The notes beneath the pieces were generated by a model. It did not search any database. It was not told the origin of the DNA and saw only the letters and a list, made by a program, of their open reading frames with translations. Below are positions 1 to 64,000 of a stretch of 64,000 nucleotides of DNA, in pieces. How positions within the stretch are numbered: the first letter of the stretch is position 1; every line of letters starts with the position of its first letter. The position numbers and the translations under genes were made by a program. This DNA comes from Streptomyces sp. BHT-5-2 (GTDB taxonomy: Bacteria > Actinomycetota > Actinomycetes > Streptomycetales > Streptomycetaceae), in assembly GCF_019774615.1 (NCBI RefSeq), contig NZ_CP081496.1:310001-374000 (forward strand), given 5' to 3'.

Positions 1-382
1 CAGCCAGCGGCACCCACCACCCGGCCGCGACGCCCGCCCCCAGGCGCAGCAGCAGGACCACGGTCCACGGCGCGACGAGCCCGGTCATCGCGCAGGCCGC
101 CTTTCCCGCCAGATGCTGCTCCTCGTCCGTCCCGCACACGGCCAGGTCCGCGCGCAACGAGCGAGTGGGGAAGCCGAGCGCCCGCACCAGCGGCACGGCC
201 CGCCGCCCCAACCGGGTCGCCCACTCCATTTCCTCCGCATCGCGTGTCGGCGAATGCACAGGCTCCACAGGTGCGTTGACGGCAGTGAGGACATCGGCGA
301 GCGCGGGTCTGGGAGGACGCAGGCCGTAGACGAGGGTGGTGATTCCGGCGCCGAACAGCGCGCCGAGCAGCATGACGATCAC
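1..382 (-). CDS. TadC-like type II secretion F-family membrane protein (3' part beyond window)
   Basis: Reading the minus strand from a GTG at 382 gives an open frame to the window edge, starting MIVMLLGALFGAGITTLVYG. It has an N-terminal membrane segment, then a soluble region (ATRLGRRAVPLVRALGFP), then a second hydrophobic segment at the cut end. This layout resembles actinobacterial TadC/GspF-family inner-membrane platform proteins of Tad pili. The GTG overlaps the stop of the upstream TadB-like gene (GTGA), so the two are translationally coupled. The C-terminal part, where the F domain should lie, is outside the window, so the family call rests on position and the N-terminal pattern. Confidence 0.7.
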   Translation of the reverse strand, partial: MIVMLLGALFGAGITTLVYGLRPPRPALADVLTAVNAPVEPVHSPTRDAEEMEWATRLGRRAVPLVRALGFPTRSLRADLAVCGTDEEQHLAGKAACAMTGLVAPWTVVLLLRLGAGVAAGWWVPLA

Positions 383-1293
383 AGTTGGCCTCCCGGTGCG
401 ACACCCGTGCCGGCGAGTGCGGTGGGGTTGATCAGGCGGACGGGTTCGTCGATGCGGCCAATGGCGGACAGGTAGGTGAAGCTGGCGGCGAACAAGCCCC
501 CCACCGCTGCCAGAACCGCCTGCCCCGTCCACGTGTTGAACGGATCCAGGAACGGGCGGTTGAAGACCACCATCCCCACCGCCATCCCCAGCGTGACGAT
601 GACGGTGACGTGCACGCCGGTCCGTACGCTCGCGCGGCCGGCGTCGATGCGCTGCCGCATGGCCACCTGCTCCCGCACCGACTCCGCGAGCTCGCCCAGC
701 AGCGGCGCCAACTGGCCCGCCTGCTGCTCGGCCGCCATGACCAGCGCGGCCACCACCACATCCGCCAGCGGATCGTCCACCTCTGCGGCGAATGCCCTCA
801 GCGCCGTGGGCAGCGAACGGCCCGAGCGGACAGTCGCAGCCAGCGTCCGCATCTCGTACTCAAGAGCGGTGGGCGCAATGTCGGCGGTCGCCAGTACGGC
901 TTGCTCCAGGCCGGCCGCGGCGGAGAGGGTGTCGCGCAGCATCTCCGTCCACGCGGCCAGCGCTTCCATCCGCTCCGTCCGCCTGGCCGCCGCGCGGTCC
1001 GGGCCGAGCAGTCCAGGCAAGGTCAGCACGGCGACCGTGGTCAGCACCGCCGCCACCGGCCATCCTGTCAACGCGCCCACAACCAACCCGACCGTCACTG
1101 CGATCGCGAAGCGCCGGGTCGTCCAGTCAGCAGGCAGCCGCCCGAGCAGCCGATGTCTGAGCCCGGGCTGCTCCTCCCGCACGGATCGCCGTACGACGCC
1201 GTAACCGATCGCCACAAAGCCAAGCCCGCACAAGGTCCCGAACGCGACTGCAACCGCCGTGACGGTGCCGGCACCCCAGTTGGACGCGGTCAT
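379..1293 (-). CDS. tadB: TadB-like type II secretion system F-family protein
   Basis: About 304 residues. N-terminal membrane segments (GTVTAVAVAFGTLCGLGFVA and a pair near WPVAAVLTTVAVLTLPGLLG) precede a helical cytoplasmic F domain (EALAAWTEMLRDTLSAAAGL ... QLAPLLGELAESVREQVAMR), followed by two C-terminal membrane segments. This is the T2SF layout of the Tad pilus platform protein that pairs with TadC and is driven by the CpaF ATPase. The start is taken at ATG 1293 because it overlaps the CpaF stop (ATGA) and follows GGGGAG; an upstream start at 1311 is possible. Sits mid-operon between cpaF and tadC. Confidence 0.85.
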   Translation of the reverse strand: MTASNWGAGTVTAVAVAFGTLCGLGFVAIGYGVVRRSVREEQPGLRHRLLGRLPADWTTRRFAIAVTVGLVVGALTGWPVAAVLTTVAVLTLPGLLGPDRAAARRTERMEALAAWTEMLRDTLSAAAGLEQAVLATADIAPTALEYEMRTLAATVRSGRSLPTALRAFAAEVDDPLADVVVAALVMAAEQQAGQLAPLLGELAESVREQVAMRQRIDAGRASVRTGVHVTVIVTLGMAVGMVVFNRPFLDPFNTWTGQAVLAAVGGLFAASFTYLSAIGRIDEPVRLINPTALAGTGVAPGGQL

Positions 1294-2642
1294 CCTGTCG
1301 CTCCCCACCACGGCGCTTCGGCCGCCTGCGGCTCAAGCCCGGCCACCACCAAGTCGTTGAGGGTCTCCGTCCGCAACGGGGTAGCGGGAACAGCCCGCCC
1401 GTCCGGGCCGGGGCGGTAGACCTCGTTCGAGACGATCTGGGCCCCGTCGGCGTCGACGACCTCCCGCACCGAGTCGACCGCCCGCCGCCCGGCCGTATCC
1501 CAGCCCAGGTGCACTACGAAGTGGACCGCAGAGGCAACCATCAGGTTCGTCGCCTCCAACGACAACCGCTCCGGAGCCTGCGCCGCGTAGGAGGCAAGTT
1601 TGGTGAACACCCCGCGCGAAGTGGAGGCATGGATGGTCGACAGGGAGCCGTCGTTGCCCTGCGACATGGCGTTGCACATCGGGATGACCTCGGCTCCACG
1701 GATCTCCCCGACGATGACCCGGTCCGGGGACATCCGAAGCCCCCAACGCACCAGCTCCGCCTGGTCGATACCGCCCTGCCCCTCGATATTCGGCTCCCGC
1801 GCCTGCATCGCCACCACATTCGGATGCGCCACCGGATCGGCGTCCAGACCGAGCTCGAAAGTGTCCTCGATCGTCACCAGCCGCTCCATGGGCGGAATCT
1901 CGTGAGCAAAGGCCCGCAACACCGTGGTCTTGCCGACATTGGTCCCGCCGCCGATCACGATGTTCTTCCGCGCCCGCACCAGCGCCGTCAAGAACCCGGC
2001 CAACTGCTGATCACACACGCCCAGCCGCACCAGCTCAGCCATCGACGCCGCTGGGAAGCGATGGCGGCGGATCGTCAGCGACACCCGTCCCGTGACCGCC
2101 ATAACAGCGAAGAGGCGAGATCCATCTGGGAGTTGCAGGTTCAACCGGGGCATTCCCCGGTCGAAGCGACGCTCTTCGTCGCCCGTACTGGCCGCAAGGG
2201 TGCGCACAAGCTCCACCAGCTCGGCATCCGAGGCCGCCACCGCACTCTCGCGGCGCCACGTGCCGGAGGCATCCTTGACCCAGACGACATCGCAGCCATT
2301 GATGCAGATGTTCTCCAGCGTGGTGTCCGCCAGAAGCCGCTCCAAGCGCCCCGTTCCGAACAGCGCATCCGTGACCGCCTGGGTAACCCGATCCTCGACA
2401 GCCGCATCGACGACCCGACTGCCGTAGGATAGGGCCAGGCGGCGCTGGGCCCCCAGTTCCTCGGCCAGCAGACGATCCACAGTGGACCGGCGCGCCGCCT
2501 CGGTCTCCGCCGGCAACCCGGCTGCCTCGCGCTCACCGGCATACTCCGCCAGGCGCGCTGCCACCCGCTGGCGCACCAGCAGCACCAATTCCTGTTCGTC
2601 CTGGGCCGGTACTACGCCCGGCGGCATCAGCGTTTCGCCCAT
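1290..2642 (-). CDS. cpaF: CpaF/TadA-family pilus assembly ATPase
   Basis: 450 residues, normal length for CpaF. It powers assembly of Tad/Flp pili at the cytoplasmic membrane. Visible motifs: Walker A GGGTNVGKTTV near residue 231, an Asp box (LVTIEDTFELGL), Walker B-like RMSPDRVIVGEIRGAEVI, and a His box (GSLSTIHASTSRG). The N-terminal part (ENICINGCDVVWV) is typical of secretion ATPases. ATG 2642 follows GGAGGGAAG and overlaps the end of the CpaE-like gene by 16 bases. Neighbours are TadB/TadC downstream and CpaE/CpaB-like genes upstream, a compact Tad operon. No anomalies seen. Confidence 0.93.
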   Translation of the reverse strand: MGETLMPPGVVPAQDEQELVLLVRQRVAARLAEYAGEREAAGLPAETEAARRSTVDRLLAEELGAQRRLALSYGSRVVDAAVEDRVTQAVTDALFGTGRLERLLADTTLENICINGCDVVWVKDASGTWRRESAVAASDAELVELVRTLAASTGDEERRFDRGMPRLNLQLPDGSRLFAVMAVTGRVSLTIRRHRFPAASMAELVRLGVCDQQLAGFLTALVRARKNIVIGGGTNVGKTTVLRAFAHEIPPMERLVTIEDTFELGLDADPVAHPNVVAMQAREPNIEGQGGIDQAELVRWGLRMSPDRVIVGEIRGAEVIPMCNAMSQGNDGSLSTIHASTSRGVFTKLASYAAQAPERLSLEATNLMVASAVHFVVHLGWDTAGRRAVDSVREVVDADGAQIVSNEVYRPGPDGRAVPATPLRTETLNDLVVAGLEPQAAEAPWWGATG

Positions 2643-3454
2643 GAGGGCTTCCCTCCATCACCCAGGGAAGGCACCGGATCCCGCCGACTGTGACCGTCCG
2701 CCTGAACCTCGGTCTGGCTTTCCCCACAGTCGGCCAGCTGCCTCGCCAGCACCCGCACCGCCCTCATCAAGGGCGACGCCCGGAAGCCTGTCGTCCGCAA
2801 CGCTCCCCGACGCGGGCGGTTCATCGCCGCCACCGCCTTGGCATCCCACGGCAGGAAGACCACCCGCTCGATACCGAGAGCCCCCGTGATCTCCTCGGCC
2901 GGATACGGACACGGCCCGACAACAGCCAACGTCAACCGCTCGGCAAACGCCTCAGCTCCCAGCCCGTACGCGGAGACATGCGTCAGTGACTCCGCACCGC
3001 CCCGCGCCACCAGGACCACATGATCAGCCGCCCGCAGCAGTGGCTCCACGTCGGTTCCGATCCGCCCAACGTCCAACAGCGCCGTGCCCTGGACGCCCTC
3101 CTCGCCCAACAGCACGCCACGACCGTCTTCACTAGCCAGCAACCGCACCGCTTCCGTGCACGGGCGGCGCCCTGGCACGGCAGCCACCACCCGTACTCTG
3201 AAGGGCAGTTCGCTCACCGCTCCCAGCAGGGAGCCGGGATGCGGCTTCCCCACCGCAGCTGCCACGTCCAGCAGCGAAGGCGCCGGCGGCAGCCCGAAGC
3301 GCATCATCAGATCCCCACCAGACCCGTCCGCCTCCACCATCACCGGCCGGACCCCGCCATCCGCCTCACGTGGCCACACGGCGGTGAGCGCCAGCGCAGC
3401 CGTCGTCACCCCGGGGGCACCCGAGACCGACCCGATCACCACCAGCCTCCTCAC
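2627..3454 (-). CDS. CpaE-like ParA/MinD-family protein of the Tad locus
   Basis: 275 residues. The N-terminus starts RRLVVIGSVSGAPGVTTAAL, a ParA/MinD-type P-loop position in which the usual KGGVGKT is replaced by SGAPGVTT; this degenerate form recurs in actinobacterial CpaE-like proteins. Later stretches DVGRIGTDVEPLLRAADHVVLVARG and VFLPWDAKAVAAMNRPRRG match the SIMIBI NTPase fold. The family localises Tad machinery; ATP hydrolysis is doubtful here because the deviant P-loop lacks both usual lysines. It overlaps the SAF gene stop at 3451-3454 and the cpaF start. Confidence 0.75.
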   Translation of the reverse strand: MRRLVVIGSVSGAPGVTTAALALTAVWPREADGGVRPVMVEADGSGGDLMMRFGLPPAPSLLDVAAAVGKPHPGSLLGAVSELPFRVRVVAAVPGRRPCTEAVRLLASEDGRGVLLGEEGVQGTALLDVGRIGTDVEPLLRAADHVVLVARGGAESLTHVSAYGLGAEAFAERLTLAVVGPCPYPAEEITGALGIERVVFLPWDAKAVAAMNRPRRGALRTTGFRASPLMRAVRVLARQLADCGESQTEVQADGHSRRDPVPSLGDGGKPSWAKR

Positions 3455-4164
3455 GGAGACTCACCCCCCTCGGTGGGGAGCACCACCACATGCGGGTGAT
3501 CCAACCGCGCGGCCCGACGTGCTGCCGCGGTCTCCACCAGCACCGTGACCACCCGCGGCCCACCCGCCGACTCCGGCGCCCGCACCCCCGCCACCGTCCC
3601 CACCATCGACGGAGCGGCCGATTCCTCCTCGCCGGCACCCTGCACCGCACCGGTGCCGGTGCCATCTGGACCGGGAACGACTGCGACGCGTTCCCCTTTG
3701 GAGAGATCCGGCGGCGCACCGCCCTGCTCCACCGCGAACGCCACCTGCGAGAACCCCTTCGGCGGGAATTCGGCACTCGCCCCTACTTGCCCCGGTGCCA
3801 GCAGAGCCCCACCCATCAGCGGCACCCGTGCACGCCGCCCCAGTACCGTGCCCCGGTCCGTCGCAGGGACAACCCCTGCCTCCGCCGCCACCTGCACCAC
3901 GCGCAGATCGCCCGGCTTCAACACGTGGCCTGCCGACACGTCATGAGCCAGCACCAGCACCTGGGTCCGCTCGCCGATGACCTGCGCGACCAGCGTGAAG
4001 CCGACCGCCGAGACCACCACGGCCCCCACCCCTGCCCACACCCAGCCCAGCCGGCGACGCCGACCGCCCGTCACCGTCGGCTTCTTCTCAGGACCCGGCC
4101 GACGCGCCCCCGGCACACCGGATCCGGAGCCTTTCAAAGTCGAAGAAGGCAAGGAGGTACCCAC
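3451..4164 (-). CDS. SAF-domain membrane protein (CpaB/RcpC-like)
   Basis: 237 residues. A basic, Pro/Gly-rich N-terminus leads into one membrane anchor (LGWVWAGVGAVVVSAVGFTL, about residues 39-58), then an SAF domain (TQVLVLAHDVSAGHVLKPGD ... GRRARVPLMGGALLAPGQVG). SAF proteins of the CpaB type sit in the periplasm and assist pilus assembly. A Gly/Ser-rich stretch (TGTGAVQGAGEEESAAPS) separates a C-terminal conserved part ending in VVTVLVETAAARRAARLDHP. Stop overlaps the start of the CpaE-like gene by 4 bases, so it belongs to the Tad operon. Confidence 0.8.
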   Translation of the reverse strand: MGTSLPSSTLKGSGSGVPGARRPGPEKKPTVTGGRRRRLGWVWAGVGAVVVSAVGFTLVAQVIGERTQVLVLAHDVSAGHVLKPGDLRVVQVAAEAGVVPATDRGTVLGRRARVPLMGGALLAPGQVGASAEFPPKGFSQVAFAVEQGGAPPDLSKGERVAVVPGPDGTGTGAVQGAGEEESAAPSMVGTVAGVRAPESAGGPRVVTVLVETAAARRAARLDHPHVVVLPTEGGESP

Positions 4165-4235
4165 AAATCACCTCGCAGAAAGCGAAATCCAACGATCCAG
4201 CGACCCACACACAGCCGCCCGGCCAATCAAGCCCG

Positions 4236-5096
4236 TCAATGCGTGACGACGGCCTGTACCTCGTCCACCACCAAGCGTCGCTCGGCAGTCATCACCAGCC
4301 CAGGCACCACCCCGGACCGCCCACCTCCCTCCCACTTCACATCCCAAATCACCCGCACCGACAGGCGAAAAGCCCTGTCGGGTGCAGAGACCGACGCCCG
4401 CTCGTATGTGTAGCCGCAGTCAGGTGACGCTGCCTTGGGGTCGAACCGGTCCGAGTACGGAGTCCCCGGCCCCCGACACACCACACTGCCGCCCTCACCC
4501 ATCGACCACACCGCCGCCCGCGGCCGAGCCGTCGCTGTCACCTTCACCCCGTTCACAGCCGCCGAGGACGTCACCGGCCCCCAGGTCTTGCGCTCCACCC
4601 ACATCCACGTCGGCACATGAACCACCTGTGCCAAATCCTCACGCGGACTCATACGGATCACCGGCCTCGGCAACTTCAGCTGCTCCACCGCCCGCTGCGC
4701 CACGGCCTTCACCGGCACGTGCTGGTCAGCGTCTGCCTTGGGTTTGTGCGACTCCTCGCCTTCGACACGCGGAAAGATCCCCTTGCCTGCGTTGACCAGG
4801 CCCATCGTGGCCAAGCTGGGCTTCCAGTCCTCCAGCTCCGTGGCTGACGAAGTCTTCGTGCCCCCGTGTCCTGGATTCGCATGCGACGCTTGCGCTGCGG
4901 GCCTGTTCTTTCCTGAAGCGTCCGGCTGCTTCGATACGCTGCCGGCAGTCAACTCACACTGACCCGGGATACACGCAACTCCGACGAACCGCGAATGGGA
5001 ATCATCCGCCCAGGCCGGTGCAGAGGATGCGACCGAGAGCACCGCCAGGGCGCTCATGATCGCGTACCCTGCTGCGGCAAAGCCAGTTGTCAGCAT
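4236..5096 (-). CDS. Hypothetical exported protein of the Tad operon
   Basis: 286 residues with a signal peptide (MLTTGFAAAGYAIMSALAVL ... APAWA). The mature part has a charged, low-complexity N-terminal third (SKQPDASGKNRPAAQASH) and a beta-rich C-terminal half with paired cysteines (VVCRGPGTPY, DCGYTYERAS) and several Trp residues (VPTWMWVERKTWGPV). I do not recognise the family. The start overlaps the stop of the upstream lipoprotein by 7 bases, and 71 bases separate its stop from the SAF gene, so it is probably a surface or pilus-associated product of the same operon. Confidence 0.7.
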   Translation of the reverse strand: MLTTGFAAAGYAIMSALAVLSVASSAPAWADDSHSRFVGVACIPGQCELTAGSVSKQPDASGKNRPAAQASHANPGHGGTKTSSATELEDWKPSLATMGLVNAGKGIFPRVEGEESHKPKADADQHVPVKAVAQRAVEQLKLPRPVIRMSPREDLAQVVHVPTWMWVERKTWGPVTSSAAVNGVKVTATARPRAAVWSMGEGGSVVCRGPGTPYSDRFDPKAASPDCGYTYERASVSAPDRAFRLSVRVIWDVKWEGGGRSGVVPGLVMTAERRLVVDEVQAVVTH

Positions 5097-5635
5097 GTTC
5101 CGGATTCGTACATGTAAAGCTTCGAAACCTTCCAGGTCCCCTCACTGCGACGAACGGTTGCGTCAGCCCGGAAATGACTGCCCGGCACGTTGTTCTTCAA
5201 CTCGCCGTTCAGCTTGTACTCCAGCCAATTTCGAGCATCCACGCAGTCCTGCAATGCGACCTCCTGGCTTGTCGCCTTGATGATCCTAGGGTTTACCCTT
5301 GGGGCCCCTTTGCTGACGACCTTGTCCTCCTTGGCCTTCCGCAAGCCGTATTTCAGCAACTCGAGAGCGCCGCCGGTCGCGTGATCGCCCAGCTTCGGGG
5401 AAGCCGCGTCGGACGTTTCCGATGCCGTCGTAAGGTCGCGCCACATGGCACGGTAGGTCGCAAGGGCTTCCACACGCTCCGCACCGGGCGTACGCGGCGC
5501 CGTAGACCCAACCGTCCCCTCCGGCGACGGCTTGGCATCAGGCCGCTCCCCAGCACACCCACCCACCAAGACCAGAACCGTGGAAACAGTGCAAGCCCAG
5601 TAAAGTTGCGTCCTCGCTCGTCCAGTAACCGTCAC
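5090..5635 (-). CDS. Putative lipoprotein, first gene of the Tad operon
   Basis: 181 residues from GTG 5635. The N-terminus (VTVTGRARTQLYWACTVSTV) leads into a lipobox LVGGCAG, so the mature protein should be lipid-anchored. The C-terminal domain resembles small SnoaL/NTF2-like exported proteins of actinobacteria (TYRAMWRDLTTASETSDAAS ... TVRRSEGTWKVSKLYMYESG). An open frame extends to 5812 but would bury the signal peptide, so the internal GTG is chosen. It overlaps the following exported-protein gene and is the likely promoter-proximal gene of the operon. Confidence 0.72.
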   Translation of the reverse strand: MTVTGRARTQLYWACTVSTVLVLVGGCAGERPDAKPSPEGTVGSTAPRTPGAERVEALATYRAMWRDLTTASETSDAASPKLGDHATGGALELLKYGLRKAKEDKVVSKGAPRVNPRIIKATSQEVALQDCVDARNWLEYKLNGELKNNVPGSHFRADATVRRSEGTWKVSKLYMYESGTC

Positions 5636-5822
5636 GATCCCCCACCTTCCGTCACCTATCGCACCTAAATAACCACTCTGCGTGATTGATTGCAAACGGG
5701 CTACCCGGCGTTGCGCCGTCCAACCGCAACGGGAGTGAGGGCAGTCCGTTTCGCCGTCCGAAGGGAGCGCGGACTGCCTCCACCTTGGCGACAGCCCGCA
5801 CATTTCCTCCACTGGACCGTGC

Positions 5823-6305
5823 TCAAGTCCGCGGAATCGCCATCCAGGCCAGCTTCACCCCTTCGCGTCTCCGCGCTCTGAAGCCCCAGGAACCACTGGT
5901 GAGTTGATGAACAATTTGGAGCCCTCTCCCTCGCTCCCCCAAGACTTCCAGCAGCGCGTCCACGCCGCCGCCGCGCTTCTTCGGATCGGGCTCGAACGGG
6001 GCGGCTGCCGGAAACGCGGGGACCACCGGGATCCGAGGATCCCGGTCCACCACCTCGCAGATCAGTCCTGCCGTGGTGCAGCGCAGCCGCATCTCGTACG
6101 GGCCGGGCGCGTGCTCAAGAGCGTTGGCTACCAGCTCGGACGCGGCCAGTACGGCGTCTTCGAGCGCCTCGCCCCCGCAACCGAACTGGTCCAGGGCGCA
6201 GATCAATGCGATGCGGGCTCGCGCCGCCGCGTCGGGGGTGCGGTCGGTCCAGCGCCACAGAACTCGGGTGGTTCCGTCCGCTGTGGGTGGGGGTGTCGAT
6301 GTCAT
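5823..6305 (-). CDS. RsbW-like ATP-binding (anti-sigma-type) regulatory kinase
   Basis: 160 residues from ATG 6305. HATPase_c_2 motifs are clear: N box ASELVANALEHAPGPYEM, a middle motif VVDRDPRIP, and G2 box ERGRGLQIVHQLTSGSWGF. In Streptomyces these small proteins act as anti-sigma factors or as partners of PP2C/STAS proteins. The frame stays open to 6476, but residues upstream of MTSTPPPTADG look like untranslated leader. No partner STAS or sigma gene is adjacent; the Tad operon begins 188 bases downstream on the same strand. Confidence 0.85.
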   Translation of the reverse strand: MTSTPPPTADGTTRVLWRWTDRTPDAAARARIALICALDQFGCGGEALEDAVLAASELVANALEHAPGPYEMRLRCTTAGLICEVVDRDPRIPVVPAFPAAAPFEPDPKKRGGGVDALLEVLGERGRGLQIVHQLTSGSWGFRARRREGVKLAWMAIPRT

Positions 6306-6762
6306 CGTCGGCCCCCTCGCGCTGCGTGCCGCCCGCGACCGACGCGACGGTGTCGTCCGCGTCCGGGGCGTAGGCACACGCTGACTTCGGTGAGCGCTAG
6401 GGGGCTCACTGTGACGAACAGTGGAATCGCGAATGCGGCGGTGAACATTACCGGGGCCATTTCCGAAGACCTCCACGGTGATCGCGGCCGGGACGCGACC
6501 ACCGAACCGCGGCGCTCGCGAAGAGCGGAAGCCGCTGGCCAGAAGGTCTTTGGGAATCTCGCGAGCCCTTGCTTACATCCCATTCGAGACGGCTCGGCCG
6601 AAACGGTCGCGATCCCGGGAATTACGCGGCGCGGTCACGTGGAGATGCGTATTTCCTCATGCCCTCGGGGCACGAACGGGCTCGCAATCACCTAGGGAGT
6701 GCGCAAGATAGGAAGTGGTTCGCGGGTTGCGCGGGTCGGGGCACACGTCGCGCCAGTAGACG
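6306..6762. other. Intergenic stretch without a recognisable gene
   Basis: I see no open frame with credible codon use or family resemblance here. The part next to 6305 should contain the promoter of the RsbW-like gene. Confidence 0.5.
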
Positions 6763-6950
6763 GTGGCGGATCGGGTCACCCCGGCCGACATCGAGGGCGG
6801 GCGCGCGAACGGGTGCGGGTCATCACGGTCACCTCAGGACGGAGCACCACACCGGAACTACGCCACGCAGGAGCCGATGCCGTCGTACCGGACCTACGCG
6901 ACACGGAACTGCCCCTGAAGCTCATCCGCGAGAACGAGCGTCCGGCCTGA
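6763..6950 (+). pseudogene. Remnant of a HAD-family hydrolase C-terminus
   Basis: Two frames together give VADRVTPADIEGGRANG followed by VRVITVTSGRSTTPELRHAG and ADAVVPDLRDTE, the C-terminal motif IV region of HAD phosphatases (usually GDTPxDVEGGxANG followed by VATGRS and LPDLxDT). The switch falls at a GGG run near 6811-6814, where one missing G would restore the frame. A TAG in the first frame at about 6758 removes the N-terminus, so only the tail of the gene survives. Ends with TGA at 6948-6950. Recognition is from family knowledge. Confidence 0.6.
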
Positions 6951-7073
6951 CCCGGCGTACACGGCAGCGGCCCTCGCGCCACAGAAGACCGCGACGGTTC
7001 ATCGGGCTTCACGCCGACGGATGATCTCGCCCCATTTTCATCACGAAAGAGCTTGCGTCCTCGTTCATTCGGT

Positions 7074-7457
7074 ATGCGCAGAAACATGATGATTTCGACG
7101 TGTCTTGGCGTACTTGTCGTGTTGGGCGGTGCACAGCCGGCGGAAGCCACCGGGTCAGCCACCCGGCTGGGGAACCGGATCACCGTGTACGGCAGTGGAT
7201 TGCACGTGGACAGTGTGACCACGGCCAGAACACCCCACCGGATCCAAGCCCAGGCGTTCCTGACGCTCCGGGAGAAGAACGGGAAGTGGATGCGGAATCT
7301 CCGAGGTTGGACGTCGGCTGACACCACGGGCGATACCGACCACACGACCTGGAGCATCAACGAGAACTTCCCGAACGGCTCGCGACTGTGCACTGAGTGG
7401 AAAGACCTCTCGGGCCAAATCCTGCCCGGCATGGCCTGCATGATCATTCACCGGTAG
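7074..7457 (+). CDS. Small secreted protein of unknown function
   Basis: 127 residues from ATG 7074, with a short signal peptide (MRRNMMISTCLGVLVVLGGA then QPAEA). The mature part has beta-strand character and two cysteines (SRLCTEWKDLSG, PGMACMIIHR). I do not recognise the family. A TTG start at 7053 would add seven residues and lies directly behind GAAAGAG, so the exact start is uncertain. Stands alone between gene remnants on both sides. Confidence 0.6.
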   Translation: MRRNMMISTCLGVLVVLGGAQPAEATGSATRLGNRITVYGSGLHVDSVTTARTPHRIQAQAFLTLREKNGKWMRNLRGWTSADTTGDTDHTTWSINENFPNGSRLCTEWKDLSGQILPGMACMIIHR

Positions 7458-7589
7458 ACGCAACACGGGTACGGGGCCGGTCGTGACTCAGCCCCGTACC
7501 CAGCTTTCGCTACCGGTCGAGCAACACATTCACCGGCGAAGCCCCCGTCGACGGCGTCTCCCCCGGACCTGAGCACGCGGCGCTTACGC

Positions 7590-7879
7590 CTACGCGCCCA
7601 GGACCTCGATCATGTGGTCGTCGAGGTCGGCAACCCAGCCTTCCCAGCGCCACGGCCGCAGCTCACCTCGGGCACGTCGTAGCCGAGTCGCTACTCGACC
7701 TCCAGTCGCCGACGCGGCGTCAACGCACGCATGCAGCAGTGCGGCTGCCGACTGCGGGTCGCCGAGACGCAGCCGGGCCAGGGCCTGGTCAGTGGTGATG
7801 ATGGCTCGCTGTGCGCAGCGGCAGGCGCGGGCGAGCCGGACGGCGGACGGCGCCGAAGCAGTGTGTGTTCGTCACCGCT
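7590..7879 (-). pseudogene. C-terminal remnant of an XRE/helical-repeat regulator
   Basis: A frame without a start codon, closed upstream by TGA, encodes ALARLRLGDPQSAAALLHAC, GGRVATRLRRARGELRPWRW and EGWVADLDDHMIEVLGA before a TAG. This resembles the C-terminal tail of Streptomyces XRE-type regulators with tetratricopeptide-like repeats. The HTH and first repeats are absent. It lies immediately behind the stop of the 2H phosphoesterase gene and seems left over from a rearrangement. Confidence 0.5.
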
Positions 7880-7896
7880 GACGGCGGTGCAGAAAG

Positions 7897-8490
7897 TCAG
7901 GCAAGGGGCAGTCGGGCGTAGTGCTCCCACTGGTACATGTGCTGATCGCGGTTGAGCAAGATCAGTTCGACGCTGCTGACATGGGCAGTGGCCGGCCTGC
8001 TGTCGACGGCATCGAGGGCGGCCTGGATGGGGGCGGCCGATCCGGTGTCATTGCTATAGGCAATGGAGACGTGCGGAGCAAAGCCATCGTCCTCAGGGAC
8101 GTCGGACCAGACAGTGCCGATTGCCTCGCGCAGTGCGGAACGTACTTCTGTCGGTGGGGCGCTGGGTGCTGCTTCCCACCGGATGGCCTCGGGGGTGATC
8201 TCGGGGCGGTTCAGGGTCAAGTCGAAGGCGGGGATGCTCGACAGGCTTTCTTCAGCCGCGTCGAGGATCGCCTGGACATCGGTCTTGCGAACCTGGCTGG
8301 CGAAACCGAGACCCTGGGTGGTCAGGTGCAACCAGGAATCCGGTACCAGGTCCAGGCCGTCGACATTGGCCAGCGCGTGCCGGTAGTCGGCGGCGAGCCG
8401 GTGGACGTCAGGGGCGTCGCGGAAAGTGAAGTGGAAAGTGAGAAATCTGCTTCCTTGCTGCCAGCCGGGCCGCCACCACCAGTGGTTGGC
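7897..8490 (-). CDS. 2'-5' RNA ligase-superfamily (2H phosphoesterase) protein
   Basis: 197 residues from ATG 8490. Two HxS/T motifs mark the 2H phosphoesterase fold: HLTTQG in the N-terminal half and HVSIAY in the C-terminal half. The start sequence MANHWWWRPGWQQGSRFLTF is typical of actinobacterial members annotated as 2'-5' RNA ligase family. An in-frame ATG at 8523 is also possible; 8490 is preferred on conservation and an upstream GAGGG. Likely co-transcribed with the XRE gene ending 45 bases upstream. Substrate unknown. Confidence 0.85.
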   Translation of the reverse strand, partial: ANHWWWRPGWQQGSRFLTFHFTFRDAPDVHRLAADYRHALANVDGLDLVPDSWLHLTTQGLGFASQVRKTDVQAILDAAEESLSSIPAFDLTLNRPEITPEAIRWEAAPSAPPTEVRSALREAIGTVWSDVPEDDGFAPHVSIAYSNDTGSAAPIQAALDAVDSRPATAHVSSVELILLNRDQHMYQWEHYARLPLA

Positions 8491-8535
8491 CATGGGGCTG
8501 TGCTGCCCTCGGTGTTCTGTCATACCCGGATCCCA

Positions 8536-10008
8536 TCAGCTCGTGAGTGTGCCTGGCGAGAGTGCCAGTCGGCGCGGCGCTGATTCCAGATGCCAGCTCT
8601 TCACCGCCGATTGCAGGTTGGAGGCGATCGAGCTCTCGGCCATCGGCGATCGGGCGACGGCGGCAGCGAACTCGTGCATTCGCTCGGCAATGGGTGCCAG
8701 ACGCTGCTCGGGCCTCAGCGTGAGCACCGGGCGCAGGGCCTCCGCGGCGCCGTCGGAATCCCCCATCACGACGTGGGCACAGGCGAGGGTGATGCGCATT
8801 TGCGCGGTGGTGCCGTATGCGTGCGGCGATGGGCCGACCAGGGCGCCTGTCGCCTGCTGGAGGGCCTCGGATGCCCGCCCGGTTCGCAGGTTCACCCCCG
8901 TCGAGTAGTTGACTCGTCGGAAGTTCGGACATGACAGAAGGCCACCCACGTCGTCGTCGCCCTGTAGTGACTCCTGCGCCTCATGCGCCCGCGCCAGGGC
9001 AGCGTGGGCTTCGTCTGCGGCTTCCAGCCGGGACCAGGCATCAGCCTCCTGGCACGCCAGCAGGACACCGACGGTGCCCGATGGCCGAAGTGCGGCGCCT
9101 TCACGAGCGAATGCAATGGCGTCTCGAAAGCGGCCGTCCCAAAACGCGATCTTGGATCGGGTTGAAAGAGTCCAGGCCCGGAGCTCGGTGTGGTCGGCGA
9201 GGGAGGCACAGAGCCATGCCGTGCGTCCCTGAGTGTCGGCGTAATCGAGCCGGGGGCTCAGGTCGGATGACATCCAAGCCAGCAGACAGCACAGATAGCC
9301 GGCCAGCACATACAGTTCGCTGGATTGCTTCGGTGGCTGATGCCCCCTCAGCAGATCGAAGATGCGATCGCGCAGCTGGCGGGCATCACGAAAGACGATT
9401 GCGGGATCGCGGCACAGGTAGTCCCTCCCCAGCGCACGCACGTCCGCTGTCAGCTGCTCCAGCGCGATGTCCCCGACGTTCGTGGACTCAGCCCACTGCG
9501 CCCAGACTGCGGACTCACCAGCAGCCGCCTGCACAGGGTCCGATTCAGGCTCTGGAACGGCCACGTACGCCGGCGGCGCAGAGATCTGGGGAGCTTGGCG
9601 ACGAGGTGCGCCATGCCGGAGGATCTGTAGTTCCCCAGGGGGCATTGCCTGTCGGTCTTTGAAGTCGATCAGTTCCTCGGCCGTGCATCCGAAGACTTCT
9701 GCCAAGACCACCAGGACGCTCGGAGTGGGCCTTCGACCAGTCCGACTTGGCCACTTTTCCCATCTCGCTGCCAACGAGGCATCTGCTGCGACAGCCACAC
9801 CTGGGCGGGTGGAGGCCAGGTCGTTCACCCGGTCCGCGACTTCTTGCAGCGTCAGACCGTGGGCGAGCCGCCATGCCGCCCGCGGCCGGATCCCGAACTG
9901 CCCTCGAAATTCTATGGCGATCTGCGCCGGCGTGCAGTCCGCCTTGTTCATCGCCGCCCGCAGTTGGTCAGCAGCAGCCCGGGCGGCACCAGCCGCAGTC
10001 GAGACCAT
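8536..10008 (-). CDS. XRE-family transcriptional regulator with helical repeats
   Basis: 490 residues from ATG 10008, chosen because AAGGAG lies five bases upstream. An HTH near residues 30-90 (RAAWRLAHGLTLQEVADRVN ... LAARWEKWPS ... VLAEVFGCTAEELIDF) is followed by a long alpha-helical region with TPR-like repeats (WTLSTRSKIAFWDGRFRDAI, DAWSRLEAADEAHAALARAH). Streptomyces encodes many such proteins with cytoplasmic signalling or DNA-binding roles. It is divergent from the DUF6415/resolvase-like unit and followed by the 2H phosphoesterase gene. Confidence 0.85.
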   Translation of the reverse strand: MVSTAAGAARAAADQLRAAMNKADCTPAQIAIEFRGQFGIRPRAAWRLAHGLTLQEVADRVNDLASTRPGVAVAADASLAARWEKWPSRTGRRPTPSVLVVLAEVFGCTAEELIDFKDRQAMPPGELQILRHGAPRRQAPQISAPPAYVAVPEPESDPVQAAAGESAVWAQWAESTNVGDIALEQLTADVRALGRDYLCRDPAIVFRDARQLRDRIFDLLRGHQPPKQSSELYVLAGYLCCLLAWMSSDLSPRLDYADTQGRTAWLCASLADHTELRAWTLSTRSKIAFWDGRFRDAIAFAREGAALRPSGTVGVLLACQEADAWSRLEAADEAHAALARAHEAQESLQGDDDVGGLLSCPNFRRVNYSTGVNLRTGRASEALQQATGALVGPSPHAYGTTAQMRITLACAHVVMGDSDGAAEALRPVLTLRPEQRLAPIAERMHEFAAAVARSPMAESSIASNLQSAVKSWHLESAPRRLALSPGTLTS

Positions 10009-10567
10009 CTCACTCCTTGGAGGTCTTCGTACGGATCCACGGTAGAGCCGCGCCAGAGCCTTTCGGTTCAAAACCGAGCAATTGCGAGGGCCGGGCTGTC
10101 CAGTTCTCCTCTCGTGTCACGGCTTCACCGCAGGTGGAAGCGATTTCTTGGTGTCCAAAAGAATTGGTCACCGGTGCTCGCGACAGGGGCTTCCGGGATT
10201 GAAAGCGTAGGAGTGCGCCCACTCCCCCGCTGGGCGTACGCCTACCTGGAGGTGCCCCATGCCCCCGCACCGTGTATCAGGAGCCGAGCCCCTCGGGCCT
10301 ACACGGCCAGCCGAGATCACCGAGATCTATGACGGTTCACCGCCCGCCCCCGGCTCCGACCCCGCGAGTAGCACGCCGTCCTGCCACAGCAGTGAGGCGA
10401 CGAACATGCTCAAGCGCACCCGCCCGCCCGTTCCCAGGCAGATCCCGGTCTCTGCGAATCGTCAGCAGCTCGTAGCCAACATCCGGGCGGTAGACGCGGA
10501 TGACCTCGCAATCGGTCGGCTCGGTCTCAGAGAGAGTGCGGCTGAGCAGTGCAGGCGGGGGTGGGTT
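10009..10567. other. Divergent intergenic region with ambiguous coding content
   Basis: Holds the promoter side of the XRE gene and the upstream part of the DUF6415 gene. An ATG at 10259 has a good ribosome site (GGAGGT, five-base spacing) and is in frame with DUF6415, so a longer form may exist. The opposite strand is also open between 10337 and 10918 with ordinary-looking sequence (VIRVYRPDVGYELLTIRRDR). I cannot decide which is real. Confidence 0.4.
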
Positions 10568-10939
10568 ATGCACGCATGCCCACCACGGCCCGAGGTGAAC
10601 AGCGAAGATTGCCCGATCGACTCGGAGACGATCAGCGAGACGATCCAGCGTGCCCTGCGTGTCGGATCCGGTCGACCGGCCCCCGGCATACTGACCGAAC
10701 TGGAAGAGGAGTTGCGGGGGCACATCGCCCTCCTCCTCCCCGAGGTTCGCAAGCAGGCCCGACATCCAGGGACCGGCAGTATCGAGGAGCATCGGCTGAA
10801 GGCCCGGCTCGATGCGATCGAACGGCATACCCGCCAGGGCCTCGGGCAAGGCGCGCTCTCCGCCCACGTCCAGGTGCACCAGCTCGCTCGGGGCTGCCAG
10901 TACCTGCTGGCTCGGCACATCGCGGGGGCCCAGCGATGA
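10568..10939 (+). CDS. DUF6415-family protein
   Basis: 123 residues from ATG 10568. The sequence SETISETIQRALRVGSGRPA then ELEEELRGHIALLLPEV, RLKARLDAIERHTRQGLG and SAHVQVHQLARGCQYLLARH matches the all-helical DUF6415 family common beside Streptomyces XRE regulators. The family has no established function that I know of. An in-frame ATG at 10259 with a strong GGAGGT gives a 226-residue alternative. The stop overlaps the next gene's ATG (ATGA), indicating coupled translation. Confidence 0.65.
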   Translation: MHACPPRPEVNSEDCPIDSETISETIQRALRVGSGRPAPGILTELEEELRGHIALLLPEVRKQARHPGTGSIEEHRLKARLDAIERHTRQGLGQGALSAHVQVHQLARGCQYLLARHIAGAQR

Positions 10940-11322
10940 CAGCTACGAAGCCCCCACTGGCCTTCGTCTACGACCGGTGTGCCAGTCACTCCCGCCGCCA
11001 GCTCGGCATGCGGTTGGCCGGCTGTCAGCACTACGCCGACCGCATGGGCTGGCCCCTTGCCGGCCACTGGTACGACCTCGGCGATCAGGCGTTGACCATG
11101 CACCGGCCGCAGCTGGCCGCGCTACTGACCGCCATGCATGCCGCGGCGGACCACCATGAGGTGCTGTGCCTGGTCCACACCCTGGACCGGCTCGCAACCG
11201 ACGCCACACACCGTCAGCTGCTCCAACACCGCGTCGTCGAGGCCGGCGGTCGGACAGTCACCACGTTCGATGAACCCCACTGGTCCGCCCAGGACACGGT
11301 TCTGGTCAGGAGGAGGCTATGA
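10936..11322 (+). CDS. Resolvase N-domain-like stand-alone protein
   Basis: 128 residues. The fold pattern follows the serine-recombinase catalytic domain: LAFVYDRCASHSRR at the N-terminus (where Arg and the nucleophile Ser sit), RLAGCQHYADRMGW, then VLCLVHTLDRLATDATHRQ and RVVEAGGRTVTTFDEP. It ends where a DNA-binding domain would begin, so it is either a solo domain or a repurposed protein. The ATG overlaps the DUF6415 stop and its own stop overlaps the next small gene (ATGA), so four genes form one coupled unit. Activity is an inference. Confidence 0.65.
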   Translation: MTATKPPLAFVYDRCASHSRRQLGMRLAGCQHYADRMGWPLAGHWYDLGDQALTMHRPQLAALLTAMHAAADHHEVLCLVHTLDRLATDATHRQLLQHRVVEAGGRTVTTFDEPHWSAQDTVLVRRRL

Positions 11323-11417
11323 CTCCCCAGCATCGGCGCATCGTCACCTATCTGACATGCCTGGCCGCGCTCGCCCTCGTACTCACCATCGGCGTCATCG
11401 GTGGTGGCCATGGCTAG
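11319..11417 (+). CDS. Small single-pass membrane peptide
   Basis: 32 residues starting MTPQHRRIVTYLTCLAALAL and continuing with VLTIGVIGGGHG, i.e. a short basic head and one hydrophobic span. The ATG is preceded by AGGAGG in CAGGAGGAGGCTATGA and overlaps the stop of the resolvase-like gene. The following gene starts inside its last codons. Translation is very likely given the ribosome site; function unknown. Confidence 0.6.
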   Translation: MTPQHRRIVTYLTCLAALALVLTIGVIGGGHG

Positions 11418-11610
11418 CTCAAGTCAACGTCCACAGGTCGGCGATGAAGTCCAGTACGCCCCCAACCGCCAGGCGATCGTCACCGACATCAGGAACGGCA
11501 TCCCGTACCTGCGAGCGGCGGGGCGTCGAGTGTGGCCGGCTGAGGATCCGGACTCGCTGAGGGTGACGCGGACACGGGTCCAGCGCATCGCGGACGGTGA
11601 CAGGTGGTGA
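11410..11610 (+). CDS. Small conserved-type hypothetical protein
   Basis: 66 residues from ATG 11410 (GTG 11401 is an alternative). The core QVGDEVQYAPNRQAIVTDIR looks like a small beta-barrel (KOW or Tudor-like) module, followed by a charged tail (DSLRVTRTRVQRIADGDRW). It overlaps the membrane-peptide gene and is the last gene of the DUF6415/resolvase-like unit. No function can be assigned. Confidence 0.55.
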   Translation: MASSSQRPQVGDEVQYAPNRQAIVTDIRNGIPYLRAAGRRVWPAEDPDSLRVTRTRVQRIADGDRW

Positions 11611-11777
11611 ACGGCGTCGACGCGCGATCACAAGCCCGGAGTGCCGATCTGGATCTTTCTTCACCTCCCGCGGCTCGCCCCTCGCGGCTCTCGGCCACTC
11701 GGCTGACGGCACGCTCGGACCGCCCTATGGACAGCTCAGGTACGCGGGCCGGGGCCGGCCAACTCGTTTGGGCACTT

Positions 11778-12734
11778 TCACACGTCAGCGCGCAGTACAG
11801 CTGCCGCCGGCACAGTCACGGCGACTCGGACAGCGCCGGTGGATGATGGAGCAATCTGGGCAACGCTGTCGTCACCGGCATACCGCGCAACTACCGAAGA
11901 AGAGCCCGCGCGCGTCTTCAGATGGCGCACGGTCCAGCCCGCGCTCGCGAGATGCTCCTGAGCACGCTCCATGGCCCGGAGTGTCTCATCCTCGGTAAGC
12001 GGTGCAGTCGACCAGGCATGATGGAGCCACGTGCCGTCGGCGTCCTGGACCATACGGGGCTGATCGTCCTGCTCTGGGGCATGCGGGGCGCGGAGGGCGT
12101 TGTAAATACCGCTGGAGTGGGCCAGGACTTGGCGCTCAGCGCGCTCGTCGTGGTGGGCGGAGCGCACCGTGGACGGAGTCGCGCGGGCATTGCCGGATGT
12201 CTCAGGCGCAAAACACGGCGAGGTCACCTTGATAGTGGTGAGACCCTCGCCCTTCTGACGGTCCACAACACCGGTCAGGGCCTGCATCCAGAAATCGTCG
12301 GTCACGGTGCGCATGTGGACGCGAGGAAAGGGATCAGACCAATCCCCGTCCGCGTCCGGGGATTGGAATTCATATCCCAGCTTCACCCAAGCATCCCTGG
12401 CCTGCCGCACAAGCTTCTTCGCATCGACGCCCGGCACGCCTGTCAGCCGGTACATGCGGGTCACCTGGACGCGGTCGTCATGGCCGCTCTCATCTCGAGC
12501 AAGGCAAGCTCCCGTAGTGTTCCCAACGGGCTTCAGCGTCGGCGCCGGCGACATACCATCCACCGCCTGATGGACGATCTTCTCCGCACGCTCGATAGCC
12601 TGATGTTCGTTCATCTCAACTCGCTTCGATGTCGCCCCGCCATCCGTTCGTTCGTCCTTCTGCACCCCGCAAGCCGCAACTGCGACTGTCACGGAAACCA
12701 GTGCAATGGCCGAAGCCACTCTGCGCAGGCTCAC
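11778..12734 (-). CDS. Putative lipoprotein at the distal end of the T7SS locus
   Basis: 318 residues from GTG 12734 (GGAGGAG five bases upstream; GTGA overlap with the preceding hydrolase gene). Signal peptide SLRRVASAIALVSVTVAVAA with lipobox AACG. The mature region has two similar-looking halves (VTRMYRLTGVPGVDAKKLVR ... and EDETLRAMERAQEHLASAGW), consistent with a tandem alpha/beta fold. I do not recognise a named family. Coupling to the DUF1023-type gene suggests a shared envelope role. Confidence 0.75.
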   Translation of the reverse strand: MSLRRVASAIALVSVTVAVAACGVQKDERTDGGATSKRVEMNEHQAIERAEKIVHQAVDGMSPAPTLKPVGNTTGACLARDESGHDDRVQVTRMYRLTGVPGVDAKKLVRQARDAWVKLGYEFQSPDADGDWSDPFPRVHMRTVTDDFWMQALTGVVDRQKGEGLTTIKVTSPCFAPETSGNARATPSTVRSAHHDERAERQVLAHSSGIYNALRAPHAPEQDDQPRMVQDADGTWLHHAWSTAPLTEDETLRAMERAQEHLASAGWTVRHLKTRAGSSSVVARYAGDDSVAQIAPSSTGAVRVAVTVPAAAVLRADV

Positions 12735-14533
12735 GACTCTCCTCCGGTCACGATGTTCGCCATGTGTGTGAGAGATTCTCCCTCCCAATATTGAGAATGA
12801 GCGGGCATAGGACCGTCTGAGCCGGGAGCCTTGCCATCGGCCACCTTGAACGTTTTACCCCCGAAATCGTCCGTCGTGGGGTCACAGCCGTAGAGGATCG
12901 AGTGGTCGTCAAAGAACCTTTTGTACGCCATGGGGTTCAGGATCGACAGTTCCCCCTCCTGTGGTGGAGCGAGATTGATGAGGTCGTTCTTGGCGGTAGC
13001 TGCCCACACGCGCTCAGGCGGGATGTTCAGGTCCTTCGCGTGGTCCACGCCTACGCCGGGGCTGCCCACAAGGATGGCTCTGTCCACTGGCAGGGCGGGG
13101 TGATCACGCATGGTCTCCCCGGCGACGAGCGTTCCGTAGCTGTGTCCCAGGACCGTCGAATTCACCTTTCCGTCATGGGCCGTTTCGATCCCGGTGAGGA
13201 AGTTGCTCAGAGGCTCTCGCGCTCGGTCTGCAAACTTCGGATCCATCGCGTCGCCGACGATATCCTGCGGGGCATCGTAGCCTTGCCATAGAATCGATGC
13301 CGTCTTGTGGCTGGAGTCAATGCTTTCGGCTTCCGCCTGCAGCGCCTCAGCCCGACTCAGGTTGTCCTCAACGGAGCTCAGCTTAGCTCCTGTACCTGGT
13401 ACGAATGTAACCACGTTGTCTGCGGTATCCGGGTTTCCAATGGAAATAATGGCGTGCCCCAGATTATTGTTGTCGAAGCCGAGTAGATACGCTGGCGGAC
13501 GCCCACCCGCCTCGGAGGTGTTGAATCGTGACTGGACGTTCTCCATGCCCTTAAGGCGGCCCTCAAGTTCGCCCTTCTTCTCGTTCCACTTCTTCCATTC
13601 CTCAGTCTCAACCACCGCACCCTTCACCTGGTACCCCGTGTAAGGGCTGATGTAGGGCTGGTACCTCTCGGGCTCCGTCTCGAGCCATTTCTTCAACTGC
13701 AGCTGCGTGGTGCCATGCGTCTCAGCTAGTACGATGCGGTTCGCCTCGTCGCGCACTGTGGAGGGGAGACCATCCAACCGTCCGACACTCGCCGGGTAGA
13801 GCGCGGTGTACTCGTCGCGCTGTTCCTGGGTGAGGCTCTCCCACCACTTCTTGTTGTCAGCGGGTGACTTACCCTTGGGGATATCGCCCTCTTTGAGGTA
13901 GCCGCCTGCGGCCTTCCGCACATCCTTGAGGTCCTGCCCTGCGTCGGCCCAGACAGCGTCGTCGACCTTCAGCCCTCGGGCCGCCTTGAGTTTGGTCAAG
14001 GCCGACCGATAGCGTCCGTCCACCTCGGCCGCGTCGCGCACCGCGGCGGCGATACGCTCGGCGATGTCCTCTGCTCTGCCCTTGTTGGGGTTGGCGCCGC
14101 TCTCTGCGTTGCCGGGGAGGAACCGGATGGGGGCGTCAGGCGTCGCGATGCCCGTCTCAGGGGCGAAGGGGACCGCGGCCGGGTACTGGACCGAGCCGTC
14201 CGGCTTCACTGTGAAGCCAAGCTGCTGCGCCTCATCCAAAGCGCTCTTGAGCTTCCTCTGCGGGCCGGCGAGTTCCGAAGCGAAGCCGTTCAGCGCGGTA
14301 CGGATCAGGCCGCACTCGGTGTGGATGTACTGAAAGTTGCGGCTCAGCTGGTCCAGATCGCGGAGCGCGGCACGGGCCGTGTCGCCGGACTGGGTGTCGC
14401 GGAGCTTCGCCAGCATCTCGTTGTCGACCCTGTCCTTGGCAGCGCTCGCGCGGCTGCTGACCTCTCCCCAGCCGTCGGCCGCGTCCTTGTACTCCTGAGC
14501 CTTGAAGTCCCGCAGCTGCTGCCAGGTAATCAC
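12731..14533 (-). CDS. DUF1023-type alpha/beta hydrolase with WXG-like N-terminus (T7SS-linked)
   Basis: 600 residues from GTG 14533. An N-terminal helical domain (ITWQQLRDFKAQEYKDAADG ... DTARAALRDLDQLSRNFQYI) resembles WXG100-like helical hairpins. The C-terminal half is an alpha/beta hydrolase of the DUF1023 type, with nucleophile motif GHSYGT near residue 463 and PAYLLGFDNNNLGHAIISIG before it. Such proteins lie in ESX loci and are thought to be secreted or toxin-like esterases. The gene follows a small WXG-like gene by seven bases and overlaps the lipoprotein start. Confidence 0.85.
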   Translation of the reverse strand: MITWQQLRDFKAQEYKDAADGWGEVSSRASAAKDRVDNEMLAKLRDTQSGDTARAALRDLDQLSRNFQYIHTECGLIRTALNGFASELAGPQRKLKSALDEAQQLGFTVKPDGSVQYPAAVPFAPETGIATPDAPIRFLPGNAESGANPNKGRAEDIAERIAAAVRDAAEVDGRYRSALTKLKAARGLKVDDAVWADAGQDLKDVRKAAGGYLKEGDIPKGKSPADNKKWWESLTQEQRDEYTALYPASVGRLDGLPSTVRDEANRIVLAETHGTTQLQLKKWLETEPERYQPYISPYTGYQVKGAVVETEEWKKWNEKKGELEGRLKGMENVQSRFNTSEAGGRPPAYLLGFDNNNLGHAIISIGNPDTADNVVTFVPGTGAKLSSVEDNLSRAEALQAEAESIDSSHKTASILWQGYDAPQDIVGDAMDPKFADRAREPLSNFLTGIETAHDGKVNSTVLGHSYGTLVAGETMRDHPALPVDRAILVGSPGVGVDHAKDLNIPPERVWAATAKNDLINLAPPQEGELSILNPMAYKRFFDDHSILYGCDPTTDDFGGKTFKVADGKAPGSDGPMPAHSQYWEGESLTHMANIVTGGES

Positions 14534-14540
14534 TGCGCCG

Positions 14541-15002
14541 TCACCGCCCCGCCCTCGAGTCGCGACCCTGCTGCTGCGTGAACGAATGCGCCACTCTCGC
14601 GTCGACCTCGCCGAACTCCTTGCCCGCCGCCCTGAGCGCGCCCTCAAGCCGGTGGCACTCAGCCTTAACGTCCGCGAGGCGACCGCTCCATGAGTTACGC
14701 ACCTCGTTAAGGACCGCTGGAGTCATGAACCCTTCGAGCCCCCACGTAACACCTTCATGCGCGGTACTGAGCCTGGCTTCTGCGGAGCCCGTGCTCGCCT
14801 GCAAGGCACTCGCGACACCGGAGGCAGCAGTCCATGGTCCCTGACTCGCTTTCAGGTCGGGAGACCCGCTGCTACCACCGCTTCCGCTCGCCTGCGCCGA
14901 GGCGAGCGTCATCCGGGCGTCGTGGCCAGAGCCTTGGGCCGCGCCCCCTGACCTGGACTGCGCCGCCTTGACCAGCTGGTCCCATTCCTCCAGGAATTCC
15001 AT
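14541..15002 (-). CDS. WXG-like small helical protein
   Basis: 153 residues with an N-terminal helix (MEFLEEWDQLVKAAQSRSGG), a Ser/Gly-rich linker, then two helices around a W-S-G turn at residue 105 (VLNEVRNSWSGRLADVKAEC). This fits an atypical WXG100-family fold. It directly precedes the DUF1023-type hydrolase, so the two may act as substrate and partner. No other family recognised. Confidence 0.65.
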   Translation of the reverse strand: MEFLEEWDQLVKAAQSRSGGAAQGSGHDARMTLASAQASGSGGSSGSPDLKASQGPWTAASGVASALQASTGSAEARLSTAHEGVTWGLEGFMTPAVLNEVRNSWSGRLADVKAECHRLEGALRAAGKEFGEVDARVAHSFTQQQGRDSRAGR

Positions 15003-15353
15003 TCGCCCTCCCCAACCCGCACAACCTGCTGCAAGCAGGATCGACGCTACACATGACAGCGCGCCCCGTCACAAGTACCGCTCTCTACACCACCTGAGTA
15101 CACATGCTCAGTCTGGTCGACACGCCTCAACGTGATCGCATCAGCGGACCCCGTCAGACGCGGAGTTACGACCGGCGGAACTCAGACGAGGCCCAAAGCA
15201 GCCCAACGCAGCACCACGCACAATTCCGCGTCCGATCACGCTTGCTGCCAGCGTCCGCGCGCAGCTGACGACCACACCGCATATACAGAATGGCGTGGGG
15301 TGGACGCCCGTCCGATGCGCGCCCACCCCAAAGCCATGCCCGTCCATCGGTTG
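15003..15353. other. Intergenic region between the hydrolase unit and esxA
   Basis: No gene is evident. It should carry the promoter for the 14541-15002 gene and, near 15297-15329, a hairpin that may end the esx transcript. Confidence 0.5.
15297..15329 (-). terminator. Possible hairpin terminator after esxBA
   Basis: GGGGTGG (15297-15303) pairs with CCACCCC (15323-15329) around a 19-base loop, 25 bases beyond the esxA-like stop on the minus strand. There is no T-run, so it is weak evidence. Confidence 0.3.
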
Positions 15354-15650
15354 CTAGTGGAAGAAACCAGCAGCCCGGCGGTCTGTCGCCTGGTAATCCG
15401 CGCTGCCCGCACGAATCTTGGTGGAGACCTGCTGCAAGGTGCTCTGGATGTGGCTCGCCCGGGAGTTCCACTGGCGCTCCGCGGCCTGGAATGCCTGGTG
15501 GGCCTCACCCTCCCAGGACTCAGAGACGCGCCTCACCGCGCCCCAGATCTTGTCCAGCTCAGCCTGCAGTTCCTTTGCGGCCCGCTCGATGTCCGCGGCG
15601 GTCTGCTCCAGAGCGCCATAGGTAACCCGCAGGTTCTGGTCGCCGGCCAT
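15354..15650 (-). CDS. WXG100-family protein (EsxA-like)
   Basis: 98 residues, the standard WXG100 length. Helix-turn-helix hairpin with W-E-G at residues 46-48 and a C-terminal YQATD at 86-90, matching the YxxxD/E type VII export signal. ATG 15650 is preferred to 15662 because MAGDQNLRVTYGALEQTAAD is the usual start. It should form a heterodimer with the EsxB-like product of the gene just upstream and be exported by the Ecc machinery encoded at 19.9-28.7 kb. Confidence 0.92.
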   Translation of the reverse strand: MAGDQNLRVTYGALEQTAADIERAAKELQAELDKIWGAVRRVSESWEGEAHQAFQAAERQWNSRASHIQSTLQQVSTKIRAGSADYQATDRRAAGFFH

Positions 15651-15733
15651 ACTCTCCCCCACTTCTCGGAGTTGTTGCTCGGTGGTCGTGGTGCGCCCGC
15701 CAGGAAGTCGATGCCCCAGCGTTATAGCGACGT

Positions 15734-16096
15734 CTAGTAGTTGCTGATGCCGCTGGCAGCGCCGGGATCCAGGCGCCCGCCGGCTGCACCACCGTTGACG
15801 TCGATGCCCCGGAAGCTGGACAGCACCTCGGCATCATTGGAGTCGCTGGTGGTGCTGGTACGGGCAACGGCGTCGTTAATGCCGTCGAGCATCCGGCGCA
15901 GCGCGGCGTGATCCTCATTGAGTGCGTTCTGTGCCTGCCGGAAGGCACTGGCACCCTGGCCCGTCCACGCCGTCTCGACCGCCGCGATGGCGTTCACCAA
16001 AGTACGCAGCTGCGCCGACATCGACTGGCTACCGCTCTGGATCTCGCTCTTGAGCTTCTCGATCTCCGCATACGTAAGTGCGGTGTTCCCTGCCAT
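15734..16096 (-). CDS. WXG100-family protein (EsxB-like) with extended tail
   Basis: 120 residues. W-T-G at residues 44-46 lies between two helices (EIEKLKSEIQSGSQSMSAQL and SAFRQAQNALNEDHAALRRM). The C-terminal tail is about 20 residues longer than usual and Gly/Ala-rich (VNGGAAGGRLDPGAASGISN); no YxxxD/E is present, consistent with its partner carrying the signal. First gene of an esxBA pair, 83 bases before esxA. Confidence 0.92.
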   Translation of the reverse strand: MAGNTALTYAEIEKLKSEIQSGSQSMSAQLRTLVNAIAAVETAWTGQGASAFRQAQNALNEDHAALRRMLDGINDAVARTSTTSDSNDAEVLSSFRGIDVNGGAAGGRLDPGAASGISNY

Positions 16097-16229
16097 GATC
16101 CACCTTCCCCCATGAGTAAGTGTTGAAGCCGAGCAATTTCGTTTCTCGACTTCACGTTACGGCCACCCAGCGAGGGCCGCCTGAACTCCGGTCACTCTAG
16201 TCACATGACTTGAGTCGCAATCTCCCTTC

Positions 16230-17435
16230 TTAACTTTTGCGCTGGGCTCTACGACGCCGAGCGATCACCAGCCCACCGACGATCGCCGCCCCGGCTACCA
16301 CCCCAGCAGCGACGGTGAACGGCCACACGTTGGAGTCACTGTTCTCTGTATGACTGGATTGATTTTGTGCCTTGCCGGGACTGTCATCGTTTGACCCTGG
16401 CCGCGGTGCCTTCGACGGAGAGGCAGTACTACGCGCTGCCAGCAGCGGGTTGACATCGGCAGGTCCGGGATCGCCCTCTTTGTCGAGTAGTACCTTGCGC
16501 GGACGGACGATCCCGTAGCCGAGGTACTGGCTCGGTACCTTGCCATCCTCCGGCTTGCCGGCGGTCTCCATCATGACGCGCAGGACCTGGTTGTTGGTCC
16601 ATGTGGGATGCGCGGACCAGATCAATGCCGCCGAGGCCGAAGCGATGGCAGTGGCATCACTGGTTCCATCCTCGGCGCAGTACCGGAGTGCCGTGGTACA
16701 GCGCGTGGGAATGCCAACCCCGGGAGCCGCTAGCGCTACCTGTGGCCCATAGGTCGAGAATTCGGCTACTTTCAGGTCCTTGTCCACGGCCCCGATTCCG
16801 ACAACCCCAGGGAGGCTTGCTGGGTAGGCAGGTGCATTGTCGTTGTCCCCGTCATTACCCGTGCCCGCGAAAATCAGGCTTCCCTTCTTGTTCGCATAGT
16901 CAATCGCTGGTTGCAGCTCGACCTGCGCTTCCTTGACGGCAGGTCTGCCACGGGAGATGTTGATGACCTTCGCCCCCTGGTCCGCCGCATAGCGGATGGC
17001 TTTCGCCATGTTGACGAGCCCATACGTCCCTACATATTTGAGGGGAAGGACCTTCGATCCCGGCGCCAATCCCCAGGGGCCATCTCCGTTCCGCCTGCCG
17101 GCGATGATCATCGCCATGCTCGTGCCATGTCCTTCAACGTCGTGGTTTGCACCCTGCCCTTTGCCCGAGAAGTCTTTGCCGGGGAGCAATTGGCCGCGCA
17201 GCTCGGGTACGGAACTGTCGACACCGCTGTCGATCACAGCAACCGTGACGCCCTCTCCCGTGCTGACCTGCCACATCCGCTCGGCCTTCATCGCGTCCAG
17301 ATGCCACTGACGCGATCTCATGTCCACCGCATTAGCAGTCGGTGCCAGAACGCCCAGGCAGAAGGCCGCCGAGAGGCAGATGAGTGCAGCCGGCTGGAAC
17401 CTGTTCCGCCGCATGCGAATTGCCACCCGATTCAC
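16230..17435 (-). CDS. mycP: Mycosin (MycP-like S8 serine protease), first copy
   Basis: 401 residues from GTG 17435 (AGGA nine bases upstream). Signal peptide, then a subtilisin domain with Asp in VAVIDSGVD (about residue 66), His in VEGHGTSMA (about 101) and Ser in DGTSDATAIASA (about 257). A C-terminal linker is followed by a membrane anchor and RRRRAQRKS. Mycosins are the envelope-anchored proteases of type VII systems. A second mycosin is encoded at 19892-21211. Confidence 0.9.
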   Translation of the reverse strand: MNRVAIRMRRNRFQPAALICLSAAFCLGVLAPTANAVDMRSRQWHLDAMKAERMWQVSTGEGVTVAVIDSGVDSSVPELRGQLLPGKDFSGKGQGANHDVEGHGTSMAMIIAGRRNGDGPWGLAPGSKVLPLKYVGTYGLVNMAKAIRYAADQGAKVINISRGRPAVKEAQVELQPAIDYANKKGSLIFAGTGNDGDNDNAPAYPASLPGVVGIGAVDKDLKVAEFSTYGPQVALAAPGVGIPTRCTTALRYCAEDGTSDATAIASASAALIWSAHPTWTNNQVLRVMMETAGKPEDGKVPSQYLGYGIVRPRKVLLDKEGDPGPADVNPLLAARSTASPSKAPRPGSNDDSPGKAQNQSSHTENSDSNVWPFTVAAGVVAGAAIVGGLVIARRRRAQRKS

Positions 17436-17484
17436 GGTGTAGTGTCCTTCCCTTCGTCCTGGACGTTGCACGATCACGTCAGCG

Positions 17485-19188
17485 CTATTCGATCACCGGA
17501 GGTATGACCGATCGGTCCTGCGCCATCCACGTCTCGTCGTCCTCATGGAGATAGTCCGGTCGCTGAGCACGGCCCCGCCTGCCCCGTGAGGCCGACGGTC
17601 CTCCGGACATGGGGAGCAGACTGCTGGTGGGGTTACCTCGTGCAAGGCCAGAGCCGCCGGGTGTGAACTCGGATATCCGGCCACTCGGCGCCTGCGTTCG
17701 TCCCCGTGCCTCGCCCAGCTCAGCGGCCGAGCTACGGCCCGTGACCGACGGCGCTCCAGACGCGGTGCCCTCTGCTACACCGCCTGAGCCGCCCTTGCTC
17801 ATCGCGGAGCCGGGCGGCGCGGGCCGCTGCTCGCCGCCGATCACCGATCCGCCTGGCGTCGCGCCCACGGTGCCACCGGGCTCGTACGCCCAACGACGCC
17901 CAGGAACACCCCGACTCCCACCGCTGCTGGGGCCTCCAGGGTGGCCTCCGCCCGTGACGCCGCGCGCCATGGCACTGTGGTCCTCTCCCATGACCGACCC
18001 ACGGGGCGCTCCGACCGTCTCCCCGCGAGGAGAGAATGGGCGCTGTCCAGAACTTCCCGCGCCGCTGCCCGCCCCGCTTCCAGCGACGGGAGGGTTCCCG
18101 CCGTTGCCCACCGGCCTGGCCGGAATCACGCCGCGTTCCTCACCCATGACCGTCCCCCCTGGCGCTTGGGGACGTCCAGAAGTGGTGCCGCTCCGCTGGG
18201 TGGTTGCACCGGGAACACCGTCTTGCATGGCACCACGGGGGCCTTCCTGCACCTTGCCCGGACGGGCGGTATCCGGCTGCGGGGCGCTTGTCGTATCTCC
18301 ACGCCCTGAGGGAGCCTTAGTCGCCCCAGGGGTCGTCGGCAGACCGGGTACGACGGGACTGGAGGGAATTCCGGGGTGCTGCTCGGGAGTGACCGGAACG
18401 GTGCCTCCTTGCTGCGGTGTCTTACCGGGCACGACCACGGGTGCAGTGGAGTCGATAGACGTACCGACCTGTGGGTCTTGCTGCACACCACCTACAGCCG
18501 AACGGGAGGCTCCTGCGTGCTGCTCGCCACCGCCGCTCCCCGTTGCAGAAGCGCCCCCTGCACTACCGGCGCTATTTCCTGCCCTACTACCCGCCGGTTG
18601 GTCCAAGAAGGTGTAGCGCTTGCTGATTCCGTCCTTCAAGTGCGGCGGATCCGGCACGAATCCGGATGCCGGCTTGAAGTTGGGCGGTTCCTGGCTCTCG
18701 ATCGTCTGCTGGGCCGTGCGGTAGTACGAGGCCAGCCGGTTCATGGCCGTCACGGCCGCTTCGCGGTCCGGGTCCGTCATCAGGGGAGCTCCGGTTGCGC
18801 CGCGCGCCGTAGGCGTTGCCGCGCTGTCTAGCTGAACGGCGTTGTTCTGCTTCGGCTGGGGCATCGATTTCGCCTCCCACAACGCCGTTCCGGCGTCCGA
18901 GAGGGCGTTGCCGGTGGTGGAGGCGAAGTGGGCCAGTTTGTGGCTCTGCTTGACGGTGTCGTTGCTCCATTCACGGAAGGCGTCGGCGCCTTCGCCCTCC
19001 CACTGCACACGTTCGACGTGCGCCTTGAGCTCGGTGGCGATCCGCTCGATCTCTTTGCCTGCCTGGGTCAGGCTGGCGCCGGTGAACGAGATCTCCGTGT
19101 GGTCCGCGCCGGCCACCATGTCGTACAGGGCCTGGTGTGTTGCGTTCTCGAAGTTGCTGCTGCCGGACGAGCTGGGGTTCCCCGCCAT
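17485..19188 (-). CDS. Large WXG-domain protein with Gly/Pro-rich repeats (putative T7SS substrate)
   Basis: 567 residues. The N-terminal about 110 residues form a WXG-type helical domain (QAGKEIERIATELKAHVERV, W-E-G at 63-65, GADAFREWSNDTVKQSHKLA). The middle is Pro/Gly/Ser/Thr-rich with recurring motifs such as GGTVMGEERG, GSVMGEDHSA and GGSVIGGEQR. The last residues (DYLHEDDETWMAQDRSVIPP) form a short acidic/Trp-containing tail that I recall from other Streptomyces T7SS proteins. It is encoded between the two mycosins and is a likely secreted substrate or a structural counterpart of PPE/Esp proteins. Confidence 0.8.
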   Translation of the reverse strand: MAGNPSSSGSSNFENATHQALYDMVAGADHTEISFTGASLTQAGKEIERIATELKAHVERVQWEGEGADAFREWSNDTVKQSHKLAHFASTTGNALSDAGTALWEAKSMPQPKQNNAVQLDSAATPTARGATGAPLMTDPDREAAVTAMNRLASYYRTAQQTIESQEPPNFKPASGFVPDPPHLKDGISKRYTFLDQPAGSRAGNSAGSAGGASATGSGGGEQHAGASRSAVGGVQQDPQVGTSIDSTAPVVVPGKTPQQGGTVPVTPEQHPGIPSSPVVPGLPTTPGATKAPSGRGDTTSAPQPDTARPGKVQEGPRGAMQDGVPGATTQRSGTTSGRPQAPGGTVMGEERGVIPARPVGNGGNPPVAGSGAGSGAGSSGQRPFSPRGETVGAPRGSVMGEDHSAMARGVTGGGHPGGPSSGGSRGVPGRRWAYEPGGTVGATPGGSVIGGEQRPAPPGSAMSKGGSGGVAEGTASGAPSVTGRSSAAELGEARGRTQAPSGRISEFTPGGSGLARGNPTSSLLPMSGGPSASRGRRGRAQRPDYLHEDDETWMAQDRSVIPPVIE

Positions 19189-19209
19189 CGTCTTCTCTTC
19201 CCCCTCGCG

Positions 19210-19776
19210 TCAGATGCCGTCGGCGCCCGCGGACTGGCCCTCGCCCCTGCCGGCTGTGGCGGAACCGGCGGTGTCGGTGGGCCGCTTCTCGGGCCGTGGT
19301 GCCTGGTACAGCTCCTGGGTGCGGCGCTGGATGGTCGCCAGGCGGTGCTTCACGTCGGCGTCGATGGCTTCGTAGCCGCTTTGGGCGACCTGGGAGCCGA
19401 TGCTCAGTGCCTCGATCTGGTCGCCGAACGCCTTGGAGAACGCTTCCAGTTGGGCCAGCACCTTCTCGTACGCGGTGGCCAGGCCGTGGGCCTCGGCGAA
19501 GCCCTGGCCGAAGGAGGCAGGAGCGATCTTGCGGTGGCCGAGCGTCCCCGGGGCCGCGTTCGAGGCTTTCAAGCGTGCCAGCAGGTCGTCTACCCGCTTC
19601 TTGAAGTTCGCCAGCGTCTCGGCTTCGACGGCAAGATCGGCGCTCTTGCCTTGTGGTGCTACCCCGTTCACCTGCATGCCAGTGGTCTCGTCGGCCCGCA
19701 TGGCGTTCTTCCCCCCGGATGCTGCTATGCGTAAGTCACCTACGTCAGGAGCCACTCTATCCATCACCTCTGACAA
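19210..19776 (-). CDS. Helical T7SS-associated hypothetical protein
   Basis: 188 residues, mostly helical (LAVEAETLANFKKRVDDLLA, AYEKVLAQLEAFSKAFGDQI, YEAIDADVKHRLATIQRRTQ), with a disordered tail. Resembles ESX accessory or substrate proteins of the EspE/WXG type without a clear WXG. The start may be further in (ATG for MRADETTGMQ or MQVNGVAPQG). It lies 21 bases upstream of the large WXG protein and is probably its partner. Confidence 0.65.
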   Translation of the reverse strand: MSEVMDRVAPDVGDLRIAASGGKNAMRADETTGMQVNGVAPQGKSADLAVEAETLANFKKRVDDLLARLKASNAAPGTLGHRKIAPASFGQGFAEAHGLATAYEKVLAQLEAFSKAFGDQIEALSIGSQVAQSGYEAIDADVKHRLATIQRRTQELYQAPRPEKRPTDTAGSATAGRGEGQSAGADGI

Positions 19777-19891
19777 CGGCCGTGCGTCTTACATCCATGC
19801 GTTCGGGGAGCTCGCTATCTCCTAATGTCCAGAAGCGTAGTCGTTGGCGCCGTTTGGTTCATGGGCCACGACCCCAGGAAAGTGAGTACGG

Positions 19892-21211
19892 CTACTTATT
19901 GACGCGGGGCGCCCGCGGGCGTGCGCCCCGTTTGCGGGCATCTCGCCAGACGACGGCGGCGCCCGCGATGACCGCGACCGCGACGCCGCCCGCTCCCAGG
20001 CCGTACGTCGCGTAGCGCTCCGTCCGCTCCTGTGGGCTCTCGCCGTCGGGCCAGGCGGTGGGGTCGGGTGGTGTGGCCTTGGTCAGGCCGTTGGTCGCGG
20101 TGGGGTGGTCGATGGGGTGGGTGTCGTCGGTGAGGGCGCGTACCGGGTCTACGACGCCCCAGCCGACGAAGGGGTCTTGGCCGTTGACGGTGCGTTCGGC
20201 GGTCTGCTCGATCTGGGCGACGATCTGGTACTCCTTCCAGTCCGGGTGCTTGGCCTTCAGGAGGGCGGCGACGCCGGCGACGTAGGGGGCGGAGAAGCTG
20301 GTGCCGTTGTCCACGCACTGGCCGCCCTTGGGGACGGTGGAGACCATGTCCACGCCGGGGGCGGCGACGCCGATGAAGGCGCCGCTTTGAGAGAAGGGGG
20401 CGCGTTCGTTGTTGCGGTCGGAGGAGGCGACGGCCAGCACCCCGTCGTACGCGGCCGGGTAGGTGTCCTTGAGCTGGCCGTCGAGGCCGTCGTTGCCTGC
20501 CGAGGCGACGACGACGATGTTCTTGTGCCGGGCTTCCTGGATGGCAGCCGCCAAGTCGGAGTTGGGGGAGAGGGGCTTGGTGGTGTCCTGGGAGATGTTG
20601 ATGACGTCCGCGTCGGCGGCGATCGCCTTGCGGATGGCTTGGGCCAGGGTGGCGGCGTTGCCGCTGCCCTTCTCGTCGTTCTGGCGAAGGGGGATGATGG
20701 TGGCTTCGGGGGCGAGCCCGACGAAGCCGGTGCCCGCACGTGGGCGGGCGGCGATGATGCCGGCGACCTTGGTGCCATGGCCCACCGGGTCGTACGTGCC
20801 GTCCGTCGGCGCCTTCGGATCCCTCGCCACGTCGCTTCCGGCGTCCTTGGTGTTGTGCAGGAAATCCCAGCCGCTCTTGGCGTCGACGGCCTCGGCCAGC
20901 TGTGGGTTGGTGTTGTCGACGCCGGTGTCGATGACGGCGACGCGTACCGGGCGGCCGTGCGCGTCCCGGCCCTTGGTGTCCTGCCACAGCTGGTCGAAGA
21001 CGATGCGCTGCAGCGCCCAGGGGCGTTCCTTGATCTGTTGCTTCATGGGGAAGGTACAGACACCGTTCCCCCGAGGGACCGGCGTGACGTCCTCCCCGTC
21101 CGCGGCGTGGGCGACCGCGGCCGACGACACGGGGGCAACGCTCCCGATCAGTCCCATAAACAGGGTGGCAGTGGCCGTGCCCCATGCGGCTGATGTACTT
21201 CTCCGCCTCAC
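19892..21211 (-). CDS. mycP: Mycosin (MycP-like S8 serine protease), second copy
   Basis: 440 residues from GTG 21211 with GGGGAG five bases upstream. Signal peptide, then the subtilisin triad: Asp in VAVIDTGVD (about residue 91), His in VGHGTKVAG (about 145), Ser in NGTSFSAPYVAG (about 305). Conserved cysteines flank the propeptide-like region (GVCTFPMKQQ) and the active site (GGQCVDNGTS). C-terminal membrane span and basic tail. It starts 17 bases after eccB, the position normally held by mycP in ESX operons, so this is the canonical copy. Confidence 0.93.
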   Translation of the reverse strand: MRRRSTSAAWGTATATLFMGLIGSVAPVSSAAVAHAADGEDVTPVPRGNGVCTFPMKQQIKERPWALQRIVFDQLWQDTKGRDAHGRPVRVAVIDTGVDNTNPQLAEAVDAKSGWDFLHNTKDAGSDVARDPKAPTDGTYDPVGHGTKVAGIIAARPRAGTGFVGLAPEATIIPLRQNDEKGSGNAATLAQAIRKAIAADADVINISQDTTKPLSPNSDLAAAIQEARHKNIVVVASAGNDGLDGQLKDTYPAAYDGVLAVASSDRNNERAPFSQSGAFIGVAAPGVDMVSTVPKGGQCVDNGTSFSAPYVAGVAALLKAKHPDWKEYQIVAQIEQTAERTVNGQDPFVGWGVVDPVRALTDDTHPIDHPTATNGLTKATPPDPTAWPDGESPQERTERYATYGLGAGGVAVAVIAGAAVVWRDARKRGARPRAPRVNK

Positions 21212-21227
21212 TGCGTCTCCCCGTTCC

Positions 21228-22787
21228 TCAGGAGCCCTGGGGCTGGCGGGCGGCGTTCGCGTCCAGCCGGGGCCCCATCGGGAGGAACTGCGACCAGTTC
21301 GTCGGTACCAGCACCGGTTTGATGCCCTTGTAGCCGAGGAGGATCTGCGCCCGGTTGGTCTCCTGGGAGCCTTGGCCGGATTGCTGTTCCTTGGCCGGGC
21401 CTGTGGTGCCGATGCCGGAGTGCTTGGCGCTGCTGTCGTTGTTGGTCTGGACGCCGTAACGCAGGCCCGTGTCCGTGACGAGGAAATGCGCCCCGGAGAC
21501 GACATCTCCCGGCTGGATCTGCTTGTAGAACAGGCCCGTTCCCGGGGTCACGTACGCGCTGGTACCGCCGTTGGCGATCTGCTGGGGGAAATCCTTTCCG
21601 GCCCAGGTACTCAGCTCCGTACCACCAGTCTTCGACACCCCACGCAGCACACTGCAGACCGTGCCCCGGCCACCTTGAGCCGTGGCCGTGTTGACCTGCT
21701 CGGTCATCTCCTGCGGCCACTGTTTCTCGGCGAACAGCTGCTGCGCCTGTGGGGTGAAGGACTGTGCGTCCACCTCGGTGGGGCGGTTGTGTTGTTCCAG
21801 CGGGGCCGTCTGACGGGAGAACAGGAGCAGTTTGGCGACGAAGTCGGAGACGGGGACGACCTTGCCCTGGAGGACGACGTAGTGCTGGGTGCCGTCGCCG
21901 GTTGTCGCGCGCAGCACCGTGCCGATGCGGTTTTCGCGTGCGCCGAGTCCCTTGACGTTGGCGGGCTGGGTGACCGTTCCAGGCAGGGTGGGGAAGGCGA
22001 TCGGTGTGCCGTCGTGGAAGGTGGCGAGCCAGTCCTTGGTGACCTGCTGGGGCTGCCGGCTTCCCACCAGGGCACGCAGTAGCAGTTCGGTGTCGCTGCC
22101 ACCGTCGATGAGGTACTTGGTGCCCTTCGGGTCGACCAGGTACCGAGCCCCGCCGGATTCTCCGGATTCGCCGGATCCCTTGGTCTCTTGGACGTAGAGG
22201 GCCTGGCCTCCGTGTAGCCGGCCTGGTCCCTCCACCTTGTCCGCGTCGCGGTCGGCGAAGAGGAAGGTGGCCTTCTGTACGGACCTGCCGTTGTTGCCCG
22301 GTTGTTCGCAGACCGCCCAGCGCTTGCTCCTCGCCGCGTCGCCGGCATCCGGGAGGCGGTCGGGGGCGTAGGGGATGCCCAGGGTCGGGCCGTGCTGGAG
22401 CTTTCCGTTGTCCAGCTCGCTCTCGTCGACCTTGAGGACGTCAGAACGGTCGGGTTTGACGAGCAGTCGGGCGGAGGCCATGTTCAGGACGGGATGCAGC
22501 TGCCGCTTGCCGCCCGTCTCCAGGACCACGTACAAGGTGGCAGATTTGCTGCCCAGGATGACGTGCGCGCCGGGGGTGTCCCAGCCCTTGGGGGCCTTGG
22601 GGCGGAACATGCCCCAGGCGCCGAATCCGGCCAGGACCAGGGCGGCGACGACCAGGCCGGGCAGCACCGCGCGCAGCGGGCTCGGGGCGCCCTCGTCCGT
22701 ATGGTCGGGGGAGGGCTGCAGGAAGGCGGCCACCAGCCGTTTCTTGGCGAAGGTGTAGCCGTTGAGCTCGTCCCGCCGTGATGCCAT
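21228..22787 (-). CDS. eccB: Type VII secretion protein EccB
   Basis: 519 residues. Typical EccB start (MASRRDELNGYTFAKKRLVA), one membrane anchor (residues about 41-61), then the periplasmic repeat domain with LGSKSATLYVVLETGGKRQL, RYLVDPKGTKYLI and a cysteine pair (RWAVCEQPG, GTVCSVLRGV). EccB is a core membrane component that stabilises the ESX hexamer. Located between eccD and mycP. Confidence 0.95.
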   Translation of the reverse strand: MASRRDELNGYTFAKKRLVAAFLQPSPDHTDEGAPSPLRAVLPGLVVAALVLAGFGAWGMFRPKAPKGWDTPGAHVILGSKSATLYVVLETGGKRQLHPVLNMASARLLVKPDRSDVLKVDESELDNGKLQHGPTLGIPYAPDRLPDAGDAARSKRWAVCEQPGNNGRSVQKATFLFADRDADKVEGPGRLHGGQALYVQETKGSGESGESGGARYLVDPKGTKYLIDGGSDTELLLRALVGSRQPQQVTKDWLATFHDGTPIAFPTLPGTVTQPANVKGLGARENRIGTVLRATTGDGTQHYVVLQGKVVPVSDFVAKLLLFSRQTAPLEQHNRPTEVDAQSFTPQAQQLFAEKQWPQEMTEQVNTATAQGGRGTVCSVLRGVSKTGGTELSTWAGKDFPQQIANGGTSAYVTPGTGLFYKQIQPGDVVSGAHFLVTDTGLRYGVQTNNDSSAKHSGIGTTGPAKEQQSGQGSQETNRAQILLGYKGIKPVLVPTNWSQFLPMGPRLDANAARQPQGS

Positions 22788-22907
22788 GACGCTGCGCTTC
22801 CCCCTGCTCCCTCTACGGCCGCTTCTGGAGTCATCCGGTAGCCGTCCGGTCCTGCTGGTTCCCGGGCCCCGGGCCGAGCCTCTATGTCCTTAAACCGCTC
22901 GTCTTCC

Positions 22908-24404
22908 TCAACCGCTGGTCATGCTTCGCGCCTGGCTGTACAGGTCCAGGACCGCCAGGCACAGCGGCATCAGGGACAGCAGCAGGAATCCGTCGGCGAG
23001 ATCGAGCACCCGGCCCCAGAACGGTGTCATCCCCTTCTTCGGCACCGTCAGCGCGACCGTCGTCACCAGCGCCACCGCGCCGATGACCACGAGCGCCAGC
23101 CACAGCGTACGCAGATCCAGCGGGGTGCGGTCGCCCGTAAGGAAGTCGTTCAGCATCCCGGTGGGCGGGTTGAAGGCCACGCCCAGTGTCAGGAGGGAGA
23201 GTGCGGCCAGGCCGGCGACGACCGCGCAGGCGACCTGGGAGGTGTAGCGGAAGAGCCGGGCGCGCAACAGCGTCGCCAGACCGGTGGCGAGGGCAAGCAG
23301 CTGCGCCCACGCGGAGTGGGCGAAGCCGAGGACGCCCGCGGCCCCGATGAGGACCGCGCAACAGCCGCCGAGCAGCCCCAGCAGCAGTTCATGCCCGCGG
23401 CGGGCCTGGGCAGCGATGCGCTCCTCATCGACGGGCTCCAGACCAACCGGGCCCAGACCGACGGGCTGCTCACCACCCCTCAGTTCCGCCCCCGCCTCCC
23501 GCTCCTGGCTCAGGCTGCGCGGAGTGGCGTATCCGATAGGCAGCCGGGCCAGGCGCGTGGCCAGCCCTGGCAGAAAGGCCATGACGCCGATGACCACGGG
23601 CGCGCAGACGGCCGCGGCCTGGGCGGCCGTCGCCTCGCTGATGATGGCGAGGAAGGCGGCGAGAGTGGCGACGGCTGCGGCGAACGTGGCAGCGATGAAC
23701 GGCGCGTCACCGGACGGCGACAACGCAACCAGGGCGACGGAGACGACGAGCACGGCAACACAGCCCAGCAGGAACTGCAGCCGCCCGGCCCCATGCCCTG
23801 CGTCCGGACCGACGATCCCCGAGCCCGCGCACAGCATCACCGGCAACGCGCCCAGGCCGAGCGCGACGGCGGACGGCTGGTCCCCGTAGACCCGGGCCCG
23901 GACCCCTGCGAACGCGGCCAACAGCACACCGGCCGTACCGGCGATCACGCCCGGCAGGCTGTGCATGTCGTGCCGCACCGGGTCGGCGAACCACAGCACC
24001 AGAGCAAGAAGAGCGAGCAGCACCCCGACCCCGACCAGACCCGTCCCGCGCAGCAGACCGTCGTGCCACAAACGGCGGTCCCGGGTGACGGCGGCAGCCA
24101 CCGCGTCCGAAACATCGTCGAAGACCGCCGGCGGAAGCGACTTCGAGAAGGGGCGCAGGTGCAGCATCTCGCCGTCGACGACGCGCTGGTCGGCGAGGGT
24201 GCGGGCGCTGTCGAGCGCGCTGCCGTCGGCACGGAAGAGGTAGTAGCCGGTCGGTGCGCCCGGGGGCTGTCGCTGGCCGGTCAGGCGCAGGATCTCCGGG
24301 TAGATGTCGGAGACCGGGATGTTCTCGGGCAGGGCCACGTCGATACGGCTGTCGGGGGCGACCACCGCGACCCTGCGGAAGCCGGTCCCCGTACTCATGC
24401 TCAC
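22908..24404 (-). CDS. eccD: Type VII secretion protein EccD
   Basis: 498 residues. N-terminal ubiquitin-like domain (RRVAVVAPDSRIDVALPENI ... ADQRVVDGEMLHLRPF) followed by about eleven membrane helices. Matches EccD, which lines the ESX inner-membrane pore as a dimer. It is first in the minus-strand eccD-eccB-mycP run and divergent from eccC. Confidence 0.95.
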   Translation of the reverse strand: MSMSTGTGFRRVAVVAPDSRIDVALPENIPVSDIYPEILRLTGQRQPPGAPTGYYLFRADGSALDSARTLADQRVVDGEMLHLRPFSKSLPPAVFDDVSDAVAAAVTRDRRLWHDGLLRGTGLVGVGVLLALLALVLWFADPVRHDMHSLPGVIAGTAGVLLAAFAGVRARVYGDQPSAVALGLGALPVMLCAGSGIVGPDAGHGAGRLQFLLGCVAVLVVSVALVALSPSGDAPFIAATFAAAVATLAAFLAIISEATAAQAAAVCAPVVIGVMAFLPGLATRLARLPIGYATPRSLSQEREAGAELRGGEQPVGLGPVGLEPVDEERIAAQARRGHELLLGLLGGCCAVLIGAAGVLGFAHSAWAQLLALATGLATLLRARLFRYTSQVACAVVAGLAALSLLTLGVAFNPPTGMLNDFLTGDRTPLDLRTLWLALVVIGAVALVTTVALTVPKKGMTPFWGRVLDLADGFLLLSLMPLCLAVLDLYSQARSMTSG

Positions 24405-24722
24405 CGTGTTCAGCTCTGCCCCCTGCTCACCTGGTCATCCGGCCACTTAGGTCACGCGGCCGCCCGGTCACTTGCTCATCCACTTGTTCATCGCCGCGGC
24501 GTTCCGCACGCGGCACTGCCGGGGCGCCATCGTGCCACCGCACCGTGGCGGCCACCGCAGCTTTGCGTCACCAGCCTTGTGTCACAGGCTTTGTGTCACC
24601 GCGCCGCGAGGCCCTTCCCACTCGTCACATTAGTCGGCAGTAGGATCGCCTGACGCGGGGGGCGCCGTCGCCAGGGGGCGATCGGGACGGAACTTCCCTC
24701 CGTGTCGAGGGATTGATGCTCG
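24405..24722. promoter_or_regulatory. Divergent eccD/eccC control region
   Basis: 318 bases between two core T7SS genes. Contains the three direct repeats listed separately and further GTCAC/CTCATC-like motifs (GGTCACTTGCTCATCC, CACTTGTTCATC). No gene is seen. A weak GAGGGA about 11 bases before the eccC GTG may serve as ribosome site. Confidence 0.55.
24561..24600. repeat. Three 12-bp direct repeats with 14-bp period
   Basis: CTTTGCGTCACC (24561-24572), CCTTGTGTCACA (24575-24586) and CTTTGTGTCACC (24589-24600) follow each other with two-base spacers. This looks like tandem regulator-binding sites in the eccD/eccC promoter region. Confidence 0.65.
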
Positions 24723-27700
24723 GTGAGCCAGATCGTCGTCAAGCGCCCACCGCGGGCGCTTCCGCCCGGCCCCGCCACGGACGAGCTGCACCTGCAAGCC
24801 CCGCCGGAGCTGCCGCGCGGCCAGCAGGAGGGCGTGCTGATGCAGCTCCTGCCGATGCTCGGCATGGGCTCGTCGGTGGTCTTCTTCTTCATGCCGGGCA
24901 TGCCGCCGTTCATGCGCATCATGGGCGCGCTGATGCTCGTCTCGACGATCGGCATGGTCCTCGCCCAGATCGTCCGCTACCGCAGAGGCACCCAGGGCGA
25001 GATGGCGCAGAGCCGCCGGGACTACCTCAAATACCTGGCGCAGACCCGCCGCCGCATCCGCCGCACCGCCACCGCCCAGCAGGGCGCCCAGCACTACCTC
25101 CACCCCGCCCCCGACCAGCTGTGGTCCATCGTCGCCGAGGGCAGCCGCGTCTGGGAGCGCCGCATCGGCGACGCCGACTTCGCACAGGCCCGCATCGGCC
25201 TGGGCACCCAGCAACTGGCCACCCCGCTTGTCGCCCCCGACACCGCCCCCGTCGACGAACTCGAACCGCTGACCGCCGGCATCATGCAGCGCTTTCTCGC
25301 CACCCACGGCTCGCTGCACAACATGCCGATCGCACTCTCCCTGCGCGCCTTCTATCACCTCACGGTCTCCGGCGAGCCGGCCTGCGCCCAGGGCACGGCC
25401 CGCGCCCTGATCGGTCAGCTCGTCACCCTGCACTCGCCGGCCGACCTCCTGGTCGCCGTGGTGGCAGCCCCCGGCGCCATCGACCGGTGGGAGTGGACGA
25501 AGTGGCTGCCGCACACCCAACTGCCCACCTCAGCTGACGGCGCCGGCACCCGACGCCTGTTCACCGACGACCTCACCGAACTCGAAACCCTCCTGGCCGG
25601 CCACCTCGCCGACCGCCCCCGTTTCAGCAAGGACGCTCCGCCCCTCCTCGACCGGCCCCACCTCGTCATCGTCCTGGACGGCGGCATGGTCCCCGCCGAC
25701 TCCGCCTTCGCCGCCCCCGAGGGCCTCCAAGGCGTCACTGTCATCGAGGTCGTCTCCGGCGAACTCGACGAACCCCGCGGCGGCCTGTCGGTAACCTCCC
25801 ACCCCACCCGCCTGCGCCTGGAATCGGCCGTCTCCGTCTACGACGGCACTCCCGACCTGCTGTCCCTGGAGCGCGCCGACACCCTCGCCCGTCAACTCGC
25901 GCCCCTGTACGTGGACGGCACCGACGAGGACGAACCGCTCCTGGCCAATCTGGACTTCACCGACCTCCTCGACCTCGGCGACCCCGCCGACGTGGACACC
26001 GCTCACACCTGGCGCCCCCGCTCCCAACCCGAACGCCTACGCGTCCCGATCGGCGTCGACGAATCCGGCCAACCCGTCATGCTCGACCTCAAGGAAGCCG
26101 CCCAGAACGGCATGGGCCCCCACGGCCTGTGCGTCGGTGCCACCGGCTCCGGCAAATCCGAGCTCCTGCGTACCCTCGTCCTGGGCCTGTCGGTCACCCA
26201 CTCCTCCGAGACCCTCAACTTCATCCTCGCCGACTTCAAGGGCGGCGCCACCTTCGCCGGCATGTCCGCCCTCCCGCACGTCGCCGCCGTCATCACCAAC
26301 CTCGCCGACGATCTCTCCCTCGTCGACCGCATGGGCGACTCCCTCCGCGGCGAACTCCAACGCCGCCAGGAACTGCTCCGCCAAGCTGGCAACTTCGCCA
26401 GCATCCATGACTACGAAAGGGCCCGAGCCGCCGGCCACCCCCTCGACCCGCTGCCCTCCCTCGTCCTGGTCATCGACGAGTTCAGCGAACTCCTCACCGC
26501 CAAGCCCGACTTCATCGAGATGTTCATCCAGATCGGCCGCATCGGCCGGTCCCTCGGCGTCCACCTCCTCCTAGCCTCCCAACGCCTGGAGGAAGGCCGC
26601 CTGCGCGGCCTGGACACCTACCTCTCCTACCGCATCGGCCTGCGCACCTTCTCCGCCGCCGAATCCCGCGTCGCCCTCGGCGTCCCCGACGCCTACCACC
26701 TCCCCTCCGTCCCCGGCTCCGGCTACCTCAAATTCGGCACCGACGAGATGACCCGCTTCAAGGCCGCCTACGTCTCCGGCCCCCACCGATCGGCGAGCAG
26801 CCGCACGGACCACGACGCATTCCCCATCCAGCAGCGCGCCGCCCTCTTCACCGCCACACCCGTCCCCGTCACCAGCCCCGCCCCGACCGCGCAACCCGCC
26901 GCCCCCGAGGCACCCGCCCAGACCGACGGCGCATTGGCCGACACCGTCCTGGACGTCATCGTCCGCCGCCTGGACGGCCAGGGACCACCCGCCCACCGCG
27001 TCTGGCTCCCGCCCCTGGACACCGCCCCCAGCCTCGACCAACTCCTCGCGGCCCTGACCACCACCCCCGACCGCGGCCTGCACGCCACCGACCACCCCAC
27101 AACCGGCCGCCGCCCCCTCACTGTCCCCTTCGGCCTGGTCGACAAGCCCTTCGAACAACGCCGCGACACCCTCCACCACGACTTCTCCGGCGCCACCGGC
27201 CACCTCCTCATCATCGGCGGCCCCCAGTCCGGCAAATCCACCCTCCTGCGCACCCTCATCAGCGCCTTCGCCCTCACCCACACACCCCACGAAGTCCAGT
27301 TCTACGGCCTCGACTTCGGCGGCGGCTCACTCAGCTCCCTCACCGGCCTCCCGCACGTCGGCTCCATCGCCTCCCGCCTGGACCCCGAACGCATCCGCCG
27401 CACCGTCGCCGAGGTCGCCGGCATCCTCGCCCGCCGCGAGGAGTACTTCCGCACCCACCACATCGACACCATCACCACCTACCGCCGACGCCGCGCCGAA
27501 GGCCACCTCCCCGACCAGCCATGGGGCGACGTCTTCCTCGTCATCGACGGCTGGGGCCCCTTCAAGGACGAATACGAACACCTGGAACCGATCGTCACCG
27601 ACCTCGCCTCCCGCGGCCTCGGCTTCGGCATCCACATCATCCTCACCACCTCCCGCCACCTCGAAGTCCGCGCCGCCCTCAAGGACCAAATCCTCGGCCG

Positions 27701-28682
27701 ACTCGAACTCCGCCTGACCGACCCCATGGACTCCGAGTTCGACCGCAAGACCGCCGCCAACGTCCCACCCGGCGTCCCCGGCCGCGGCCAAACCCCAGCC
27801 AAACTCCACTTCCTCACCGCCCTCCCCCACACAGGAAAGCCAGGCACCACCACCGAACTCGTCGACGCCACAGCAGAGTTCATCCGCACAGTCGCCGAAA
27901 ACTGGACCGGCCCCTCCGCCCCCGCCGTCCGCCTCCTCCCCCTCACCGTCCCCACCGCCCACCTCCCCAAGGGCTCCGACTTCCCCCACCGCGGCATCGC
28001 CCTCGGCCTCGACGAAACCAACCTCGAACCCGTCTACACCGACTTCGAAACCGACCCCTTCCTCCTCATCTTCGGCGAAAGCGAATCCGGCAAGACCGCC
28101 ACCCTCCGCCACCTCGCCCACAAAATCGCCGAACGCTACACCCCCGACGAAGCCAAAATCGTCGTCGGCGACTATCGCCGCACGCTCCTCGGCGCCGTCC
28201 CGGACGGGCACCTCCTCGAATACGCCCCCACCGACGACACCCTCGACATCCACATGAACGCCCTCGCCGGCCTCATGGAACGCCGCCGCCCCGCCCCCGA
28301 CGTCACCCCCCAACAGCTCCGCGACCGCAGCTGGTGGACCGGCCCCCGCTTCTTCGTCTTCCTCGACGACTACGACCTCATCGCCACCAGCACCAACAAC
28401 CCCCTAGCAGTTCTTGCCGACAAACTCCCCTACGCCCGCGACACCGGCATCCACTTCATCCTCACCCGCACCACAGCCGGCATCTCCCGCGCCCTCTACG
28501 AACCCGTCCTCCAACGCCTCACAGAACTCGGTGCCCAGGCCCTCATCCTCTCGGGCGACCCCAATGAAGGCGACATCCTCGCCAACGTCCGCCCCCGCCC
28601 CCTACCCCCAGGGCGCGCCCACTACATCACCCGCAAACGCGGCACATCCCTGGTCCAGCTGGGCTGGCAACCCGACCAATAG
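24723..28682 (+). CDS. eccC: Type VII secretion ATPase EccC (fused EccCa/EccCb)
   Basis: 1319 residues from GTG 24723. Two membrane helices near residues 39-85 precede three FtsK/SpoIIIE ATPase domains. Walker A motifs are intact in all: GATGSGKSE (about 472), GGPQSGKST (about 831), GESESGKTA (about 1117). Walker B-like strands are LVLVIDEFSELL, VFLVIDGWG and FFVFLDDYD. EccC recognises WXG substrates and powers export. The single-polypeptide form is usual in Streptomyces. Transcribed away from the rest of the cluster. Confidence 0.97.
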   Translation: MSQIVVKRPPRALPPGPATDELHLQAPPELPRGQQEGVLMQLLPMLGMGSSVVFFFMPGMPPFMRIMGALMLVSTIGMVLAQIVRYRRGTQGEMAQSRRDYLKYLAQTRRRIRRTATAQQGAQHYLHPAPDQLWSIVAEGSRVWERRIGDADFAQARIGLGTQQLATPLVAPDTAPVDELEPLTAGIMQRFLATHGSLHNMPIALSLRAFYHLTVSGEPACAQGTARALIGQLVTLHSPADLLVAVVAAPGAIDRWEWTKWLPHTQLPTSADGAGTRRLFTDDLTELETLLAGHLADRPRFSKDAPPLLDRPHLVIVLDGGMVPADSAFAAPEGLQGVTVIEVVSGELDEPRGGLSVTSHPTRLRLESAVSVYDGTPDLLSLERADTLARQLAPLYVDGTDEDEPLLANLDFTDLLDLGDPADVDTAHTWRPRSQPERLRVPIGVDESGQPVMLDLKEAAQNGMGPHGLCVGATGSGKSELLRTLVLGLSVTHSSETLNFILADFKGGATFAGMSALPHVAAVITNLADDLSLVDRMGDSLRGELQRRQELLRQAGNFASIHDYERARAAGHPLDPLPSLVLVIDEFSELLTAKPDFIEMFIQIGRIGRSLGVHLLLASQRLEEGRLRGLDTYLSYRIGLRTFSAAESRVALGVPDAYHLPSVPGSGYLKFGTDEMTRFKAAYVSGPHRSASSRTDHDAFPIQQRAALFTATPVPVTSPAPTAQPAAPEAPAQTDGALADTVLDVIVRRLDGQGPPAHRVWLPPLDTAPSLDQLLAALTTTPDRGLHATDHPTTGRRPLTVPFGLVDKPFEQRRDTLHHDFSGATGHLLIIGGPQSGKSTLLRTLISAFALTHTPHEVQFYGLDFGGGSLSSLTGLPHVGSIASRLDPERIRRTVAEVAGILARREEYFRTHHIDTITTYRRRRAEGHLPDQPWGDVFLVIDGWGPFKDEYEHLEPIVTDLASRGLGFGIHIILTTSRHLEVRAALKDQILGRLELRLTDPMDSEFDRKTAANVPPGVPGRGQTPAKLHFLTALPHTGKPGTTTELVDATAEFIRTVAENWTGPSAPAVRLLPLTVPTAHLPKGSDFPHRGIALGLDETNLEPVYTDFETDPFLLIFGESESGKTATLRHLAHKIAERYTPDEAKIVVGDYRRTLLGAVPDGHLLEYAPTDDTLDIHMNALAGLMERRRPAPDVTPQQLRDRSWWTGPRFFVFLDDYDLIATSTNNPLAVLADKLPYARDTGIHFILTRTTAGISRALYEPVLQRLTELGAQALILSGDPNEGDILANVRPRPLPPGRAHYITRKRGTSLVQLGWQPDQ

Positions 28683-28795
28683 CCCACCTGCGAGCAGGAG
28701 CTGGCCTCGTAGGTGCGGCGCCAGGCGCTGTCGTTGCGGTGGCAGGTGCGGACCCAGTAGCGGTCGTCGTTGCAGCGTGGGCGTCCAACACCACG
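28622..28795 (-). pseudogene. Possible Cys/Trp-rich gene fragment overlapping the eccC end
   Basis: An open frame without a start codon, closed upstream by TGA, encodes RPRCNDDRYWVRTCHRNDSA then RTYEASSCSQVGYW before a TAG. The regular Cys/Trp/Tyr spacing looks protein-like, but the frame overlaps the last 61 bases of eccC antisense. It may be the tail of a decayed secreted-protein gene or chance. Confidence 0.25.
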
Positions 28796-29042
28796 TCAGA
28801 GGATCGGGAGTGGTTGAACGTTGCTCGACGCGACACTCCCCCGACGAACTGTCAGCCGGGGGCTTCATGATGCCTGTGAGCAGGGCCATCTGGACGGCGC
28901 CCAGGGTGCGCGCTGCCTGGTCGTCGGTTGCGTCCTCTTCGGCGCCACTGAGGAGGGCTGCCAGGCCCCACCGGCCTTGGGCATCGGTGTGTCGCCCACC
29001 GCCAGGGACGGGTCGGGGCCCAGGCCCATGGGCCCTTGTCCG
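28683..29042. other. Gap between eccC and the coiled-coil gene
   Basis: Apart from the possible fragment at its left end I see no gene here. It lies between convergent genes. Confidence 0.5.
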
Positions 29043-29777
29043 TCAGACGGTATAGACGAGCTGGCGGCTGTAGATGCGCCCGTTGACGAGGTACGCCGGC
29101 GCTACGAGGAAGGAGATCGGCGCATCAGGGTCGCACGACGCCCAGGCTTCCTGTCTGCCAGAGTCCAGGGGCGCTCCTACCGTGTGGGCGTAGCTCCATT
29201 CGTGTGCGAGCCCGACCTTGGCGATGCGCTCCGTCAGGGTGACACAGTCGGTCCGCAGCCGGTTGATCGCAGCCTCGATGCCGGGGTCTTCTGCTAGACG
29301 AAGGGACTGCTGGATAGACCAGCTGGACGCTGGCCTTTTGTCCAGGAGCTGTCGGATGAGCATGGACATGAGGTGCGCGGTACGTTCCCGGCAGGGCCGG
29401 TCCGTGTCGAGGTCGGTTCTGTCGCTGTACCGGCGGGCGAAGTTCTGGAACTGCTGCTCAATCAGTGTCCGGGTCTGGCGAGAGAGTTCCTGGTGCTCGC
29501 AGTGCTGTGTTCCCGCGAGATCGTCGCGACGATCGAGTTGGGCGGCAAGGAGTGCGCCGAGCTGCCGTTCGAGGCGGCTGATGTGCGCCCACATGCGTCG
29601 ATGCTCGGTGGCTCCGCGTCGTACCTCGAACTCCAGCGCGTCGATCCGCTGCAGGGCGGTCTCCAGGGCTTCTTCGGTGCTTGGTAGGGGGGCCGGGGGG
29701 ATGCACATGTCAGTGTCGGCTTCTGCTGGACAGCTGGCAGTCTGCCGCGGGGATTGCCCGGGCTCAAGGAAGATCAT
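29043..29777 (-). CDS. Coiled-coil protein paired with the Hsp70-like gene
   Basis: 244 residues from ATG 29777 (ATG 29708 is an alternative). A central coiled coil (STEEALETALQRIDALEFEV, HISRLERQLGALLAAQLDRR) leads to a helical C-terminal domain (MSMLIRQLLDKRPASSWSIQ, LRTDCVTLTERIAKVGLAHE). No known family recognised. The start lies 10 bases beyond the Hsp70 stop, so the two are an operon, and the coiled coil could be a client adaptor or nucleotide-exchange-type partner. That role is inference. Confidence 0.65.
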   Translation of the reverse strand: MIFLEPGQSPRQTASCPAEADTDMCIPPAPLPSTEEALETALQRIDALEFEVRRGATEHRRMWAHISRLERQLGALLAAQLDRRDDLAGTQHCEHQELSRQTRTLIEQQFQNFARRYSDRTDLDTDRPCRERTAHLMSMLIRQLLDKRPASSWSIQQSLRLAEDPGIEAAINRLRTDCVTLTERIAKVGLAHEWSYAHTVGAPLDSGRQEAWASCDPDAPISFLVAPAYLVNGRIYSRQLVYTV

Positions 29778-29787
29778 GAGTCTCGGA

Positions 29788-31581
29788 TCAGTAGTTGGAG
29801 TGGAAGCGGACCTGTGTAGCGGCTTCTCCACCTCCTTGCACCAGTTCGGAGCGGACCTTGATCTCGGTCTCGCCGAACTTCATGAAGATGCGTACTCCGC
29901 GTTCTTGCCGGTCGAAGCGCATGACCGGGCCGAGGTCGATGGCGACCTCTGCCAACTGGTCGCAGCCGTCGTCGGTGACGTATCGGGGCTCGGTGTCCCG
30001 GGTTGCGAAGACGCCGAACGTGATCTTCTTCTGTTGGTCGAACAAGGGGAAGATCACGTGGCAGACCTCGGCGTCCGTCGGCACTGACTGTCCGGCTGTG
30101 GCGAAGACGTTGAACCGGTCCATGCACTTGTCCCCGTCCGGTGTGCTCAGCCGGGCCGATTCAGGGTCGATGCCCTCTTCAAAGGGCATCGAGGTGTCGA
30201 TGCCGTAGGTGAACCGGCTGCGGCGGGCGCGGGTCTGTGGGTCATAGCAGAAGTGGACAGCGCCGGCTAGGACGGCGATGTCGGGGTTCGGCGGCACGAC
30301 AATGGTGGCACGGGTCGCGAAGCGCTCCCTGATGGCCTGCTGGAGGTAGGGCGAGTTGCTGAAGCCGCCGGCAAGGACGATCACGTTAGGGACGTCGGGG
30401 TCGTTCTGAGCGGATTCCATCTCGTTGAGCTGCGCCTCGATGAGGTCGAGGGTGCCCGGTACGACGGTGTCGAAGAGCGCGTGCAGTTGTGCAGGGGTGA
30501 GGACGATGGCGTCGTCGACCTTGTTCTGGCGGCGGGCCAGCCGGCGTCGGCCCGCCGCCCCCATCCTCCGGTCGATCCCGGTGGGGATGAGGAGGTTGAT
30601 GTTCTCCTCTTGGTCGAGTCTCACCGCGACCTTGGCGCGTTCCCACTGGTCGATCATGTGCAGCAGGGCATCGGGGCACGCCTCGCGGATGTCTTCCATG
30701 ACGTCCTTGCCGAAGCCATCGAGGAGGTATTCGCTCTCCACTCGGCGGTTGAGGAAGTCCGAGCCGAGGCGGTCGCCCATGGACCGCCCGATCTCGATCA
30801 TCTTGCCGTCCTGGTCGTTCTGGTAGGCGGTGATGTCGACCGTGCCACCCCCGCAGTCAACGACCATGAAGCGAGCGCCCGGGGCCATCAGTGCGGGGCC
30901 GGCGTGGCCTTGGCGTGCTCCGGATACTCGAGCGTAGTGGGCGGCGGCTTCGGGTTCCAGCGAGAGAAGGACCCGCCCGTCTTCGCCCGGCAGCCCGGCG
31001 TTCTTGATCACATCACGGTAAATGGCCTTCTGGTAGTCGGTGAAGCAGGCGGGTGCCGTCAGCACCCAGCGGACGTCGTCCTCGTCATAGCCGCTGGCGG
31101 TGATCTGCTGAAGCATCGTCTGCACGACCTGGCGCAGCAGCATCGTGAGCAGGTTCGCGGTCAAAAGGTCGCTGGAGCTCACGCCGCAGGCGTTGTCGGT
31201 GCGTTCGGGTTCGGAGGTGTCGTCGACCGGGCTTGCGCCCTCCTCCGAGGTTGCGCCCTCCTCCAGGCTTTTGCGCTCCTCCAGAGCGCCGAGGTCCATC
31301 TTGAAGCCGTGGTAGTACTTGGCTCCTACGGTGCGTAGGGCCATGCCCTGGGTGAGCCACATGCGCCGGGCTTCGTAGCCCCACGCGATCATCTCGTCGC
31401 TGGCGTCCAGGAGGAGCGCCGAGAGGTTCTTCACGGTGGGGCCCGGCTGCGATTCCCAGTTGTTGAAGAAGTGGATCTTTCGTGTTTCGGGAGACTCGTT
31501 GTCTGGTGAGGCCGTGGTCCAGCCTCCGCCGATCGCATAGGTCCCCATGTCTACAGCGGCGAAGACGCGGGCGTCGAACAC
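29788..31581 (-). CDS. Hsp70-family (HSPA12-like) ATPase
   Basis: 597 residues from GTG 31581 (AAGGAA upstream). Actin/Hsp70 nucleotide-binding motifs are visible: phosphate-1 AAVDMGTYAIGGGW, phosphate-2 FMVVDCGGGTVDITAY, adenosine motif VLAGGFSNSPYLQQAI. The spacing and the CGGGTVD and GGFSNSP forms resemble the divergent HSPA12 group rather than DnaK. An acidic insertion (EEGATSEEGASPVDDTSEPE) lies in the N-terminal lobe. The C-terminal part is a short beta-rich region, not a canonical substrate domain. Followed by a coiled-coil gene; divergent from a small HTH gene that may control it. Confidence 0.85.
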   Translation of the reverse strand: MFDARVFAAVDMGTYAIGGGWTTASPDNESPETRKIHFFNNWESQPGPTVKNLSALLLDASDEMIAWGYEARRMWLTQGMALRTVGAKYYHGFKMDLGALEERKSLEEGATSEEGASPVDDTSEPERTDNACGVSSSDLLTANLLTMLLRQVVQTMLQQITASGYDEDDVRWVLTAPACFTDYQKAIYRDVIKNAGLPGEDGRVLLSLEPEAAAHYARVSGARQGHAGPALMAPGARFMVVDCGGGTVDITAYQNDQDGKMIEIGRSMGDRLGSDFLNRRVESEYLLDGFGKDVMEDIREACPDALLHMIDQWERAKVAVRLDQEENINLLIPTGIDRRMGAAGRRRLARRQNKVDDAIVLTPAQLHALFDTVVPGTLDLIEAQLNEMESAQNDPDVPNVIVLAGGFSNSPYLQQAIRERFATRATIVVPPNPDIAVLAGAVHFCYDPQTRARRSRFTYGIDTSMPFEEGIDPESARLSTPDGDKCMDRFNVFATAGQSVPTDAEVCHVIFPLFDQQKKITFGVFATRDTEPRYVTDDGCDQLAEVAIDLGPVMRFDRQERGVRIFMKFGETEIKVRSELVQGGGEAATQVRFHSNY

Positions 31582-31729
31582 TGTGCGTTCCTTACTCGGA
31601 TGGCGCCACAGGATGAGTTCCCTGGGCGGTCCGCCGTGGCGGAGCAGTCAAGGTGTCGCAGGGGGCGGCTGCGCCTTCAACTCCCAACCCTGGCAGGAGC
31701 GCGATATTCACCCGAGCAGACTAAAGAGA

Positions 31730-31766
31730 CTGTGCAATTTTGAGCATTCTGCGCATTTCTGCACAG
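31730..31766. promoter_or_regulatory. Inverted repeat in the Hsp70/HTH divergent region
   Basis: CTGTGCA (31730-31736) and TGCACAG (31760-31766) are perfect inverted copies 23 bases apart. The site lies between the divergent Hsp70-like and small HTH genes and may be an operator. Confidence 0.4.
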
Positions 31767-31832
31767 CGTGTTGACCTGCGGTTCGCCGCCGACAGTTCTG
31801 CGCTGCCGCGCGTGGAACTGGATAGGCACAAC

Positions 31833-32066
31833 ATGTCGCATACGTGCGTGCCGGGGTCCCCAACCTGGATCGCACCGCCGCCGCAACCCGCGGCCGAAGC
31901 GGTGATCCGCGCGAAGCTCACGGAGTACCGGCGCATGTGCCAGGAACGGGATCGCCTGATCCTCGAAGCGAAGAAGGGGGGCTTCTCCGAGGTGGCCATT
32001 GCCGAGCTCTCAGGGCACTCCCGCAACACAGTGCGGAGTGTCTTGAAGAGCCACGGGATCTCCTAA
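31833..32066 (+). CDS. Small HTH protein
   Basis: 77 residues from ATG 31833, preceded by GGATAGG. An N-terminal Pro-rich stretch leads to a helix (IRAKLTEYRRMCQERDRLIL) and a C-terminal HTH (FSEVAIAELSGHSRNTVRSV). The domain fits small DNA-binding regulators. Divergent from the Hsp70-like operon; a regulatory link is plausible but unproven. Confidence 0.65.
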   Translation: MSHTCVPGSPTWIAPPPQPAAEAVIRAKLTEYRRMCQERDRLILEAKKGGFSEVAIAELSGHSRNTVRSVLKSHGIS

Positions 32067-32730
32067 GCGTTTCCTCGTAACCGCTGGTCAGAGGTGGGGT
32101 GATCTTGCCGTGGCTGGCCGGCGCAGGAGCCGTCTGCGCCGCGGACCGCATCATCGACCACCTTGACCCGTCGCTCGCACTCCAGCAACGTAAAGGGCTA
32201 TTCATAAGGCCACCGTGCTGATCATGGACGGCACTCTGGCCCCCTCCCTCGACCACGCCACGCATGGCCCATGAGTGCCCATGCGGACCCGTGATCTTGG
32301 GCGTTCCACCGGGCTGAGCCGACCTGGCGTGGCGGGACGCTCGGGCATGAGGTCGGCGACGGCGGTGTGGATGGCTCCGCGGCTGACATGGCGATCGCGG
32401 GCCAGACCGGCAATGGACTGGCAGCCCAGGCACCCGGCGCGGAGGCAGCGGCCTCCGCTGCCGTGACGACCGGACCCCCAGGTACTAGCGGGAGGAGCGG
32501 GTCTGACTGGGAAACGGAATCCTGCCGAGCAATGCGCGGAGCAAGAGATCCGCTCCAAACGCCTATTACCCGGCCCTCCCCAACACGGACAGGTCTCACG
32601 CTTAGGGGATCCGTGGGTGGCGGGGCATTGGGTGATTGTCTTTTGGGGGTGGGGAGTTCTGCTACCGTCGAGACGTCACTTCAAGAATTCCGGTGGATTT
32701 CAGCTGGTCTACCGGGAGGAGGTGATTTGG
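32067..32730. other. Decayed region between small genes
   Basis: Contains the HTH fragment at 32339-32417 (minus) but no intact gene that I can support. The right end includes the presumed promoter and the strong ribosome site of the 45-residue gene. Confidence 0.5.
32339..32417 (-). pseudogene. HTH fragment of a lost gene
   Basis: The minus strand encodes SIAGLARDRHVSRGAIHTAV followed by ADLMPE, a good helix-turn-helix of the kind found in recombinase or transposase-associated proteins. Flanking sequence in the same frame shows no continuation of a domain and is rich in Pro/Arg. Treated as a relic. Confidence 0.4.
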
Positions 32731-32868
32731 TTGTCCGGCAGGAACCTCGACGAGGAGACCAGGCCGGACCGGACCAAGCGGCAGTTAGCCGTCCAGGCGT
32801 TCACTCTGATCGCGCGAGCCAGCCAGGCCGCGTACTGGGTGTACAAACTGCTCTGGGAGCTGTTCTAG
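32731..32868 (+). CDS. 45-residue amphipathic small protein
   Basis: TTG start at 32731, seven bases behind AGGAGGT, one of the best ribosome sites in the window. GTG 32722, inside that site, is unlikely. The product has a charged head (SGRNLDEETRPDRTKRQ) and a hydrophobic aromatic tail (AYWVYKLLWELF). It is followed within 10 bases by two strong hairpins. No family recognised; a membrane-active or toxin-like peptide is possible but not shown. Confidence 0.55.
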   Translation: MSGRNLDEETRPDRTKRQLAVQAFTLIARASQAAYWVYKLLWELF

Positions 32869-32875
32869 CAGCATC

Positions 32876-32909
32876 GATGGGCCCGGCCGGTGCAACGGCC
32901 GAGCCCATC
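32876..32909 (+). terminator. Hairpin terminator after the 45-residue gene
   Basis: GATGGGCCCGGCCG (32876-32889) pairs with CGGCCGAGCCCATC (32896-32909) with one mismatch and a six-base loop. Seven bases past the stop codon. No T-run. Confidence 0.6.
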
Positions 32910-32925
32910 CAAGGTCCGGAACCGG

Positions 32926-32962
32926 GGGCCCCACGATCTCGTGCATCAGAGGCGTGGGGCCC
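32926..32962. terminator. Second hairpin downstream of the 45-residue gene
   Basis: GGGCCCCACG (32926-32935) and CGTGGGGCCC (32953-32962) are perfect inverted 10-mers with a 17-base loop. Probably a back-up terminator or RNA structure. Confidence 0.5.
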
Positions 32963-33171
32963 GACTCATTTGAGGACCGAGTGATCCATCCGGCTTCCCG
33001 GAACTGGCGATCAGACGCCAGCATACATCGATTTACCGATTCGCGGTACCCAATCAATTCCGGATCTCAACTCGCGGAATCGAGAAACTGCAGAAACTCG
33101 TGAAATGGGAATTCCCGCGAGCGTGAGCCTTCGTTCTCCCGTTTCACTTCTGCTTCGGCGGTTTTGTTTCG

Positions 33172-33973
33172 GGATTCTGTGTGGTGTTTCGGGGTGGGGT
33201 GGGTCGGCTTCGAGGGCATCCCCGTTCGTTTCGGGAGCACGTTCCTCGGCTTCAGGTCCGTTTCGGGAGCACGCCCTGGGGCTTCGAGGCCGGCGGGTCT
33301 CGTCTCGGTCTCACGCCGCCGGGTCTCGGTCTCACGGGCACAGGTCTCGGTCTCACGCCGCCGGGTCTCGGTCTCACGGGACCGGGTCTCGGTCTCACGC
33401 TGCCGGGCCTCGTCTCACGGTGCCGGGCCTCGGTCTCACGGTGCCGGGTCTCGGTCTCGCACAGGTCTCAGCGGGCAGGCAGCGGCACAAGATCGCGCTT
33501 CAACGACATGAAGCCCGGCTTCAACGACGGCTGTCGCGACACGACGACGTACTCCGTGTCGCTGTCGCCGCCTTGCCCCCGGACGTCTGCCACGTCCGGA
33601 CGGCATGGGGTGTCCGACGTCGTCCGACGAGTTGTCGCCCTGCCCGTGCCCGGACTGCGCCCTGCCTTCGCCTCGGCTGCGCCCTGCCCGTGACGGGGCC
33701 CTGACGAACCGGCACGGTTCGCGTCACGCTGCACCGGCGAACCGTGCCGGACCGTGACGCGGTCCGTTACGGTCCCCGGCGGACCGTGCTGGGGAACTGG
33801 GGAACCCTGTTGAGGACCGCGTGGGGACCGGTCCCCAACCCGCTTCACCGGTGAGCGCACGAGCGCGAGCGCGACCACGCTCAGTGAGCGTAAACGCCGT
33901 GAAACCGTGAGCGTGAACGGTGCGCACCACACCGTCCTCCGCACCATTCACGCACACCGGTAAACCGGTAAAC
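33172..33973 (+). repeat. Left 802-bp arm of a giant inverted repeat
   Basis: This arm is the reverse complement of 34268-35069: the translations of the two arms agree in all three frames, and the ends were compared base by base. Coordinates sum to 68241 throughout, so there are no internal gaps. The arm contains 21-bp tandem repeats (33295-33470) and nested palindromes such as TGGGGACCGGTCCCCA (33822-33837) and CCGGCACGGTTCGC paired with GCGAACCGTGCCGG (33709-33722 and 33737-33750). Open frames in it look non-coding. Confidence 0.95.
33295..33470 (+). repeat. 21-bp tandem repeats in the left arm
   Basis: About eight copies of a unit like GGTCTCGGTCTCACGCCGCC, starting at 33295, 33322, 33343, 33364, 33385, 33406, 33426, 33447 and ending in a short copy at 33464. 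The first half (GGTCTCGGTCTCACG) is conserved and the last six bases vary. Mirrored in the right arm. Confidence 0.9.
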
Positions 33974-34267
33974 AGGAGCGGTAATCCGTACGGTACGGCG
34001 CCCGTACAGACACGGCGACGTACGACTGCACGCCTCCGTACCGTACGGAGGCGTGCAGCTGTACCGGCACGGCCGTACGGGCGTCTCCCGAAGAGCTTCC
34101 CGCCCAGGCGGGAAGCGGATTCCCGGCAGGCCGCCTATCCCTCGCGGTGGCCGTACGGGCGACGTACAAGCGCCTTACGGGAGTCTCGGGGACGCTCCCG
34201 TACGGGAGCCGTACGGGAGCGGTAGGACGCTTGCACTACCGCACGTTCTGGGAACTGGAAATCTCCG
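33974..34267. repeat. 294-bp palindrome-rich centre of the giant inverted repeat
   Basis: Not symmetric about the midpoint but packed with smaller palindromes: CTGCACGCCTCCGTAC / GTACGGAGGCGTGCAG (34026-34041, 34043-34058, one-base centre), GCTTCCCGCC / GGCGGGAAGC (34095-34104, 34107-34116), CTCCCGTACGGGAG (34195-34208), and many CCGTACGG copies. No convincing gene. Confidence 0.85.
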
Positions 34268-35069
34268 GTTTACCGGTTTACCGGTGTGCGTGAATGGTGC
34301 GGAGGACGGTGTGGTGCGCACCGTTCACGCTCACGGTTTCACGGCGTTTACGCTCACTGAGCGTGGTCGCGCTCGCGCTCGTGCGCTCACCGGTGAAGCG
34401 GGTTGGGGACCGGTCCCCACGCGGTCCTCAACAGGGTTCCCCAGTTCCCCAGCACGGTCCGCCGGGGACCGTAACGGACCGCGTCACGGTCCGGCACGGT
34501 TCGCCGGTGCAGCGTGACGCGAACCGTGCCGGTTCGTCAGGGCCCCGTCACGGGCAGGGCGCAGCCGAGGCGAAGGCAGGGCGCAGTCCGGGCACGGGCA
34601 GGGCGACAACTCGTCGGACGACGTCGGACACCCCATGCCGTCCGGACGTGGCAGACGTCCGGGGGCAAGGCGGCGACAGCGACACGGAGTACGTCGTCGT
34701 GTCGCGACAGCCGTCGTTGAAGCCGGGCTTCATGTCGTTGAAGCGCGATCTTGTGCCGCTGCCTGCCCGCTGAGACCTGTGCGAGACCGAGACCCGGCAC
34801 CGTGAGACCGAGGCCCGGCACCGTGAGACGAGGCCCGGCAGCGTGAGACCGAGACCCGGTCCCGTGAGACCGAGACCCGGCGGCGTGAGACCGAGACCTG
34901 TGCCCGTGAGACCGAGACCCGGCGGCGTGAGACCGAGACGAGACCCGCCGGCCTCGAAGCCCCAGGGCGTGCTCCCGAAACGGACCTGAAGCCGAGGAAC
35001 GTGCTCCCGAAACGAACGGGGATGCCCTCGAAGCCGACCCACCCCACCCCGAAACACCACACAGAATCC
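34268..35069 (-). repeat. Right 802-bp arm of the giant inverted repeat
   Basis: Reverse complement of 33172-33973. The outer boundary lies at ACAGAATCC (35061-35069) against GGATTCTGT (33172-33180); beyond it the flanks differ except for a short GTTTCG/CGAAAC match offset by five bases. No flanking target duplication was found. Confidence 0.95.
34771..34946 (-). repeat. 21-bp tandem repeats in the right arm
   Basis: Mirror image of the left-arm array: CGTGAGACCGAGACC units on the plus strand with a variable six-base spacer. Confidence 0.9.
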
Positions 35070-35741
35070 GCGGCCGAAACGGCGAGACGGGATCGTGCGG
35101 AGTTGGGCGCCGGAAATCCCAACGAGATTGATCCCAGCAGTGGCTGGCCCGTCCCGCGGTGCTGCGTGCCGCCGAGTGAGGTGCGGCGGGGGCCCTCGAA
35201 GACATCGGTATTCGGAAGGGATTTCCCTGGCGCCCTGCCAGTTGGCAGCCGCCGGACATCAACCGCTCGCCCACGGTGAGCCCTGTGCGGGAGGAGCCTC
35301 CTCCTCACGGCGCTCGACAGCCACCCGCCGTTCGGCGGAGGGTGCTCTGACCGGGCTCCGCCATCGCTGCGGGTGAGGCGAGGCAACCGAAGCCCTGGTG
35401 AGACCGGGCGCGCGGTTCCGCGTCGGACAGTCCCCCACGGCGTCCGCGCCCCCCTCCGGACACCCCGCACCAGTGTGGCGTTCATCACAGGAGAGGGGGA
35501 GTCGCCGCTTCGGCCGCCAGGTGGGCGGGTACCGCATGGGAGGGCGGAACGGCGTCGCGGCCCCGGAGTTGGAGCTAAGCGGAATCTCGTGCCGCCGGTT
35601 GTCCGGGTCGGCCCGCCAGCGGGCGGGGCGCGTCCTGGACCCCAGATAAGCTCACATATCCGGGATCCAGGCGACACAAAGCCTGGTACAGAAACGGTGT
35701 GACGGGCATCCAGGGGGACCCTGACAAGCAGGGATCTGTCG
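35070..35741. other. Gap right of the giant inverted repeat
   Basis: About 670 bases with only Arg/Pro/Gly-rich open frames on both strands. I recognise no domain and support no gene here. Hypothesis: degenerate DNA of a former mobile element, given the integrase fragment that follows. Confidence 0.5.
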
Positions 35742-35929
35742 GTCACCACGAGCAGCACCCCGCGCACACCGGCCGTCGCGGCACCCGACCGGTTCGGCAC
35801 CGCCACCGAGGCCCGTGTGCAGCAGCTCGACCGCGACGCGACCCAGCACGTCGAGGACAACCGGCCCGAGAAGACAAGGACGGGGTACGGCGCGCCGACC
35901 AGAACGCGTGGCTCAGGCTGGGCCGCTGA
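35742..35929 (+). pseudogene. N-terminal remnant of a tyrosine-type integrase
   Basis: The frame from 35742 reads VTTSSTPRTPAVAAPDRFGT then ATEARVQQLDRDATQHVEDN and RPEKTRTGYGA, resembling the N-terminal SAM-like region of Streptomyces site-specific integrases (usual continuation ADWKAWxxF). At about 35890 the frame shifts and continues as DQNAWLRLGR to a TGA. No start codon other than CTG is present, and the catalytic domain is missing. Family recognition is from memory. Confidence 0.5.
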
Positions 35930-35962
35930 GCGAGGCTGGCGGGTGGGTTCATCGAGCGGCGT

Positions 35963-37435
35963 TCAGCGGCACTGGGTGCGCAAGGTGGTGAGGTAGTCCG
36001 CGGCCCGGCGTTGCGGGTCGCTGTCGGTGCTGGCCCAGGCGATCCAGGCGTCCGGCCGGATGAGGACGGCGGTGGCGTCCCGCCAGATCGGGTCTGCCGT
36101 AACGGTGTTGACGGCGGCCACCTGCTGTTCCAGGCCGTCCGCGGAGCACGGTGTGTGGGTCCCGCTGAGGTCCAGCAGCAGTGGCCGGCCGTGGTGCATC
36201 AGCGGGTGGGCGGTGGGTGCGTCGGCGGTGTCCAGGGCGAGGCCGGCCAGTCGCGTGCCGTTCAGCGGGTGCGCGCCGGGTGTGGTGTCGGCGGGGTGTG
36301 GGTCGTCGAAGCCGGCGATCCGGCGGGCCCACCGGCGGTTGGTATGCGGTTCGGCGAGCGCGGCGGACCAGACCTCGCGCAGCGCGATCTGTTCCGGGCT
36401 CGCCGCGGCGAACAGGGCAAGCTGTGCGCGGGTGTTGTCGATGACGGCGCGGGCGGCCGGCCGGCGCTCCGTGTCATAGCTGTCGAGCAGTGCGTCGGGC
36501 GCCCGGCCCTGGAGGGTGGCGGCGAGCTTCCAGCCGAGGTTGGTGGCGTCCTGGATGCCGAGGTTCATGCCCTGGCCACCGGCCGGGAAGAACATGTGTG
36601 CCGCGTCCCCGGCCAGCAGCACCCGTCCGGCTCGGTACTGCGCGGCCTGGCGGGTGGCGTTGCCGTAGCGCGACAGCCAGCGGGGGTTGCGGATGCCCAG
36701 GTCCCGTCCCAGGAGCGTGCGGGTCTGCTCGCGCACCTCCTCCAAGGTCAGCGGTACACCGGTGCCATGGTGCATGGTGGCCGTGGACAGGCCCGCCAGC
36801 CGGTGGACGCCGTCGCCGATCGGGGCCGCCAGGAACGAGCCGGCCGGTCCGGTGGCGGCGAGCGGCGCGGTGGGCGGGTCGTCGAGTTCGACGTCGGCGA
36901 GCCACCCGGTCAGGGTGGTGTCCTGGCCGGGGAAGTCGATGCCGGCGGCCTGGCGTACCGCGCTGCGGGTGCCGTCGCAGCCCACCACCCAGCGGGCTCG
37001 CACGGACCGGTGGGTGCCGCCGGCCCGGACCACCACCTCGACGGCGTCCGGCCCCTGGGTGAGCGAGACGACCTCCTCCCCGCGCAGCACCCGGGCGCCC
37101 ACGGCAACTGCGTGCTCCTCCAGGAGCTGTTCGGTGACGGACTGCCCGAGCGCCAGCATGAACGGGTGCACCGCTCCGACCGTGGAGAAGTCCAGCCTGG
37201 TGGTCGCCGCCCCGAAGTGGCCGGTCGGCACCGGGGTGCCCTGTTCGATGAACCGCTCCGCGAGTCCGCGGGTGGCGAAGGTGTCCAGCGTGCCGGCCTG
37301 CATGCCGACCGCGCGCGACCGTCCGTCCGGTGCCGCCCGGCGTTCCACGACGGTCACCTCCACCCCATGCAGGCGCAACTCCGCAGCGAGCCAGAGCCCC
37401 ACCGGGCTGGCCCCCGCGATGAGTACGTCGAGCAT
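35963..37435 (-). CDS. FAD-dependent aromatic hydroxylase-type monooxygenase
   Basis: 490 residues, normal length for group A flavoprotein monooxygenases. FAD motifs: GxGxxG-type MLDVLIAGASPVGLWLAAEL, DG motif WVVGCDGTRSAVRQAAGI, and GD motif RVLLAGDAAHMFFPAGGQGM. The thioredoxin-like C-terminal domain ends with RPDAWIAWA. These NAD(P)H-using enzymes hydroxylate aromatic compounds or polyketides. Good ribosome site (AGAGGAAG). Same strand as the SnoaL-like gene and probably under the MarR regulator divergent to both. Confidence 0.9.
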   Translation of the reverse strand: MLDVLIAGASPVGLWLAAELRLHGVEVTVVERRAAPDGRSRAVGMQAGTLDTFATRGLAERFIEQGTPVPTGHFGAATTRLDFSTVGAVHPFMLALGQSVTEQLLEEHAVAVGARVLRGEEVVSLTQGPDAVEVVVRAGGTHRSVRARWVVGCDGTRSAVRQAAGIDFPGQDTTLTGWLADVELDDPPTAPLAATGPAGSFLAAPIGDGVHRLAGLSTATMHHGTGVPLTLEEVREQTRTLLGRDLGIRNPRWLSRYGNATRQAAQYRAGRVLLAGDAAHMFFPAGGQGMNLGIQDATNLGWKLAATLQGRAPDALLDSYDTERRPAARAVIDNTRAQLALFAAASPEQIALREVWSAALAEPHTNRRWARRIAGFDDPHPADTTPGAHPLNGTRLAGLALDTADAPTAHPLMHHGRPLLLDLSGTHTPCSADGLEQQVAAVNTVTADPIWRDATAVLIRPDAWIAWASTDSDPQRRAADYLTTLRTQCR

Positions 37436-37561
37436 GACAACCGCTTCCTCTCACCTTGGGACGATGCGCCATGACGGCGGCGCGTCGATGCGCCAGCCCA
37501 GGGGCGGCCTCGTGGCGTCAGGTGGGCAATGCGGCTCGGCTGGTCAGGCGGGCAATGTGAC

Positions 37562-37966
37562 TCAGCGGGCGCTGCCGAGATTCCGGTCGGCGTCGGCGCC
37601 TTCGAGCATGAGAGTGGTCTCCTCGATACGGCGGAAGCGGCCGTCGGGGGCGAACTCGCCGAAGAGGTAGACCTCCATGCGGACGGTGGAGCCGTCGGTC
37701 TTGATGACCTCCATCGTGTGACGGTCGGCGTAGCGATCGCCGGACGAGAGCTCGTCGTGCACCTCGACCGAGCCGCCGGCGACCACCGTGCGCAGGTGGG
37801 CGATGTGAGCGAGGAACTCGGTGCGGTCCGCCCAGCTTCCGTCGGTGCGCTGGCGGTAGTCGGGGGCGAAGTGCCGGTCGGCGGCCTCGTCGAGGTCGAG
37901 GCCCGGGGTGAGGAGCAGGTCAGTGAGGGCTGTGCGGGCGTCGGTGTGGGTGCTGGCAGTGGTCAT
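37562..37966 (-). CDS. SnoaL-like / NTF2-fold small protein
   Basis: 134 residues from ATG 37966 with AAGGAG seven bases upstream. Typical NTF2-fold pattern: ADRHFAPDYRQRTDGSWADR, HDELSSGDRYADRHTMEVIK, VYLFGEFAPDGRFRRIEETT. Such proteins are polyketide cyclases or ligand-binding/isomerase-type enzymes. Its promoter region carries two palindromes shared with the divergent MarR gene, and the flavin monooxygenase lies 126 bases downstream. Confidence 0.82.
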   Translation of the reverse strand: MTTASTHTDARTALTDLLLTPGLDLDEAADRHFAPDYRQRTDGSWADRTEFLAHIAHLRTVVAGGSVEVHDELSSGDRYADRHTMEVIKTDGSTVRMEVYLFGEFAPDGRFRRIEETTLMLEGADADRNLGSAR

Positions 37967-38002
37967 GACGGTCTCCTTGGAGTTCACGTTTCGACAGAAA
38001 GT

Positions 38003-38019
38003 GCGTGCGTCGAGCACGC
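38003..38019. promoter_or_regulatory. Operator-like palindrome 1 (MarR/SnoaL region)
   Basis: GCGTGCGTCGAGCACGC: seven-base arms with one mismatch. Belongs to a pair with 38041-38057. Confidence 0.6.
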
Positions 38020-38040
38020 ATGCACGCCGTACTGCAGATT

Positions 38041-38057
38041 GCGTGCGTCGCGCACGC
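38041..38057. promoter_or_regulatory. Operator-like palindrome 2 (MarR/SnoaL region)
   Basis: GCGTGCGTCGCGCACGC: perfect seven-base arms around TCG, 13 bases before the marR ATG. Probably the autoregulatory site of the MarR protein. Confidence 0.65.
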
Positions 38058-38069
38058 TAACCTTGGGTC

Positions 38070-38519
38070 ATGCCTAACGACGTGGGACACGAGATCGCCG
38101 ACGCTCTTGGAGCCCTGCTCAGGCGAAGCACCCGAGCACGGCTGTACGCGCGCCTGACGGACGGTCTGGGCGAGGCGGTGGACGAGATCACCTACCCCGT
38201 CCTCAGCGGGCTCGCCCGGACCGGCCCGTGCAGCGCTGCTGACCTCGCGGGCGAGATCAGCCTTGACCGCTCCGGCGTCACCCGCCGCGCCACCCGCCTG
38301 GAGGAAGCCGGCCTGCTGCGCCGCGAACCCGACCCCGACGACCGCCGCGCCACCCTGCTCGCCCTGACCGAAACCGGACAGCGGGCGGTGGAGGCCACCC
38401 GGCAGCGCCTCGCCACCCTGATCGAGGCGTCCCTCGCCTCCTGGCCACCCAAGGAGGCGCAGAGCTTCGCCCGCCAACTCCACCGCTTTGTCGCCACCGG
38501 CCCGTTCGCGGAAACATGA
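38070..38519 (+). CDS. MarR-family transcriptional regulator
   Basis: 149 residues with a complete winged-helix domain: TYPVLSGLARTGPCSAADLA, SLDRSGVTRRATRLEEAGLL, REPDPDDRRATLLALTETG. MarR proteins repress divergent genes and respond to small phenolic or antibiotic-like ligands. It is divergent from the SnoaL-like and monooxygenase genes, with two palindromes between. Confidence 0.92.
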   Translation: MPNDVGHEIADALGALLRRSTRARLYARLTDGLGEAVDEITYPVLSGLARTGPCSAADLAGEISLDRSGVTRRATRLEEAGLLRREPDPDDRRATLLALTETGQRAVEATRQRLATLIEASLASWPPKEAQSFARQLHRFVATGPFAET

Positions 38520-39644
38520 CGCCAGCACGCCAGGCGCGAGCGCACGACGCTAGGGGGTCAAGTAAGAACCAAGCAGAGAGCACAGCTTGGCGTCACATGA
38601 CGTGACGCTCTGACTGAACTGGCTGTTTCGCTTGGCCCGCCTGCCACTCCCGTCTGTCGTCAAAGGATGGCATCTGCAAGTGATCAACGCACCACCTTCG
38701 GAGTGGCTACGAGAGGTCGTACAGGTCCTCAACAGTGATCATGGACCCGGAAAACCGCACGTCACACCCTTTCCCATCTGCATCGCGCCCCGCCGGGGGC
38801 GCCAGAGCAGACCCTCCTTCGGGAGGGTCTTTTTGCTGGTCGGGGCCGTTTGGTGGTCGACATCGGCGCGGGCGGGAGTTGTTCAGGCCGCTCTATGTGT
38901 TGCTGCGGGTCGGCGGAGAGCGGGGGCGCAGTGCGTCGTAAGGCGCGAGGAGAGAGGGCGGGCGGGGGGCTGCCGTCCACCCATGGGGTGCCCTGTGACG
39001 ACGGGGCGGCAGTTGCGTCTCGGCCTTCCGGCTTCATCGGCTCGTGGGCGCCCTTGTCAGCGATCACCTTCGGCCTTTCCCGAGCGTGTGGCACTCGGTG
39101 CCGGAGGTCCATGGGGCCGCCCGGCCGGCCGCCACGAGCACCGTCGGGCATGAACGCCGTTGGGGGCGCGCCGAAGACATGCGCTACGCGCTGTCGGCCC
39201 TGCGGGGACCACTTACCGAGATCGCCAGTGGACTCGGTGAACCCTTCGGAGCCGACTCGCTGTCCGTGTCCGGCACTGCTGGGCAACAGCCGATGTCGTG
39301 TTGGTGCGTTGGCGCGTTCACCGTCGTGTCGGCGATGCGCCCGTGGTCGTGCCGTCATCCGTCGCGCGGTGGGGCGCTGGCCGGGTGCGGGGTGAGCAGT
39401 GCGAGGTCCGGGGGGGCGGGGAGGTGACGTCGGCCGGGGCGTCGCGGGGCGGCCACGGAAACGCTGTCCTGCGAGGCGTGTGATGCATCCGGGGGCGTGG
39501 CAACGAACGGCCTGGTCGGATCCTGTATGTCTCATTCAAGCCAGATGTCGGTACACGGGCGAGATATCGACATAAGGTCTGCGCTGCGTGTGGAGTGCGC
39601 ATACCTTGTCCCGTTTTCTTCTCTTGCCTTCAGGGAGTGATCCT
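38520..39644. other. 1.1-kb region with no supported gene
   Basis: Several open frames exist on both strands but none has recognisable domains or consistent codon use. A canonical intrinsic terminator lies at 38810-38834. The stretch 38550-38809 could encode a leader peptide or small RNA ended by that terminator; I cannot show it. Confidence 0.5.
38810..38834 (+). terminator. Intrinsic terminator with UUCG tetraloop
   Basis: GACCCTCC (38810-38817), loop TTCG, GGAGGGTC (38822-38829), then TTTTT. A textbook rho-independent terminator on the plus strand, 290 bases beyond the marR stop with no gene between. Confidence 0.85.
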
Positions 39645-40148
39645 GTGATACGTAGCCGAGCCTGCCGACGTGCCTCTTTGTCTGCCGCGGCAGTTGTGAC
39701 GGCGGCGCTGCTCGCCCTTACGGGCTGCCAGCCCGGTTCAGGTGACGGGGGCAAGGCGCGTCCGTCGCCCTCCGTTTCGGCTTCGGTTTCGGCGTCGGCG
39801 TCGGTATCGGGGGTGCCGTCTCCCTCTTCCGGTGCGTCGAGTGGCTCTCCTTCGTCGCCTGCGGCGAGCGCGTCCCCGACGTCCGCGCCTGTGGTGAAGC
39901 CTTCTGAGGTGAGGGTGGGGGCTGGCTCCTCGTCCGGTTCGAAGTCCGGGGCGGGGGCGTCCGGTGGGGCTTCGTCCGGTGGGGCTTCCGGGGGGCGCGA
40001 TACAGCCGGCGTCATTCTTGCGCCCTCGGGGAACCACTACCAGCGCGGTCAGTTCTGCAAGAAGTCCCATCTTGGCCTGACCACGCGTGACGCACACGGC
40101 AATCAGCTCCACTGCGCCATGCAAAGCGGCCGTCCCCACTGGCAGTAG
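39645..40148 (+). CDS. Ser/Ala-rich lipoprotein
   Basis: 167 residues from GTG 39645 (AGGGAG upstream). Signal peptide (SLSAAAVVTAALLALTGCQP) with lipobox LTGC. A long Ser/Ala/Pro/Gly-rich linker of about 80 residues leads to a small C-terminal domain with two cysteines (YQRGQFCKKSHLGLTTRDAH, LHCAMQSGRPHW), a motif I recall from other Streptomyces exported proteins. Likely exposed on the membrane outer face. Function unknown. Confidence 0.78.
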   Translation: MIRSRACRRASLSAAAVVTAALLALTGCQPGSGDGGKARPSPSVSASVSASASVSGVPSPSSGASSGSPSSPAASASPTSAPVVKPSEVRVGAGSSSGSKSGAGASGGASSGGASGGRDTAGVILAPSGNHYQRGQFCKKSHLGLTTRDAHGNQLHCAMQSGRPHWQ

Positions 40149-40302
40149 GCCGTCCGGCGGTGGGTCGCGAGCAGCCGCCTCGGGAGGGGGCCGTTGCTGG
40201 TCGGGGCCGCGGTTGGTTGGGGTGGGGGGCTTCGGGGGTGGGGGGCTGGCTAGGGTGATCAGGAGGCGCGGTGGAGGTCGTCCAGTCAGCAGGAGGTGAC
40301 AG

Positions 40303-42144
40303 GTGGGGCCGTCTGGTTCCCCCGTGATACGTGTGCCGGTCGGGGAGGGTGCCGATCGCTGGGTCAGTCGGGCGGTGCAGCGTCGGGTGCTGCTCGTGGT
40401 GCACAACGTGACCTCTGCGGGGCGGCTGCTGGATGTGCTGCCACTGTTCCATGACGACTTCCGGGTACAACTGCTGGTGACTGCCACGGAGTCGTCGGCG
40501 TTCCAGGGTGGGCTGCGGGAGCTGTTCGAGGAGTTGGGGCTGCCCGTGGTGCCGTGGGAGCAGGCGCTGCGGACACCGGTGGACCTTGCGGTTTCTGCCA
40601 GCTTTGGTGGGGAACTGCACCTGATTGACGGCAAGTTGACTGTCTTGTCGCATGGGGTTGGCTACACTAAGAGACTGGCCACGCCGGGAGCCGGGAGCCG
40701 GGAGCCGGGAGCCGGGAGCCGGGAGCCGGGAGCCGGGAGCCGGGAGCCGGGAGCCGGGAGCCGGGAGCCGGGAGCCGACGTTCGGGTTGTCGCGGGAGTG
40801 GTTGCTGGCCGAGGGCGAGCCGTTCGTGGACGGGCTGGTGCTGTCCCACCCGGAGCAGTTGGCGCGGTTGCGTCGTGCCTGCCCGGAGGCCGAGAAGGCC
40901 GCGGTACTCGCCGGCGACCCGTGTTTCGACCGCATGCTGGCCGGTCGACCGTATCGGGAGCGGTTCCGGCGTGCCCTGGGGGTGCGCCGGGGGCAGCGGC
41001 TCGTCGTCCTGAACTCGACCTGGAATCCGGAAGGGTTGTTCGGCAACGGCGGTGACCAGGACCTGCTGCCGAGTCTGCTGCCCCGGCTCGCCGCCGAACT
41101 GCCGGCCGACGACTACCGGCTGGCGGCCGTTCTGCACCCGAACATCTGGTACGGGCACGGCCCGGGCCAGATCCGGGTGTGGCTGGACCGGGCCCGCCGC
41201 GGCGGACTGACCCTGATCGACCCGGTGCACGCGTGGCGGCAGGCACTTCTGGCGGCGGATGCCGTGGTGGGTGACTTCGGGGCGGTCTCCTATATGCCGC
41301 GGCGCTGGGCATACCCGTGCTGCTGGCGGCCGCCGGGGAGGAGAAGCTGGATCCGGAGGCGCCGCTGGCGGCGTTCGTCCGGCAGGCTCCGCGGCTCGAT
41401 CCGTACGGCCCGCTGCCCGGTCAGCTGGCGGAACTACTGGCGCGGCACCGGCCGTTCGCCAGGCCCGCGGAGTTCACCAGCTCGGCCCCGGGCGCCTCCG
41501 CGGCACTGTTGCGGCAGCACTTCTACACGCTGATGGATCTCGCCGAGCCTGTTGCTCCCGCGCGGCTGGAGCCGTTGCCGCTGCCGCCGTACGAGCCGCC
41601 GCGGCGGACCGGTCCGCTGGATGTCCGCGCGCGGGTCCGCGGTGCGGAGGTCGTGATCGAGCGCGCCCAGGGGCATCCGTACGGAGCCGGGGGTGAGACG
41701 CATCGTGCGGTGCACGAGGACACCGTGGATCCCGCGGACCTGGCGACGGCCGATGTGATCCTGCGTGACGGGCCGCCGGACGACCCCCGATTCGGCAGCC
41801 CGGAGGAGTGGGCCGCGGAGGTGCTCGACCGGTATCCGCACTGTTCGCTCGCCGCCTATGTGAGCGGCCCGGACCGCTGCACGGTACGCACCCGGGACCT
41901 CGGTGTGCTCCGGCTGTCGGCGGGGTCGGGGGCGGATGCCGACCCCGCGGTGTACGCGTCGGCGTTGCATGCGTGGTTGGTGTGGGGCACCGCCGTGCCG
42001 TCCCGGGACGCCGTACCGCCCCGGGGCGGTACGGCGGTGCCCACGGCGCTTCGGGTGCGGGTGGCCGGTGGGGTGCATGCGGTGGAGGTGGCGCGCCCCG
42101 GTTGCGTGGCGCGTCCCGGTAGCGGCGATTCACCTGTTCCCTAG
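40303..42144 (+). pseudogene. CDP-glycerol glycerophosphotransferase-like gene broken by a 7-bp repeat and a frameshift
   Basis: GTG 40303 has AGGAGGT five bases upstream. The N-terminal part (QRRVLLVVHNVTSAGRLLDV ... LTVLSHGVGYTKRLA) is in one frame until 13 copies of GCCGGGA. After the repeat the domain continues in another frame (FGLSREWLLAEGEPFVDGLV, VLSHPEQLARLRRACPEAEK, LIDPVHAWRQALLAADAVVG). Near 41293 it returns to the first frame (YAAALGIPVLLAAAGEEKLD) and runs to TAG 42142-42144. The central part resembles GT-B polymerases of teichoic-acid type. With 12 or 15 repeat copies the first break would be in frame; the second needs one inserted base. Confidence 0.72.
40683..40777 (+). repeat. 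Heptanucleotide microsatellite (GCCGGGA)13
   Basis: Thirteen perfect GCCGGGA units (40683-40773) plus GCCG. The unit length is not a multiple of three, so gain or loss of a copy changes the reading frame of the surrounding gene. The array is open in the two frames used by the gene and encodes repeats of GAGSREP. Confidence 0.97.
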
Positions 42145-42188
42145 GTTTCCCGGGTTTCCCGGGTTTCCCGGGTTTCCCGGGTTTCGGG
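42144..42188. repeat. 9-bp tandem repeat (GGTTTCCCG)
   Basis: Four perfect GGTTTCCCG units (42144-42179) and one degenerate unit (to 42188). It fills the gap between two convergent genes and overlaps the last base of a stop codon. Confidence 0.95.
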
Positions 42189-42192
42189 GGTG

Positions 42193-44331
42193 TTACTGGT
42201 GTTGGTCTTGGGGTGGGAGCTCGTAGCGTTGGCGGAGGTGGGTCAGGTACTCCAGGTGGGGAGTTGCTTCCTCGGGGCCGAGGAGGCGTTCGGCCTCGGT
42301 GATCGCGGCCAGCGCGGCGTCGGTTTCGCCCGCTTCGTGCAGCGTTTCGGCGAGGTCGGTGAGGACCCGGCCCTGGTTGTACGCCTCGCCCTGTGCCGCG
42401 AAGAAGTCCCGGGCGTGCTCCAGGTTGGTGCGGGACTCCGCAAGCCGGCCCATGCCGCGCAGGGCCCGGCCCTGGTGGCGCTCGGCCAGGGCGAGGGCGC
42501 GCCGGAGGTCGTCCGCGCCGTCCTGTCCTGGTGGGATCCGCCGGTACAACTGCTCGGCCTCGACGAACCGTTCGTACGCCTCGTCGTATCGCCACCGCTG
42601 GAGCTCCAGCAGGCCCAGGAGTTCCACGGATGACGCCTCGCCCAGGAGGTGGCCCGCCGTGCGCTCGGCGGTGACGGCGAGGTGGGCCTGGCGCTCGGCC
42701 TCTTCTTCCTGCCTCAGTTCGCCGAGGCAGTGGGCGAGTTGGAAGTGGAGGGCGGCTGCCGTACGGGAGTCGGTGCGGTGTTCGGCGGCGCAGCGGGCCG
42801 CGAGCCGGAGCGCGGGCAGCACCTCGTCCCAGTAGCCGGCCTTCAGTTGGAGGGGCCACAGGGTGCGGGCCAGGCGCAGTGCCCGGTCGATGTGGCCGTA
42901 TTCCTGGGCCAACGCGACCGCCCGGATCACGTTGGCTGCCTCGGCACGCAGGGCCGCCATGCCCGCGGCCTCGTCGCCGAACGGTGTCCCGTCGGCCGGG
43001 GCCGGCTCGACCCGCCAACTCCGTGGCAGTGCCGCATGGGCGGCATGCCCCGCGCGGTTCAGGACGTGGTCGAGCGCGCGGGCCACCGCCGCGGCGGACT
43101 CCGCTATTCCGTGCTCCGGCCCCGCGGCGTCGGCCAGGAAGCGTTGCACCTCGGGGCGGAAGCGGTGGCGGTCGTCGTGCAGCGGCTCCAGCAGTCGTGC
43201 CTCCACCGCTTCGGCCAGCATCCGGGCGGCGTCCTCCGGGGCGACGTCCGCGGTGGCGCCGGCCAGGCCCGCGTCGAGTGCGGGCCAACCGCCCAACGCG
43301 GCCAGTCGGCACAGCCGGGCCGTCGCAGGGTCCAGCCGACGGCAGGCGGTTCGGGCCGTACCGTGCACCGGTGAGGGCACTATCGGCCCGTCCGCCGGCT
43401 CCAGTGCGGACGCTTCCGTCGTCAGCAGCCGGTATGCCGCCGCCTTCAGGGCGAAGGCGTTGCCCGCGCAGTGGTCCAGCAACGTCGGCAGCTCCGCCTT
43501 GACCCGCGAGATCCTCTCCGGGCCGGCGATCTTCCGCAGCATCTTGACCGCGTCCCGGTCCTTGAGCGGGGGCACGGCGATGCGCTCCGCCTCCAGCGCG
43601 AAGACCGGGCCGGGTGCGATCACCAGGAGGAGGACCTCCGGGGTGGCGGGAACAAGATTGCGGACCTGTGCGACGGAGGTGGCGTGGTCGATCACGATCA
43701 GCGCCCGGAGACCGGCCGTCAGGCGCCGGTAGCGCTCTTCGCGCCCGGCCTCCGTGGGCGGGATCTTCTCCCGTGGGACTCCCATCGCGAGCAGCAGGTG
43801 CAGCAGAACGGCCGACGGGCCCGGGGCGTTCGCCGCGGTCGCGTTGCGGAGGTCGACGTAGAACTGTCCGTCGGGGTACCGGGCGATCTGGTTGGCGCCC
43901 CAGTGCAGGCCGACGGCGGTGCTGCCGATGCCCGGCGGGCCGTGGAGGAGGGCGACCCGCGGGCGCCCCTCCGCCGGTCGCGTCGCCTCGCGCGTGAGCT
44001 GCTTCAGCACCCGCTCGCGGTCGGTGAACTCCCGGGTGGCGGGCGGCAGTCCGACACCGGGGCGCAGGAACCCCTCTGGTTCCGGCATGCTGCGCAGGAG
44101 TTGGGCCCAGGCGCCGTTGCGCTGCCGGTCCCCGGTCATGCGCGCGTACAGCTCGCGGGCCAGCGCCTCCCGGCCCTCCGAACTAGCGGGCAGCGGTGTC
44201 TCACGCCCCAGGGTCCGTCTCACCAACGCGCCCGTCGACAGCAGCGCCTGCTTGCCCATTTCGCCGGCGGCGCCGTTCCCCAGCGCACTGAGGAATGTGG
44301 TGAGCGCTCCCACGGTCACGATCTCGAACAC
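42193..44331 (-). CDS. STAND-type NTPase with TPR-like repeats and altered P-loop
   Basis: 712 residues from GTG 44331 with AGGGGG upstream. The N-terminus (FEIVTVGALTTFLSALGNGA) resembles effector-less actinobacterial STAND proteins. An NB-ARC-like domain follows: P-loop LLHGPPGIGSTAVGLHWG (about residues 127-144), in which the invariant Lys of GxxxxGKT is Ser, and Walker B ALIVIDHATSVAQVR. The C-terminal half has TPR-like helices (RWRYDEAYERFVEAEQLYRR, AEAERLLGPEEATPH-like repeats). The family does regulatory or defence signalling; loss of Lys suggests weak or no ATP hydrolysis. Convergent with the repeat-broken gene. Confidence 0.82.
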   Translation of the reverse strand: MFEIVTVGALTTFLSALGNGAAGEMGKQALLSTGALVRRTLGRETPLPASSEGREALARELYARMTGDRQRNGAWAQLLRSMPEPEGFLRPGVGLPPATREFTDRERVLKQLTREATRPAEGRPRVALLHGPPGIGSTAVGLHWGANQIARYPDGQFYVDLRNATAANAPGPSAVLLHLLLAMGVPREKIPPTEAGREERYRRLTAGLRALIVIDHATSVAQVRNLVPATPEVLLLVIAPGPVFALEAERIAVPPLKDRDAVKMLRKIAGPERISRVKAELPTLLDHCAGNAFALKAAAYRLLTTEASALEPADGPIVPSPVHGTARTACRRLDPATARLCRLAALGGWPALDAGLAGATADVAPEDAARMLAEAVEARLLEPLHDDRHRFRPEVQRFLADAAGPEHGIAESAAAVARALDHVLNRAGHAAHAALPRSWRVEPAPADGTPFGDEAAGMAALRAEAANVIRAVALAQEYGHIDRALRLARTLWPLQLKAGYWDEVLPALRLAARCAAEHRTDSRTAAALHFQLAHCLGELRQEEEAERQAHLAVTAERTAGHLLGEASSVELLGLLELQRWRYDEAYERFVEAEQLYRRIPPGQDGADDLRRALALAERHQGRALRGMGRLAESRTNLEHARDFFAAQGEAYNQGRVLTDLAETLHEAGETDAALAAITEAERLLGPEEATPHLEYLTHLRQRYELPPQDQHQ

Positions 44332-44566
44332 GCCAGCCCCCTCCCCTGGTCCGTTGCTCCGTCCGCTCCCTGGCCGGACTGTATCCCTGCCCCGGCTGCC
44401 CGGGGAAACGATCTGGCCTTTGTGGCGCGTGGGGGTGGTGGCGTGGTGCGACGGGCGTGCGGATCCGCCTTGTGAGCCCGCAGTCACGGGAGCCGGTGCA
44501 CCCGGGAACCCGGAGCCCGGGTGCTCTGGAGCCGACGGCGGTCGGCATCGGCCTCCGGTGCGGCGG

Positions 44567-45913
44567 TCAGGTCGTCGGGGTGGGGACGAGTGACGGGTAG
44601 TCGTCGAGGGTTATGTCGGCGGAGATGTCGTGGCCCTCCTGGAGCATGGCGGCGAGGACCGCCGGGTCGTTGAGGACGGAGTTGCGGGCGGTGAGTGCCT
44701 CCTGGGTGGGAGGGGCCAGGAATTCGCCGGTGCCCCGACCGCCTTCCTGGCAGCGGGAGACGTACGGGCGCAGCTTCTCCTCGTAACGGGCGAAGGCACG
44801 GCGGTGGTCGCCGGCCGCGACGGCCAGTTCGCCGGCGAGGACATAGGCGCCGACGATCGCCGAGCCCGTGCCCATCCCGCCGACGGTGGCACCGTAGGCG
44901 GCGTCGCCGAGCAGTGCTATCCGGCCCGTCGACCACGTCGGTACGTCGACGCGGCTGATGGAGTCGAAATAGAGGTCGTCGGCGTCCCAGACGGTGTCGA
45001 CGAGTTCCGCGACGCGCCAGCCCGCGCCCTCGTAGGCTCCGGCCAGGGCCTTTCGCTGGGCGTGCGGGTCGCGGCGGTCGTGCCGCAGCGGCTCGGAGGC
45101 GAAGACGCAGAAGGTCTCACCACCGTAGGAGGGGTCGTCGGCTCGGCGGGGGACGCGGCCGACCGTCACCAGTCGGCCGGGTTCGTTGTAGCCGACCGCG
45201 CGGGCGGCGAGGTCCGGGGGCGCGCTCTTCGGCAGATCCCAGCCTGCGACGTAGTAGCCGAGGTGGCTGACGAAGTCCTCTTCGGGGCCGAAGGCGAGCC
45301 GGCGCACCGTGGAGTGCAGGCCGTCGGCACCGATGACGAGGTCGAAGGTGCGGGGCGCGCCGCGCTCGAAGGTGACGTGGACGCCGTCGGCGGTCTCGGT
45401 CAGGGAGGCGATGGAGTCGCCGAAGAGGTATTCGGTGGAGAGCGGGGTGGTGGCGGTGGCCGAGTCGTCGTGGGGTGTGGGCCCGGGGTGGCTGTCCTCA
45501 TAGAGGATGCGGGAGAGTTCGGAGCGGAGGATCTCCACGTCGCCGCCGGCGAACTCGGGTGGCAGGGAGGCCACTTGCTCGCCCTGGGCGTCGATGAAGG
45601 TCATCGGGCTGCCGCCCGTGCGGTGCTGTCTGATCCTTTCCAGGAGGCCCATCCGCTGGAGCACCGTCAGGTGTGCGGCACCGCGGAAGTCGACCGCGAA
45701 GCCGCCGTCCCGGAGGCCCGGCGCCAGCTCGATCACGGTGGGGCGGTAGCCGTAGCGGGCGAGCCAGTGGGCGAGGGCGGGGCCGGCGATGCTGGCGCCG
45801 GAGATCAGCACCGTCAGCGCCGCCGGTACCGAGGCCGGCACCGATGTTGACGTCGATACCGATGTCGATGTCGAGGATGGCGATGCCGAGGCCGATGTCG
45901 ATGCGTGCGTCAT
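44567..45913 (-). CDS. FAD-dependent monooxygenase with Ser/Thr-rich N-terminus
   Basis: 448 residues. After a low-complexity leader (THASTSASASPSSTSTSVST) the FAD fold begins with LTVLISGASIAGPALAHWLA; DG motif LVIGADGLHSTVRRLAFG and GD motif RIALLGDAAYGATVGGMGTG follow. Resembles single-component hydroxylases of the TetX/PHBH type. The real start may be later than 45913, since the leader is repetitive at DNA level (GATGTCGATACC-like units). Divergent from a TetR gene that probably represses it. Confidence 0.85.
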   Translation of the reverse strand: MTHASTSASASPSSTSTSVSTSTSVPASVPAALTVLISGASIAGPALAHWLARYGYRPTVIELAPGLRDGGFAVDFRGAAHLTVLQRMGLLERIRQHRTGGSPMTFIDAQGEQVASLPPEFAGGDVEILRSELSRILYEDSHPGPTPHDDSATATTPLSTEYLFGDSIASLTETADGVHVTFERGAPRTFDLVIGADGLHSTVRRLAFGPEEDFVSHLGYYVAGWDLPKSAPPDLAARAVGYNEPGRLVTVGRVPRRADDPSYGGETFCVFASEPLRHDRRDPHAQRKALAGAYEGAGWRVAELVDTVWDADDLYFDSISRVDVPTWSTGRIALLGDAAYGATVGGMGTGSAIVGAYVLAGELAVAAGDHRRAFARYEEKLRPYVSRCQEGGRGTGEFLAPPTQEALTARNSVLNDPAVLAAMLQEGHDISADITLDDYPSLVPTPTT

Positions 45914-45988
45914 GGGACGCCCCCCTTGTGTCCGTCCGGTTGGTCCGGTGCCCGGTGATCCAGCGATTCGGTGTGGCGACAGAACAAC

Positions 45989-46028
45989 TGTATCCGCCGG
46001 ACACTGAAATGTATACCCCCGGACACAG
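45989..46028. promoter_or_regulatory. Tandem operator-like repeats between monooxygenase and TetR genes
   Basis: TGTATCCGCCGGACAC (45989-46004) and TGTATACCCCCGGACACAG (46010-46028) are near-identical direct repeats, each a partial palindrome (GTATCC/GGACAC). The second lies 15 bases before the TetR GTG. Confidence 0.65.
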
Positions 46029-46043
46029 TTTTAGGATGCGGAC

Positions 46044-46799
46044 GTGGCTGGAGACGGAGACGAGAAGAACAGCGCGTTCGGCGATCAGGCGGGCAGCGTC
46101 GAGCTGTTGTGGGGCGGGCGCGAGCGGCGGAGCCGCGGCCCCAAGCCGGCGCTGAGCCTGGAGCGGATCACGCAGACCGCCATCACCCTGGCCGACGCCG
46201 GCGGGCTCGGCGCGGTCTCCATGCAACGGGTAGCGGCGGAGCTGGACTTCACCAAGATGTCCCTCTACCGCTATGTGCCCGGCAAGTCGGAGCTGGTCGC
46301 GCTGATGATCGACAGCGCGATGGGCGAACCGCCGGAGCCGGCGGGCGCCGCGGCCGGCGACTGGCGGGGCGCGCTGCGGGAGTGGGCGGAGCGGCTCGCG
46401 GCGGTCTTCGAACGGCACCCGTGGCTGCTGCACGCCGTCGTCGGGCCGCGGGTCATGGGCCCCAACGAACTCGGCTGGACGGAGCGGGCGCTGGCCGCGC
46501 TCGCGGACACCGGGCTGACCGGGAGCGAGCGGCTGGACGCCGTTGTCGTGGTGAGCGGGCACATCCGGGCCATGGCGCAGGTGTCGGCGTCCATGGGGCT
46601 GGGCAGCGCCCGGGCGAAGGAGCCGGAGGCGGTGATGAGCGCCGCGCTCAACGAGCTGCTCGTCGGGCGGTCCGAGCGCTTCCCCGCTCTGGCGGCGGCG
46701 GTGGCGGACGCCGCCGAGAGCCGGTCCCGGGACCAGGCATGGGAGTTCGGGCTGGAACGGATCCTGGACGGACTGGAGGCGTACGTAGGACGGGCGTGA
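46044..46799 (+). CDS. TetR/AcrR-family regulator
   Basis: 251 residues from GTG 46044. N-terminal HTH with LERITQTAITLADAGGLGAV, SMQRVAAELDFTKMSLYRYV and PGKSELVALMIDSAMGEPPE; C-terminal ligand domain with ALREWAERLAAVFERHPWLL typical of the tetracycline-repressor C-terminal class. Divergent from the FAD monooxygenase across a 130-base region with two direct repeats, so local control is likely. Confidence 0.92.
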   Translation: MAGDGDEKNSAFGDQAGSVELLWGGRERRSRGPKPALSLERITQTAITLADAGGLGAVSMQRVAAELDFTKMSLYRYVPGKSELVALMIDSAMGEPPEPAGAAAGDWRGALREWAERLAAVFERHPWLLHAVVGPRVMGPNELGWTERALAALADTGLTGSERLDAVVVVSGHIRAMAQVSASMGLGSARAKEPEAVMSAALNELLVGRSERFPALAAAVADAAESRSRDQAWEFGLERILDGLEAYVGRA

Positions 46800-46821
46800 G
46801 GCCGCTCGCCCTACGTACCCC

Positions 46822-46839
46822 CGGGGGCCGGAGCCCCCG
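46822..46839. terminator. Hairpin between convergent TetR and MreB-like genes
   Basis: CGGGGGC (46822-46828) and GCCCCCG (46833-46839) with loop CGGA. Without T-run but well placed for both genes. Confidence 0.5.
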
Positions 46840-46847
46840 TCGTAGCG

Positions 46848-48014
46848 CTACAGCCCCAGGCGCACCGTCTTGCGCGGCTGTTCCTTCGCGCCCGTCAGCA
46901 GGCCGTGCAGGGTGGCGAACTCGTCGACGCACTTGGCGGTGCCGTTGACCACGCAGTCCAGCGGGGCCTCGGCGACCACGACGGGCACGCCCATCTCCTG
47001 GCGGAGGCGGCGGTCCAGGCCGCGCAGCAGGGCGCCGCCGCCGGTGAGGGCGATACCGCGCTCGATGATGTCGCCGGAGAGCTCCGGCGGGCACTCGTCG
47101 AGGGTGCGGTGGACGGCACGGACGATCGCCTCGACGGGTTCGGCGAGGGCGGAGCGGATCTCCTCGGCGGTGATCTCCTGGAGGCGGGGCAGGCCGCTGA
47201 GGTGATCGCGGCCGCGGACGGTGTAGGAGTAGGGCGAGGCGCGGTCGGGGAGCCCGTCGGTGTCGGACGCCTCGGCGTCGGACGCGTCGGCCTTCGCGGC
47301 GGAGGCGGCGCGGGCGCCCAGGGAGAGCGCGTCGAGGCCGTCCTCCTCCGGGGTCCAGACCGCCGAGCCGATGGCGATCTTGATCTCCTCGGCGGTGCGT
47401 TCGCCGATGGCCAGGCCGTGTTCCTTCTTGATGTAGGTGGAGATGGCGACGTCCATCGCGTCGCCGGCGACCCGTACGGAGTGGGCGGTGACCAGGCCGC
47501 CCATGGAGACGACGGCGACCTCGGTGGTGCCGCCGCCGATGTCGACGACCATGCAGCCGACCGGTTCGGCCACCGGGAGGCCGGCGCCGATCGCGGCGGC
47601 CATCGGCTCCTCGATGAGGTGCACCTCGCGGGCGCCGGCGCCGCGTGCGGAGTCGATGACGGCGCGGCGTTCGACGCCGGTGATGCCGGAGGGGACGCAG
47701 ATGACGACCCGGGGGCGGGCGAAGCGGCGGCTGGGGAGGGCCTTCTTCATCAGGGCGCGCAGCATCTGCTCGGCGGCGTCGAAGTCGGCGATGACACCCT
47801 CCCGGAGGGGGCGCATCGCGGTGATCCCGGAGGGCGTGCGGCCGATGGTGCGTTTGGCCTCCGAGCCGACGGCGACGACCTCGCCGGCGGCGTTGACGGC
47901 GACCACGGACGGCTCGTTCAGCACCACGCCTTTGCCGCGGGCGTAGACGAGGGTGTTGGCGGTGCCGAGGTCGATGCCTATGTCGTACGTTCCGGACGAA
48001 GTGCTGGACGCCAT
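46848..48014 (-). CDS. MreB/Mbl-family rod-shape protein
   Basis: 388 residues. Actin-fold motifs: IGIDLGTANTLVYARGKGVV, GCMVVDIGGGTTEVAVVSMG, RGIALTGGGALLRGLDRRL. An acidic insertion (AAKADASDAEASDTDGLPDR) interrupts the domain, longer than in canonical MreB. In Streptomyces, MreB-type proteins serve spore-wall synthesis rather than vegetative shape; this copy stands without mreC/mreD and is more Mbl-like. Start ATG 48014. Confidence 0.92.
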   Translation of the reverse strand: MASSTSSGTYDIGIDLGTANTLVYARGKGVVLNEPSVVAVNAAGEVVAVGSEAKRTIGRTPSGITAMRPLREGVIADFDAAEQMLRALMKKALPSRRFARPRVVICVPSGITGVERRAVIDSARGAGAREVHLIEEPMAAAIGAGLPVAEPVGCMVVDIGGGTTEVAVVSMGGLVTAHSVRVAGDAMDVAISTYIKKEHGLAIGERTAEEIKIAIGSAVWTPEEDGLDALSLGARAASAAKADASDAEASDTDGLPDRASPYSYTVRGRDHLSGLPRLQEITAEEIRSALAEPVEAIVRAVHRTLDECPPELSGDIIERGIALTGGGALLRGLDRRLRQEMGVPVVVAEAPLDCVVNGTAKCVDEFATLHGLLTGAKEQPRKTVRLGL

Positions 48015-48176
48015 GGGGAGTTCGCTTGCTCTCTCTCGGAGGACATTGCGCCGCAGAGAGCGTCATTGGCCGACCAATGACGGTAATTGCGGGCAATTAT
48101 CTAGACTACTGGGGCTGCTGAATGGTTCCTGCGGGGCGGGGACGGTCCCGGTGACGGGGCGGCGGAGGGCCGGTCG

Positions 48177-50243
48177 TCAGGGGTCGGGGGGCAGCGCCTC
48201 GGCGAGGTCGTCGAGGGCGTCCAGGAGGAGTTCACCGGCGCGGACGGCGACGCCGGCGGGCTCGCCCTCGCCGTGCCAGCGTTCCCAGGCGGCGCGGGGC
48301 GCGCTCCAGTCCAGGCGCGTCCCGTCGCGGAGGGCCCGGTCCGCGCGGTCCAGTGCGGGGCGCAGGGCGTCCGCGAACGCGGCGGCGCCGGGGGTGGGTT
48401 GGGCTTCCCTGCCGGGCAGATGGGCCTCCATGATCATCGTGACCCGGCCCATGGTGGCGAGCACCGTGCTGGCGGAGTGGGCGGCGTGCAGCGACAGGCC
48501 GCGGTGGCGGACCGGTTCCTTCTCGGCGCGGGCCTCGCTGACCTCCCAGGCGGCGCGGGCCGCACGGGCGTCCAGCAGTGCCTCGCGGACCTGCCGGGGG
48601 CGGCACTCGGCGGGCCGGGCGTAGCCGTCGAGGACGGCCAGGGCGTAGCGGCCGTTGGCGGTGAGCCAGTCGGCGAGGCGGTCGCGGAGCCGGGGCGTCT
48701 CCCAGGCGGGGAACAGCGCGTAGGACAGCATCGCGAGGACCCCGCCGACGAGGGTGAGGACGAGGCGTTCCTGGACGGTCTGCTCCCAGCCGGCGCCGGC
48801 GATGCCGAGCAGGAAGACGACATAGCCGGCGATGCAGGCCGAGGTGACGGAGAAGCCGGTGCGCATCAGCAGGTACATCAGGAAGACGCAGAAGAGTGCG
48901 AAGGCGGCGCTGATGTAGGCGCCGGGGTGGGCCAGGGCCATCAGGGCGCCGGCGAGGGTGACACCGACGACGGTGCCGGCGAAGCGGGCCACGCCGCGGG
49001 AGTAGGTCTGGGCGAAGTCGGGGCGCATCACCATGACGGAGGCGAGCGGCGCCCAGTAGCCGTGGCCGAAGTGGAGCGCGTGGGCGAGCAGGTAGCCGGC
49101 GTCGGCGACCGCGGTGACCCGCAGCGCGTGCCGGAAGGTGTGGGAGGACCAGCGGGCCTCGCGGCGCAGCGCGCGCAGGGCGACCGGGACGAGCCGGGGG
49201 ACGCTGGGGCGCAGCAGGTGGCCGCGTTCGGCGGCGGTGGTGGGGCGGGTGGCCTCGACGGGCTCGTCGGTGAGCTCGACGGCGTCGGCGAGGAGGGAGA
49301 TCAGGCGGTAGGCGGCGCGGCGGCCGGGGCCGGTGAGCATGGGGCCGGTGGCCGGGACCTCCAGGGCGGCCATCGCCTCCGGGGGCAGCCGGACCGGCCT
49401 GTCGTGCCGTACGGCGTGGGCGACGGCGTCCAGGACGGTGGCGGCGGCGCCCAGGAGTTCACGGGCGCGGTCGCGTTCGGGTCCCTCCAGGGGGGCGCCG
49501 ACGACCGGGTCGGCCAGGGAGGCGAGGACCGGGCGGACGCGCTCGGCGAGGCCGCGCGGGCCGTGCAGCTGTACGGGGCGGCGCCTGGCCTGGCGGGCTG
49601 TCATGGTGGAGGCCAGCCGGGCGTCCATCAGGGGCGCGGGGTCGAAGGGGGCCACCGGGTCGTGCCGCAGCCGGCGGGCGTAGTCGGCTTCGGCGGCCAG
49701 GGCGTCCGCGAGGGCGTCACGCTGGATGCCCCAGGGGCGCACCGGGAAGACGACGATGAGGACGGCCTGGACGAGGCCGCCGAAGGCGATCAGCGCGGCG
49801 TGCTCCAGGGCGCCCAGGACGGACGTCGGCAGGGTGACGGTGATCAGCATGATCGCCACGGTCTGGGTGCCGATGAGGCCGGAGACCGGACCGATCGCCC
49901 AGGCCATACCGGCGACGAAGGTCCAGCCGGTGAGCAGCAGCACGAACGCGAGGAGATGGGCGGCGGCCAGATAGCCGAGGAAGGTGGAGACCGCCAGGGC
50001 ACCGGCGACGGCCAGCGCGAGGACGGGGCGGGGCCGCATGCTGCGCTGGAAGGTGACGATGCCGGCGGAGAAGGCGCCGAAGGCGGAGGAGACCGCGAGG
50101 GCGGGGGAGCCGAGCCACAGGCACAGGCCGATGACGAGGGCCACGCCGGCGGTGCCGCGGACCGCGATCACCGGGGTGAGCTTGGCGCGTTCGATGGTCA
50201 GCCCGGAGCGGGCGGCCTCCTTCAGCGCGCGCGACCAGGTCAT
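48177..50243 (-). CDS. FUSC-family (aromatic acid exporter-like) membrane protein
   Basis: 688 residues from ATG 50243. Two blocks of hydrophobic helices (GTAGVALVIGLCLWLGSPAL ... and GYWAPLASVMVMRPDFAQTY ... FSVTSACIAGYVVFLLGIAG) are separated by a cytoplasmic region, the FUSC-type half-transporter repeat. The motif YWAPLASVMVMRPDF is typical. Possible role in efflux of small aromatic compounds. An open frame continues far upstream of 50243 but is antisense to the esterase gene, so it is ignored. Confidence 0.85.
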   Translation of the reverse strand: MTWSRALKEAARSGLTIERAKLTPVIAVRGTAGVALVIGLCLWLGSPALAVSSAFGAFSAGIVTFQRSMRPRPVLALAVAGALAVSTFLGYLAAAHLLAFVLLLTGWTFVAGMAWAIGPVSGLIGTQTVAIMLITVTLPTSVLGALEHAALIAFGGLVQAVLIVVFPVRPWGIQRDALADALAAEADYARRLRHDPVAPFDPAPLMDARLASTMTARQARRRPVQLHGPRGLAERVRPVLASLADPVVGAPLEGPERDRARELLGAAATVLDAVAHAVRHDRPVRLPPEAMAALEVPATGPMLTGPGRRAAYRLISLLADAVELTDEPVEATRPTTAAERGHLLRPSVPRLVPVALRALRREARWSSHTFRHALRVTAVADAGYLLAHALHFGHGYWAPLASVMVMRPDFAQTYSRGVARFAGTVVGVTLAGALMALAHPGAYISAAFALFCVFLMYLLMRTGFSVTSACIAGYVVFLLGIAGAGWEQTVQERLVLTLVGGVLAMLSYALFPAWETPRLRDRLADWLTANGRYALAVLDGYARPAECRPRQVREALLDARAARAAWEVSEARAEKEPVRHRGLSLHAAHSASTVLATMGRVTMIMEAHLPGREAQPTPGAAAFADALRPALDRADRALRDGTRLDWSAPRAAWERWHGEGEPAGVAVRAGELLLDALDDLAEALPPDP

Positions 50244-50381
50244 AGCCAGAGGATACGGGCCGGGTGCGGGGGTGTACGGGAGGTGACGGGGCGGGGGCGT
50301 GCGGGGGGCCTTCTGGCGCCGGCGTTGCGCCCCCTCCGGGAAAATCACGGTAAACCAGTTCCCCGTTGACCGTAAACACCA

Positions 50382-50401
50382 CAGGTCAGAGCAGGTCAGA
50401 G
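50382..50401. repeat. Tandem 10-bp repeat upstream of the esterase gene
   Basis: CAGGTCAGAG occurs twice head to tail. It lies in the divergent region between the FUSC and esterase genes, about 120 bases before the GTG, with two CGTAAAC-like motifs to its left (CGGTAAAC, CCGTAAAC). Confidence 0.5.
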
Positions 50402-50522
50402 GCTTTTCCGTGGGAGCGGTGCGAGAAAGCAGACACCGCGGGAGGGAAACCTGTCCCCGCCCCGTCCCCTCTTGCTGGCCGGTCGGGACAACTCCCGGCC
50501 GCTTCGCCAAGGAGAAGGTCCC

Positions 50523-51545
50523 GTGCGCAAATCCCTTTTCAAACCGGTGGTCGCATTGTTCGCCCTGGCCGTCCTCGGTGCCACGACAGGCTGCGGCACG
50601 AGCGACGACTCCCAGGGCGCCCCCGTACGGTTCAGCGGCCCCAAGTCGGGTGCCGCCATGCAGACCGCGCCGGCCAACCGGAACTCGCTGGTGCAGATGC
50701 CCACCCACCCGATCAACTTCCAGGAGACCAGCAAGGTCGGCGGAGCCGGGGAGAACACCCCCATAGCCGTGACCACCTACCACGGGAAGAAGTCCGGCTT
50801 CACGGGGAAGGTGTGGGTCTGGGCGCCGCCGGAGTACTACGAGAAGAAGAACGCGAACAAGGGCTTCCCGGTGATGGAGGCACTGCCCGGCGCCGAGGGC
50901 TTCCCGGTGAACTACTGGATCGGCTCCGACCTCAAGCTGGAGGAGAGCCTCGCCTCCTGGTCGAAGGCCGGCAAGAGCCTGCCGTTCATCGTGGTCATGC
51001 CGGTGCTCAACCCCAACGACAAGCAGTACTACGACGGCAGTGACATCCCGGGCCAGCCGAAGATGGGCACCTGGCTGAGCAAGGACGTCCCCGACCTGGT
51101 CCGGGAGAACTTCCGCACCCTGAAGACCCGTAACGCCTGGTGCATCATGGGCTCCTCGTCCGGTGGCTTCTCGGCGCTGAAGAACGTGCTGCAGAACCCG
51201 AAGGACTTCAAGGTCGCGATCCCCAACGGACCGGACATCGTGCCGGACTCGCCGCTGTGGCGGGGCCACCTCTCGGCGATGCGGGAGAACAACCCCGAGG
51301 TGCTGGCGCACCGGCTGATCGCCCGCGGCGGTCCCGAGGTCTATCTGGCCTTCCAGGACGGCTCCCGGGAGAACACCGTGCTGCCGAAGGTACGGAAGTT
51401 CATCGCGCAGTACGGGCACGGGCCGGTGAAGACGCGGCTGCAGATCGTGCCGAACGGCACGCACAGCGGCGCCACCTACGTCACGGGCCTGGGCATGGGC
51501 ACCATGCAGTGGGTCAGCGCCCAGATGCAGGGGCCGACCGGCTGA
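50523..51545 (+). CDS. Lipoprotein esterase-like alpha/beta hydrolase (Esterase D/antigen 85 type)
   Basis: 340 residues from GTG 50523 (AAGGAGAAGG upstream). Signal peptide with lipobox TTGCG. Esterase-like fold: KVWVWAPPEYYEKKNANKGF, PFIVVMPVLNPNDKQYYDG, nucleophile elbow WCIMGSSSGGFSALKNVLQN, and His in NGTHSGATY. It fits PF00756-type enzymes related to mycolyltransferases; in Streptomyces these are extracellular esterases of unclear substrate. Divergent from FUSC. Confidence 0.85.
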   Translation: MRKSLFKPVVALFALAVLGATTGCGTSDDSQGAPVRFSGPKSGAAMQTAPANRNSLVQMPTHPINFQETSKVGGAGENTPIAVTTYHGKKSGFTGKVWVWAPPEYYEKKNANKGFPVMEALPGAEGFPVNYWIGSDLKLEESLASWSKAGKSLPFIVVMPVLNPNDKQYYDGSDIPGQPKMGTWLSKDVPDLVRENFRTLKTRNAWCIMGSSSGGFSALKNVLQNPKDFKVAIPNGPDIVPDSPLWRGHLSAMRENNPEVLAHRLIARGGPEVYLAFQDGSRENTVLPKVRKFIAQYGHGPVKTRLQIVPNGTHSGATYVTGLGMGTMQWVSAQMQGPTG

Positions 51546-51563
51546 CGCCGGAGCGGGCCGGGA

Positions 51564-51601
51564 GGGCGGCCGCGGCGGACACCGGTCCGTCGCGGCCGCC
51601 C
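51564..51601. terminator. Strong hairpin between convergent esterase and ABC permease genes
   Basis: Arms 51564-51580 and 51585-51601 pair over 17 bases with one mismatch around ACCG. It probably ends the esterase transcript; no T-run. Confidence 0.6.
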
Positions 51602-51758
51602 TCGTCGTATGCCGGGGATTCAGGCCGTGCGGTCGACGTCCTGGAGGGTGATCGGGTGCGAGTCCAGGCCGGCGCAGGGGCGGTGGAGCGGCGGGCGCCG
51701 CCGCTCCCGTTGGAGACCGGCGTTCGTGGCGCGATGCCCCCGCCGGTCCGGTGCCGCG

Positions 51759-52616
51759 TCAGGACACCACGTCCTTGCGGGCGAAGCCGCGGAAGGCCAG
51801 GGCGGTGAGCACCAGCGCGTAGGAGACCGACACCGAGGCCCCCTGGAGCATCCCGGACCACTCGGGCCGCGGCTGGAGCACGTCCGCCCAGGCGTACTGC
51901 CAGTGCGCCGGCAGCACCGCGCGCCAGCCGCCGAGCGCGGTGACCTGGTCGAGGACGTTGCCGACGATGGTCAGGCCGACGGCGCCGCCGACCGCCCCGA
52001 GCGGCGCGTCGGTCACCGTGGACAGCCAGAACGCCAGTGCCGCGGTGACCAGTTGGCCGACGAAGACATAGCCGGTCACCACCGCCAGCCGCAGCACCGC
52101 GTCGCCCGGCGCGAGCGCGCCCCCGGTGGGCAGTTCCAGCGGCCCCCAGCCGTATGCGGCGGTGCCCACCGCCAGCGCCACCAGCGGCAGCAGCAGCATC
52201 GCGGCGGCGCTGAACACCAGCCCCACGGTCAGCTTGCTCAGCAGCAGACGGGCCCGCGGCACCGGCGCGGCCAACAGATAGCGCAGCGATGCCCAGCTCG
52301 CCTCCGAGGCGACGGTGTCCCCGCAGAACAGCGCGACCGGCACCACCAGCAGGAAGCCGGCGGAGACGAACAGCGCGGTGGCGGCGAAGTTGGCGCCGGA
52401 GGCGGTGGCGGTGGTCATCAGGCTGATCCGGCCGCTGTTCCGGGTGCTCGGATCGCCGCCGATGGCGAACGCCGCGACCAGTACGAACGGCAGCAGCGCC
52501 AGGACGGCGGCGACCACCAGGGTGCGGCGGCGCCGGAGTTGGCGGCGGGCCTCGACGCGCAGCGGCAGGGTGCGCCGGGCGCGGTAGCCGGGTGCCGCCG
52601 GGGTGGTCGCGGTCAT
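51759..52616 (-). CDS. ABC-2-type transporter permease
   Basis: 285 residues from ATG 52616, overlapping the stop of the fusion gene (ATGA). Six hydrophobic segments are visible, including LVVAAVLALLPFVLVAAFAI, ALFVSAGFLLVVPVALFCGD and GLVFSAAAMLLLPLVALAVG. It should dimerise in the membrane and be driven by the ABC ATPase domain of the adjacent fusion protein. Confidence 0.88.
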   Translation of the reverse strand: MTATTPAAPGYRARRTLPLRVEARRQLRRRRTLVVAAVLALLPFVLVAAFAIGGDPSTRNSGRISLMTTATASGANFAATALFVSAGFLLVVPVALFCGDTVASEASWASLRYLLAAPVPRARLLLSKLTVGLVFSAAAMLLLPLVALAVGTAAYGWGPLELPTGGALAPGDAVLRLAVVTGYVFVGQLVTAALAFWLSTVTDAPLGAVGGAVGLTIVGNVLDQVTALGGWRAVLPAHWQYAWADVLQPRPEWSGMLQGASVSVSYALVLTALAFRGFARKDVVS

Positions 52617-55399
52617 CGTCCGTCTCCGATCAGGGTGAGGAAGGCGTCCTCCAGGCGGCGGTGCGGGCCGACGCGGTGCACCGGGACCTCCAGCCGGACG
52701 AGTTCGGCCAGCAGGCGCGGGGTGCCGTCCGGTGCGGCGAGCCGGACGAGCAGGCCCTCCTCGGCGCGGACCGCCGAGACCACGCCGGGCAGCACCGCGA
52801 CCTTCTCCAGCACCGCGTCGGCGAGCGGCGCGGCGGCGCCGACGTCGACCAGCACGGTGTCGCCGGAGCCCACGATGTCGGCCACCGGGCCCGCCTGGAC
52901 CAGCCGGCCGCGGTCCATCACGACCAGATGCGTGCAGCTCTGCTCGACCTCGGCCAGCAGATGGCTGGAGACGATCACGGTGCGGCCGGCCGCGGCGTAG
53001 CGGATCATCACCTCGCGCATCTCGCGGATCTGCGGCGGGTCCAGGCCGTTGGTCGGCTCGTCGAGGATCAGCAGGTCGGGCAGGCCGAGCATGGCCTGGG
53101 CCAGCGCGAGGCGCTGCCGCATGCCCTGCGAGTAGGTGCGCACCGCGCGGTCCAGGGCGTCGCCGAGGCCGGCGATCTCCAGTGCCTCCTCGGTGTGCGC
53201 GTCGGCGGCCGGCCGGCCGGTCGCCTGCCAGTACAGGTCGAGGTTGGCCCGCCCGGACAGGTGCGGCAGGAAGCCGGCACCCTCCACGAACGCGCCGACC
53301 CGCGACAGCACCGGCGCGCCCGGCCGGACCGCCCGGCCGAACACCCGGACCTCCCCGCCGTCCGGGCGGATCAGGCCCATCAGCATCCGCAGGGTGGTGG
53401 TCTTGCCGGCGCCGTTGGGCCCCAGCAGGCCCAGCACCTGCCCGCGTTCGACCCGGAAGGTCAGGTCGCGGACGGCGTACCTGTCGGTGGACTTCGCGTA
53501 GCGCTTGGTCAGGCCGGTGATCTGCAGCGGGACGTCGGCCAGGGCCGGGTCGGGGGCCGGCGCCGCGGTCCGGCGGCGGCCGGTGAGCAGCAGCAGCGCG
53601 GCCACCGCCGCGGCGGCCGCGGGCAGCATCCAGGTCCAGGCGGGCAGCGGGGCGGCGGCGCCGCGCGCCTCGGGCACGGTGGGCACGTCGAGGGTGCCGC
53701 CGGCCAGTGCGACGGTGTAGGCGGCGGGCTCGACAGGGCCGGCGTAGCCCAGGTCGGTGGCGGCGAGGACCAGGCGCAGGCGGTGGCCGGTGGCGAAGTC
53801 GTGGTCGAGGGCGGGCAGTTGGAGCCGTACCGTCCGGCCGTCCCGGGCGCCTTCGACGCGGTAGGGCGTGACCAGTTGGGACGGCAGCAGCTGGCGGCCC
53901 CCGTCCGGGGCGACGTCGTAGAGCTTGGCGAAGACCACCGCGTCCGGGGAGGTGGAGCGGATCCGGACGGTGGCGGTGGGGCTGCCGGTGAGGTGGACGG
54001 AGGTGCGCAGCGGCGCCGAGTCGAAGTGCGCGTACTGGCCCGGGAAGTCCAGGGAGAGGCCGCCGGCGCCGAGCGCGGAGAGGTTGCCGAGGGCGCCGGC
54101 GCCGGGGACGGCGGAGATCGCGGGCGGGGCCGCGCCGGCGGGGTTGGCGAAGCGCTGCTCGCGGCCGGTCAGCGGGATGCGGCGCGGGTCGTGGTCCAGC
54201 CCCGGGTAGCGGTCGGCGCTCGCGCCGCTCAGCCGCACGGTGCCGTCGGTCGTGTTCACTCCCCCACTGCGGCTGATCCGGAACGCCGGCCCGGTGGCGG
54301 TGCGGGCGTCGCCCTTGAGGTAGCGGTCGAACCACGCGGTGGTGCGGGCGGCGGCCCGGGCGGTCTCGCGGTCGCCGCCGTCGTGCCCGCCGGCGAGCCA
54401 GTCGACGGCGACGGGGGCGCCGTTGTGGCGCAGCGCCCGCGCCATGGCGTCGGCCTGGCCGAGCGGGAACAGCGAGTCGGTCTGGCCCTGCATCAGCAGC
54501 GCGGGCACCTTGATGCGGTCGGCGACGGCGGAGGGGCTGCGGGCCTCCAACAGCCGGCGGGCCGCGGCGTCCGGCTTCCCGCTGACGGCGACGCGCTGGT
54601 ACATCGCGCACAGGGCGGGCTGGAAGCGGCCGCAGCCGTCGGTCGGGGCGGATGCGGCGGACGGGTGGGACGAGTCGGAGGCGTCGGACGCGACGGAGCT
54701 GTCGGACGACTCGGCGGAGGCGGCCGGGGCGGGTGCGGCGGAGGGGGCGGCCGGGGCACCCGGGAGGGAACCCGCCGCACCCGAAGTGAAGAAGATCCCG
54801 GCCCACAGCTTCTTGAACACCCCGTTGGGGAACAGGGCGTCGGCGAGGTTCCAGTAGGTGAACTGCGGGGCGATCGCGTCGACCCGGGGGTCGTGCCCGG
54901 CGGCCAGCAGCGCGATCGCGCCGCCGTACGAGGCACCGGCGACGCCCACCCGCGGGTCGCCGGGCCGGTCGAGCAGCACCTCGGGCCGTCGGGCGAGCCA
55001 GTCGATCAGCCGGCTGACGTCGGCGACCTCGGCGTCCGGGTCGTTCAGCCCGATCTTTCCGGTCGACCTGCCGAAGCCGCGCGCGGACCACGTCAGCACC
55101 GCATAGCCGTCCCGGGCCAGTTGCTCGGCCTCCGCGCGGACGTCGGCCTTGCTGCCGCCGAAGCCGTGGCCGAGGAGGACCGCGGGGCGGCGGCCGGTGT
55201 CACCGGCGGTGAAGAACGAGGTGTCGATCCGCACGGTGCGCGGTCCGTCCGGAGTCTGCGGCATCGTCAGGAACCGGTCCTCGCGGTGCACCGCCGGCGG
55301 AGTGTCCGAGGCGGCGGCCACCCAGGTGCCGCCCCCTATGAGCAGGGCCAGTGCGCCCACGGCGGCGAACAGCCGGCGCCCGCGCAGTCGGAGATCCAT
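52613..55399 (-). CDS. Fusion of secreted alpha/beta hydrolase and ABC-transporter ATPase
   Basis: 928 residues from ATG 55399. N-terminal signal-anchor (LFAAVGALALLIGGGTWVAA), then a CocE/X-Pro-dipeptidyl-peptidase-like hydrolase with nucleophile VGVAGASYGGAIALLAA (about 156) and His in WLAGGHDGGDRE, plus a beta-sandwich. A Ser/Ala-rich insert interrupts the hydrolase. A membrane helix at about 586-605 leads into an ABC ATPase: Walker A LLGPNGAGKTTT (about 660), signature YSQGMRQRLALAQAM (about 755), Walker B LLILDEPTNGLD (about 780). The hydrolase would lie outside and the ATPase inside the cell. Confidence 0.88.
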   Translation of the reverse strand: MDLRLRGRRLFAAVGALALLIGGGTWVAAASDTPPAVHREDRFLTMPQTPDGPRTVRIDTSFFTAGDTGRRPAVLLGHGFGGSKADVRAEAEQLARDGYAVLTWSARGFGRSTGKIGLNDPDAEVADVSRLIDWLARRPEVLLDRPGDPRVGVAGASYGGAIALLAAGHDPRVDAIAPQFTYWNLADALFPNGVFKKLWAGIFFTSGAAGSLPGAPAAPSAAPAPAASAESSDSSVASDASDSSHPSAASAPTDGCGRFQPALCAMYQRVAVSGKPDAAARRLLEARSPSAVADRIKVPALLMQGQTDSLFPLGQADAMARALRHNGAPVAVDWLAGGHDGGDRETARAAARTTAWFDRYLKGDARTATGPAFRISRSGGVNTTDGTVRLSGASADRYPGLDHDPRRIPLTGREQRFANPAGAAPPAISAVPGAGALGNLSALGAGGLSLDFPGQYAHFDSAPLRTSVHLTGSPTATVRIRSTSPDAVVFAKLYDVAPDGGRQLLPSQLVTPYRVEGARDGRTVRLQLPALDHDFATGHRLRLVLAATDLGYAGPVEPAAYTVALAGGTLDVPTVPEARGAAAPLPAWTWMLPAAAAAVAALLLLTGRRRTAAPAPDPALADVPLQITGLTKRYAKSTDRYAVRDLTFRVERGQVLGLLGPNGAGKTTTLRMLMGLIRPDGGEVRVFGRAVRPGAPVLSRVGAFVEGAGFLPHLSGRANLDLYWQATGRPAADAHTEEALEIAGLGDALDRAVRTYSQGMRQRLALAQAMLGLPDLLILDEPTNGLDPPQIREMREVMIRYAAAGRTVIVSSHLLAEVEQSCTHLVVMDRGRLVQAGPVADIVGSGDTVLVDVGAAAPLADAVLEKVAVLPGVVSAVRAEEGLLVRLAAPDGTPRLLAELVRLEVPVHRVGPHRRLEDAFLTLIGDGR

Positions 55400-55531
55400 G
55401 GGGTGAATCCTAGGTACCGGCCCCGGCCGGCGACCCGTCCCCCGGGCGGAACCGCGTGCCCTCCGGGGGCAGTAGAGCACCGTGGGCCCGTACCGCGTCC
55501 GTGGTACGGGCCCGAAGGCGCTCTGCCGGGA

Positions 55532-56668
55532 TCAGTACTGCGGCGGGCCGAAGCCGCCCGGGGCCTGCGGCGGCTGCGGGGCCTGCGGCGGGCCGGGCGG
55601 CACGGGCGGGCCGCCGACCGGGGGCATGGGCGGCGGGCCGGGCTGCTGCCAGCCGGCCGGCGGGTAACCGGGGCCCGGCGGCACGAAACCGGGGCCGGCG
55701 AAGGCGACGGCCGGCGGCTGCGGCGGCTGCCAGGCGGGCGCCACCGGCTCGCCGCGGACCATCAGTGCCGCCAGCGTCAGCGAACCGAACAGGTCGAGCG
55801 CCAGCTGGACGTAGACGAGCACGCTCAGGCCGGGCGTCTCCTTGCTCATCTCCAGCAGCGAACCCGAGGCGAGGAACGAGACGACCGTCAGCACGGCGTC
55901 GGGCAGCAGGGCGACGGCCAGGCCGAGGGCGAGGCCGCGGGCCGCGCAGCCGCGCATCAGGGAGTTCAGGCCGGCGATCGCGGTCAGCGCGAGGAAGACC
56001 ACCGCGTACCAGCCCGGGGCGAGCGCCAGCAGCGAGGACAGCACGCCCTTGCCGAGGTAGAGCGCGGTGAAGAGGCCGGAACCGCCCTGCGTCAGGATGT
56101 AGAGCTGGTAGGCGACATAGCCCAGCGCCATCGCGCCGAGCACCAGTCCGCCGACGACTCCGGCGGCCCGGGCGGGGCGGGCCGGCGGCAGGCCGGGGGT
56201 CGGGCGCGGCCAGGAGCGCATCCCGGCCAGCAGCACCACGCCGGCGACCAGCGTCAGCAGGAACAGCGGCAGCCCGCTGAGGAAGACCCCGTCGAAGGTG
56301 GCGGTGCCGGTCTCGGCGTTGCGGAACCAGCGCTCGTCGCTGGTGTGGTTGCCGACGCTGATCAGGGCCTGGAGGGCGGTGGCGAAGGTGACGGTGGTGG
56401 CCACCGCCAGCAGCCCGCCGGCCGAGCGGCGGCCGGCGAACGCGGCGCCGGCGGCGGTGAGTTGGACGAGGGCGAAGCCCAGCTGGACGGGGTTGGTGAC
56501 CTCGTTGACGCCCGGTGGGCGGCGGCCGATCCAGCTGTCCCACACGCCGACGACGCCGAACGCGCCGAGGTCGACGGCCAGCCAGTACGCCGTCCACAAG
56601 AAGAACAGCAGACACAGGACACCCCCGGTGATCCGGGCGCCCTTGGCCAGCGCCATGCCGTGTGCCAT
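55532..56668 (-). CDS. Multi-pass membrane protein with Pro-rich tail
   Basis: 378 residues. About eight hydrophobic segments (ITGGVLCLLFFLWTAYWLAV, FLSGLPLFLLTLVAGVVLLA, AVVFLALTAIAGLNSLMRG) are followed by a cytoplasmic or surface tail rich in Pro/Gly (PPGPGYPPAGWQQPGPPPMP). No named family recognised. Same strand as the ABC fusion gene but 133 bases upstream of its start. Confidence 0.75.
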   Translation of the reverse strand: MAHGMALAKGARITGGVLCLLFFLWTAYWLAVDLGAFGVVGVWDSWIGRRPPGVNEVTNPVQLGFALVQLTAAGAAFAGRRSAGGLLAVATTVTFATALQALISVGNHTSDERWFRNAETGTATFDGVFLSGLPLFLLTLVAGVVLLAGMRSWPRPTPGLPPARPARAAGVVGGLVLGAMALGYVAYQLYILTQGGSGLFTALYLGKGVLSSLLALAPGWYAVVFLALTAIAGLNSLMRGCAARGLALGLAVALLPDAVLTVVSFLASGSLLEMSKETPGLSVLVYVQLALDLFGSLTLAALMVRGEPVAPAWQPPQPPAVAFAGPGFVPPGPGYPPAGWQQPGPPPMPPVGGPPVPPGPPQAPQPPQAPGGFGPPQY

Positions 56669-56791
56669 CTCATCCCCCGTGTTCTCGCTGTCGCAACGCC
56701 CGCATCACGTGGCGCGACCAGCACCGTAGCAACGCACGCCCGCGAGGTCTCCCCCTGGGCCACGGCTCGGTGCCCCGCCGGCGGGCGGACA

Positions 56792-56828
56792 CGGGCTCCC
56801 TGCCGACGGGGGTCCGGCAGGGAGCCCG
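56792..56828 (-). terminator. Perfect 14-bp hairpin after mmsA
   Basis: CGGGCTCCCTGCCG (56792-56805) and CGGCAGGGAGCCCG (56815-56828) with a nine-base loop, about 50 bases past the mmsA stop. Likely the end of the iol transcript. Confidence 0.7.
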
Positions 56829-56880
56829 GGCGGGAGCGCCCGTGAGGGGGCGCCCCGCCGGCCGGAGTCCCGGGCGTGGC

Positions 56881-58374
56881 TCAGTGGTTGCTCGGGAAGC
56901 CCAGGTTGATGCCGCCGTCGGCCGGGTCGGGCCAGCGGGTGGTGACGACCTTGCCGCGGGTGTAGAAGTGCACGCCGTCGTTGCCGTAGATGTGGTGGTC
57001 GCCGAAGAGCGAGTCCTTCCAGCCGCCGAAGGAGTGGTAGCCCACCGGGACCGGGATCGGGACGTTGACCCCGACCATGCCGGCCTCGACCTCCAGCTGG
57101 AAGCGGCGGGCCGCGCCGCCGTCCCGGGTGAAGATCGCGGTGCCGTTGCCCCACGGCGAGGAGTTCATCAGCTCGATGGCCTGCTCGTAGGTCTCGACGC
57201 GGACGACCGAGAGCACCGGGCCGAAGATCTCGTCGCGGTAGGCGTCCATCTCCGGCGTGACGTTGTCCAGCAGCGAGACGCCGAGCCAGTGGCCGGCCTC
57301 GTAGCCCTCGACGGTGTAGCCGGTGCCGTCGATGACGACGTCGGCGCCCTGGGCGGCGGCACCGGTGACGTAGGAGGCGACCTTGTCGCGGTGGGCCTTG
57401 GTGATCAGCGGGCCCATCTCGGAGGCCGGGTCCTCGCCGGGGCCGATGCGCAGCCGGTCGGCGCGCTCCTTGATCTTGCCGATCAGCGGGTCGGCGGTCT
57501 CGCCGACGGCGACGACCACGGAGATCGCCATGCAGCGCTCGCCGGCCGAGCCGTACGCGGCGTTGATCGCGGAGTCGGCGGCCAGGTCGAGGTCGGCGTC
57601 CGGGAGGACCAGCATGTGGTTCTTGGCGCCGCCCAGTGCCTGCACGCGCTTGCCGTTGGCGGTGCCGGTGGTGTGGATGTAGCGGGCGATGGGGGTGGAG
57701 CCGACGAAGGAGACGGCGGCGACGTCCGGGTGCGCGAGGAGGGCGTCGACGGCCACCTTGTCGCCGTTGACGACGTTCAGCACGCCGTCGGGCAGGCCCG
57801 CCTCGGCGGCCAGCTCGGCCAGCTTGAACGCGGCGCTCGGCACCTTCTCGCTCGGCTTGAGGACGAAGGTGTTGCCGCAGGCGAGGGCGATCGGGAACAT
57901 CCACATCGGCACCATCGCGGGGAAGTTGAACGGCGTGATGCCGGCGACCACGCCCAGCGACTGGCGGATCGAGGCCACGTCCACCCGCGTCGACACCTGG
58001 GTGGACAGCTCGCCCTTGAGCTTCTCCGGGATGCCGCAGGCCAGCTCGACGATCTCCAGGCCGCGGGCGACCTCGCCGAGCGCGTCGGAGTGCACCTTGC
58101 CGTGCTCGGCGGTGATCAGCCGGGCCAGCTCCTCACGGTGCGCGTCGACCAGCTCGCGGTACTTGAACAGCACCGAGGTGCGCTTGGCCAGCGAGCTGGT
58201 GCCCCAGCTGCGGTACGCCTCCTTGGCCGTGCGGACCGCGGCGTCCACCTCCTCCACGGACGCGAAGGCGACCTGCTTCTCCTGGGCGCCGGTGGCCGGG
58301 TTGTAGACCGGGCCGAAGTTGCCGGAGACGCCCTCGACGGGCTTCCCGCCGATCCAGTGGTTGATGGTCTTCAT
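56881..58374 (-). CDS. mmsA: Methylmalonate-semialdehyde dehydrogenase (CoA-acylating)
   Basis: 497 residues from ATG 58374. ALDH-family motifs: VAGITPFNFPAMVPMWMFPI, FVGSTPIARYIHTTGTANGK, QALGGAKNHMLVLPDADLDL and catalytic Cys in AYGSAGERCMAIS. The GGAKNH form is specific to MmsA/IolA, which converts malonate semialdehyde or methylmalonate semialdehyde to acetyl- or propionyl-CoA. It is the last step of myo-inositol catabolism and lies downstream of iolD here. Confidence 0.95.
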   Translation of the reverse strand: MKTINHWIGGKPVEGVSGNFGPVYNPATGAQEKQVAFASVEEVDAAVRTAKEAYRSWGTSSLAKRTSVLFKYRELVDAHREELARLITAEHGKVHSDALGEVARGLEIVELACGIPEKLKGELSTQVSTRVDVASIRQSLGVVAGITPFNFPAMVPMWMFPIALACGNTFVLKPSEKVPSAAFKLAELAAEAGLPDGVLNVVNGDKVAVDALLAHPDVAAVSFVGSTPIARYIHTTGTANGKRVQALGGAKNHMLVLPDADLDLAADSAINAAYGSAGERCMAISVVVAVGETADPLIGKIKERADRLRIGPGEDPASEMGPLITKAHRDKVASYVTGAAAQGADVVIDGTGYTVEGYEAGHWLGVSLLDNVTPEMDAYRDEIFGPVLSVVRVETYEQAIELMNSSPWGNGTAIFTRDGGAARRFQLEVEAGMVGVNVPIPVPVGYHSFGGWKDSLFGDHHIYGNDGVHFYTRGKVVTTRWPDPADGGINLGFPSNH

Positions 58375-58406
58375 GCCAGGGGCCTTTCGTGTGGTGCGAG
58401 CGGAGG

Positions 58407-60362
58407 TCAGAGGTGGCGGCGGCGGGCGGCGGCGTGCTCGTCGTACACCTTGCGGGCGGCGAGGGCCGCCGGACGCGTCGCGGTCTCGGCAACAGGTACA
58501 TCCCACCAGGCCTGGGCGGGTGGCGCGCCCGGCACAGTGTCAGTCGTTCTGGTCTCCACGTAGACACATGTGGGCGTTTTCGCGCCGCGCGCCTCGGCGA
58601 GCGCGGTGCGCAGTTCGGCGACGGTCGTGGCGCGCAGCACCCGCATGCCCAGCGAGGCGGCGTTGGCGGCCAGATCGACGGGCAGCGGAGCGCCGGTGTA
58701 CGTACCGTCGGCGGCGCGGAAGCGGTAGTCGGTACCGAAGCGCTCACCTCCGGTCTCCTGGGAGAGGCCGCCGATGGAGGCGTAGCCGTGGTTCTGGACG
58801 AGGACGAGGGTGATGTTGACGCCCTCCTGGACCGCGGTGACGATTTCGGTGGGGTTCATCAGATACGTACCGTCGCCGACGAGCGCCCACACGGGCCGGT
58901 CCGGAGCGGCCATCCGGACCCCGATCGCGGCCGGGATCTCATAGCCCATGCAGGAGTAGCCGTATTCGAGGTGGTACTGCCTGCGGGACCGGGCGCGCCA
59001 GAGTTTGTGCAGATCACCGGGGAGGGAACCGGCGGCGTTGAGGATGATGTCGGAGTCGTCGACGAGGGCGTCCAGGGCCCCGAGGAGCTGGGTCTGGGAC
59101 GGCTGCGCGGCGGGGTCGTCGGCCGCGAAGGCGGCGTCCACCCGCCGCTCCCACTCCTCCTTGGCGGCGGCGTACCCGGCTTCGTAGGCCGCGTCGACGC
59201 GGTGGCCGGCGAGCGCCTCGCGGAGCGCGTCGAGTCCGGCGCGGGCGTCCGCGACCAGGGCGAGCGCGCCGAGCTTGTGGGAGTCGAAGGCGGCGATGTT
59301 GAGGTTGACGAAGCGGACTTCGGGCTCGGCGAAGAGGGTGGCGGAGGCGGTGGTGAAGTCGGTGTAGCGGGTGCCGACGCCGAGCACCAGATCGGCCCTC
59401 CGGGCCAGTCCGTCGGCGGTGGCGGTGCCGGTGTGGCCGATGCCGCCGACGTCCGCCGGGTGGTCGTACGCCAGCGAGCCCTTGCCCGCCTGGGTGGACG
59501 CCACGGGGATGCCGGTGGCCTCGGCGAAGGCCCGCAGCGACTCCTCCGCCTCGCTGTGGTGGACGCCGCCGCCCGCGACGATCAGCGGCCGGCGGGCCGC
59601 CCGCACGGCCCGGACGGCGTCGGCCAGGGCGTCGGCGTCGGGCGCGGGACGGGGCACCCGCCACACCCGGTCGGCGAAGAACTCCACCGGCCAGTCGTAC
59701 GCCTCGGCCTGCACGTCCTGCGGCAGGGCGAGGGTGACCGCGCCGGTCTCGACCGGGTCGGCGAGCACCCGCATGGCCTGGAGGGCCGCCGGGATCAGCG
59801 CCTCGGGGCGGGTGATCCGGTCGAAGTAGCGGGAGACCGGGCGCAGCGCGTCGTTGACCGACACATCGCCCGCGGCGGGGACTTCGAGCTGCTGGAGCAC
59901 CGGGTCGGCGGGGCGGGTGGCGAAGACGTCGCCGGGCAGCAGCAGCACCGGGATGCGGTTGACGGTGGCCAGCGCGGCACCGGTGACGAGGTTGGTGGCG
60001 CCCGGCCCGATGGACGTCGTCACGGCCTGCGCGGAGAGCCGGTCGCACTGCCGGGCGTAGCCCACCGCGGCGTGCACCATGGCCTGTTCGTTGCGCCCCT
60101 GGAGGTAGGGGAGCCTCGGCGGCCCGTCGGCCGGGCCCAGGGGGGCCGCGCTGCCGGACTCCAGCAGCGCCTGCCCGAGACCGGCGACGTTGCCGTGCCC
60201 GAAGATGCCCCAGCAGGCGGTGATCAGGCGGTGCCGGCGGCCGTCCCGCTCGGTGAACTGGTGGGCGAGGAACTCCACCAGGGCCTGCGCCACGGTGAGC
60301 CGGCGGGTGCCGGGCGCCCCGCTCGTCGCGTCGGTCGTCGGTTCGTGGATGGGCGCGGTCAT
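58407..60362 (-). CDS. iolD: 3D-(3,5/4)-trihydroxycyclohexane-1,2-dione hydrolase
   Basis: 651 residues from ATG 60362 (overlaps the iolB stop, ATGA). Thiamine-diphosphate-dependent fold: catalytic Glu in LQGRNEQAMVHAAVGYA, central domain with LIVAGGGVHHSEAEE, and TPP/Mg motif ALVGDGTYLMNPTEIVTAVQ ... LVQNHGYASIGG. Opens the ring of the inositol-derived dione to 5-deoxy-glucuronate. Coupled to iolB. Confidence 0.95.
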   Translation of the reverse strand: MTAPIHEPTTDATSGAPGTRRLTVAQALVEFLAHQFTERDGRRHRLITACWGIFGHGNVAGLGQALLESGSAAPLGPADGPPRLPYLQGRNEQAMVHAAVGYARQCDRLSAQAVTTSIGPGATNLVTGAALATVNRIPVLLLPGDVFATRPADPVLQQLEVPAAGDVSVNDALRPVSRYFDRITRPEALIPAALQAMRVLADPVETGAVTLALPQDVQAEAYDWPVEFFADRVWRVPRPAPDADALADAVRAVRAARRPLIVAGGGVHHSEAEESLRAFAEATGIPVASTQAGKGSLAYDHPADVGGIGHTGTATADGLARRADLVLGVGTRYTDFTTASATLFAEPEVRFVNLNIAAFDSHKLGALALVADARAGLDALREALAGHRVDAAYEAGYAAAKEEWERRVDAAFAADDPAAQPSQTQLLGALDALVDDSDIILNAAGSLPGDLHKLWRARSRRQYHLEYGYSCMGYEIPAAIGVRMAAPDRPVWALVGDGTYLMNPTEIVTAVQEGVNITLVLVQNHGYASIGGLSQETGGERFGTDYRFRAADGTYTGAPLPVDLAANAASLGMRVLRATTVAELRTALAEARGAKTPTCVYVETRTTDTVPGAPPAQAWWDVPVAETATRPAALAARKVYDEHAAARRRHL

Positions 60363-61357
60363 CGCGGGTCTCCTGCCGGTGCTTGGTAGAGAGGGAGTCG
60401 GGGGTCGACCGGCTGCTGCGGCCAGGTCGCGCGGATCCAGCCGTGGTCGGGGTGGTCGCAGATCAGCCACTCGCGCTTCTCGCCCGGCCCCGCCATGACG
60501 TTGAGGTAGTACATGTCGTGTCCGGGCGCGGCGATGGACGGGCCGTGCCATCCGTCGGGGATCAGCACCACGTCGCCGGTGCGGACCTCGGCGAGGACGT
60601 CGGTGCCCCGCCCGTGTCCGGAGGGCGTCACCCGCTGGTAGCCCAGCCCCGCCGTGCCGTGGGCGGCGGCGATCTCGAAGTAGTAGATCTCCTCCAGCTC
60701 GGACTCCTCCCCGGGGCGGCACTCGTCGTGCTTGTGCGGCGGATAGGAGGACCAGTTGCCGCCGGGGGTGAGCACTTCCACCGCGATCAGCCGGTCGCAC
60801 TCGAACACGCCGGCCGCGCCGAAGTTGTTGACCTGCCGGGAGCAGGTGCCGGTGCCGCGCAGCTCCACGGGCACGTCACAGGCGGCGCCGTGACGGGCCG
60901 GCAGCCGGCGCTCGCAGCGCGCCCCGGTGAGCGCGAACCGGCCGCCGGCCCGGCTGTCGATCCGGACCCGCGCGTCCCGCGGCACGTACGCGAAGTCCGT
61001 CACTCCGCTGAACACGCTCTCCCGCCCGGCCAGTTCGAACGTCCCGCCGCCGTCCACGGCCGCTTCGGCGTCGTGCGTCCGGACCGTGCAGCCGCCGGAG
61101 AGCGGCAGCACGATCCACTCGCTGTCGCCGGTGGCGAAGGAGTGGTGGCCGCCCGGCGGGAGTTCGAGGATCCGCAGCGAGGAGTGGCCCCAGCCGGCCT
61201 TCTCCGGCGAGACGTCGAGGGCGTACGGCCCGTCGGCGGCCCGGCCGGCCGCGAGGTGGAAGCCACCGCCGGACGCGGGACCGGCGGGCCGGCCGGCGCC
61301 CCCGCGGGCGGTGCGGTCGTCCGCGGCGACCGCGGCATCTGCAAACTCAGCACTCAT
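60359..61357 (-). CDS. iolB: 5-deoxy-glucuronate isomerase
   Basis: 332 residues from ATG 61357 (GGAGAC upstream). Cupin-type IolB motifs: LPLSGGCTVRTHDAEAAVDG, ESVFSGVTDFAYVPRDARV, WSSYPPHKHDECRPGEESEL, ELEEIYYFEIAAAHGTAG, DGWHGPSIAAPGHDMYYLNV. Converts 5-deoxy-D-glucuronate to 2-deoxy-5-keto-D-gluconate. Stop overlaps iolD start. The extra N-terminal Gly-rich stretch is longer than usual. Confidence 0.94.
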   Translation of the reverse strand: MSAEFADAAVAADDRTARGGAGRPAGPASGGGFHLAAGRAADGPYALDVSPEKAGWGHSSLRILELPPGGHHSFATGDSEWIVLPLSGGCTVRTHDAEAAVDGGGTFELAGRESVFSGVTDFAYVPRDARVRIDSRAGGRFALTGARCERRLPARHGAACDVPVELRGTGTCSRQVNNFGAAGVFECDRLIAVEVLTPGGNWSSYPPHKHDECRPGEESELEEIYYFEIAAAHGTAGLGYQRVTPSGHGRGTDVLAEVRTGDVVLIPDGWHGPSIAAPGHDMYYLNVMAGPGEKREWLICDHPDHGWIRATWPQQPVDPRLPLYQAPAGDPR

Positions 61358-61413
61358 GACTGCAAGTCTCCTACTCACCACTGACAGTGAAGTTCTCCGG
61401 CGGCGCGGCGGCG

Positions 61414-62301
61414 CTACAGAAGCCCCACGGCCGTGTCGACCGCGGCCGCCACATCGCCGTCCGCCGGGTAGAGCAGCGAGCGGCCGACGACCAGGCCGTG
61501 CACGGTCGGCAGCCGGAGCGCCTTGCGCCACTTCTCGTAGGCGGCCTCCTGCTCCTCCACCGTGCCACCGACATCGCCGCCCAGGAGCACGGTGGGCAGT
61601 GTGGAGGTCTCGCAGACCCGGGCCATCGCGTCGGGGTCGTCGGTGACCGGGAGCTTGAGCCAGGTGTAGGCGGAGGTGCCGCCGAGGCCGGAGGCGATGG
61701 CGACGGAGCGGGTGACGGCCTCCGGACCGAGGTCGTTGCGGACCACCCCGTCCACCCGCCGGGACAGGAACGGCTCGACGAACGTGGGGAGTCCACGCTC
61801 CGCCATCGCGTCGATGGCCCGGGCGGTGGCCTCCAGGGTGGTCAGCGACCCGGGGTCGTCGTAGTCGATGCGCAGCAGGAGCTTGCCCGCGTCGAAGCGG
61901 AGCCGGGCGATGTCCTGGGGGCGGTGGCCGGTGAAGCGGTCGTCCATCTCGAAGGCGGCGCCCGCGATGCCGCCCCGGTTCATCGAGCCCATGACGACCT
62001 TGCCTTCGAGGGCGCCGAGCAGCAGCAGGTCCTCCAGGATGTCGGCGGTGGCCAGCACCCCGTCGACGCCGGGCCGGGACAGCGCCAGGACCAGCCGTTC
62101 GAGCAGGTCGAGGCGGTTGGCCATGGCCAACCGGCGGTCGCCGACGGCGAGCGCGCCCCGGGCCGGGTGGTCGGCGGCGACGATCATCAGCCGGCCGCTC
62201 TCGCCGAGCAGCGGGCGCCGGGCGCGGCGCGCGGCGGCCTCCGCGACGGCTTCGGGATGCCGGGCCCGCAGCGCCGGGAGGTCACTGATCCGAGGGGTCA
62301 A
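61414..62301 (-). CDS. Cgl0158-type (phospho)aldolase of inositol catabolism
   Basis: 295 residues. TIM-barrel aldolase pattern: RLMIVAADHPARGALAVGDR, GVLATADILEDLLLLGALEG, VVMGSMNRGGIAGAAFEMDD, GTSAYTWLKLPVTDDPDAMA, PTVLLGGDVGGTVEEQEAAY. Matches the Cgl0158 family that accompanies iol genes in actinobacteria and may perform the IolJ step (cleavage of 6-phospho-5-dehydro-2-deoxygluconate). Located between iolC and iolB. Confidence 0.85.
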   Translation of the reverse strand: MTPRISDLPALRARHPEAVAEAAARRARRPLLGESGRLMIVAADHPARGALAVGDRRLAMANRLDLLERLVLALSRPGVDGVLATADILEDLLLLGALEGKVVMGSMNRGGIAGAAFEMDDRFTGHRPQDIARLRFDAGKLLLRIDYDDPGSLTTLEATARAIDAMAERGLPTFVEPFLSRRVDGVVRNDLGPEAVTRSVAIASGLGGTSAYTWLKLPVTDDPDAMARVCETSTLPTVLLGGDVGGTVEEQEAAYEKWRKALRLPTVHGLVVGRSLLYPADGDVAAAVDTAVGLL

Positions 62302-62406
62302 GGCTCAACTCACCTTCTGGAGGACACGAGTGGGGGTGGTGGGGCGGGACGGGCGGGCGGTGGGACTGCGGGCGCTCTTCGGGCCCGCACCCCGCCACCG
62401 GTCCGC

Positions 62407-63399
62407 TCAGCGCCCCGCGAGGAACGCCTCGACCTCGCCGGCGGTCGGCATCGCGGACGAACACGCCAGCCGGGAGGCGACGATCGCCCCGGCGGCGTTG
62501 GCGTACCGCATCATCGGCTCCAACTCCCGGCCGGCCAGCAGCCCGTGGCACAGCGCCCCGCCGAACGCGTCGCCGGCCCCCAGCCCGTTGACGACCTCGA
62601 CGGGGGTCGGCGGCACCTCGGCGGTGCGTCCGTCCCGGTGGACGGCGAGCACCCCCTTCGGCCCCTGTTTGACGACGGCCAGTTCGACGCCCATGTCGAG
62701 CAGCGCCTCGGCGCACGCCTTCGGGTCGCGCAGGCCGGTGGCGACCTCGGCCTCGTCGACGTTGCCGACCGCGACCGTCGCGTGCCGCAGCGCGGCCTCG
62801 TAGTACGGCCGGGCGGCTGCGCGCGCGGCGGCACCGGTCGCCCCGCCGTCCCCGGAGGCGCCGCCCTCCCCGCCCCAGAACATCGGCCGCCAGTCCAGGT
62901 CGAAGACGGTGATGCCCCGGCGGTCGCGGGCCTCCAGCGCGGCCAGGGTGGCGCCGCGGCTCGGCTCCTCGCACAGTCCGGTGCCGGTGATCCAGAAGAT
63001 CCGGGCCGCGGCGATCGCCTCCCGGTCCAGCTCCTCGGGGTGGATGACCAGGTCGGGGGCCTTGGGGCGGCGGTAGAAGTAGAGCGGGAAGTCGTCCGGC
63101 GGGAAGATCTCGCAGAAGGTGACGGGGGTCGGGAGGTCCGCCACCGGGGTCACCCAGCGGTCGTCGACGCCGAAGTCGCGCAGCGCCTGGTGGACGTAGT
63201 CCCCGAACGGGTCCCGCCCGGTACGGCTGACGACGGCGCAGCGGCGCCCCAACCGGGCGGCCGCCACCGCCACGTTGGTGGCGGACCCGCCGAGGAACTT
63301 CCCGAACGTCTCCACCTGGGCGAGCGACACCCCGGCCTGCAACGGGTAGATGTCCACCCCGATGCGCCCCATGGTGATCAGGTCGTACGGCTCGGTCAT
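62407..63399 (-). CDS. iolC: 5-dehydro-2-deoxygluconokinase
   Basis: 330 residues from ATG 63399. PfkB kinase motifs: LITMGRIGVDIYPLQAGV, FLGGSATNVAVAAARLGRRC, and the C-terminal anion hole NGLGAGDAFGGALCHGLLA. IolC phosphorylates 2-deoxy-5-keto-gluconate. First gene of the minus-strand iol run; promoter-like elements lie at 63536-63565. Confidence 0.94.
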   Translation of the reverse strand: MTEPYDLITMGRIGVDIYPLQAGVSLAQVETFGKFLGGSATNVAVAAARLGRRCAVVSRTGRDPFGDYVHQALRDFGVDDRWVTPVADLPTPVTFCEIFPPDDFPLYFYRRPKAPDLVIHPEELDREAIAAARIFWITGTGLCEEPSRGATLAALEARDRRGITVFDLDWRPMFWGGEGGASGDGGATGAAARAAARPYYEAALRHATVAVGNVDEAEVATGLRDPKACAEALLDMGVELAVVKQGPKGVLAVHRDGRTAEVPPTPVEVVNGLGAGDAFGGALCHGLLAGRELEPMMRYANAAGAIVASRLACSSAMPTAGEVEAFLAGR

Positions 63400-63535
63400 A
63401 GACGCCCCTTCGGGTCGCCCGGCGCGGCGAGGGGGTCCCCGTGCTCAAGGGAGGCCGAGAGCTGGGGGAGGCCGGCGCGGCGGGTCGGTCGATCGGAACC
63501 GGCGGCACTGCCCACCGGTTCCCGCTCCGACCAAA

Positions 63536-63580
63536 GGTCTAACGGCCACCCGCAAAGCCTGTCAACACTTTGTCCTTACA
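63536..63580 (-). promoter_or_regulatory. Promoter and IolR-like site upstream of iolC
   Basis: On the minus strand TTGACA (63560-63565) and TAGACC (63536-63541) are separated by 18 bases. Just upstream, plus-strand TGTCCTTACA (63571-63580) matches nine of ten positions of the corynebacterial IolR motif KGWCHTRACA as I remember it. Confidence 0.5.
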
Positions 63581-63673
63581 TTATGACGTCAACCACCTCA
63601 TCCCGGCCACGAACCCCGCCATACTCGCCACAACCGCCCGCCTCCCACCGCCCTTCCCACCCCAAGTCCTTAA

Positions 63674-63724
63674 GTCCTTATGTCAGGACGAAGTCTTGAC
63701 ACTCCCCAGGGCGGCAGAGAGGCT
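63674..63724 (+). promoter_or_regulatory. Promoter and IolR-like palindrome upstream of the IolE-like gene
   Basis: GTCCTTATGTCAGGAC (63674-63689) is an inverted repeat; its complement CGTCCTGACA (63681-63690) again fits nine of ten IolR motif positions. Directly downstream are TTGACA (63696-63701) and GAGGCT (63719-63724), 17 bases apart. Confidence 0.5.
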
Positions 63725-63787
63725 GTGCCCCACAACCCACCCCAGCGCCTCCCGGTCACCGCCGACCGGCGAGAGGAGAGCCGCAGC

Positions 63788-64000
63788 ATGTCCGCACCCC
63801 GTGCCGCCTCGCCCGCCCTGGACCGCCTCCGCATCGGTTCCGCCCCCGACTCCTGGGGCGTCTGGTTCCCCGACGACGCACAACAGGTCCCCTGGCAGCG
63901 CTTCCTGGACGAGGTCGCCGAGGCCGGCTACGAGTGGATCGAACTCGGCCCGTACGGCTACCTGCCGACCGACCCCGCCACCCTGCGCGAGGAGACCACC
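63788..64000 (+). CDS. IolE-like TIM-barrel isomerase/dehydratase (5' part)
   Basis: 71 residues visible from ATG 63788, with GAGGAGAG upstream. LRIGSAPDSWGVWFPDDAQQ and FLDEVAEAGYEWIELGPYGY are the start of the xylose-isomerase-like TIM barrel found in IolE, IolH and related sugar-phosphate isomerases. The remainder is beyond the window. Divergent from iolC and flanked by an IolR-like site, so part of the same pathway. Confidence 0.85.
   Translation, partial: MSAPRAASPALDRLRIGSAPDSWGVWFPDDAQQVPWQRFLDEVAEAGYEWIELGPYGYLPTDPATLREETT

Follow-up and report, generated by a model that had tools for sequence, protein, structure and literature searches.

A 1.9-kb palindrome in Streptomyces is most likely the hypervariable half of an apparently undescribed plasmid-derived cassette

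Introduction

In the type I toxin–antitoxin loci Fst/RNAII of pAD1 and yonT/SR6 of B. subtilis, a peptide of fewer than 60 residues is encoded on a plasmid or prophage by a structured messenger, and a promoter on the opposite strand gives an RNA that overlaps the 3′ end. The locus described here resembles them in each of these respects, its messenger structure being predicted and its opposite-strand promoter putative. It has no sequence relation to them; the hydropathy of its peptide is modest, and a long hypervariable palindrome is attached to it.

In bacteria, long palindromes with perfect arms are normally not stable. Streptomyces telomeres, like the structure described here, contain many short palindromes. 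Long palindromes are known to form by foldback in this genus, whose telomere-less plasmids carry long near-perfect ones as large inverted duplications at their ends. The palindrome reported here is comparable in being long and near-perfect. Unlike those duplications, it lies internally between unique flanks and is found repeatedly behind members of one gene family; it differs from telomeres by its internal position, by its occurrence in circular hosts and by the absence of any match to plasmid ends.

Results

Structure of the palindrome

We analysed a window of 64,000 nucleotides from Streptomyces sp. BHT-5-2 (bases 310001–374000 of contig 1; the assembly has two contigs and 9.13 Mb). An earlier note had described two apparently identical 802-bp arms around a 294-bp centre. 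We found that positions x and 68241−x do pair from 33172 to 33973, over 802 bp without indels or mismatch. The arms continue for 5 bp more past a single mismatch (33974 versus the partner of 34267), with pairing resuming to 33978. This gives arms of 807 bp each (33172–33978 and 34263–35069) at 99.88% identity and shortens the centre to a 284-bp spacer. The tandem 21-mers that had been noticed lie at 33302–33458 with a mirror copy, and the nested hairpins were recovered as nested short inverted repeats. The spacer is asymmetric and dense in CCGTACGG octamers, and its predicted fold has z = −6.8. The longest inverted repeat elsewhere in the window was 48 nt at 73%, which excludes a chance origin of the palindrome, and the element is present in one copy in its own genome.

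The palindrome was found to be the variable half of a cassette of ~3.07 kb, delimited by alignment with loci L150 and L151. The arms themselves contain no evident gene, as the earlier note had stated; the cassette does, a 45-codon ORF lying ~300 bp outside the left arm. The features are as follows.

32514–35586, plus strand: whole cassette, from left to right end-motif copy (alignment with L150 and L151, end motifs)
32514–32523, plus strand: left end motif AAACGGAATC, one mismatch to AAGCGGAATC (alignment with L150 and L151)
32660–32668, plus strand: putative sense extended −10 element TGCTACCGT (sequence, kept in L150 and L151)
32718–32726, plus strand: ribosome-binding site GGAGGTGAT (also in L150 and L151, predicted mostly paired)
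32731–32868, plus strand: small ORF of 45 codons with a TTG start (homologues in ~16 lineages, no family match; moderate coding evidence)
32876–32909, plus strand: hairpin 1 of the 3′ untranslated region (compensatory changes)
32923–32964, plus strand: hairpin 2 of the 3′ untranslated region (compensatory changes)
32971–33171, no strand: lower-GC stretch, 0.54 (base composition)
33020–33027, minus strand: putative antisense extended −10 element, TGTATGCT on the minus strand (TGTANNNT type at this locus)
33172–33978, plus strand: left arm, including the tandem 21-mers (self-complementarity)
33979–34262, no strand: spacer rich in CCGTACGG octamers (sequence, fold)
34263–35069, minus strand: right arm, the reverse complement of the left arm (self-complementarity)
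35575–35586, plus strand: right end motif CTAAGCGGAATC (end-motif comparison)

The motif AAGCGGAATC bounds the cassette in the window, with one mismatch at the left end, and also in NBC_01431 plasmid 2 and the S. canus plasmid. In the plasmid DNA read for this purpose, which covered NBC_01431 plasmid 2 completely and the S. canus plasmid over 50 kb, no copy of the 10-mer was found apart from those at the two cassette ends. A direct repeat at both ends was present in three members at unrelated places and was not seen in other members; those of group 2 had a related left motif and no right copy. A scan of viral contigs with the right-end motif gave 83 scattered matches.

A family of cassettes

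When the palindrome was used as query, distant blastn against 72,556 plasmids gave no match, plasmid ends included. There was likewise no match among phages, and 296 congeneric genomes yielded short, chance-like matches only. The family was reached through the left flank, of which 32633–32978 matched two plasmids at 79% identity, the circular NBC_01431 plasmid 2 and the linear plasmid 1 of S. canus NBC_01585. In both, a long and largely different palindrome followed soon after the matched segment, with 865-bp arms at 100% and a 272-bp spacer in NBC_01431 and several blocks at 97–100% in S. canus. Profiles of the small ORF then identified further members. Besides the window and these two plasmids, the family comprised G037, G147, K. 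papulosa, S. zaomyceticus, two S. albidoflavus strains and NBC_01343, as well as G030, G088, G138, G189, G086, pSHJG2, S. albus, S. coelicoflavus and G449. The last of these was the one of seven inspected weak matches in a family-level search that had the full hallmark. With strains of one lineage counted once, the small-ORF module occurs in ~16 Streptomyces lineages, mostly on plasmids; a search of phages with this module gave no match.

A long palindrome stands directly behind the small-ORF module in seven lineages and a tandem array in two. The other palindromes measured 252 bp at 100% (G147), 443 bp at 100% (K. papulosa), 298 bp at 97% plus 54 bp at 100% (S. zaomyceticus) and 124 bp at 100% plus further blocks (S. 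coelicoflavus). The arrays have units of 14 bp (S. albidoflavus) and 17 bp (G037), and G189 carries two direct 103-nt copies at 93%. Many repeat periods across the members are 21 or 42 bp. In six lineages, the module had no repeat module detected in the scans made, indicating that the two halves are separable. The homologues on linear plasmids are internal (at ~243 kb of 269 kb and 68 kb of 119 kb), and circular plasmids carry others.

We also screened 3.05 Mb of DNA, including 514 kb of this chromosome, under strict criteria for long inverted repeats lying close together (at least 80 bp, at least 90%, gap below 1.5 kb). This DNA is an indicative background and not a random sample, having been chosen partly on account of the family. 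Such repeats were found only in the family and in one transposase gene pair, the L107 candidate, an inverted pair of transposase genes that is not a family member. The scan is conservative, as it missed L151 and L257, whose palindromes with indels or long arrays were established separately. We consider it very probable that the structure is real and, jointly, that it belongs to a family. This family is apparently undescribed and consists of a small gene with conserved RNA structure beside a large variable palindrome or array; an open-access literature search returned nothing relevant on the cassette.

Several other observations were made around the members. Integrase-like or tyrosine-recombinase-like genes lie near several of them. 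A protein of ~284–306 aa (58% identical between L257 and L260/L261) is encoded near several members and has a weak PADLOC match to PDC-S32. The modules L279, L280 and L284 are apparently chromosomal, lack a repeat module and are possibly domesticated; L279 and L280 adjoin an apparent NADPH:quinone reductase gene. On the S. albus plasmid NZ_CP103061.1, CRISPR-like arrays with a ~29-bp repeat and a 61-bp period (L295, 10433–14565) lie downstream of the small-ORF module and are apparently unrelated to it.

Turnover of the repeat module

Related members are 75–83% identical in the core over ~250–290 nt, and their arms share patches of at most ~100 nt. Within most elements, the two arms are ~95–100% identical to each other; those of S. 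canus and S. coelicoflavus are broken up by indels into stretches of high identity, as if decaying. Arms that diverge across members and agree within them show turnover of the repeat module to be far faster than that of the small-ORF module, with the arms repeatedly made or kept alike. The array varies even between the two S. albidoflavus strains, which carry 64.3 and 44.3 copies of the 14-mer within flanks ~97–98% identical.

The conserved core

The core ORF has 42–48 codons and a strong ribosome-binding site. Its peptide is amphipathic in the C-terminal half, with a net charge of +1 to +3, and its best 19-residue hydropathy mean of 0.6–1.4 is below that of a classic transmembrane toxin. Searches of Pfam, PHROGs, NCBIfam and PADLOC with the small ORF gave no match. 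Between close ORF pairs, changes at third codon positions were not in excess, so that conservation may act on an RNA and not on a protein; the region could then function at the RNA level or as a leader peptide.

At the RNA level, the two hairpins after the stop codon showed compensatory double changes in 12 of 26 predicted pairs. The predicted fold of 32667–32990 in the window had z = −6.0. For 17 of 19 loci the ribosome site was predicted to lie mostly within base pairs, a result that reached significance for a few single loci. Covariance models of Rfam 15 gave no match in 32500–33180, even at E up to 1. On the minus strand, 10 of 15 loci, not all independent because some are close relatives, carry TGNTAGNCT between +267 and +298 relative to the start of the ORF, against 0.125 expected and none on the other strand. 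The remaining five loci, the window included, have TGTANNNT-type motifs. This putative extended −10 element is oriented across the two hairpins. Between core and repeat module, a low-GC stretch is present in the repeat-bearing members and missing in L278–L280, which have no repeat module.

Discussion

We propose that the palindrome most likely forms the hypervariable repeat part of a cassette derived from plasmids. Its small-ORF half may work like a type I toxin–antitoxin locus for plasmid maintenance, to which we assign a probability of roughly 0.4. A ~45-residue amphipathic, positively charged peptide would be translated from a messenger that hides its ribosome site in a fold, and the putative antisense RNA would pair with the 3′ end of the messenger and hold expression off. 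The palindrome would be a satellite that foldback copying or gene conversion rebuilds and keeps uniform, and might be retained for its help to the plasmid in cis; that the foldback formation known in Streptomyces acts at this cassette is an argument from analogy. The type I-like reading is favoured by the small cationic amphipathic peptide, the folded messenger, the putative antisense RNA, the plasmid location and the core-only, apparently chromosomal copies. Against it may be set the modest hydropathy, the lack of a third-position excess, the separable halves and a ribosome-site pairing that is significant in few loci. Any specific role for the palindrome is less probable than this: possible ones are a centromere- or origin-like site, a duplex persisting in single-stranded DNA, or a functionless satellite.

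The family comparison bears directly on the explanations raised by the earlier note. Long palindromes are difficult to assemble, but an assembly or sequencing foldback artefact is extremely improbable here. The outer flanks are distinct and the arms differ by one base, and several other assemblies carry largely unrelated palindromes at the homologous site behind the same gene, which bears out the note's own doubt about a simple artefact. Joined telomere-like ends of linear replicons deserve as little credence: the many short nested palindromes do recall Streptomyces telomeres, but related cassettes occupy internal positions on linear plasmids and also occur on circular ones, plasmid ends give no match by blastn, and the spacer lacks symmetry. 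The third suggestion, a long-hairpin element with dedicated processing, came closest, although the conserved part lies outside the 33172–35069 interval on which it was based and no processing enzyme shared by all members was seen.

With regard to function, the repeat module could instead be a cis-acting plasmid site, such as a centromere or replication origin, with a low-GC opening region beside iteron-like arrays. The antisense RNA would then set copy number and would not control a toxin, and turnover would reflect incompatibility or self/non-self recognition. Like iteron and centromere arrays, the repeat-bearing members have tandem units, often of 21 bp (with many periods of 21 or 42 bp), next to a low-GC stretch, and the S. 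albidoflavus array is followed by a ParA-like gene. We nevertheless regard such a site as unlikely, since a Rep or Par gene shared by every neighbourhood was not found, a separate Rep_1 gene is present on the 14-kb S. zaomyceticus plasmid, apparently chromosomal copies have kept the core while lacking repeats, and the units, unlike those of described arrays, are wholly different between members and often form a perfect palindrome. A mobile unit with AAGCGGAATC at its ends, whose movement or replication left the palindrome as a functionless by-product of intra-strand annealing, is decidedly unlikely. In favour of it are the 10-mer that three members, at unrelated locations, carry at either end, the Streptomyces precedent for foldback formation and the tyrosine-recombinase-like genes close to several members. 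Against it, a functionless perfect palindrome should be lost, no right-end copy was found in group 2, no recombinase is common to all members, and no empty site was found through synteny of the right flank or of the Hsp70-like gene on the left. A role in the single-stranded plasmid during transfer or rolling-circle replication, where a long duplex would offer promoters or binding sites, is very unlikely. A perfect palindrome stays double-stranded within single-stranded DNA whatever its sequence, which fits a conserved structure with free sequence; relaxase genes lie near G037 and K. papulosa, and the Frpo single-stranded promoters of F, which form a comparable duplex, provide a precedent shown in vivo (PMC9849209). 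However, tandem arrays and repeat-less members fit this role poorly, members reside on plasmids of differing transfer types and in a chromosome, and compared with Frpo the cassette palindrome is much longer, is not conserved in sequence and has no shared downstream leading gene. Finally, the cassette could be a new kind of plasmid element, with a dedicated process that time and again rebuilds a long perfect palindrome, or an array, beside a conserved small-peptide or structured-RNA gene, palindromicity being selected and not sequence. The product would be a structural site, for example a duplex surviving in single-stranded DNA or a fast-diverging plasmid-recognition site; we hold this reading to be doubtful.

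Should the type I-like reading be correct, the cassette would be a type I-like system in Streptomyces, of which a limited literature search found none described; a palindrome that is a programmed structure would be something new. Either way, the coordinates mark out a gene and structured-RNA family, carried by Streptomyces plasmids, that has apparently not been described before. Palindromes recur in it at one genetic position with their sequence replaced almost wholesale, despite their usual instability in bacteria. It thereby becomes testable how Streptomyces tolerates, regenerates and homogenises palindromes, and whether structure can be selected over sequence.

Genomic setting

To the left of the cassette lie type VII secretion genes and the Hsp70-like gene. 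The secretion locus (12700–28700), in lower-GC DNA, includes EccB, EccC, EccD, subtilases and WXG100-like small proteins. The Hsp70-like gene and its neighbours are at most 83% identical in DNA to segments of other Streptomyces plasmids, and their stretch has ~65–70% GC versus ~72–75% further right. On the right, 86% similarity to another genome starts at 35920. The plasmid relatives of the window's genome are nearly all from Streptomyces. Hsp70 and right-flank synteny place the cassette where plasmid-like DNA adjoins chromosomal DNA. None of the four contig ends has an apparent telomere; all resemble coding sequence.

Further features were seen in the same region. A remnant at 32341–32473, immediately left of the cassette, resembles serine recombinase genes of many Streptomyces plasmids, and a ~4.6-kb run of N occurs at about 290000–297000 of contig 1. 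To the right of the cassette, a FAD-dependent monooxygenase gene (35945–37458) has a second copy, 94% identical, at 3613855–3615368 of the same contig, and a short tandem DNA repeat at 40652–40790 reads GSREPGAGSREPGA in one frame.
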